Origin: a virus
Length of the DNA stretch: 31,832 bases
Strand: one strand, 5' to 3'
IMG/VR virus record: IMGVR_UViG_3300025890_000078
Coordinates: 1 to 31,832 of that record
Positions within the stretch are counted from its first letter, which is position 1. Every line of letters starts with the position of its first letter. The notes beneath the pieces are model-generated. The model was not told the origin of the DNA. It saw nothing but the letters and a program-made list of their open reading frames with translations, and did not search any database. A program made the translations under genes and the position numbers. Positions 1 through 31,832 of this stretch are shown one piece after another.

Positions 1-2
1 AA

Positions 3-209
3 TCGCTAGTATACTTTCAAAACTCTGAACACCCAATACACTTCTTTTGGCATCAAGAGGATGATGTAACATTAACATCTCTTAATTACATTTGGGCATA
101 CCCTGGTAAACAACCAACTAAGGGAAGTATTGCGGTAATGCCAGAGATCAACAATGATGATGTGACTAAATGTATTGGTATTTGTAGCGATTATATCACG
201 AACTATTGA
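3..209 (+). CDS. 3' end of an unidentified gene (partial)
   Basis: An open frame runs from the left edge to a TGA at 207-209 and encodes the last 68 residues of a protein whose start lies outside the window. The fragment is rich in aromatic residues (…HFFWHQEDD…NYIWAYPG…) and has two Cys near its end. I do not recognise the family. It is on the same strand as, and 31 bases before, the sugar-nucleotide dehydratase gene, so it probably belongs to the same rightward cluster. The even codon usage and absence of stops in one frame support coding; function is unknown. Confidence 0.55.
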   Translation, partial: SLVYFQNSEHPIHFFWHQEDDVTLTSLNYIWAYPGKQPTKGSIAVMPEINNDDVTKCIGICSDYITNY

Positions 210-240
210 CTTTAAGTGAATTTATTGATAATATTATCGA

Positions 241-1239
241 ATGAGAAAAACAACACTAATAACAGGAATTAACGGACAAGATGGGTCCTACCTTGCAGAA
301 TTTTTAATAGAAAAAGGATATGAAGTATGGGGAACAGTTAAACGTAATTCCGTATCTGAAACTCAATCAACAAGGATAGAACATTTACGTTCATCAGGTA
401 AAATTAATTTAGAATACGCTGATTTAACTGATATGTCATCCTTAGTGCGAGTTTTAAAAGAGGTTCAACCAGATGAAATATATAATTTAGCTGCGCAATC
501 ACACGTAAGAGTTAGTTTTGATCAACCAATTTACACAGCAAACGCAACTGGGTTAGGGACACTTAATTTATTAGAGGCAGTTAGAATGGTTTCACCAAAA
601 TCTAAAATATATCAAGCAAGTTCATCAGAAATGTTTGGTAACAATATTGATAATGATGGGTACCAAAGAGAATCAACGCCCCTATCACCAGTATCACCTT
701 ATGGGTGTGCAAAAGTATTTTCATATAATATTTGTAGGAATTATAGAAACTCATATGGAATGAAAATATGGAATGGAATATTATTCAATCATGAATCACC
801 AAGACGTGGAACTAATTTTGTTACCAATAAAGTTGTTAAGGCGGCAGTTAAAATTAAATTAGGGTTACAGGATAATTTACATTTAGGTAACTTAGACGCA
901 ACTAGAGATTGGGGACACGCTAAAGACTATGTTGAAGCTATGTGGTTAATGTTACAAACTGATAACCCTGATGATTATGTTTGCTCCACTGGCGTTTCAC
1001 ATTCAGTTAAAGAACTTTGTGATTATGTATTCACTAAGTTAGATTTAAACTATCAAAACTATGTTGTCATTTCAGGTAAACATATGAGACCTGAAGAATT
1101 AACCGATTTAAAAGGTGATTCTACTAAATTAAGAAGTAAGTTGAGTTGGGAACCTAAATATACGTTTAAAACGATGTTAGATGAGATGGTAGAGTATTGG
1201 TTAGCATATTATAAAGAAAAGGATATTATATACGCGTAA
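241..1239 (+). CDS. gmd: GDP-mannose 4,6-dehydratase
   Basis: This enzyme converts GDP-D-mannose to GDP-4-keto-6-deoxy-D-mannose with bound NADP(H), the first step toward GDP-fucose, GDP-rhamnose, GDP-perosamine and related sugars. The 332-residue protein has normal length. It shows the extended-SDR Rossmann glycine motif TGINGQDG (8-15), the family signature YNLAAQSHV (81-89), a SSSE catalytic stretch at 127-130 (Ser where bacterial enzymes usually have Thr), the Tyr-x-x-x-Lys pair Y154/K158, and the LFNHESPRRG block at 181-190. The signatures are all present, so it is probably active. No reductase or epimerase for the next step is visible here, so the product would be finished by host enzymes or by genes outside the window. 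Two glycosyltransferases lie about 2-3 kb downstream. It may help modify a virion, DNA or cell-surface glycan; the target is inference. Confidence 0.95.
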   Translation: MRKTTLITGINGQDGSYLAEFLIEKGYEVWGTVKRNSVSETQSTRIEHLRSSGKINLEYADLTDMSSLVRVLKEVQPDEIYNLAAQSHVRVSFDQPIYTANATGLGTLNLLEAVRMVSPKSKIYQASSSEMFGNNIDNDGYQRESTPLSPVSPYGCAKVFSYNICRNYRNSYGMKIWNGILFNHESPRRGTNFVTNKVVKAAVKIKLGLQDNLHLGNLDATRDWGHAKDYVEAMWLMLQTDNPDDYVCSTGVSHSVKELCDYVFTKLDLNYQNYVVISGKHMRPEELTDLKGDSTKLRSKLSWEPKYTFKTMLDEMVEYWLAYYKEKDIIYA

Positions 1240-1262
1240 AATATTAGGAAATAACATTCACA

Positions 1263-1270
1263 ATATTTAA
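1263..1270 (+). promoter_or_regulatory. Candidate late-promoter motif, one mismatch (ATATTTAA)
   Basis: This lies 21 bases before the PhoH-like gene and is followed by A/T-rich sequence with a CACTATTATT stretch, similar to the leaders found before several leftward late genes. It differs at the last base from the ATATTTAT motif. The assignment is weak because the genome is so AT-rich. Confidence 0.22.
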
Positions 1271-1291
1271 TTAACACACTATTATTAACAT

Positions 1292-2053
1292 ATGGGTAGA
1301 AGAAAATATAAAGAAATTCCGGAAGAAGAGATAATTGAAATGCAAGATTATCTTAATAGAAACAATGTTGAAGAGGACAAACTCTTCTCAACAATTTCCA
1401 TAAACGTCAAATGTAAAAGTGTTAACCAGAAAAAATTAGTTAACTCAATAAAACAAAATGAAATTACCATCTGTAGTGGATTACCAGGAAGTGGTAAAAC
1501 ATTTTTATCGTGCGCAGAAGCCTTAAAATTGGTTAAAGGTAAGAGTAGATTTAAAAGAATTGTTTTAGTTAAGTCTATTGTCCCACTTAAAAATGAGGAG
1601 ATAGGTCATTTACCTGGTGATTTAAAAGAAAAAATGGCACCAATTATGGAATCATTTACCGATAATATAAGAAAAATTATTGGTAGATCTAGAATGGAAA
1701 AATTGATGGAATTAGGGGTAATCGAAATAGTACCAATAGCATTCGCTAGGGGTAGGAGTATAGATAATTCTATAATATTAATTGATGAAGCTCAAAACAT
1801 ATCTATGGATAATATTAGAACATTAATGACTAGAATTGGAAGTAACTCAAAAATGGTTATTATGGGAGATGTTAGACAAAAAGATATTAGAAACAAAAAA
1901 GATAGTTCTTTAGAGATTGTTTTAAATAAGTTTAAAGACATTGAAGGTTTTGGTACTGTTGAGTTAAGGGAACAAGAAGATGTCGTAAGAAATCCAATAA
2001 TAAAAGTTATCGAAGATATATTCGAAGACATTGAGGACTCAACTGATAAATAA
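1292..2053 (+). CDS. phoH: PhoH-like P-loop ATPase
   Basis: A 253-residue member of the PhoH family, cytoplasmic ATPases that are very common in marine and T4-like phages and whose role in infection is unresolved (links to phosphate stress and RNA handling have been proposed). Walker A is GLPGSGKT at 63-70 and Walker B is IILIDEAQN at 161-169, followed by the GDVRQKD sensor-like stretch at 192-198. The family-typical VKSIVPL and IGHLPGD segments occur at 93-110. The N-terminal 40 residues are a basic start (MGRRKYK) plus an acidic helix not needed for the fold. The C-terminus is acidic. The gene ends 9 bases before the HAD-like gene, so the two are likely co-transcribed. Identification as PhoH-like is firm; biological role is not. 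Confidence 0.93.
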   Translation: MGRRKYKEIPEEEIIEMQDYLNRNNVEEDKLFSTISINVKCKSVNQKKLVNSIKQNEITICSGLPGSGKTFLSCAEALKLVKGKSRFKRIVLVKSIVPLKNEEIGHLPGDLKEKMAPIMESFTDNIRKIIGRSRMEKLMELGVIEIVPIAFARGRSIDNSIILIDEAQNISMDNIRTLMTRIGSNSKMVIMGDVRQKDIRNKKDSSLEIVLNKFKDIEGFGTVELREQEDVVRNPIIKVIEDIFEDIEDSTDK

Positions 2054-2062
2054 GAATTTTAT

Positions 2063-2692
2063 ATGAGAGTAGGTATAACAATAGATGGTGTCATAAGAGA
2101 TTTCATCACAAAGTTCGAGTCGGTTTACGACAAATACAACCCTTTACCATTAGAAGAGGGTGAAGAAGAAAGTGTGGAAACACCTGAAAGAAATATTAAG
2201 TCTTTAGATTTATTAGACTACTTTGATTTTTCTGGTGGTACAAAACAACTAAATGAATTTATGTATGTAGAGTCATCATTAGAGATTTTCGGACACGCTG
2301 GTGAGACTAAATTAAATAGTGTTGAACATTTAAATCAGTTACATAATTTAATTGAGGATATGGGTCACACACCTATAGTGATAAGTAAGGAGTTAAATAA
2401 TAGTAAACCAGCAACATTATTCTTCTTATCTAAATTATCTTCTAAAGTTAATAATATTATTTTCGTTAGAGATTTTGATAAAAAGTGGGAACATGTAGAT
2501 ATATTAATTACAGCTAATCCTACGACATTAGATACTAAACCACGAAGTAAAGTTTCTATTAAAGTCATTAACCACTATAATAAAGATTGTGAATCTGATT
2601 ATACCATAATAGATTTAAAAGAGTTAGTAGACGATAAAAAAATATTAGAAAAAGTGTTAAATACTGAAACAGTAGATTTTGAAGATGTTTAA
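2063..2692 (+). CDS. HAD-fold (5'-nucleotidase-like) protein lacking catalytic Asp residues
   Basis: The 209-residue protein has the layout of small phage HAD hydrolases related to 5'(3')-deoxyribonucleotidases. Motif I sits at residues 4-10 as G-I-T-I-D-G-V. In active HADs this reads D-x-D-G-[TV], so the nucleophilic Asp appears to be Thr6 while Asp8 is kept. Motif II is the Ser in VIS (108), motif III the Lys in NSKPATLFFLSK (115). Motif IV, usually D-D or E-D in DILIDD, reads DILITA (146-151), which removes the metal ligands. An acidic insertion (33-45) follows motif I. I infer an inactive or repurposed pseudo-phosphatase. It follows the PhoH-like gene by 9 bases. An alternative is a distant family with a shifted active site; fold assignment is moderately sure. 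Confidence 0.6.
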   Translation: MRVGITIDGVIRDFITKFESVYDKYNPLPLEEGEEESVETPERNIKSLDLLDYFDFSGGTKQLNEFMYVESSLEIFGHAGETKLNSVEHLNQLHNLIEDMGHTPIVISKELNNSKPATLFFLSKLSSKVNNIIFVRDFDKKWEHVDILITANPTTLDTKPRSKVSIKVINHYNKDCESDYTIIDLKELVDDKKILEKVLNTETVDFEDV

Positions 2693-2735
2693 TGTTTACT
2701 TATAATATTTTTACTATAAAATTTAAATAAAAAAT

Positions 2736-3053
2736 ATGGAAAGTTTATTACTAGAAATTTGTGGGAAAGAATTGTATTTTGATATTGAAAGGTTATCTGA
2801 AATATGTAGGATTGAAGATGACTTTAATGTTGAAGAAGAAGTAGTTGACGACTCCATACCTGTAGTTGAGACGATAGGTATACAGTTAGATGTCATCAAA
2901 TATGAGATGTATAGAGAAATGATAGGTTCATTGTTATCATATAATGAACAGATCGACAATAAAATGGGTATGGTAGGTTTGAATTCTACTAGTACACCAT
3001 TTAAATTATCATTTAATACTTTATTAATGAAGGGTATATTAAAAGAATTATAA
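2736..3053 (+). CDS. Hypothetical small acidic protein
   Basis: A 105-residue protein of unknown function. The N-terminal half is helical and acidic (around 29-42 mostly Asp/Glu/Val); the C-terminal half contains a predicted hydrophobic-patterned helix and Met-rich stretches. There is no signal peptide or membrane segment. It lies 43 bases after the HAD-like gene and 23 bases before the first glycosyltransferase, in the same direction. The frame is preferred over the overlapping opposite-strand frame because it continues the directional run and starts with ATG after an A-rich leader. Confidence 0.6.
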   Translation: MESLLLEICGKELYFDIERLSEICRIEDDFNVEEEVVDDSIPVVETIGIQLDVIKYEMYREMIGSLLSYNEQIDNKMGMVGLNSTSTPFKLSFNTLLMKGILKEL

Positions 3054-3076
3054 TAATAAAATAAAATAAAAAAAAG

Positions 3077-4201
3077 ATGAGTGAACAATTAGAAAACATT
3101 AAAAATTCTATCGAAAAAATTAAAAACAAAGACTTCGGTATTTATTTTTTTACGTTAGATACGAAAGGTAACCCAACAGCCGGTGTTGCAACAATATATG
3201 AACATGCTAAAAAACTTAGAGACTTAGGTTATAACGCACAGATACTTCACGATAAAAACGATTATAAATTAAGAGAAGATGAAGAAGGTATGGGTATCGC
3301 TGAATGGTTGGGTGAAGAATATGCTACTTTACCACATATTTCTATAGAGTCCCAACAGTTACAAGTTGGTCCACAAGATTTTGTAATCATACCTGAAGCT
3401 TTTGCTAGTGTAATGAAACAAACTAAAGATTTCCCTTGTAAAAGAGTGATATTTTTACAATCTTACGAATATATCTTTGAAATGTTAGAGATTGGAGAAG
3501 GTTGGGAACAATTTAATATTAGAGACGTTATCACTACAAATAAAAACCTTAGTGATTATGCTAAGTCTTTATTTAGAGGTGTGAATGTAAATGAAATTCC
3601 TATAGGTATTCCAGATTATTTCACAAATAGTGATAAACCAAAGGTACCAACAATTGCTATGTCATCTAGAGACAAAAGAGAGTTGTTAAAGATAGTTAAA
3701 ATATTCTATCAGAAATACCCACACTATAGGTTTGTTACTTTTAGAGATATGTCAGGATTACCAAGAAAAGATTTCGCTAAACAATTAGGAGAGTCTTTTG
3801 TTAGTGTTTGGTTAGATGAGTTATCTGGTTTCGGTACATTCCCAATAGAATCTATGAAGTGTAACACTCCAGTAATTGGTAAAATACCTAGAATGGTTCC
3901 TGAATGGATGGGTACTGTAGATGAAAATGGTAACTTAAACTTAAATGATAATGGTATATGGACAGCTAATTTAAATTCAATTCCTGATGTTGTTGCAACT
4001 ATGGTTGGTTTATATTTAGAGGATGCGTTACCTGAAAACATTCTAAATGGTATGAAAGAATATCAAGATAAGTATACTGTTGAGACATCTGATGAGGTAC
4101 TTAATGAAGTATATAGTAAACTTTTTACTAATAGGACTGTTGAATTACAAACTATGGTAACCAAATTACAAGAACAAGAAACAGTTGTAACTGAAAAATA
4201 A
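3077..4201 (+). CDS. Glycosyltransferase, GT-B fold (GT4-like)
   Basis: A 374-residue glycosyltransferase of the two-domain GT-B type, predicted to transfer a sugar from a nucleotide donor. After a short helical N-terminus (1-18), the acceptor-side Rossmann domain includes GVATIYEHAKKLRDLGY (36-52), the usual Gly-rich loop plus helix of these enzymes. The donor-side domain carries SGFGTFPIESMKCNTPVIG (250-268); its E258 matches the conserved Glu of the E-x7-E donor-binding region in GT4 enzymes. The C-terminal 30 residues form a Thr/Gln-rich tail. The sugar donor and acceptor cannot be told from sequence. With gmd and the next glycosyltransferase it suggests a phage-encoded glycan-modification set. 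Confidence 0.8.
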   Translation: MSEQLENIKNSIEKIKNKDFGIYFFTLDTKGNPTAGVATIYEHAKKLRDLGYNAQILHDKNDYKLREDEEGMGIAEWLGEEYATLPHISIESQQLQVGPQDFVIIPEAFASVMKQTKDFPCKRVIFLQSYEYIFEMLEIGEGWEQFNIRDVITTNKNLSDYAKSLFRGVNVNEIPIGIPDYFTNSDKPKVPTIAMSSRDKRELLKIVKIFYQKYPHYRFVTFRDMSGLPRKDFAKQLGESFVSVWLDELSGFGTFPIESMKCNTPVIGKIPRMVPEWMGTVDENGNLNLNDNGIWTANLNSIPDVVATMVGLYLEDALPENILNGMKEYQDKYTVETSDEVLNEVYSKLFTNRTVELQTMVTKLQEQETVVTEK

Positions 4202-4221
4202 TAAAAATATAAATATAAATT

Positions 4222-5001
4222 ATGTCAAATAATATAACAGTAATTATACCCATCCATAAGTTAGAAGAAAAATACATTAACGGATGTGTTGAAAGTATAA
4301 AAAATCAAAAGACGATACCTGATCAAGTTTTAATTGTTCGATCAGACGATACTAATTTAACTAAGTTTTTAGAAACTTATGATTTTGGTGATTTAAAGGA
4401 AATAACAAAAGTTATCCATAATGAAACAGGGAATTATGATTTCCAATCCCAAATCAATTACGGTGTTGAACAATGTGAAACAGAATATTTCACATTTGTA
4501 GAGTACGACGATGAATTATCCCCGATATGGATTAAAAATGGGTCTGAATATATCGATTCATACCCTGAAGTTGGCGTATTTTTACCGATAGTTTATGAAA
4601 CTGATGAAAATGGACAATTTATCTCATTTACTAATGAAAGTGTTTGGGCTAAAGAATTTAGTGAAGTTATGGGTGTTTTAGATAATAACACACTACAGAA
4701 AGTTCAGAATTTTAATTTTGATGGTATGATAGTGAAAAAAGAGTTGTTCTTAGAATCAGGTGGGTTAAAAACTAATATGAAGTTAACATTCACATATGAA
4801 TTTTTGTTAAGGATGTCTTATAATGACGTAACTATTATGGTAATACCAAAGTTAGGTTATAAACATACTAACAATAGAGAAGGTTCGTTATTTGTAGAAT
4901 ATAAAAATACTATTGATGTGTTAGAAAGTAAGTTTTGGGTTAATAAAGCTAAAAAAGAATATTTTTTCACTGAAGATAGAGAGATAACATATGAAAATTA
5001 A
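4222..5001 (+). CDS. Glycosyltransferase family 2 (GT-A fold)
   Basis: A 259-residue inverting-type GT-A enzyme. The N-terminus ITVIIPIHKLEEKYINGCV (5-23) is the standard GT2 first strand and helix, QVLIVRSDDT (35-44) is the nucleotide-binding strand, and the metal-binding acidic motif is seen as EYDDEL (94-99). The protein stops soon after the catalytic domain, lacks transmembrane segments and so is soluble. It follows the GT-B enzyme by 20 bases and precedes the sigma factor gene by 8 bases. The donor sugar is unknown; GDP-deoxyhexose made via gmd is a possible but unproven donor. Confidence 0.82.
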   Translation: MSNNITVIIPIHKLEEKYINGCVESIKNQKTIPDQVLIVRSDDTNLTKFLETYDFGDLKEITKVIHNETGNYDFQSQINYGVEQCETEYFTFVEYDDELSPIWIKNGSEYIDSYPEVGVFLPIVYETDENGQFISFTNESVWAKEFSEVMGVLDNNTLQKVQNFNFDGMIVKKELFLESGGLKTNMKLTFTYEFLLRMSYNDVTIMVIPKLGYKHTNNREGSLFVEYKNTIDVLESKFWVNKAKKEYFFTEDREITYEN

Positions 5002-5009
5002 AATATGTT

Positions 5010-5762
5010 ATGTCGGAAGAACAACCTAAAAAAAGAGGTCGTAAAAGAACAACAAACCTATATTTTGGACCTGAACAAGAAACTGCAGTAGTTGAATTTT
5101 TAACTTCTGAGTCGTATAGTGAAAGGAATAAAATATATAATGATTATCTTAGACATCCTATAAATAAAATGATAGATTCTATTATTAGGAGATATAAGTT
5201 ATATCGTAAAGACTATACTTTTGAGGATATGCATGCTGATACTCTTTCATTTTTAGTAACTAAAATGCATAATTTTAAACCCGATAAAAATAAGAAGGCA
5301 TATTCTTATTTTGGTACTATTTGTAAACATTATCTTTTAGGTCAATTAATTAAAGATGATAAGAAAGTGAGGACTGATATAAGGTATGATGATGTTTATA
5401 AGACTATAGAAACTATGGATGATTTCATCTATAATAATATAGAAGATAACGATAAAACACCATTAGATGTGTTTATCTGTGAGATATCAGATAGTATTAA
5501 AAAGGAATTGTCAGATAATAGTGGTACTAAGTTATCTGAAAACGAAATAAAGGTAGGTAATTCTTTAATCACTGTTTTAGATAATTGGGAAACCATATTT
5601 GAACAAGTAGAAAGTGGTAACAAATACAACAAAAATTTGATATTATCATATATAAGAGAAATGTCTGATTTAACCACAAAAGATATTAGAGTATCTATGA
5701 GAAGGTTTAAGAAGATATACGTTCTTTTGAAAAATGATAAAATTGACGATGGTTTAATTTAA
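5010..5762 (+). CDS. Late-transcription RNA polymerase sigma factor (gp55-like)
   Basis: A 250-residue sigma-70-like protein resembling T4 gp55, which directs host RNA polymerase to late promoters together with clamp-bound coactivator. The N-terminus is basic (PKKRGRKR, 6-13). The central portion, FKPDKNKKAYSYFGTICKHY (89-108) followed by LLGQLIKDDKK, matches sigma region 2 as seen in T4-like late sigma factors (a segment with K-x-x-[AS]-[YF]-S-Y-F-G-T). It is longer than T4 gp55 (185 residues) owing to an acidic middle (about 125-190) and a helical C-terminal end. No region 4 is obvious, as in gp55. It likely controls the head and tail genes in this window; the recurrent ATATTTAT motif is a candidate target. 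Confidence 0.8.
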   Translation: MSEEQPKKRGRKRTTNLYFGPEQETAVVEFLTSESYSERNKIYNDYLRHPINKMIDSIIRRYKLYRKDYTFEDMHADTLSFLVTKMHNFKPDKNKKAYSYFGTICKHYLLGQLIKDDKKVRTDIRYDDVYKTIETMDDFIYNNIEDNDKTPLDVFICEISDSIKKELSDNSGTKLSENEIKVGNSLITVLDNWETIFEQVESGNKYNKNLILSYIREMSDLTTKDIRVSMRRFKKIYVLLKNDKIDDGLI

Positions 5763-5777
5763 AATTTTATTTTTTAG

Positions 5778-5785
5778 ATATTTAT
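5778..5785 (+). promoter_or_regulatory. Candidate late-promoter motif ATATTTAT
   Basis: An exact copy of the recurrent motif lies 15 bases before the start of the small basic protein gene, oriented with that gene. It is positioned at the switch from sigma-factor to virion genes. Confidence 0.4.
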
Positions 5786-5800
5786 AGTTAAATAAAAGAT

Positions 5801-6178
5801 ATGGGTCGCCCTAAGAAAACTAAAATTAATTTAGATAAAGATAGTCTACAAGAATTTATGCAAGAAATTTATAATGATTGTGTTAATATAATGAATAGTG
5901 CTAGAAAAGAACTAAATGAAAGGAAAACTAGGGCTGAGATTGACGATGTAAATGATGAATATCAGATAGGTAAAGTTAATAATGAAACACTTAAAATATT
6001 AGAAACTGCTATAGATAAAAAACTATCTTTAGCTAAACTACAAAGTCAAATAGTAACTGATAAAAGTGATGATAAACAGGTACCTACTAACGATTCTATA
6101 ACAGAAAAAGATAAAGATATGTTAAGGGAGTTGTTTAAAGAAAAGAGTGATAAAAATAATACTGAATACGATGTTTAA
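5801..6178 (+). CDS. Hypothetical small helical protein
   Basis: A 125-residue charged protein starting with an AT-hook-like MGRPKKTK stretch, then two long helices (about 12-45 and 60-90) and a Lys/Asp-rich tail. I do not recognise the family with confidence. Its size, helical hairpin and DNA-binding-like start would be compatible with a small terminase subunit, but so would many other roles. It is preceded by a candidate late promoter, ends 2 bases before the large structural gene and is probably co-expressed with the virion genes. Confidence 0.6.
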   Translation: MGRPKKTKINLDKDSLQEFMQEIYNDCVNIMNSARKELNERKTRAEIDDVNDEYQIGKVNNETLKILETAIDKKLSLAKLQSQIVTDKSDDKQVPTNDSITEKDKDMLRELFKEKSDKNNTEYDV

Positions 6179-6180
6179 TC

Positions 6181-7857
6181 ATGGGAAAAAAATTAAAAAA
6201 TGTTATATGTGAACCTGATATTATCGAAGGTATAAAAAGGCAGATTTTTGAATTAATCACTCTAAAACAAACAACGTGTAATAACTTACCAAACTTAGAA
6301 ATCCCAAACGTCCTACCTGACGTACCAAATTTAAACCCCAGTCAGTCAGTTGTAGATTTCTTAAATGATTTATTAGCGCTTATTACTGGTATCAACTATG
6401 ATGGAATGCGTATGCAATTGATTAATTGGTTAGTTGAACAATTAGAACCACTATCAAAAGATTTAGCTCTTAATCTTAAATTATCGTTAAAAAGTTGTTA
6501 TGCGTGTAAAATTGATCCTACAATACCTGATTGGTTATTACAAACACAAAGTGATGGTACTACAGGAATAGGATATAATGTAGAATTAAATAAAATTGAT
6601 TTAGTTTGTTTGTTTGCTGCGAATCCTAATACCGAATCTGGTAAATTATTTTATGAAGGTACTTGTGACCCAAATGGTATTTGTAACGATATGAACGCTT
6701 TTTTATGGGAAGTGATACAAGCAAATGGTCAACCACTAATATGGAAAGATTCTATTAATAATATGAACATTGCAGAATTTAGATATTATGAAAATGGTGT
6801 TTCCCTTAATAGTAATAATGCTTTTATAGAGTCTGACGGTAATGTAGAATACCAGAATATTGAACATAGACCCAGAGTAATTAATGTTAGGATAATGGAT
6901 AGTTATCGAGATAAAACATTAATCACTTTCATAAACGATTATTTTAATAGTCAAAACCCACTTTTTGATGTAGATAAAGTCATACCTAATGTAGTAGATA
7001 TAATATATGGGGCTTTAACAAATAAAATAGACTTATCTGATGAATGTGTTAATAAAGTTGTATCGTTTGAATCTGCGATGAGGGAGTATATAGAAAAGGG
7101 TATTGACAATATTGACGATTCTTTAGATGATGAGGTAGATGATGACATTAGTGATTTGGTGAAACAAAAAAAACTTGGTGTTAAACAATTCAAAAAATGT
7201 TGTGGTAAACAAACTAGTTCAATATCATTTGAAACTCTAAATTCTATTAATAACAATATAAAATCATCTAATAATTTGTCTGATAAAGTAAAATCATATA
7301 CTGATGCAATAGATGACTTAATAGATGAATCTACTGAAGGTGTTAAAAATTTAGATAAAAATAATGCCTCTGCAGAGTTTTTAGCTAATTTCATAACGTC
7401 ATTAAATATATCATTAACTAAATTAGTGTTAACACCTAAAAATTTACTAATGATGAATATGTTATATTTTTTAGTTAATGGTGAACCGATAAAGGAAACC
7501 AAGGTTAAAAAAATATTAAATGAGTTTAAGTGTGTAATTAAGGATATTATTTCAGAAATAATTAGAAAATTGATATATGATTACCTATTACCTTTAGTGT
7601 TAAAAGCATTAAAAAATTTAATAACTTGTTATATAACTAAAAAACTTAAAGAAAGAAATATTAATGACATTAAAAGTGTTAATAGTTTACTACCTAAAGG
7701 TATTAATAATTCATTAGAAAAAGTTAATGAGTTATTTGGTAAAGCACAGGGTGCTGCAGATAAAGTGGGTGGATTTGCCAACAGCGTAAATTTAAACTCA
7801 TTAAGTAACGTAAACATAAATCTACAATCAGGTAGTAAAGGTAGATTTTGTGATTAA
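6181..7857 (+). CDS. Large hypothetical virion-associated protein
   Basis: The 558-residue product has no catalytic motif I recognise. Residues 1-110 are hydrophobic-patterned helices with Pro/Asn-rich links; 110-290 form a mixed domain with several Cys (including …SCYACK…, …GTCDPNGICND…); 300-420 are acidic and coiled-coil-like; 420-500 contain very hydrophobic helices rich in Leu/Ile (around 430-490); the C-terminus is Asn/Ser/Gly-rich. The location just ahead of a baseplate hub gene and behind a late-type promoter suggests a baseplate or tail component. Function is inference from position only. Confidence 0.65.
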   Translation: MGKKLKNVICEPDIIEGIKRQIFELITLKQTTCNNLPNLEIPNVLPDVPNLNPSQSVVDFLNDLLALITGINYDGMRMQLINWLVEQLEPLSKDLALNLKLSLKSCYACKIDPTIPDWLLQTQSDGTTGIGYNVELNKIDLVCLFAANPNTESGKLFYEGTCDPNGICNDMNAFLWEVIQANGQPLIWKDSINNMNIAEFRYYENGVSLNSNNAFIESDGNVEYQNIEHRPRVINVRIMDSYRDKTLITFINDYFNSQNPLFDVDKVIPNVVDIIYGALTNKIDLSDECVNKVVSFESAMREYIEKGIDNIDDSLDDEVDDDISDLVKQKKLGVKQFKKCCGKQTSSISFETLNSINNNIKSSNNLSDKVKSYTDAIDDLIDESTEGVKNLDKNNASAEFLANFITSLNISLTKLVLTPKNLLMMNMLYFLVNGEPIKETKVKKILNEFKCVIKDIISEIIRKLIYDYLLPLVLKALKNLITCYITKKLKERNINDIKSVNSLLPKGINNSLEKVNELFGKAQGAADKVGGFANSVNLNSLSNVNINLQSGSKGRFCD

Positions 7858-7869
7858 AAAAATAAAATT

Positions 7870-8283
7870 ATGGCAACAGGATCAAACGGTGTAATGGGTA
7901 CGATAGGGGTTATTGCTTCTTTAATTAAAAATGCATTTAAACCACCCACCAAACTTAAACCTATCCCACCAGGATTAATACTAACTGGTACTAAATTTAG
8001 AAATGGTTTAAGTCCTATAGATATCGCTAGTAGGATAGTTGAGAGGAAGAAAGAAGTGGGAATTGGTATAGAACCATTACCTAGTGGTGGTAAAAATATA
8101 GATCTTCAGATGGAAGTGATAAGGATTGAAGAAATAGTTAACGCATTATTAACTGATGCAGTTATAGAAATTGAGATTCCACCCGGTATTCAATTAACAG
8201 CTACTGGTGCTAACGCAGGTGGACCAATACAAGTTATAGGTACAACGACACAATTAGTAAAATGTAAAGGTATAGTTAGGTGA
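7870..8283 (+). CDS. Hypothetical small protein in baseplate cluster
   Basis: A 137-residue protein, Gly/Pro/Ile-rich, beginning with a short hydrophobic helix (GTIGVIASLIKNAF, 11-24) and a Pro-rich linker. The second half has alternating hydrophobic residues (VIEIEIPPGIQL, 98-109) as expected of a beta-rich domain. Its 12-base distance from the previous gene and 1-base gap to the next show a tight operon. A structural or assembly role in the baseplate is likely from context; I recognise no family. Confidence 0.62.
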   Translation: MATGSNGVMGTIGVIASLIKNAFKPPTKLKPIPPGLILTGTKFRNGLSPIDIASRIVERKKEVGIGIEPLPSGGKNIDLQMEVIRIEEIVNALLTDAVIEIEIPPGIQLTATGANAGGPIQVIGTTTQLVKCKGIVR

Positions 8284-8284
8284 T

Positions 8285-8482
8285 ATGGAAAATACGATAA
8301 AAAATACAATAGACTGGGATAACAGTAGCAACACCTCAATTAAGATGGAGTTAGAAAACCTTAAAGTACAACAAAATACAATTATTGAAAAAATAGTTAC
8401 TTTATCTAAAAACTTAGAGGAACTTGAAAAAGAATATTATTATGGTAATAAAATATTAACAAAAAGATATAAGGGTGAATAG
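8285..8482 (+). CDS. Small coiled-coil protein
   Basis: A 65-residue protein made mostly of one helix with heptad-like hydrophobic spacing (about residues 18-52: LENLKVQQNTIIEKIVTLSK and on). It starts 2 bases after the previous stop and its stop TAG abuts the baseplate hub start. The tight packing supports a real gene. It could act as a trimerising or chaperone-like partner of the hub protein; that is inference. Confidence 0.6.
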   Translation: MENTIKNTIDWDNSSNTSIKMELENLKVQQNTIIEKIVTLSKNLEELEKEYYYGNKILTKRYKGE

Positions 8483-8484
8483 TG

Positions 8485-9798
8485 ATGGGTATAAATGATT
8501 TTAGTAAAGATAGTAGAGATAGTAATACTGTACCGATAATAAGAATCGGTGAAGTTGTTAGCGTTTCAGATTCTACTAAATCTGGAAGAATTAAAGTTAA
8601 AATTACAGGTATCGATGATACTGAAACAGAAGGTTCATTAATAAAGTGTGTCCCACTATTACCTAAATATTTAACAATCTTACCGAAACCTGGAGAATGT
8701 GTATTTGTTTTTCAATATGAAAATAACAACACTAACCCAACAGCATCATTTAAAACTAAAAGGTTTTGGATTGGACCATTGATTACTCAACCAACAAAAT
8801 TAGATGGTGAGAATTATACTGATGCAATGTCTATACTACCTGACGGTTATGTTAAATTAAAAGACCCAAAAATTGAAGATGGTACCTATGGTAATGATGA
8901 AGATATCACTTTACAAGGTAGGTATAATACCGACATAATCCAAAAGGATAGACAAATATGGTTAAGAGCTGGTAAGTTTATTGAAGGTGCCAATAATGAG
9001 TTTAATTCTAAAGACGTTGGGTATATACAATTAAAATATGGTGGAGAAAAGTTAAAAAGAGAAACTGTTGATAAGGAGATTGTTAATTATATTACACCAA
9101 GTCCTGAAATTGTTATTAGTGTTAAGTTAAAAACTATTCTAACTACTGATGTAGTTTTATCCAATAAGTTACCTAAAGAACGATATAAAGAAAATGATAT
9201 TGATAGGACTGAATTATTTATTGAAGTTCGTAATATTAAAACTGGTGAGTTAATTATTGGACTTGAAAACGAAACTGATTATATTGGTTCTGTTTCTAGA
9301 CAACAAGCCTTAGATGCGACTAAAGAATTTATTGACACCAATAAAGGTGATAGGTGGCAAATAAAGTCAGATTCTTCAGACGTAATTAAGATATATAAAG
9401 GTGAAGGTAATATTGCCCAATTTACAGCAGAACCTATTGAAGTTAAAAAGAAAATTAAAGTTAATAAAGTCTCTAAAAAAGACGATCCCACTTCTAGTGT
9501 TATTAACGTAGTTGCATCGAAGATTAATCTTTTAAGTATATCTGATGGTGCTAACACCTTCGAATTAACTGATCCTGAAAATTTAATTACTGACGATGAA
9601 CAAGAAAGAATTAATAATGAAGCACACCCATTAGTCTATGGTGATACTTTAGTAGAATTTTTAGAATTGATTAAAAAATACGTCATATCACATGTCCATC
9701 CATATAATGGTTTACCTGCTGATCCGAGTAAAACTACCACAGATGTTATGGGATTTGACTTAAATAAAATATTAAATAAGAACATTAATAGTAATTAA
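8485..9798 (+). CDS. Baseplate hub OB-fold protein (gp5-like)
   Basis: A 437-residue protein with an N-terminal OB-fold domain (about 17-100: IGEVVSVSDSTKSGRIKVKI and LPKPGECVFVFQY) like the phage baseplate assembly V / gp5 N-terminal domain. The conserved C-terminal segment YGDTLVEFLELIKKY runs directly into HVHPYNG at 403, a pattern common in T4-like hub and spike proteins where histidines may bind metal. No lysozyme domain (catalytic E/D/T motif) is seen between them, so peptidoglycan cutting would be by another protein. I chose the ATG at 8485; a GTG at 8482 overlaps the previous stop by one base and would add a single Met. It would sit at the centre of the baseplate and tail tip. Confidence 0.78.
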   Translation: MGINDFSKDSRDSNTVPIIRIGEVVSVSDSTKSGRIKVKITGIDDTETEGSLIKCVPLLPKYLTILPKPGECVFVFQYENNNTNPTASFKTKRFWIGPLITQPTKLDGENYTDAMSILPDGYVKLKDPKIEDGTYGNDEDITLQGRYNTDIIQKDRQIWLRAGKFIEGANNEFNSKDVGYIQLKYGGEKLKRETVDKEIVNYITPSPEIVISVKLKTILTTDVVLSNKLPKERYKENDIDRTELFIEVRNIKTGELIIGLENETDYIGSVSRQQALDATKEFIDTNKGDRWQIKSDSSDVIKIYKGEGNIAQFTAEPIEVKKKIKVNKVSKKDDPTSSVINVVASKINLLSISDGANTFELTDPENLITDDEQERINNEAHPLVYGDTLVEFLELIKKYVISHVHPYNGLPADPSKTTTDVMGFDLNKILNKNINSN

Positions 9799-9799
9799 T

Positions 9800-9807
9800 A
9801 TATTTAT
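9800..9807 (+). promoter_or_regulatory. Candidate late-promoter motif ATATTTAT
   Basis: An exact motif copy sits 13 bases before the next start codon, in the only intergenic gap (22 bases) between the hub gene and the appendage-like gene, oriented with transcription. Confidence 0.4.
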
Positions 9808-9820
9808 ATAAAAAGAAAAA

Positions 9821-11227
9821 ATGTTAATTAGAACTTATATTGATAAAAATAATACTATCACAAGAAATACCCAAATAAATACGGGTAGAAACCCTATTGC
9901 TGAGATTTATTACGGGGGGGATAATTCAGTTACCGATTATAGTAGACACTTACTTTATTTTGATGTTACGGATTTACAAAGTAGATATGCTGCTGGTGAA
10001 TTAGGTGATTTATCTAAAGTAGTACATACGTTAAGGATGACAAATAGTTCATACTTCGATAATGACTTACAAGCTCAAAAATTGTTAGATGGTAAACAAA
10101 GAACATCTTCGTTTGATTTAAACTTATTTAGAATTGATAAAGATTGGGATGAAGGCTGTGGTTATGACTATCAACAAGTACTTAGTTTTGAATCTAAAGA
10201 TAATATAACCTTTGTAGAATCAGCTAGTAACTGGTTAAACGCAACAACTAGTACGAGTTGGACTGAGGGTGGTGTATATTCAGGATCACCATCAGGTATT
10301 ACAGTGTCGACACAACATTTTGACAAAGGTAATGAAAATATTTCTATGGATATTACCGATGAAGTTAATAGTTTAATAACTGGTGGTACTACAAATTACG
10401 GATACGGTATTTCATTCGAAAGAGATTTAGAATTAATAGTTAAAAACCCATCACAATATGTTGGGTTCTTCACAAGACATACTCAAACATATTATGAACC
10501 ATTTTTAGAGACAGTATATAATGACCCAATTAGAGACGACAGGAAGAACTTTTATAAGGGTAAGGTTAATAGGTTATACTTTTACACTAATATAGGTGGA
10601 GAACCCACTAATTTAGATAATAACCCTAGTGTGACAATAAAAGATGAAGATGGTGACGTTTTTTCAGCCATTACATCGGCACAAACCATACAAACTTCCA
10701 CAGGTATTTATTACGCTGATGTCTTTGTACCAGTTACGGAAGATGATTGTGTTTTATTCTCCGATACGTGGAGTGATATTAACATAAACGGTATAAGTCG
10801 ATCAGATGTAACATTAAATTTTGAAGTAAAGTCTGATGATGAATATTATAATTTCGGTGATAGTGAGTCATTACCTATAGAATATATGGTATCTTTAAGT
10901 GGTATTAAAAGAGATGAAAAAATTAAAAGGGGTGATAAAAGAAAAGTATTTGTAAACGCTAGACTTCCCTATACAATTAATCAATCAAGTGTTATAGATG
11001 GTTTACAATATAGAATGTGGATTAGAGAAGGTACAACACAAGTTAATGTTATTGATTGGGAAGATGTTAATAGATCGTTTCTTAAAAATTATTTTGTTTT
11101 GGATACTTCTTGGTTAATCCCTAATGAATACTATATTGATATTAAATTAATTTCTAATGAATTGGTTAAGACATATACTACAAAACTAAAATTTAGTGTA
11201 GTAAATCAAGTAGATAATCTACACTAG
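9821..11227 (+). CDS. Beta-rich tail/appendage structural protein
   Basis: A 468-residue protein rich in Tyr, Thr, Ser and Asp with alternating strand pattern throughout, typical of phage baseplate, tail or fibre-attached proteins. Residues about 110-240 (…LFRIDKDWDEGCGYDY… SNWLNATTSTSWTEGGVYSG) resemble carbohydrate-binding DNRLRE-type jelly-roll domains, whose hallmark is W-x-E and T-W repeats; this similarity is tentative. The remainder looks like two or three Ig-like beta domains (245-350, 360-465). There is no signal peptide. It follows the hub gene and its stop overlaps that of the convergent leftward gene by 9 bases. Confidence 0.68.
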   Translation: MLIRTYIDKNNTITRNTQINTGRNPIAEIYYGGDNSVTDYSRHLLYFDVTDLQSRYAAGELGDLSKVVHTLRMTNSSYFDNDLQAQKLLDGKQRTSSFDLNLFRIDKDWDEGCGYDYQQVLSFESKDNITFVESASNWLNATTSTSWTEGGVYSGSPSGITVSTQHFDKGNENISMDITDEVNSLITGGTTNYGYGISFERDLELIVKNPSQYVGFFTRHTQTYYEPFLETVYNDPIRDDRKNFYKGKVNRLYFYTNIGGEPTNLDNNPSVTIKDEDGDVFSAITSAQTIQTSTGIYYADVFVPVTEDDCVLFSDTWSDININGISRSDVTLNFEVKSDDEYYNFGDSESLPIEYMVSLSGIKRDEKIKRGDKRKVFVNARLPYTINQSSVIDGLQYRMWIREGTTQVNVIDWEDVNRSFLKNYFVLDTSWLIPNEYYIDIKLISNELVKTYTTKLKFSVVNQVDNLH

Positions 11228-12064
11228 ATTTAATGGTTCTACACCATCGGGTAATTTAAAATTAGTTGATTCGATTTTTTCTACAACATCGTTATAGATA
11301 CCATCTAAAGTTTTTATGTAACTCTCTTTAGATAGTGGTTTAATTAAGGGTACCTCAAAAGACATCCAAGTATCATCACCATAACCAATACCTTCTAATG
11401 GTGTGTCCCCAACTCTAAGATTAACAACTACCTCAACATTATCAGCGTTAGCTGACCACCCATATTTATTATCGTCTGATCTAGGTATTGGTATTGGTTT
11501 TATTTTAACAGTAGCCATAATTAACCTCGGACTAACATCTTTACCATATAGATATACACCACGTAAACCACTTGATGAGTGTAAAGGTATGTATAAAGTA
11601 AACCCATAATTATTATCCCACATTACAATTTCCCTATTTTCAAATAAAGATTTATGTTCCCCTAAGTCATCACCTTCAAAATTAACTTTAATATTTCCTA
11701 CTTCATCGCCATCAGCGACACCATCTCTAATTGACATATCATTTCTAAATTTTTTAGTCATATCCCCAAGGTGTCTAAAAAATATCTCAGAAGTAATTTG
11801 TTTTTTTCTTAAGGAGTCCCTTTTCCCAAATAGTTTATATCCATTATAAAAATACGTTGTTGACATTTCATACGCCAAATCGTAAGGTATATCGAATAAC
11901 TCTATTAAAAAGGCTGCTGCCACCCACATATCAAAAGTTTTGATGTTGGGTATACCATATTCTTTATTTAATACAAAAAGTAGTCTTTTTTCTTGTTCGG
12001 TAAATTCATTTAACGAATCTATTAAATTAGACTCTAATAAAACATATTTTTTTTTAATTCTCAT
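11219..12064 (-). CDS. Hypothetical protein downstream of major capsid gene
   Basis: A 281-residue protein. Residues 1-110 are helical and basic (starts MRIKKKYVLLE), 110-281 are mixed alpha/beta with Gly/Asp-rich loops. No family recognised. It has its own candidate late promoter (18 bases upstream) after the terminator of the capsid transcription unit, so it is probably a late gene expressed separately. Its last 9 bases overlap the end of the opposing rightward gene (CTAcacTAG gives a stop on each strand). Confidence 0.68.
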   Translation of the reverse strand: MRIKKKYVLLESNLIDSLNEFTEQEKRLLFVLNKEYGIPNIKTFDMWVAAAFLIELFDIPYDLAYEMSTTYFYNGYKLFGKRDSLRKKQITSEIFFRHLGDMTKKFRNDMSIRDGVADGDEVGNIKVNFEGDDLGEHKSLFENREIVMWDNNYGFTLYIPLHSSSGLRGVYLYGKDVSPRLIMATVKIKPIPIPRSDDNKYGWSANADNVEVVVNLRVGDTPLEGIGYGDDTWMSFEVPLIKPLSKESYIKTLDGIYNDVVEKIESTNFKLPDGVEPLNLV

Positions 12065-12082
12065 ATGGTTGTTAATATAATA

Positions 12083-12090
12083 ATAAATAT
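12083..12090 (-). promoter_or_regulatory. Candidate late-promoter motif ATATTTAT
   Basis: An exact motif on the minus strand lies 18 bases before the 281-residue gene and directly after the capsid terminator hairpin. The minus strand continues TATTATATTAAC before the start codon. Confidence 0.45.
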
Positions 12091-12102
12091 GTTATAAAAC
12101 AA

Positions 12103-12132
12103 AAAAGGGTGAGAAATAAATCCCACCCTTTT
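12103..12132 (-). terminator. Rho-independent terminator after major capsid gene
   Basis: A 9-bp stem AAAAGGGTG/CACCCTTTT (12103-12111 with 12124-12132), extendable past one mismatch by two more pairs, with a loop of about 12 bases. On the minus strand the stem is followed by a T run (CACCCTTTTTTG). It begins 23 bases after the capsid stop codon. Confidence 0.82.
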
Positions 12133-12154
12133 AATATTAACTTATAAATTAAGA

Positions 12155-13921
12155 CTATCTTAATTCATTAACGTCAAATGTAACAACACCATCAACAGTA
12201 ATCGTTCCATAAAAACGGTTATTAACCATTTTCTTAGCGTATCTAGTCATAATACCCTTCGTTGGAGCGAAGTTGAACGGGTTTTGTAACGTTGGAGTAA
12301 GTTGTAATGGTACGTAAGGTGCGTAAATGTACCCTGTGTCCAATAAAGACTTACCTTTATGTCCAATGATAATTGAGTTAGCTGGTGCGTAAGGATCACG
12401 ATACACAGTGTAACGTCCACCTAATGAACCAATTTTCTCAATACCCATATTGTATTGATCTTGTTCTGGATTAGCGTTTGATACGTGGAAGTATTCCAAA
12501 TCATCAAAAATCGCTGAAACTTCAGAAGATACTACTACAAAGTTAGCACCACCTCTTAAAGTTGCTTTGTGGATTTGAGCTGAAATCTGGTTAACTTTAG
12601 TAATCAACGTTTGATTCCACTCTTTTTGAGTGTAAGCGTTGAAACCACCGCTAGCAGTTCGTTTCCATCCATTATAATCCCATCTTAATGCCCAAGCACC
12701 TCCGACTCTCAAATCTCTCAAGATTTCTCTATCGATTTCAGCCGCTACTTGTTCAGACAATAAAGCTGTCAATTCAGCTTCAGCATCGATGTTGTGGAAT
12801 GCACTAACATCTTGTGCTAATTCTGGAGACCAAGTTGCTCTTAATTTTCTTTCTGTTACAGAAACAACAACCTCATCAAGTTCGAAAGATACTTCTCCCA
12901 TTTCAGTTGCGAATTCTAAAGATGCGTATGTCACCCATGACACCAACATATCATCTCTAAGTATAACTCCAGCTCCTTTTAAATCTGAACCTACATAACC
13001 ATCAAAAGTACTAGCAGAACAGCTAACACAAGCTGGTGTTGTAAGGTCCAATTCAACTAAAAGACAACCATCAGCGTCACAGATATCTTTACCGTAATCA
13101 ACGATACCTCTTCCGTATTTTTGTGCAACTAATCTAAATGGAATTGATCCACCTTCTGGGATAATTACTTTATCCCCATTTGCAACACTTGTTTTAATTT
13201 CTTTATCAGTAGTAATACGTAATGAAGCTAAAAACGTTTCAGTATCCATTTCATTTCCGTCAGGTCCAGTAAGTCTACCAGCACCGGCAGAAGTGAATCC
13301 TGTAATACACATTGTAGCGTGTCTGAGACTACCATCTGCAGCAACTGGTTGATCAGCAAACGCAGTATCAACAGTTTCTCCGTTAGCACTTAAGATAACT
13401 GGATTAAAACCAGCAGTAGTAGTATTAACAGTAGCAGTACCTTTAGATGCATCAAATAAACCATCATTATAAAAGATATCGTAAAGATTCTTTTCTTGAA
13501 ATTGAGTTAGTGATGTACCGTTACAAGCTGAAAATACACATTCTTGTCCTGGTAAAGCTGGTCCGTTTAAAGGAGCATGATCTCTACCAGATGTTTTTGG
13601 TACAAAGTAGAATAATTTTCCGATTGGCATGTTCATCGCTTGTACCGATACAATATCGTTAGCCAATAATTTTGAGAATACACGTCTTACGATTGGAAAG
13701 ACTACAGTCTCAAATGAACCTGAAGAGTTTGAACTCGTAGATTCGTTTAATAGAGAAGAAGCTTGGTTTTCATACAACTGAGCAATGTTCTCTTTTACGT
13801 GACCTTTTAAACCTTCTAGGAAACCAATTTTGTTCCACTTAGAAATAGTTTTAGATCTTATTTGTTTCAAGTGTTCAAGTCCTATATTTCCGACTTCACC
13901 TGAGTTTAATAAATGTCCCAT
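12155..13921 (-). CDS. Major capsid protein (gp23-like)
   Basis: A 588-residue T4-type HK97-fold major capsid protein. The start resembles the gp23 precursor: a ~60-residue N-terminal region with ENQASSLLNE (51-60) in the place where T4 gp23 has its protease site, then FPIVRRVFSKLLANDIVSVQ (75-94) and MNMPIGKLFYFVP (97-109), which are strongly gp23-like. L58-N59-E60/S61 fits the gp21 rule of cutting after L/I-x-E, so the mature subunit would start at S61. C-terminal gp23-like segments include YRDPYAPANSIIIGHKG. Internal Cys-rich stretches (about 280-310) are unusual and could stabilise the shell. Upstream by 32 bases is the scaffold-like gene; downstream is a strong terminator. It shares the scaffold transcript. 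Confidence 0.95.
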   Translation of the reverse strand: MGHLLNSGEVGNIGLEHLKQIRSKTISKWNKIGFLEGLKGHVKENIAQLYENQASSLLNESTSSNSSGSFETVVFPIVRRVFSKLLANDIVSVQAMNMPIGKLFYFVPKTSGRDHAPLNGPALPGQECVFSACNGTSLTQFQEKNLYDIFYNDGLFDASKGTATVNTTTAGFNPVILSANGETVDTAFADQPVAADGSLRHATMCITGFTSAGAGRLTGPDGNEMDTETFLASLRITTDKEIKTSVANGDKVIIPEGGSIPFRLVAQKYGRGIVDYGKDICDADGCLLVELDLTTPACVSCSASTFDGYVGSDLKGAGVILRDDMLVSWVTYASLEFATEMGEVSFELDEVVVSVTERKLRATWSPELAQDVSAFHNIDAEAELTALLSEQVAAEIDREILRDLRVGGAWALRWDYNGWKRTASGGFNAYTQKEWNQTLITKVNQISAQIHKATLRGGANFVVVSSEVSAIFDDLEYFHVSNANPEQDQYNMGIEKIGSLGGRYTVYRDPYAPANSIIIGHKGKSLLDTGYIYAPYVPLQLTPTLQNPFNFAPTKGIMTRYAKKMVNNRFYGTITVDGVVTFDVNELR

Positions 13922-13953
13922 TTTATTTTTGAGTTTTTATTTTGTTATTATTT

Positions 13954-15309
13954 TTATGATATTCTTTTCATTAAATCTTTAATAGCTGAAATTTGTGGAT
14001 CTACATAAGCAGTAGACTCATTTAAATCAGATTTAGAAGATTTAACAGTTTTGTTAACTTTATTTTCAACAGACTCACTAATTGGTGTTTTACCATCTAA
14101 TTCAGACTTAATAACCTTATAAATAGATTTAGATTCTTTTACTGAATCAGTATTGTCAAACCTTTTAAGAATTTCCATTTTTTCTTTTTTAGTTGTCGAA
14201 TGTTCAGTAAACAATCTATTTACATAAGCTAAGTTAGTATTAAATAACGCCACTTCGTTTAGTTTGTCTTTAAATACGTTAAGAGCTTTTTTGTATTCGT
14301 TATTTTTACTTTTTAACTCTTTGTATTCTTTCATCATTTTTGTTTCAGAAACTGTTTCAGTTTTTGGTTTTCTACGAACAACTGGTTTACGAGCTATTCT
14401 AGATTCAGAAGTTTGTCTATTTCTATGTCCACCCTTTCTTTGGCGACCTTTAGTTCTAGCTAATGTATGATCTTCATCCACTAGTTCTTCTTCTTCATTG
14501 TAGTGACCTTCTTCCATGTCATCAGTTTCTTCTTCCATTGTGAAAGGACTTTCATAATCTTTGTAATGTCCGTCAACATCACCAGCTTTATGACCGTCTC
14601 TTCTTTTGTACTCATGAGATTTACTACCCCACATTTCCGACATTTCAGATTCCCCATCCATTTCGATTTCGTAAATAGTTTCTTCTTCATCCATACCACA
14701 ACCTTCACACACTGATTCCTCTTCGTCAATTTCTTCCAAAGATTCTTTAATGTAGTAAGCTGCACCAGTTTCGTTATCTGTCAAATGAATTCCATCAGAA
14801 TCTTTAACTACCTCTACTTCATCGTCTGGACCCAATTTCTTAAATACAGTAACAACTTCATCATCTGAAGCCATTGTCATATCTAAAATATCGTCACCCA
14901 TACCTAATTCCATATCCATAGGTTCAAGATCTAATTCTCCACCTTCCTCACCGTCTAAATCTAGAACAGTATCAAGGTCTAATTCTACGTCAGCCATTTC
15001 TTCACCATCATCTGGTAAATCCATAACGTCCATTTCTAACTCTTCAGATTCTTCTTCAGAATCATCTGTTAATTCATTGTCAAGACTTAACTCAACTTCT
15101 TCCTCATCATCTGCGGATCCTTCTAATTCAATATCGTCTAATTCAATAGTTTCTTCATCTTGTTCTTTCAAAGACGACTCTACGATACTCTCAATTTCTT
15201 TCGACATATGAGCCGAAAGCATTTCTTTCGTGTTGGCTTTTAAGGCATCCTCTAAAGACTTAGCATCTAACAAAGCCTCTTCGATGATTGATTTTCTTTT
15301 TGTAGCCAT
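13954..15309 (-). CDS. Acidic prohead core/scaffold-like protein (gp22 position)
   Basis: A 451-residue protein sitting between the prohead protease and major capsid genes, exactly where T4 places the core scaffold gp22. Residues 1-50 are helical (MATKRKSIIEEALLDAKSLE…); 50-270 are extremely acidic with many Asp/Glu runs; 280-330 are basic (RTKGRQRKGGHRNRQ); 330-410 form a coiled coil plus a conserved-looking FNTNLAYVNRLFTEH…EKMEILKRFD segment seen in T4-like phage core proteins. Near the end, L429-N430-E431/S432-T is the same tetrapeptide as the capsid cleavage site, matching self-destruction of the core by the protease. Scaffold identity is by position, composition and cleavage sites rather than direct homology. 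Confidence 0.72.
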   Translation of the reverse strand: MATKRKSIIEEALLDAKSLEDALKANTKEMLSAHMSKEIESIVESSLKEQDEETIELDDIELEGSADDEEEVELSLDNELTDDSEEESEELEMDVMDLPDDGEEMADVELDLDTVLDLDGEEGGELDLEPMDMELGMGDDILDMTMASDDEVVTVFKKLGPDDEVEVVKDSDGIHLTDNETGAAYYIKESLEEIDEEESVCEGCGMDEEETIYEIEMDGESEMSEMWGSKSHEYKRRDGHKAGDVDGHYKDYESPFTMEEETDDMEEGHYNEEEELVDEDHTLARTKGRQRKGGHRNRQTSESRIARKPVVRRKPKTETVSETKMMKEYKELKSKNNEYKKALNVFKDKLNEVALFNTNLAYVNRLFTEHSTTKKEKMEILKRFDNTDSVKESKSIYKVIKSELDGKTPISESVENKVNKTVKSSKSDLNESTAYVDPQISAIKDLMKRIS

Positions 15310-15344
15310 TTTAATTTTTTTTAAAATTATATTTTATTATTGTG

Positions 15345-15362
15345 AATGCACTATTATGCATT
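15345..15362. repeat. Small hairpin AATGCA-ctatta-TGCATT in leader
   Basis: A 6-bp perfect inverted repeat lies between the candidate promoter (15368-15375) and the scaffold-like gene, so it would be in that gene's mRNA leader. It has a T run only on the plus strand, so it is not a convincing leftward terminator. It might be an mRNA stability element or chance. Confidence 0.35.
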
Positions 15363-15367
15363 TTTTA

Positions 15368-15375
15368 ATAAATAT
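15368..15375 (-). promoter_or_regulatory. Candidate late-promoter motif ATATTTAT
   Basis: Exact motif on the minus strand, 58 bases before the scaffold-like start codon, longer than the 12-29 bases seen at other genes. It is in the only sizeable gap (104 bases) between the protease and scaffold genes. Confidence 0.36.
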
Positions 15376-15413
15376 GCAATAAAAGATAAAAAACTTACTT
15401 TTTGTTGTTTTTT

Positions 15414-16103
15414 TTAATCTAATAAAAAATTATCTAATGAATTGTTTAGTAATTTGTTTTCATTTTTTTTATTAGACTCCGACATTTGTTGTTCTTGAGA
15501 TGGTTCTTCATTATAAATCCAAGAACCCGGTGTTGATGGGGAAGTTACAATGTCCCAACAGATTAATTCGTAATCATCTTGTACAATGTTTTTTCCATTT
15601 TCTTTTTCTAACGAACCAACACCTCTTGAGGAAACACCTATCTTTAATCCTTTTCTAATGTAATTGGCAACTCTATCTCCTTCACACGAAATTATTCCTT
15701 GATTAACAAAACCAGGTGACATAATTATTTCAAGTTTACCCATTAATACGTTACCTTCCCACCATAAGTCTACAACGTTGTGAGATATTCTACTTACGGC
15801 AACTATCGAACTCTCTGGATGATCTGCCTCACCCATAGCCCTTTTATCTTTAATAAGTTTAAGGTAATTTTCAGCTTCTTTTCTTAATAAGGATTCTGGA
15901 TAGATTCTTTCATTCTTATTTTCTACACCATATTTCTGCATTACTGCGTAGACAATTAAAGGGTCAGATACTATTGGTTGACCTTGTGATAATTTATTAA
16001 CTTCATTAACAAATTCTTTATTGTCTTTTGGTGAAATATATCCTGCATCGTATTCGATAAGGATACCTTTTTTATTGATTTCGTTTTTTTTAATTATTTC
16101 CAT
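15414..16103 (-). CDS. Prohead maturation protease (gp21-like)
   Basis: A 229-residue serine protease of the T4 gp21 / herpesvirus-assemblin fold type, which assembles inside the prohead core and cuts capsid and core proteins after L/I-x-E. Visible signatures are NERIYP (64-69), the catalytic His in GEADHPE (91-97, H95), the catalytic Ser in GVSSRGVGS (156-164, S158 or S159) and CWDIVTSPSTPGSW (182-195). The C-terminal 30 residues are Ser/Asn/Gln-rich and probably self-cleaved. It is flanked by the gp67/68-position genes upstream and the scaffold-like gene downstream, as in T4, and has a motif 20 bases before its start. Confidence 0.92.
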   Translation of the reverse strand: MEIIKKNEINKKGILIEYDAGYISPKDNKEFVNEVNKLSQGQPIVSDPLIVYAVMQKYGVENKNERIYPESLLRKEAENYLKLIKDKRAMGEADHPESSIVAVSRISHNVVDLWWEGNVLMGKLEIIMSPGFVNQGIISCEGDRVANYIRKGLKIGVSSRGVGSLEKENGKNIVQDDYELICWDIVTSPSTPGSWIYNEEPSQEQQMSESNKKNENKLLNNSLDNFLLD

Positions 16104-16123
16104 AATAATGATATCATTTATTT

Positions 16124-16131
16124 ATAAATAT
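16124..16131 (-). promoter_or_regulatory. Candidate late-promoter motif ATATTTAT
   Basis: Exact motif on the minus strand 20 bases before the protease start. It is part of the 12-base perfect palindrome TATTTATAAATA, so the T4-type TATAAATA is also present here on both strands. Confidence 0.45.
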
Positions 16132-16149
16132 ACCATTACAATAAAAACT

Positions 16150-16587
16150 CTATTTTTTAGTTTTATAAAAGGTGAAATAACTATTATTATCTAAACAGTT
16201 ATTTACAATTTCATGAATAATAGTTTTAGATGATTCTACTAATGTGGGTTGATTAATGGGTAACCCCTTTTTTTGGTAGAGGGTTATTTCACAAGACATA
16301 AAACTTCTTTTTGTATTTACAAACCCAGAAGTTCTCATATCTAAATCCACAATATACTTATCATTATGAAATAACTCTTTATTAACGTTAGTGTTAATAT
16401 TTTGTTTTATTTTTTTTCTTAAACCACTTACTACTGAATCGTAATTAGTGTTTTCGTTAATATCGTTTATCTCACCCCAAGCTGTGAGATTTATATATAT
16501 ACTTTTTGACTCTTTATTGTTTACAGTCCCTATTTTAGTTTTATAATTTGGGACTAGTTCTAACTTCAATTCCTTTCCTAACTTCAT
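16150..16587 (-). CDS. Hypothetical protein between gp20 and gp21 (gp68 position)
   Basis: A 145-residue protein, beta-rich in the first two thirds (KLELVPNYKTKIGTV, KYIVDLDMRTSGFV) with a short helical end. No family recognised. It occupies the place where T4 has the small core protein gp68, but it lacks that protein's highly charged composition, so similarity of role is only positional. The opposite orientation frames are not open over this length. Confidence 0.6.
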   Translation of the reverse strand: MKLGKELKLELVPNYKTKIGTVNNKESKSIYINLTAWGEINDINENTNYDSVVSGLRKKIKQNINTNVNKELFHNDKYIVDLDMRTSGFVNTKRSFMSCEITLYQKKGLPINQPTLVESSKTIIHEIVNNCLDNNSYFTFYKTKK

Positions 16588-16666
16588 TCATATATATTTA
16601 CATTTTATTGTTATTAATAACAAGTATAGTAATAATATAAATTAAAGTCAATTAGGGTGTTTAAAG

Positions 16667-17446
16667 TTACTCGGAAGTTACTGATACAGACTCTTTAAGT
16701 TCGTAAACTTTATTGATGTCATCAATATAATTCTCATTATCAAAGTTCATATTTAATAGTTTATCTTTAACTTTGAGTAATTTATCTTTTAAGTCAATAT
16801 CAGAAGATTCAGATAATCTATTATCAATAGTATCTATACATTCTCTTTTTAATGTAGAGAACGTTTCTTCTTTATCATTGTCATCACCATTTAAAATAGT
16901 TCTTATAATTCTTTTTTCGGACTCACTGATGTCGGAGTATTTATCGTTAAACTTATTAACAGATAATTTAGCTAACACACTTGGAGGTAATTCAGAATCA
17001 ATTTTTTCTGTAACAACTTCTTCCTCTTTCTCTAACATCAGATGTTTAATGTAGTTTATAGATTCAGTAATTTTATCTATGTTTAATGGAGACTTAGTAG
17101 TTTTTGATAAAAAATCGATATGTGAATAAAACTCATCATTTTCTTTAATAATATTTTTACCACTTAAGATATTAATTAATTTTTCGTTAGATTCTATTAC
17201 TTTATTTTCGTTTAATGATTTTAATAATGTAATATTTTCCTTAATATAGTCTTTAGCTTCCGATGAATCATCGAACTTTTTTGTTTGTAAATTTTTATAA
17301 ATTAAGTATTGGTTAGTTAGTGTCTTATCTTCTTTAATTAGTTTAACGAATTTAGAAAATAGTTCTTTACCACTTTTTTCTTTTTTTAATATAGACTCTA
17401 TTACAATAGTTTTAAATGTATCTTTTATATTACCGAAATTTTCCAT
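16667..17446 (-). CDS. Helical protein between gp20 and gp21 (gp67 position), possible prohead core component
   Basis: A 259-residue, nearly all-helical, highly charged protein (Lys, Glu, Asp, Ser rich) with coiled-coil spacing in 195-250. It contains several L/I-x-E tripeptides (for example IKE, LNE, ISE, LSE), which are potential prohead-protease sites. It sits directly downstream of the portal gene, the place of T4 core protein gp67. It has its own candidate promoter 12 bases upstream. I infer a core or internal head role; no sequence family is recognised. Confidence 0.62.
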   Translation of the reverse strand: MENFGNIKDTFKTIVIESILKKEKSGKELFSKFVKLIKEDKTLTNQYLIYKNLQTKKFDDSSEAKDYIKENITLLKSLNENKVIESNEKLINILSGKNIIKENDEFYSHIDFLSKTTKSPLNIDKITESINYIKHLMLEKEEEVVTEKIDSELPPSVLAKLSVNKFNDKYSDISESEKRIIRTILNGDDNDKEETFSTLKRECIDTIDNRLSESSDIDLKDKLLKVKDKLLNMNFDNENYIDDINKVYELKESVSVTSE

Positions 17447-17458
17447 GTTTTTTTATTT

Positions 17459-17466
17459 ATAAATAT
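17459..17466 (-). promoter_or_regulatory. Candidate late-promoter motif ATATTTAT
   Basis: Exact motif on the minus strand, 12 bases before the 259-residue gene. As before gp21, it is embedded in the palindrome TATTTATAAATA and followed by an A run. Confidence 0.45.
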
Positions 17467-17483
17467 CTAGATTTTTTAAAAAA

Positions 17484-19403
17484 TTACTCTTTAATGATTT
17501 TATCTATTTCTTTTGTCATATCTTCTATGTTTTTATTTAATTTAGATGCGTCTTTTTCTACTGAATCTAAATCATAGATATGGTCATTTTTTTCTAAACT
17601 TTCAGTAAGTCTTTTAAGGTACATACCTTGATATTTTTTTGTTTTTTCTACGTATTTTCTCCTATTCTCTTCAGTCAATAAGTTATCCTTTTCTTTAGTG
17701 GATTCTACGGCAGTTGCAGTTTCAGCAGCGGCTGCTTCACCACCAGCTAAACTATCAGCTGCGTCTGCAAAATCAGCACCAAAACCACCACCTTCTCCAC
17801 CAACATCACCAACATCACCTTCTTCACCTGAATTTTCAGTATCACTATCAGGTACCAAACTATTAAAGTCACCGTATAATTTATCCACCCTATCGAATAA
17901 ACCAGTTTTCTTAATAATGTTAGCTGTTTGTTCCATTTCCGCAGAAGCAGCTTTTTCTAACCTTTGTTGTTCTAAGTCGTTTCTAATGTCTTCATCTGAC
18001 ATACCCAATATTTCTTTCTTACCTCTAGTCATTGACATCGCACCAAAACCATTACCTGCATCTGCTACTGCATCTTTATATAAGGTAACTTTTAATTGAG
18101 TTTGTTCAATCTTTAACATCTCTGCTTGTGTGGAAGGGTTATTAAGTGATAGTGTAAAACTATTTAATTCATCCTCCAAACCTAAAATATATAAATGTAT
18201 TATAGCAACTTTATTTAATTCTTGTAACATAGATTGCTGAATCCTATTAATTGTCCTTGCGAATCTTATATCTTGTAGTGCTAAATTTTTACCATCACCG
18301 TTAACCTCCTCAAAACCTAAAAATGGTTTAGGAACCCTAAGTGCTGTAAATAATTTTTTCTGTAAATATTGTATATCCGCAATTTCTGAAAGGTTAGTTG
18401 CACCTGGTAAAGTATCTATTGGGCTAGGGGCGTTTGGGTCTCTAACCGGTATAAAGTAATCTTGATCTTGCGCCATTTGATTATATCTAGTATCTATCTG
18501 TCCAGTATTTTGATCAATAACAGGACTCTTTTTAAAGTTGTTAGCAATTTTTTGTACGTATGATGGTACATCTTGCTCATCAATATTACCAACAAAGATT
18601 TTAAATATTCTTCTTTCAGGTGCTCTAGTTACTCTATATATTAACATAGCGTCTTCAGAAAGTAATAGTTGTTTCCATATACGTCTAGCCTTTTCTAACA
18701 TTGATGTACCGTAAGGTAATCTTCTATCGTCACCTAACAATCTAAAATGAGCTATTTGCCAAGCATTAAACTCTATATCTCTTTGACCCCAAACAAATTT
18801 AACGGGATTAAATTGATCCTCTTCTTCGTTTATAGAATTTTCACCGAACCCAGCACTATCTTTCCTAGTGATTTCAATATTTGGTAATTGTTTAACACCA
18901 GTTATACCTTCTTCACTGTCTATACTTAAAAATAAAAAATTATCACCATATTTACACGTATTTCTAGTCCACATAGGTAATGTAGTGTGTATATCTAACC
19001 TATTAAAAAATAAATCTTCTAATATTCTTCTTACTCTTTTACTTTCTGAAAATATATTTATAACCTTATTATCTGGATTTAAAGTAGTGGATTCTTCCAT
19101 CATTATATCTAAAGCTGCTGCGATTTCAGGGAAAAATTCCATCCCTTCAAAATCTGCATAAGAAGCTAATCTAGTAGTTTCATAATAAATTGAGTGTTGA
19201 TAAATTTCATTATCAACCTTTTGCCACATACCAGATAAATACTTATCTTGTTGTTGTTTTAATTTTTCGTAATCGTACTCTTCTTTTGATTTTGTTTTTA
19301 ATAACTCTTTATCGTTTAAAGAATACGTTGACTTATTTTGTGGTCTTTTCATTTCTGGACCAAATAAGTCATTTAACTGTTGAAATATAGTTTTTCTTGC
19401 CAT
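17484..19403 (-). CDS. Portal vertex protein (gp20-like)
   Basis: A 639-residue portal protein that forms the twelve-subunit ring for DNA entry and exit and nucleates the prohead. gp20 hallmarks are SEDAMLIYRVTRAPERRIFK (249-268), FVGN right after it, QDYFIPVRDPN, IDTLPGATNLSEI and ALRVPKPFLGF. It is longer than T4 gp20 (524 residues), with an extra C-terminal part: a Gly/Ala/Asp/Glu low-complexity linker at about 521-568 followed by a charged coiled-coil tail (585-639). The tail is presumably disordered on the inner or outer face. The gene is 53 bases downstream of the terminase gene with a candidate promoter in the gap. Confidence 0.95.
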   Translation of the reverse strand: MARKTIFQQLNDLFGPEMKRPQNKSTYSLNDKELLKTKSKEEYDYEKLKQQQDKYLSGMWQKVDNEIYQHSIYYETTRLASYADFEGMEFFPEIAAALDIMMEESTTLNPDNKVINIFSESKRVRRILEDLFFNRLDIHTTLPMWTRNTCKYGDNFLFLSIDSEEGITGVKQLPNIEITRKDSAGFGENSINEEEDQFNPVKFVWGQRDIEFNAWQIAHFRLLGDDRRLPYGTSMLEKARRIWKQLLLSEDAMLIYRVTRAPERRIFKIFVGNIDEQDVPSYVQKIANNFKKSPVIDQNTGQIDTRYNQMAQDQDYFIPVRDPNAPSPIDTLPGATNLSEIADIQYLQKKLFTALRVPKPFLGFEEVNGDGKNLALQDIRFARTINRIQQSMLQELNKVAIIHLYILGLEDELNSFTLSLNNPSTQAEMLKIEQTQLKVTLYKDAVADAGNGFGAMSMTRGKKEILGMSDEDIRNDLEQQRLEKAASAEMEQTANIIKKTGLFDRVDKLYGDFNSLVPDSDTENSGEEGDVGDVGGEGGGFGADFADAADSLAGGEAAAAETATAVESTKEKDNLLTEENRRKYVEKTKKYQGMYLKRLTESLEKNDHIYDLDSVEKDASKLNKNIEDMTKEIDKIIKE

Positions 19404-19432
19404 TTTATAATAATAATGTTTTTTTTATAATA

Positions 19433-19440
19433 ATAAATAT
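19433..19440 (-). promoter_or_regulatory. Candidate late-promoter motif ATATTTAT
   Basis: Exact motif on the minus strand, 29 bases before the portal start, followed by TATTATAAAA and a CATTATTATTAT stretch also found before other late genes. Confidence 0.45.
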
Positions 19441-19456
19441 CAAAAAAGTTTAAATG

Positions 19457-21259
19457 TTACTTAAAACCAAATAACCAGTTATAATCACCATCATTGTTAT
19501 TGTCATTAGGGTTAGTTGGGATAGTTGAATTATTAGTGAGGGTATTATTATAAAAGGGGTTAGTATAATTTTTATTCACTTTATTTACTTCGTTTGTTGA
19601 ATTAGTATTAACCCAACCGTCTAACATTGCCTTTGTTTGTTTTTCTATGGTTTCTAATTTTTTAAATGTAGTTTGTACTACAAATAGTGGCATTGCCAAC
19701 GCCATAATAATGTCATCGTGATACCCATCCATATGATCTGGTCTACCATTTCTATAAACAAAAGTCTTCAATTCAGAAATCAATCTAACTGATCTTATAA
19801 TCGTTTTACTTTCTCTAATATGTTCTTCTAAATCACTAACCATTTGTAGTCTACTACTACCAACATTAAATCCGGGTACTTTATCACCTTGTTTATAAAC
19901 TGTTTTAGCGTATTTTTCACTAAGTTTCCTACTTTTTGGGTCATCATAATGTAAATATTTATATTCCATTTCTAATAACTTCATTACTGTAGAAACTCCC
20001 ATACCACCTGTTATATCGACAACAGTATATGCTTTATATAGGTTACCATATTTATAAACTATTTCTGCTAATAAATCCGGTGGTAATTTATATTTAAATT
20101 CTGCCACTTGTTCCAAACCATCAAAATCTAAAATAACTATAGTAGAACTATCTTTACCATCACCTCTAGAAACATCAACACCCATAATGTATTTATGACC
20201 CTCTTCAGGTTCTTTCCAAATCCACATAGATTTTTCCATTTCAGCCTTATATTTAGGTTCTTTAACATAATTTTCGTTTTGGTAATCGATATACTCATCG
20301 TCTATTACGTTACCACCTGAAGAAACAAATGAAACATCTAGCTCTTGTGCTATTTGTTTTTTATTACCGTTCATATCTCTACACATTTCCTCATACCAGT
20401 GAGATGTTGCTTTCCACCCATCTTTTAACATCACATCATAATCTTCGATATGTGTACCATCTGTTTCGTATGTGTTACCACTATATTCCCACCTCAACGT
20501 TTCTCTACCTATGGTTTCACATGTGATTACTTCTTCTTCACCTCTCAACCACCTTAATTCCCTATTATATCTAATATCTTCGTGCCACTTCATCTCAATG
20601 ATGTTGAAATTGTTGTCACCTTGTTTTGCACCGTCATATGTTTTATAGTATAAAGCGTCTTGACCATTAGGTGTGGATATTAACGTAACTTTACCACCTG
20701 TACCCAATGACGTTAAAGCGGCACCGAATACCTCTGCACCGTTATCTATAAAGGCTGCCTCATCCATAACTAAAAATGTTGGTGTATATCCCCTTAAAGC
20801 ATCTTTTGAAGTTGCTAGTGCCTTAACCTCACATTTAGTGGTTTTTGTTTTTATGTGTCCCTTAGCTTCTATATCTAAATAAGAGTCCCCTTCTGATATT
20901 CCCCATACCCATTCAGGTATTTGATCAGTAAAATCTTTAATTTTTTTAAGAAATTCTTGAGCCAACGTTTGTTTATTGGCTAAAACTAAGACCTTCCATG
21001 GGTTATTAGGGTCACAAAACGCAATTTTTATTGCGATATATGCTGCAGTAGTAGTAGATACACCTGCTTGTCTTGGTTTAGTTACAATGTTACGATTATT
21101 TTCTTCGTAAGATTTAATTATCTGTTTTTGTTTATAAAATAGTTTAAATGGTACAAATCCTTTTTGGGTTAAGTCATATGTTTTAAGAAATGTTTCGACA
21201 GCGTATATAGGATCACCTAAACATTTGGCAAATATTTTTAATTTTTCATTCCTATCCAT
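19457..21259 (-). CDS. Terminase large subunit (gp17-like)
   Basis: A 600-residue DNA-packaging motor with ATPase and headful nuclease domains. The ATPase domain has an adenine-binding Q motif region (FKLFYKQKQII, 38-48), a non-standard P-loop KPRQAGVSTT (61-70) like gp17's SRQLGKTT class, Walker B FLVMDEAAF (162-170, D166/E167) and coupling motif STPNG (195-199). The RNase H-like nuclease domain shows the metal Asp in IMGVDVSRGDG (358-368, D362), VVDITGG (413-419) and GYHDDIIMA (512-520, D515/D516). The C-terminal ~50 residues are Asn/Thr-rich and probably disordered. It matches T4 gp17 in length (610). It starts 10 bases after the previous gene stop, so the two are co-transcribed. Confidence 0.96.
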   Translation of the reverse strand: MDRNEKLKIFAKCLGDPIYAVETFLKTYDLTQKGFVPFKLFYKQKQIIKSYEENNRNIVTKPRQAGVSTTTAAYIAIKIAFCDPNNPWKVLVLANKQTLAQEFLKKIKDFTDQIPEWVWGISEGDSYLDIEAKGHIKTKTTKCEVKALATSKDALRGYTPTFLVMDEAAFIDNGAEVFGAALTSLGTGGKVTLISTPNGQDALYYKTYDGAKQGDNNFNIIEMKWHEDIRYNRELRWLRGEEEVITCETIGRETLRWEYSGNTYETDGTHIEDYDVMLKDGWKATSHWYEEMCRDMNGNKKQIAQELDVSFVSSGGNVIDDEYIDYQNENYVKEPKYKAEMEKSMWIWKEPEEGHKYIMGVDVSRGDGKDSSTIVILDFDGLEQVAEFKYKLPPDLLAEIVYKYGNLYKAYTVVDITGGMGVSTVMKLLEMEYKYLHYDDPKSRKLSEKYAKTVYKQGDKVPGFNVGSSRLQMVSDLEEHIRESKTIIRSVRLISELKTFVYRNGRPDHMDGYHDDIIMALAMPLFVVQTTFKKLETIEKQTKAMLDGWVNTNSTNEVNKVNKNYTNPFYNNTLTNNSTIPTNPNDNNNDGDYNWLFGFK

Positions 21260-21269
21260 AATAATTTAT

Positions 21270-22130
21270 TTAAAACGCTACTACCTTACCCTTTTCCCAA
21301 TCATCGTAATTTGGACCTAGTTTATATGTTACATTAGAACCACCACCAACTTTTTCTATAATACCTTGTTTATTTACTGCTGACCAAAAAGTTGCGAATT
21401 GACCTCTTGAATATTCTGACCCTATATATTCTAAGAAACCTCTTTTTGTTTTTCTTTCCGCATTTACGTCATCTGTCATATAATCTATTAATTGTCTAAC
21501 CATCGAACCCTCTTTTTTTTGTAAACTATATCCACCACTTTTATTAACTAATGTTAATTCATTTTCTTTGGTGATATTATTCACAACATCAGATATTTCG
21601 GTATGAAATCTATATTTTGTTCTTTTATTAAATATAGATAACCTTTTTATGGCTTCCACACCTGAATAAGTATTTAAAATATCTTCGATAACTAAAAAAC
21701 TATCATTCATCATTTGGTGGTTAATTTTATCCATAGTTTTCATATCCTCCCAACCATCGAATTTATTACGTAATGAAAATAAATTATTAAACCTTTGATA
21801 TGGGGTAGACATATTCATAATTCTATCAAATTCTGATTGTAAGAAAAACTCAACTATCTCACTATATTTATATCTATCCACAACAACTTCTTCATTAATA
21901 CCCCACCAATCAATATTATACATTGTTTTATATAATAACTTATTATTTTTTATATCGTTTAAAGTTAGTTTATAAATATTAAAAAATAAGTTCATCACCT
22001 TTATTGGGTGTTTAATATTTTTAATGTCTTCAACAAACACCTCAACCATCGGTGTAATGTCTTTATTAAATTTTAAAGTAGTTTCTTTAATTAGTTTACG
22101 ATATTGTATCTCAGTTAACCTTATTTTCAT
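21270..22130 (-). CDS. Hypothetical protein immediately upstream of terminase (gp16 position)
   Basis: A 286-residue, mostly helical protein. It begins with a short basic leader MKIRLTEIQYRKLIKE (1-16), similar in style to the leaders of several neighbours. The C-terminal 70 residues (…GFLEYIGSEYSRGQFATFW SAVNKQG…) look like a winged-helix unit: helix, helix, then VGGGSNVTYKL as a beta wing. T4 places the small terminase gp16 directly before gp17, so a DNA-recognition role is possible, but the length (T4 gp16 has 164 residues) and leader argue for caution. Only 1 base separates it from the upstream gene. Confidence 0.62.
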   Translation of the reverse strand: MKIRLTEIQYRKLIKETTLKFNKDITPMVEVFVEDIKNIKHPIKVMNLFFNIYKLTLNDIKNNKLLYKTMYNIDWWGINEEVVVDRYKYSEIVEFFLQSEFDRIMNMSTPYQRFNNLFSLRNKFDGWEDMKTMDKINHQMMNDSFLVIEDILNTYSGVEAIKRLSIFNKRTKYRFHTEISDVVNNITKENELTLVNKSGGYSLQKKEGSMVRQLIDYMTDDVNAERKTKRGFLEYIGSEYSRGQFATFWSAVNKQGIIEKVGGGSNVTYKLGPNYDDWEKGKVVAF

Positions 22131-22131
22131 T

Positions 22132-23235
22132 TTAAATATTTCCTTGTAAGTTATAATTAAAATATTCCCAAGTCTTTGTAGAATCCGGATAAAAATAATT
22201 CATATCTGGTAACGATACTAACTCATATTCTTCATATAAAACTTCTGATAACATACTTATGTAATCGGAATAATATTCTCCAGGCATTTCACTTGTTGAT
22301 TCTAAAGATTCGATTAAATACTTATAAAATATATCCGTAATATCAAAATAAATTACTTGTCCTGTAATATCACCATCTTTATTTTTCACATCTTCCCACT
22401 TACCTTTAGAACCTAAAAGTTCTTCTATACTATCTTTAAGGTTATTAAATAACTCATCCTCACCAGCCTGTTCATACGCCCACCTATATTGGGATGCCAA
22501 TTCACGACGTAATTCATCAAAGATAAGTTCCTCATCTATTAATCTTAATATAGTATCAGTATCATTTACTATATCTTCTGTTAGTGTATGGAACTGTCCA
22601 TCATCCATAGAATATTCACTCATTTCTTGACCAATAAAATCACCTTCTTTAATATGATCTTTTATGTGTTTTATACTTTCTTCATCAAGGTTATCTACAA
22701 TATCACTAGACCAATCCACATCATAATAACCATATAATTCAGCCCAATCTTCTCCCAGTATACGTTCAGCGTAATCTCGATACTTTTTATCAACTAACAT
22801 TGTGAACTCACTCCAATGATCAATAGTTAGATAAAACTTATCCCCTTTTTTTACTACATCATTAAACAATTGTGGAAAGGCTTGTTCATCCTTCAGATAT
22901 TTGTCGTACCACCCAGTTTTCCCAAACATATCACTAATTTCGGACCCATACATTTTACCCCTTAAAGTAACGAATTCAATATATTCTAATGGGTCCTCAC
23001 CTTTATCCATAAAATATTTAAATATAAACTGAATAGCGTCATTTTCATCTACATTAAAATCAGATGACATCATATAAGGTAATAACTCTAATTTCTCCTC
23101 CTCTGTATAATCATCTTTTTCGAGTTCTTCATCACTAAGTTCATAATCTAAATAACTGTAAACAGCGTTTTTAAGTTTTTTATATCTAGATAAATCAATA
23201 TATTCTAATAGTATTTTTTTAATGTTTCCTTTCAT
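22132..23235 (-). CDS. Hypothetical acidic protein
   Basis: A 367-residue protein, strongly acidic and aromatic (many Asp, Glu, Tyr, Trp). The N-terminal 20 residues are basic and amphipathic (MKGNIKKILLEYIDLSRYKK), ending in L-L-E at 9-11. The rest is predicted helical with no motif I know. It starts a transcription unit after the terminator at 23264 and has a near-match promoter motif 7 bases before its start. It could be an internal head protein delivered through the leader; this is inference. Confidence 0.62.
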   Translation of the reverse strand: MKGNIKKILLEYIDLSRYKKLKNAVYSYLDYELSDEELEKDDYTEEEKLELLPYMMSSDFNVDENDAIQFIFKYFMDKGEDPLEYIEFVTLRGKMYGSEISDMFGKTGWYDKYLKDEQAFPQLFNDVVKKGDKFYLTIDHWSEFTMLVDKKYRDYAERILGEDWAELYGYYDVDWSSDIVDNLDEESIKHIKDHIKEGDFIGQEMSEYSMDDGQFHTLTEDIVNDTDTILRLIDEELIFDELRRELASQYRWAYEQAGEDELFNNLKDSIEELLGSKGKWEDVKNKDGDITGQVIYFDITDIFYKYLIESLESTSEMPGEYYSDYISMLSEVLYEEYELVSLPDMNYFYPDSTKTWEYFNYNLQGNI

Positions 23236-23242
23236 CTTACAT

Positions 23243-23250
23243 ATAAATAC
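23243..23250 (-). promoter_or_regulatory. Candidate late-promoter motif, one mismatch (GTATTTAT)
   Basis: This minus-strand motif differs at its first base and is only 7 bases before the start codon, but it lies exactly between a terminator and the next gene, the position expected for a promoter. Confidence 0.3.
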
Positions 23251-23263
23251 TTAGTATAAACAA

Positions 23264-23286
23264 AAAATCCCACTCAGTGGGATTTT
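23264..23286 (-). terminator. Rho-independent terminator
   Basis: A perfect 10-bp stem AAAATCCCAC/GTGGGATTTT (23264-23273 with 23277-23286) and 3-base loop. On the minus strand it is followed by six T residues. It lies 24 bases past the stop of the 484-residue gene. Confidence 0.88.
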
Positions 23287-23310
23287 ATTATATTTTATTG
23301 GTTGTAATAA

Positions 23311-24765
23311 TTACAGATATTTGTGTAATATTTCTAGTTTTTCAAAATCTTTATCATCTAAGGCTTTATTTATAAGACTTTGAATTTCAGATTTAGACAT
23401 TTCAGAGTAGTCTACATCTTCAGTTTCTGGTTCAATATCATCTTCTACTTCAATACCAAGATTATCTAATATATCTCCCATATCATCGGACTCTATATTA
23501 TCAATCGTATCATCAATAATATCATCTAAACCTTCACTTGGTTCTTCATAGTGTAAATCTTTTAATGTTTTAATTACTTCTTTACATTTCTCACTACCTA
23601 CCAATATCTCTTTCATAAACTCATGAAATTGTTTAGCTGGTAACTTACTTAATTCATGAAATAACCATTGTTTAATATCGTAATCATCCGGATCGATACA
23701 ATCTAAGAATTTTTCCCACATACCTGGACCTAATCTCATTCCCCATATCTCACCTTCTACTGTGTCAGCTTTTTCAATCACTTCTCTCTGTTCATCAAAA
23801 TCTAAATGACCATCAGCCCAATTGATAGCTGACAATTCTAAAGTACCTTTAATAAGTTCATGAACTAAAAGTGGGAAAACCCATGCGTTAGCTACTACTA
23901 CAGGTATTTCATCACCTTCCTCAACGTTTACTTTTTCCATCTCTTCTTCCTCATCTTTATCTTCTGCTTTTTCAGCTTTTCTCCATACAATTTCTTCCGT
24001 ACCACCTGCAGTACCACCCATTACACTTTCTGGTATAATCCAATATTGGAAATCGGCTAATGACATAAGTTTACCGTACAAAATCATAAGTCTTGGATTT
24101 AATTTATCTAATTCATCTGCTACCATATGAAAAATGTAATGACCTTTTTTAGAGGCTCCTTGCATTAAAGCGTTTATAACCCTTCTTTTATCTACCTCCA
24201 TCTCTAACTGCTCCATTCTTTCCGCACTTTTAGGTGCTTTAGGTAAGTTAAAATCAGAATCGTAATTTTCCTCTTCCTCTTCCTCTTCTTCTTCATCACC
24301 ACCGAAGTTTAAATCAGAACCAGGAGGGGATAAATTAGCTTCTAACATTTGATCTGGGATATCGAATTCTTCAGATACTATATCTACCGCCAATTTTTCT
24401 AATTTATCCTTATATGTAGTTTCTATTTGACCAATTTCTTGCATTATCTGAAACATTTCATTCATCATACTAGGGCTTATGTTTTGAACCCCATGATATC
24501 TTTTAACTTTATTGATGATTTCTTTAAATCTCTTACCGGCTAATTTTTCGGAATAGTTTTGATTTTCTGATCCAGATGGTACTGATTTACTTTTACCAAA
24601 AATATGTTCACCACTTCTTAGTTTTCTTTCGATACCTGGATTCATCCTTTCAGGGTGTTCAGGATCATACTCTATCGCTTCTGTAATTCTTTTGTTTCTA
24701 ATTTTTTCTTTTAGAACTCTTTTAGTTACATTGTTTATAATATTTTTTTTCATATTTTTTTTCAT
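23311..24765 (-). CDS. Hypothetical acidic protein with basic N-terminal leader
   Basis: A 484-residue protein. Residues 1-32 are very basic (MKKNMKKNIINNVTKRVLKE, then KIRNKRITEA), ending at I-T-E/A. The middle includes an uninterrupted run of nine Glu (about 157-165), from a GAA/GAG microsatellite, and a globular-looking helical domain (190-400, …LMILYGKLMSLADFQYWIIPE…). The C-terminus is again Asp/Glu-rich. No enzyme motif is recognised. It is 6 bases downstream of the next gene and closes an operon. Together with its neighbours it looks like a packaged head protein or a core component. Confidence 0.62.
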   Translation of the reverse strand: MKKNMKKNIINNVTKRVLKEKIRNKRITEAIEYDPEHPERMNPGIERKLRSGEHIFGKSKSVPSGSENQNYSEKLAGKRFKEIINKVKRYHGVQNISPSMMNEMFQIMQEIGQIETTYKDKLEKLAVDIVSEEFDIPDQMLEANLSPPGSDLNFGGDEEEEEEEEENYDSDFNLPKAPKSAERMEQLEMEVDKRRVINALMQGASKKGHYIFHMVADELDKLNPRLMILYGKLMSLADFQYWIIPESVMGGTAGGTEEIVWRKAEKAEDKDEEEEMEKVNVEEGDEIPVVVANAWVFPLLVHELIKGTLELSAINWADGHLDFDEQREVIEKADTVEGEIWGMRLGPGMWEKFLDCIDPDDYDIKQWLFHELSKLPAKQFHEFMKEILVGSEKCKEVIKTLKDLHYEEPSEGLDDIIDDTIDNIESDDMGDILDNLGIEVEDDIEPETEDVDYSEMSKSEIQSLINKALDDKDFEKLEILHKYL

Positions 24766-24771
24766 ATTTTT

Positions 24772-25512
24772 TTATGAACCATGAATACCAGTTGTCCACA
24801 TCATCCAAGACTCCTTAGCTAACTTTTCAAATAACCTTTGAACTCTTCTGGTTTCCGTATTACCATCCCCATTTTCTATTCTAGTTAAAGCTGCCCTAAT
24901 TAATATATCCCTAATTTTTTGTTTATTACCTAATAAACGATTTATTATTTCTAATTGTTCTTCTAATGAATCTATCTCATATTCATTATCATCTTCATAA
25001 TCATCTTCATCCTTAAGAGATTCAATTCGACTTTCTAATGACTCAATATCATTACTCATACCATATAACCACCTATGTAAATCATCCTTAGTCCAATTAA
25101 GGATAGGTGCTGCACCGAACATATTAATTAAACCACTTTCTCTAATATCTTCTAAATACCTTACAACATCTCTTCTTTCTTGACCCGTCATCTCTTCTAT
25201 AATATGAGCCTCTATACCATCGTATTGTTCTCGTAAGATATCATTTTTCGTTAATTTTCTAACACCACCATTTTTTTTGAAATTAATGTATTCCATTAAT
25301 TCACCTTTCTTTATTTTGGGGTTATTTTTTTGTTTTACTTTTTCAGGGATATCATCAAAGTCGGTATCATCAGAAAATTCTTTAGCTCTATCACACCATT
25401 CTCTTTCTTCTTTATTAGAAGCATCATCACATTTAGCATAAAAGAATCGTTGCTGTGCCTTTGAAGCGAACTTTTCATTTATCAAACCTTTTACGATATC
25501 TCTTTTTTTCAT
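24772..25512 (-). CDS. Hypothetical protein with SKAQQRFFYAK motif
   Basis: The 246-residue protein begins with a short basic leader (MKKRDIVKGLINEK), then FASKAQQRFFYAKCDDASNK (14-33) and AKEFSDDTDFDDIPEKV (43-59). That combination resembles the small phage/bacterial domain that reads S-K-A-Q-Q-R-x-x-Y-A-K followed by A-x-E-F-A-x-x-T (DUF3008-like). The rest is helical and charged, with a heptad region about 155-200. Function of that domain is unknown. It starts 1 base after the preceding stop. Confidence 0.62.
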   Translation of the reverse strand: MKKRDIVKGLINEKFASKAQQRFFYAKCDDASNKEEREWCDRAKEFSDDTDFDDIPEKVKQKNNPKIKKGELMEYINFKKNGGVRKLTKNDILREQYDGIEAHIIEEMTGQERRDVVRYLEDIRESGLINMFGAAPILNWTKDDLHRWLYGMSNDIESLESRIESLKDEDDYEDDNEYEIDSLEEQLEIINRLLGNKQKIRDILIRAALTRIENGDGNTETRRVQRLFEKLAKESWMMWTTGIHGS

Positions 25513-25513
25513 T

Positions 25514-26113
25514 TTACTTTCTAGTATTTAGAAATTTTTTGAGTAATTTTTTTGTTGATTCATTAACAGTTATAGTTCTAACAGTACCTTTATTGTCTTT
25601 AACTCCTACTGTTTGACCTCTTTTAACTTTATCAGATTCTAAATCGTTAGTTAAGTTAGATGCGTCATCATATACGGACATCATTTCTTCTTCAGAGACC
25701 ATATCGTTATTTAAATCTAATACACCATCACCATCATCATCTTGATCAACACTACTTGCGATACCATCATTGTCTCTATCATAAGGACCATATTTACCAC
25801 TTTGTGCATCAACCGCCATAAACTCTTCTTCAGAACCTTTAACATTATCAAAGATTTTATCACCATAAAGTTTATATAACCTATTAACTATTGCTGTAGG
25901 ATTTTTTCTCATATATCTAAGAACCGATGGTGGAATTTCTTCACCATATTTTCCAAACACACCTCTCATACCCCTTTCTTTAGGAGAAGATTTATAATCT
26001 TTTCTACTATAAGTGTCTCTCATTTCATGTTGTTCATCTAGGTAGTTTTCCATTAACTTACGTCTAGTCGCTCTTTTAATTTCGCTTTCGGAAATTCTTA
26101 TTTTCTTTTTCAT
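25514..26113 (-). CDS. Hypothetical calcium-binding-type protein
   Basis: A 199-residue protein. The leader MKKKIRISESEIKRATRRKL (1-20) is basic and amphipathic and is followed by M-E-N-Y-L-D-E, a possible L/I-x-E protease site. Residues about 110-140 hold YDRDNDGIASSVDQDDDGDG followed by VLDLNND, a run of D-x-D-x-D-G loops like thrombospondin type 3 or dockerin calcium sites. The C-terminus is basic. It is separated from neighbours by 1-2 bases. Likely a structural or packaged protein; the family is not recognised. Confidence 0.64.
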   Translation of the reverse strand: MKKKIRISESEIKRATRRKLMENYLDEQHEMRDTYSRKDYKSSPKERGMRGVFGKYGEEIPPSVLRYMRKNPTAIVNRLYKLYGDKIFDNVKGSEEEFMAVDAQSGKYGPYDRDNDGIASSVDQDDDGDGVLDLNNDMVSEEEMMSVYDDASNLTNDLESDKVKRGQTVGVKDNKGTVRTITVNESTKKLLKKFLNTRK

Positions 26114-26115
26114 CT

Positions 26116-26514
26116 TTATGTGTTTATTAATTCTTTATTATAATTTAAAACCATATCTTTTTCATATAGTTTGTCATTTACTGATTCAATATCTTCCCCA
26201 AAAGAGAAAAATAATCTTTTTTCAGGATATTCATCATACCCTTCCATATTTTCCCAAGACATAGCCACAATTCCATCTACAGCGTCCCACATTGCAAAAG
26301 AATCTGATTCTTGTACTAAATCTAATTTTAATGTGGTGGTTAATTGCCCTGTCTTTTTAATAAATTTCCCTTCAGGTGGTTCTGGATTTCCAGAAGATGG
26401 GTACGAGTCCCAACCTTCACCATCAATATCAGATATACTATCTGAAAAAAGGAATTCATATAAAAAATTCCCTTTCCAGTCCTGACCAATTTTATTTATG
26501 TAGACTAATTTCAT
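26116..26514 (-). CDS. Conserved-looking phage hypothetical protein
   Basis: A 132-residue alpha/beta protein. Its pattern of YINKIGQDWKGNFLYEFLFS (5-24), W-D-S-Y-P…G-x-P-E-P-P (35-48), LVQESDSFAMWDAVDGIVAM (66-85) and RLFFSFGEDIESVNDKLY (101-118) matches a protein I have seen widely in T4-like phages but which has no assigned function; that recognition is from memory, not a search. There is no leader, unlike its neighbours. Its start ATG overlaps the previous gene stop by one base. Confidence 0.68.
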   Translation of the reverse strand: MKLVYINKIGQDWKGNFLYEFLFSDSISDIDGEGWDSYPSSGNPEPPEGKFIKKTGQLTTTLKLDLVQESDSFAMWDAVDGIVAMSWENMEGYDEYPEKRLFFSFGEDIESVNDKLYEKDMVLNYNKELINT

Positions 26515-28196
26515 TATCTAAACATACCTTTTCTTCTAAATGAACGTCTAGGTGGTTTAGAACTACCTTCTCTATCATTAATAGCCTTTATTTTAGGTTT
26601 TACTTTAGGTTTCTTAATGGTTCTCCATTTATCACCTTCACCTGGTTTAGTAGTTGGTTGTTTAATTCCTGGTTCCTTAACAGGTGCTTCAGTACCCATA
26701 ATAGAATCATAATCCATTTCGATATATCCCTCATCTGAACCCATTTCAAAGTCTAATTCACCATCAGAATCTGCATCCATATCTAATCTATTTGGAATAC
26801 CGTCAAAATCTCTATCTAAATCGTTTGTTGCTGAAAGATAACCTTGTCCCGTTGCAATAGCGTCCATAACATCCATATCTTCATCCATATATTGTTTTTT
26901 ACCTCTACGCATCATTTTAAAATCTTCGGCATCGATCTTACCATTTTTATTTCTATCTAATTTATATTGTTTACCTTTAAGTTTTTCATACATTAAATCA
27001 TCTTCTAACATATATTCATCTCTATCGTGTTTACCGTAATTAGTATGTGACATATCATGGTGTTCTTCCATACAAGATTTACAACCTTCACCTAAACACT
27101 CTTCACATATTGTATGATTTTCTTTTAACACTTTTTTAAGAGACTTTTTTGTTGCGTTTTTAAGAAAAGATTCCATTAGTTGTTTTTTAGAAAAAACTCT
27201 AGATTCTTTAATCTCTTCTTCTTCGTTTTCAGATAACTCACTATCAAATGGGTCAACTTCTTCAGTCTCTTCAGCGTCTAAATCAACAACCTCTTCATCA
27301 CCCGTTGAGAATTCATCCCCTTCTCCAGCTTCCTCATCATCACCTTCTATTTTTGATATAATATCCTCAACATCCTCATCAGGAATTTCTTCCCAATCAA
27401 TTGCTGAAATGATAGAATTAATAACGTACTTATCTAACTCAGCGTCTGGATCATCTTTATCTCTTAATAGTTGTCCTATTTTACCTGTATATTTTTGTAT
27501 TTTTTTTGTAGTATCATCATCTTCACCCATAGACTCTTCATCACCCATAACATCTCCACCTTCTTCATCTGCGAATGGGTCTTCACCTTCATCTTCCATA
27601 CTGAATTCATCAACTTCGACTTCATCTTCTACTGGTTCATCTACTGGTGGTGTTGGCGTATCAACTTTAATTACTTTCTTTTGTTCTTCAACATCTTCAA
27701 GTTCTTCATCTAACAATTCTTCATTACCCTTTTCTTCTACCTCCATTTCTGCAGGATCCATTTCAGTGTCTTCAGTTTCTTTTATTTTCACTAAACCACT
27801 AGCGTTAGCTTCTTTTACCTCGACACCATCTGATTCAAAAAGGTTTGTACCGGTTTCGATACCGTAAGACTCATTTAACATATCAAATTTCATATTTAAA
27901 TGTTTCAATGCTTCAGCATAAGAATGATATCTTTCATCATATTTGTTTTTAACACCACCCACATACTCAAAATCCTCAGATACCAAAGTGCCAGAAGTTT
28001 TTTCAGTTGTTTTAATAAAGTAGTTATGATTTTCTCTTATTATACCATAAACGATTCCGTTTGGTCCTTTCTTAATGAAATCTATTTCTGATAATGAAGT
28101 ACTCTCATTAAGGGTTGTCATTCTACCCATAAGGTCGGTAATCCTATTGATTTTATCCTGACCTTTTAAAGTTTTTGGGTTAGTAAATTTTTTCAT
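26514..28196 (-). CDS. Acidic EF-hand protein with prohead-protease-like site
   Basis: A 560-residue protein, taking the MKKF start at 28196, which follows an A-rich leader typical of the window; a further upstream ATG at 28274 would overlap the preceding gene by 53 bases and is rejected. The N-terminal 31 residues are basic and end in L29-N30-E31/S32-T, the same tetrapeptide as the capsid cleavage site. A long Asp/Glu-rich region (about 125-325) follows, then a Cys/His-rich stretch CEECLGEGCKSCMEEHHD, a canonical EF-hand LDRNKNGKIDAEDFKMM (about 26918-26968), and DRDFDGIPNRLDMDADSDGE of thrombospondin-3 type. The end is basic. Probably a calcium-binding head or core protein. Confidence 0.68.
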   Translation of the reverse strand: MKKFTNPKTLKGQDKINRITDLMGRMTTLNESTSLSEIDFIKKGPNGIVYGIIRENHNYFIKTTEKTSGTLVSEDFEYVGGVKNKYDERYHSYAEALKHLNMKFDMLNESYGIETGTNLFESDGVEVKEANASGLVKIKETEDTEMDPAEMEVEEKGNEELLDEELEDVEEQKKVIKVDTPTPPVDEPVEDEVEVDEFSMEDEGEDPFADEEGGDVMGDEESMGEDDDTTKKIQKYTGKIGQLLRDKDDPDAELDKYVINSIISAIDWEEIPDEDVEDIISKIEGDDEEAGEGDEFSTGDEEVVDLDAEETEEVDPFDSELSENEEEEIKESRVFSKKQLMESFLKNATKKSLKKVLKENHTICEECLGEGCKSCMEEHHDMSHTNYGKHDRDEYMLEDDLMYEKLKGKQYKLDRNKNGKIDAEDFKMMRRGKKQYMDEDMDVMDAIATGQGYLSATNDLDRDFDGIPNRLDMDADSDGELDFEMGSDEGYIEMDYDSIMGTEAPVKEPGIKQPTTKPGEGDKWRTIKKPKVKPKIKAINDREGSSKPPRRSFRRKGMFR

Positions 28197-28221
28197 ATTA
28201 TATTGTTTTATTGTTTTATTT

Positions 28222-28542
28222 TTATCCGTTTGTTGGTAAACCTGTTTTAATATTAACAAATTGCCACACTTCATTATGTGAATCCCCAGATATTAATCCA
28301 GTTTTTACTTTAGTTTGTGGCGCAATAGGGTTACCTAATAACAACACTCCACCTACTGGTGTACTTGTATTACCATCTACTGTTATTTCTAATGTTTCTC
28401 CTAATACACCTGTTACAACTACACCATTGATTGTCATTGTAGTGGCGCTACTAAAATAAACTGCGTCATAAACAAAGTTATCGAAATCTGCAGTGACATC
28501 TGTATGTATAATAGTGTAATTTCCGGTTAAATATGTTCCCAT
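28222..28542 (-). CDS. Small beta-rich structural protein
   Basis: A 106-residue Thr/Val/Gly-rich protein with alternating hydrophobic residues throughout (TMTINGVVVTGVLGETLEI…), which suggests an all-beta fold such as a capsid decoration or head-fibre domain. There is no signal peptide. The plus-strand frame over the same region is a mirror with no promoter. A candidate late promoter lies 15 bases before its start. Decoration is inference; a tail-adaptor role is also possible. Confidence 0.64.
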   Translation of the reverse strand: MGTYLTGNYTIIHTDVTADFDNFVYDAVYFSSATTMTINGVVVTGVLGETLEITVDGNTSTPVGGVLLLGNPIAPQTKVKTGLISGDSHNEVWQFVNIKTGLPTNG

Positions 28543-28557
28543 AATAATGTTTATTAA

Positions 28558-28565
28558 ATAAATAT
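28558..28565 (-). promoter_or_regulatory. Candidate late-promoter motif ATATTTAT
   Basis: Exact motif on the minus strand, 15 bases before the start of the small beta protein. The sequence between them, TTAATAAACATTATT, resembles the leaders of the protease, portal and nucleotidyltransferase genes. Confidence 0.45.
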
Positions 28566-28601
28566 TGCGTTTTTAATAAAAAAACACAATTTAAACTCTA
28601 T

Positions 28602-29393
28602 CTACTTTTTTAATAATCTAAAGGACTCATCTAAAGTTAAAGATTTATCATAAGAAATAGTCTCTATTTCACTTAACTTATCTAAGTACCCCATTCTTCT
28701 TAATACTTTAAAAGATATATTCTCAAAAGAGTACTCCCCTTCTCTATCTAATCCAGATTGTCTCATTTTCTTTATTTTACTTTTTAAGTTTTGTATTTTT
28801 CTAATGGTTTTATCGTAATCATCACTTTTGTACATAAAATAAATGTCTTCTATTGCATCTATTATATTGTTAACTTTTTCAGTTACTTTTTTTGCATCAA
28901 TAGTTTTATCACCCTTAATTGGTTTAACTATCCATCCATCCCACATAATAGAGTAAATTCCACTAGAAACGTGTGGTTCATGAGTATCTTGCATATAGAG
29001 TTCAACGTCATAACCTTTTATAGTTATGTCGTGTTTCTCATTCCATAAATTTTTCTTTGAATTAAAATACTCTTTTACGAGTTCTTCATTTTCATCTACA
29101 TCTTCAAACTTAACTAAGATATGTAAATCTACATCAGAATATTTAGACCAATTGTAATTAGCTAAACTTCCTGTTAATATAATATCGTCTATGTCTACCC
29201 AACCGACATTAAGTGTCTCAAAGAAATCGTCAGCTATCATAAGTAACCTAGTTCGTATATCCTTATGAATATGTTGAGTTTCGTCAAATATCTTTGGGTT
29301 AAGGGTGTCTCTTACTTGAAAAGATGATAAGTCTATTGTTTCTTTTTCTAAAATTTCACTTACCTCTTGTTCTTCAATTCTTCTAATTTCCAT
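28602..29393 (-). CDS. Nucleotidyltransferase (Pol-beta superfamily)
   Basis: A 263-residue soluble enzyme-like protein. The superfamily core is clear: ILTGSLANYNWSKYSDVDLH (72-91) contains the Gly-Ser of helix N and the D87-x-D89 metal pair, and VELY (130-133, E131) supplies the third acidic position. IYSIMWDGWIVKP (147-159) follows, and the C-terminal third (about 175-263) is helical and basic. Such proteins are frequent in T4-like phages and transfer a nucleotide to an unknown acceptor (protein, RNA or small molecule); no HEPN partner of a MNT/HEPN toxin system is adjacent. The double motif 18 bases upstream suggests late expression. Confidence 0.84.
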   Translation of the reverse strand: MEIRRIEEQEVSEILEKETIDLSSFQVRDTLNPKIFDETQHIHKDIRTRLLMIADDFFETLNVGWVDIDDIILTGSLANYNWSKYSDVDLHILVKFEDVDENEELVKEYFNSKKNLWNEKHDITIKGYDVELYMQDTHEPHVSSGIYSIMWDGWIVKPIKGDKTIDAKKVTEKVNNIIDAIEDIYFMYKSDDYDKTIRKIQNLKSKIKKMRQSGLDREGEYSFENISFKVLRRMGYLDKLSEIETISYDKSLTLDESFRLLKK

Positions 29394-29411
29394 AAAATAA
29401 TGTTCTTTAAT

Positions 29412-29425
29412 ATAAATATAAATAT
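29412..29425 (-). promoter_or_regulatory. Candidate late-promoter motif, two overlapping copies of ATATTTAT
   Basis: On the minus strand ATATTTATATTTAT reads as two copies overlapping by two bases, 18 bases before the nucleotidyltransferase start. Confidence 0.4.
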
Positions 29426-29447
29426 AATAGTTTATGGTTAAACATTA

Positions 29448-29466
29448 AATAAAAGGAAACGGGCGT
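29448..29466 (+). repeat. Left arm of 19-bp inverted repeat around a membrane-protein gene
   Basis: AATAAAAGGAAACGGGCGT here is the reverse complement of 29874-29892 except at one position (18 of 19 match). Its GC-rich core (AACGGGCGT) is unusual in this AT-rich DNA. It lies just after the stop of the enclosed gene. Confidence 0.7.
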
Positions 29467-29476
29467 ATTTTAGTTA

Positions 29477-29842
29477 TTAGTCTTGTAGTATATTTTTACT
29501 ACTATCTTTTTTATTATCTAATTTTTCGTGTATAACATTAAACTCTCTACACATATGATCCACCAGTTTATCTGATCTAGAATCTATTCTTTTATCTACT
29601 TTAGATATCATATCATCTAAAACTTCTATTTTTCTATCATATATATTGTGAATATCTTCCACATTTCTATCTATTAATCTATAATTGTTTTCTATGTCTT
29701 CTCTAAGACTTCTTTCTATGTCATTCATTGTTTCAACATCAACCTTACCTTTTAACCTATTTAGGACATTTACAATAGATAATACTATTGCAACCACACC
29801 TAAAGTAGACAAAACTGACACTGTTATTAAAATTGTTTCCAT
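29477..29842 (-). CDS. Membrane-anchored coiled-coil protein
   Basis: A 121-residue protein with one N-terminal transmembrane helix (about 5-27, ILITVSVLSTLGVVAIVLSI), a basic residue cluster right after it, then a long charged helix with heptad spacing (35-112). The topology would put the coiled coil in the cytoplasm or periplasm, depending on the anchor orientation. It resembles, in layout only, phage spanin-like or lysis-accessory proteins and membrane-tethered scaffolds. No lipobox is present. The entire gene is enclosed by a 19-bp inverted repeat (29448-29466 and 29874-29892), which is unusual here. Confidence 0.65.
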   Translation of the reverse strand: METILITVSVLSTLGVVAIVLSIVNVLNRLKGKVDVETMNDIERSLREDIENNYRLIDRNVEDIHNIYDRKIEVLDDMISKVDKRIDSRSDKLVDHMCREFNVIHEKLDNKKDSSKNILQD

Positions 29843-29870
29843 AATTTTTATTTTTTTATTTTTATTATTC

Positions 29871-29892
29871 GAAACGCCCGTTTCTTTTTATT
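29871..29892 (+). repeat. Right arm of 19-bp inverted repeat with embedded small hairpin
   Basis: Positions 29874-29892 pair with the left arm. In addition 29871-29884 form a self-complementary GAAACG-CC-CGTTTC stem followed on the plus strand by five T residues. The last two bases of the arm fall in the stop codon of the KTSG gene. On the minus strand no T run follows, so it is not a typical leftward terminator. Confidence 0.65.
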
Positions 29893-30187
29893 ATAATGTT
29901 TCTTTAATATTGTTAATCTGTTCGACCATAGGGGTAACGTCTACTTTATTAGGGGACTTTTCATAATTATGTCCCTTAACTATAGTATTTAATACCTTCC
30001 CTTGACTTTCAGCCAATTCGAATTTACTATACTCTTCGTATGTCACATCACTATATACATACTGAATACCTGATTTAAATATTACGGCTAATTTTTTTTT
30101 ACCTTTAATATACTTTGAACCTAATACATTACTGGATTCGTATAGACATTCTATTGATCCGTTTTCTTCGTGTTTTAATAAAATCAT
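29891..30187 (-). CDS. KTSG-domain protein
   Basis: A 98-residue protein. Residues 33-75 (LAVIFKSGIQYVYSDVTYEE, then YSKFELAES QGKVLNTIVKGHNY) fit the KTSG domain: a strand with F-x-x-G-x-x-Y-x-Y, then Tyr, then A-x-S-x-G-x-x-x-N. KTSG domains occur alone or fused to lysyl-tRNA synthetase and in many phages; their function is unknown. The start is separated by 3 bases from the upstream small gene. It is transcribed with the 74-residue gene. Confidence 0.72.
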   Translation of the reverse strand: MILLKHEENGSIECLYESSNVLGSKYIKGKKKLAVIFKSGIQYVYSDVTYEEYSKFELAESQGKVLNTIVKGHNYEKSPNKVDVTPMVEQINNIKETL

Positions 30188-30190
30188 AAT

Positions 30191-30415
30191 TTAATCTTTA
30201 AATAGTTTATAGGAATGAATATTTTTCATTTCATATACAATACCACTTATGGTGGCTGGGTTATCTACTGAAACAGTTTCTTCTTCGCTTATTATAACAT
30301 AATTACCCGTTATAATCATTGCGGAATCCATATATTCCATTCTTGTAGTTGGTTTATTGTCATCATCTTTTAATAATAATACAATTTTTCTAAATTTTGG
30401 TGCTGATGGTATCAT
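30191..30415 (-). CDS. Hypothetical small protein
   Basis: A 74-residue protein with three likely beta strands (FRKIVLLLKD, AMIITGNYVIIS, GIVYEMKNIHSY). No membrane segment or motif is recognised. It is 3 bases from the KTSG gene and is likely its operon partner. It starts downstream of the Hsp20 terminator, but no match to the late motif precedes it, so it may use another promoter type. Confidence 0.58.
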   Translation of the reverse strand: MIPSAPKFRKIVLLLKDDDNKPTTRMEYMDSAMIITGNYVIISEEETVSVDNPATISGIVYEMKNIHSYKLFKD

Positions 30416-30455
30416 AAAAACAAATATAATAATTAATTTTTAAAAAATCAATAAC

Positions 30456-30490
30456 AAAAAAACCACACCCTATAAAGATGTGGTTTTTTT
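30456..30490 (-). terminator. Rho-independent terminator after Hsp20 gene
   Basis: A 12-bp stem pairs 30456-30467 (AAAAAAACCACA) with 30479-30490 (TGTGGTTTTTTT) around an 11-base loop. T runs follow it on both strands, so it could work bidirectionally. It lies 19 bases past the Hsp20 stop codon. Confidence 0.85.
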
Positions 30491-30508
30491 TATTAACTAA
30501 AGAAAAAA

Positions 30509-30994
30509 TTACTCTATAACAATTTTTCTAGTATGTTTTTTTGGGTTACTTTTCTTCTCTTTAGGGAAGAAAATTGTTGCTATACCATTTTCTACCTTAG
30601 CGTGAATTTCTTCACAAACAATGTTGTTTGGTAATTTAAAAGTTCTATTGAATTTAGTAGAATGGTACTCTTTTGAGATATATGTACCTGTTTCCTTTTT
30701 ATCACCTTCTTTTCTATCACCTACAACTAATAAGTTTTCTTTTTCCAATGATATAGTTATTTCTTTTTTTGTGAATCCAGGTGTTAATAGTTCATATCTA
30801 AATGACCATTCATCTTCATATATATTAGTAACTGGTAGATTATAAGAATATTCTTTATTATCCATTTTATTTTTTATTACATCACTTACCCTTTGTTTAA
30901 TTTCAGTTGGGTCAACACTGAAAGTACTAAAAAAGAAATCATCGTTTAAAAAATCTCTAAAGTTAAAGTTATTGTTAAATTTTTTGTAATCCAT
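30509..30994 (-). CDS. Small heat-shock protein (Hsp20 family)
   Basis: A 161-residue ATP-independent holdase chaperone. The alpha-crystallin domain spans about 53-146, with the characteristic FTKKEITISLEKENLLVVG (74-92) and AKVENGIATIFFPK (132-145). A C-terminal I158-V-I160 is the I-x-I motif that locks oligomers. The N-terminal region is Phe/Asn-rich (FNNNFNFRDF), as expected for substrate binding. Hsp20 genes are common in cyanophages and other T4-like marine phages. It may help fold capsid or tail proteins late in infection; the transcript ends at a strong terminator. Confidence 0.95.
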   Translation of the reverse strand: MDYKKFNNNFNFRDFLNDDFFFSTFSVDPTEIKQRVSDVIKNKMDNKEYSYNLPVTNIYEDEWSFRYELLTPGFTKKEITISLEKENLLVVGDRKEGDKKETGTYISKEYHSTKFNRTFKLPNNIVCEEIHAKVENGIATIFFPKEKKSNPKKHTRKIVIE

Positions 30995-31041
30995 TTTTAA
31001 ATTTTTATTTTTTTATTGTTATTATTTTATAATTTCGTATT

Positions 31042-31084
31042 TGACAAAATATATACCATTAGATAGTATTATGTCATTTTGTCA
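31042..31084. repeat. Inverted repeat TGACAAAAT … ATTTTGTCA in intergenic gap
   Basis: Two 9-base arms (31042-31050 and 31076-31084) are perfect reverse complements separated by 25 bases. They straddle the gap between the methyltransferase stop codon (inside the right arm) and the Hsp20 gene. Could be an operator or weak hairpin; GC content is too low for a clear terminator. Confidence 0.35.
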
Positions 31085-31609
31085 GGGATTATTAACATGT
31101 TTTCCTTTTATCTTATAATAGTTAACATCTATCTCTAACTCTTCTAACTTATTTTTTGGTATGTAACATTCACCTGTTTTTAAAAAATGTTCCATCCTTT
31201 TTTTACCAAAGTTAATGTTAAAATCTACTAAGTCAATACCAATAAACTTTCTTTTATTCTTTAATGACGCTACACCAGTCGTAGAAGACCCTGCGAATGG
31301 ATCTAAGACAATATCACCTTCTTCGCTACCTATTCTAACAAACCAGTCAGCTAAATCAACGTGAAAGGGTGCTGGGTGTAATATACTTGGGTTAGTTTCT
31401 GAAGGTGTTATAACTACATTATGTGGTAAAGAACCTTTTACGTTCAAATTCCTCATTTCTGATTCATAAACCCCATCTCTAGAATTTATAGTTGTAACTG
31501 GACTCTGAAATCTTTTTTTAGTTACTTCAGAATGTTCAGTTCTACAATTATCAGCCACAAATTTAGGTTTATTGGAATTGGAAAAATGGAAAACATATTC
31601 ATTTTTCAT
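31082..31609 (-). CDS. DNA methyltransferase, N4-cytosine/N6-adenine type (3' part only)
   Basis: The C-terminal portion of a site-specific DNA methyltransferase. It has the AdoMet-binding motif DPFAGSSTTG (coded near 31276-31306) preceded by HPAPFHVDLADWFVRIGS and followed by KRKFIGIDL, which is the order of the beta class, where the catalytic motif DPPY lies N-terminal to the AdoMet motif. The catalytic half would lie beyond position 31609 but is absent, because the reading frame runs into non-phage sequence there. The upstream Met in frame at 31666 is within the foreign segment and is not a true start. It likely protects phage DNA from restriction or marks it. Confidence 0.8.
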   Translation of the reverse strand: MKNEYVFHFSNSNKPKFVADNCRTEHSEVTKKRFQSPVTTINSRDGVYESEMRNLNVKGSLPHNVVITPSETNPSILHPAPFHVDLADWFVRIGSEEGDIVLDPFAGSSTTGVASLKNKRKFIGIDLVDFNINFGKKRMEHFLKTGECYIPKNKLEELEIDVNYYKIKGKHVNNP

Positions 31610-31611
31610 CA

Positions 31612-31768
31612 AGTAATGAAGAAAGTAGTTCATCATCATCGGAAGCATCAGCAGTAGAACTTCCAAAAACTAGAAAACGAAAAATTGTTTCAAAAAATAG
31701 AATACCTCGTAAACAACCACCAAAGAAACGAGTACGAAAAGCATCAGATACATCCGATGGAACAACAT
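31612..31768 (+). other. Eukaryotic-like exon fragment with splice donor (foreign segment)
   Basis: A plus-strand frame open from 31567 encodes a Ser-rich stretch (S-S-N-E-E then six Ser, from 31606) and then basic clusters (KTRKRK, PRKQPPKKRVRK) like nuclear-localisation signals. It is interrupted at 31768 by GT-AAGT (31769-31774), a canonical spliceosomal 5' donor, with a TGA at 31786-31788 if unspliced. Codon choice and composition differ from the phage genes. Positions 31769-31832 would then be intron. This is most likely chimeric or contaminant DNA joined near 31600-31612. Confidence 0.55.
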
Positions 31769-31832
31769 GTAAGTATATTCATTCTTGAATATTTCTAATT
31801 GTTTCTTTACTGATTGGTATCTCTTACCATTT

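Follow-up and report, generated by a model that had tools for sequence, protein, structure and literature searches.

Putative capsid-targeting leaders on unrelated proteins of uncultured T4-like phages

Six genes just upstream of the terminase gene in a 31.8-kb virus record (the window; 30% GC) begin with short basic leaders that end at an L/I-x-E motif, and comparisons with relatives show similar leaders on hundreds of otherwise unrelated proteins. This record is a fragment of a T4-like phage genome and encodes both a head protease of the gp21 type and a capsid protein of the gp23 type. The leaders are interpreted here, with a probability of roughly 0.8 judged from the sequences, as capsid-targeting sequences of such a phage that would be cut by the gp21-type protease. 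This reading was proposed in a first-pass annotation for a local block of genes. It is partly confirmed, its capsid-targeting part having good though indirect support: gp21 is present, the capsid protein has a matching L-x-E site, the leader is shared among unrelated proteins, its boundary falls exactly at [IVL]-x-E, and leaders co-occur with gp21. The block itself is real, but it is only a corner of a genome-wide set. Head targeting and cleavage are suggested by these comparisons; injection into the host would be a further step.

The head module lies on the minus strand, and the relative order of its genes matches the portal-gp21-gp22-gp23 order of T4. Slashes mark predicted cuts here and below.

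19457–21259, minus strand: large terminase (phrog_2)
17484–19403, minus strand: portal protein (phrog_213)
16667–17446, minus strand: conserved head-module gene, product probably a core protein, with VIE/S near its start (MENFGNIKDTFKTIVIE); near-identical start in the listed orthologues
15414–16103, minus strand: gp21-type prohead protease (Peptidase_S77, E = 1.1e-24; phrog_207, 3.4e-40), the presumed cutter of the leaders
13954–15309, minus strand: putative scaffold/core protein in the gp22 position, between the protease and capsid genes as in T4; no family match
13742–13921, minus strand: predicted major capsid protein propeptide, residues 1–60, ending LLNE/S (gp23 family, phrog_138)

The capsid protein site at residue 60 reads A[LM]LNE/[SA]T in 12 of 12 distinct relatives, and ILIE is found near the start of the protease itself. 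The leaders of the block, the contrast gene among them, and two probable ones elsewhere in the window are as follows.

22083–22130, minus strand: leader MKIRLTEIQYRKLIKE/T of gene 21270–22130, which also has an earlier L-T-E
23203–23235, minus strand: leader MKGNIKKILLE/Y of gene 22132–23235
24679–24765, minus strand: leader MKKNMKKNIINNVTKRVLKE/KIRNKRITE/A of gene 23311–24765, with two candidate sites (...RVLKE/KIRNKRITE/A)
25474–25512, minus strand: leader MKKRDIVKGLINE/K of gene 24772–25512
26048–26113, minus strand: leader MKKKIRISESEIKRATRRKLME/N of gene 25514–26113
26116–26514, minus strand: leaderless contrast gene; orthologues MNLVYINKIGQNWKGN...
28104–28196, minus strand: leader MKKFTNPKTLKGQDKINRITDLMGRMTTLNE/S of gene 26514–28196
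12032–12064, minus strand: probable leader MRIKKKYVLLE/S of gene 11219–12064, an ending kept by all 16 orthologues
29346–29393, minus strand: probable leader MEIRRIEEQEVSEILE of the nucleotidyltransferase-like gene 28602–29393 (NTP_transf_2; phrog_36119, 6e-49); orthologues MDIKKITEQEVSDLIKKE

Re-reading bore out the reading frames, coordinates and leader strings given for the six genes in the first-pass annotation. Its choice of a start at 28196, where the mechanically called ORF begins at 28274, agrees with the orthologues in two of the relatives described below (G003 and G004), which begin at the 28196 Met. The contrast gene lacks a leader, as do its orthologues by eye. Other descriptions held in part. 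The bodies, all described as acidic, are strongly so in four of six cases (net charge –12 to –75), the exceptions being 21270 (+4) and 25514 (–2); amphipathic character is found in the family consensus (p = 0.003) but is not significant for any window leader singly. The leader set does include six genes of the block, but it is not limited to them, since genes 11219–12064 and 28602–29393 are probably also members. Conservation among orthologues varies by gene. In a 17-sequence alignment for gene 21270 the leader changes (KIIISENQYKRLLSE, KVIINNRQHLLLVE) and the closing [LIM]xE is retained; 17 of 18 orthologues of 23311 have a basic start with [LI]xE; and those of 26514–28196 in G002, G003 and G004 have leaders ending in INE or LNE. 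Some orthologues of 22132 (10 of 16) and 24772 (9 of 14) failed the leader test, in part because of uncertain starts.

A close gp21 is encoded in at least 166 virus contigs; the hosts of this phage group are probably Bacteroidota. Four of these relatives (G001–G004, contigs of 127–254 kb) were read through, and dozens of their genes have starts of this kind, for example MKIKLTESQYKRLLNE, MKKIVRLTESDLQRIVKRVIKE, MKNIIRKILKE and MSRLGKLKRQLIEE. Four leader patterns were written after inspection of these contigs, and were hence tested on others as well. Within the four relatives there were 130 matches in the first 35 residues and 30 in all remaining sequence; for motif A alone the counts were 64 and 13, a 31-fold difference in density (p = 2e-42). 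In the hold-out tests, for which the genes that had retrieved each contig by scan were taken out before counting, N-terminal matches outnumbered those elsewhere by 99 to 10 (p = 9e-69) and 28 to 2 (p = 4e-22). Overall, held-out contigs included, motif density at N-termini is some 30–90 times that elsewhere. In the isolate Flavobacterium phage immuto, whose protease is related, the leader pattern was found zero times at N-termini and three times elsewhere; it has no such leader set, so that virion data from this phage would be of no help. A de novo motif search on N-termini was dropped because it locked onto the start Met. With a wider definition, 186 loci yielded 432 leader proteins with 240 body families, and each of the four relatives has 25–35 leader genes among its 138–265 genes of at least 80 aa. 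The window block is thus one local cluster of a genome-wide leader-gene set.

The bodies behind the leaders have little in common. Searches of the six block bodies against Pfam, PHROGs and NCBIfam gave no convincing family, with only a weak EF-hand match in 26514. Two were considered as AlphaFold models.

21270–22082, minus strand: body of gene 21270–22130, helical, its C-terminal part maybe a winged helix
22132–23202, minus strand: body of gene 22132–23235, an ordered fold

Both body models are confident (84.8 and 88.0) and the leaders are not: that of 21270–22130 has a pLDDT of 56–63 beside an ordered body, and residues 1–12 of 22132–23235 fall below 50 against a body mean of 88. In these models a low-confidence leader next to an ordered body is as would be expected for a removable tag. 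Fold searches gave no confident PDB match for the first body (best E 0.2; a KAT6A winged helix had probability 0.91 and E 1.1) and no PDB match for the second. Most leader-protein bodies in the wider set likewise have no family match. Those that are recognisable include an M23 peptidase, lysozymes, LysM and peptidoglycan-binding domains, thioredoxins and GNAT, and endolysin and peptidase PHROGs are also represented.

Under the capsid-targeting interpretation, the leaders would bind the prohead core during head assembly, so that the proteins carrying them would end up inside the prohead; cleavage after [L/I/V]-x-E by the gp21-type protease would then release the body, and most of the cargo would leave together with the DNA when the next cell is infected. 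Some cargo may instead remain as head or core proteins, and a few leader bodies could be structural. An extension of this last point, in which the leaders do target and are cut at the prohead but the cargo consists mainly of scaffold, core or head-structure parts and not of injected effectors, is the alternative that survives best, and it is still unlikely. Such sites are indeed shared by head genes (16667, 11219, scaffold and protease), and genes 23311 and 26514, both conserved and with strongly acidic products, lie beside the terminase gene. The 25–35 leader genes per genome are, however, mostly distant from the head block and variable between relatives, and 240 body families that include enzyme domains do not resemble core structure.

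The end of the leader is seen most sharply in subtype B (KIIRLTESDLxRIVKRVIxE). Viral and cellular collections, the cellular one being the larger, were scanned with a DNA pattern for KI[IVMT]RLTE[S..]DL, which matched at least 120 stretches in viral contigs and four in 257 Gb of cellular genomes. None of the four is a leader: one is internal, two are in frames of 7 and 23 residues, and one sits in an unrelated frame, at residue 34. Subtype B is present on 122 distinct proteins of viruses, whose bodies form 93 unrelated families, and in 121 of the 122 a Met is found no more than five codons upstream. In columns 11–20, which lie outside the search pattern, column 18 is I, V or L in 97%, column 19 is free, and column 20 is E in 88%; from column 21 entropy climbs to background, so that conservation ends exactly after [IVL]-x-E. 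The end of the shared segment coincides with the T4 gp21 consensus, L/I-x-E. Alignment of leaders across related phages had been proposed as a check with the first-pass annotation, and the shared segment does stop right after the motif. When 128 unrelated leader proteins are simply aligned, their consensus is MKxxIxLTESxLxxIxxRxxxE, with hardly anything after it. Synonymous codons vary at the fixed residues, which indicates selection on the protein and not on the DNA. The hydrophobic core of about 8–12 residues that follows the basic start of a secretion signal is not seen in leader B, which is charged throughout (KIIRLTESDLTRIVKRVINE).

Leaders also tend to be found together with the protease. 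Among 19 contigs of at least 117 kb with the leader, 17 encode gp21 and 16 encode gp23; the two without gp21 are also without gp23, and probably lack the head-module region. This co-occurrence and the form of the boundary bear on a second alternative, slightly less probable than the first, in which the leader serves to dock proteins onto a different phage hub (a tail, membrane or host-takeover complex, for instance) and L/I-x-E is a helix cap, not a protease site. In its favour, E is common in helices, and peptidoglycan hydrolase bodies could act elsewhere than in the head. Against it stand the free residue between a fixed hydrophobic one and a fixed E, conservation that stops abruptly, the same consensus at the capsid protein's own site, and the association with gp21.

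Leaders are exchanged between bodies. In two contigs (G002 and L065) the body of gene 24772 is fused directly to the 25514 leader, and in a third (L029) genes 22132 and 21270 run on in a single frame, joined by a leader-like segment (MKIRLTGSQYRNLIKE), which may also reflect a lost stop. The many neighbouring copies and the several leader subtypes could also be expected if the leader were a functionless remnant, left from a duplicated gene family in which the bodies had diverged or been replaced, but this is very improbable, as selection must still be acting for residues to stay fixed while their codons vary and for the boundary to be so sharp.

Taken by itself, the window is weak evidence for a leader set. 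With the first 44 residues after the Met shuffled, the chance that a gene would show a basic start and [LI]xE within 34 aa is 9–32% for each of the six genes, and the leaderless gene 26116 meets the same loose test by accident. The joint probability for the block, 1e-7, is unreliable for both of these reasons. Shuffled N-termini yield about half of the loose [LI]xE matches, and the loose test was dropped as sole evidence because it is too weak. It is the comparison with relatives that settles the reality of the leaders. These chance rates are what could be said for a composition artefact, in which K/I/L/E-rich proteins of a 30% GC phage would often start basic and contain L/I-x-E, an explanation left with next to no weight by the specific motifs, the hold-out tests and the phage immuto control.

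The closest parallel is T4. Its internal proteins reach the core by means of propeptides of 10–19 residues, of which ten are enough for targeting, and the gp21 cut falls after L/I-x-E (PMC9026906). The T4 proteins Ip1–3 have only the leader in common and block different restriction enzymes, and at least 10 Ips have been reported among T4 relatives (PMC12373910). As in IPI, IPII, IPIII and Alt, the leaders described here are N-terminal, are found on unrelated proteins, end at L/I-x-E, and accompany a gp21-type protease and a gp23-type head. They differ in having other sequences, several subtypes and usually greater length (11–31 aa), and in number, with 25–35 genes per genome against three Ips in T4. 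T4 IPII starts MKTYQEFIAE/A; the leader described here has only MK and I-x-E in common with it, and both are too short for descent to be judged. In phage P1 an N-terminal signal likewise directs the anti-restriction protein DarB into the head, 30 residues being sufficient for a reporter (PMC9024508), but this is a single protein, whereas here the tag is common to hundreds of families and has a protease consensus at its end. In the phiKZ-like giant phages phiKZ, 201phi2-1 and SPN3US, head and ejection proteins have propeptides; many head proteins are cut after x-x-E by a gp21 relative, and the injected protein load is large (PMC9026906). Those sites are S/A-x-E, and the parts of the source consulted describe no common leader; here the leader is conserved and P3 is I, L or V, not S or A. 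The system appears to work as T4 and P1 head targeting do, and departs from them in the sequence of its leaders, in how many subtypes there are, and in scale.

No match was obtained with leader peptides in tblastn searches of isolates and plasmids, for which 23-residue queries are insensitive; no isolate or proteome of a phage with the leader was found; and no paper containing the leader strings was found in open-access text. A review has proposed that such sequences let T4-like phages add varied proteins to the head (PMC9026906). On the present comparisons there is a somewhat better than even chance that the leader is a portable head-loading tag, general across a large uncultured part of the T4-like phages, by which dozens of unrelated proteins in each genome, from hundreds of families in all, would be packed into the capsid, lose the tag to gp21 and be delivered together with the DNA.

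Proteins injected by a phage act before host defence can be outpaced. Finding them is normally difficult, since their bodies have nothing in common. If the leader is a packaging address, a sequence search would list injected candidates by the hundreds, most without a known domain, and the tag alone would reveal a hidden, mostly uncharacterised injected proteome in phages that nobody has grown. Fusion of about 20 codons would then be a route for recruiting a new protein into the phage head, and these leaders could be used ready-made in laboratory strains, to direct chosen proteins into phage heads.

An uncultured phage of 484 kb, LR756508, with a capsid protein that is 33% identical, has a different, though analogous, leader (MKLTERKLRNLVKEVLKE, MKIQEQKLRGIIKEEIKKIVNE). 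Of the 140 kb read, 41 kb around the capsid gene contain 17 of the 23 leader matches; one of the six outside is an overlap read twice. ADP-ribosyltransferase-like bodies with a YRGT motif were considered in this phage and are not claimed, having no Pfam support. One protein that carries the leader there is a zeta-toxin-like kinase.

Consecutive genes with an analogous leader are found in a distant 484-kb uncultured phage, L124:
LR756508 25736-31615, consecutive leader genes, starting MRLKEILLEN, MRLKNVLLKEQ, MKLKGILKEA and MKFKELLKEQ
The bodies downstream of these leaders contain a YRGT-like motif and are possibly ADP-ribosyltransferases, comparable to T4 Alt; Pfam gave no match for these motif-bearing bodies. 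In the window, candidate head proteins 25514-26113 and 26514-28196 both have DxDxDG-type repeats (YDRDNDGIASSVDQDDDGDGVLD; LDRNKNGKID), which together with weak EF-hand matches suggest calcium binding.

Gene 11219-12064, a probable leader gene, apparently has several leader-bearing paralogues per genome, judging from the window gene and the large relative contigs G001 and G003, a possible expanded cargo family. Apparent examples are:
G003:141269-142414, paralogue with leader
G003:127833-129086, paralogue with leader

In gene 24772-25512, the leader is directly followed by SKAQQRFFYAKCDDASNKEEREWCDRAKEFSDDTDFDDIPEK, retained by some of the orthologues, with different segments there in other relatives (TEKQRRWACDQM among them). 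At a related phage locus, L029:2872-4818 is a single open frame of 648 codons spanning the orthologues of window genes 22132 and 21270, with a leader-like segment at their junction.

Genes around the window's structural module have putative assignments by sequence reading:
30509-30994, 31082-31666 and 1-5001, flanking genes (small heat-shock-like protein, partial DNA methyltransferase, and GDP-mannose dehydratase-like, PhoH-like and glycosyltransferase-like types)
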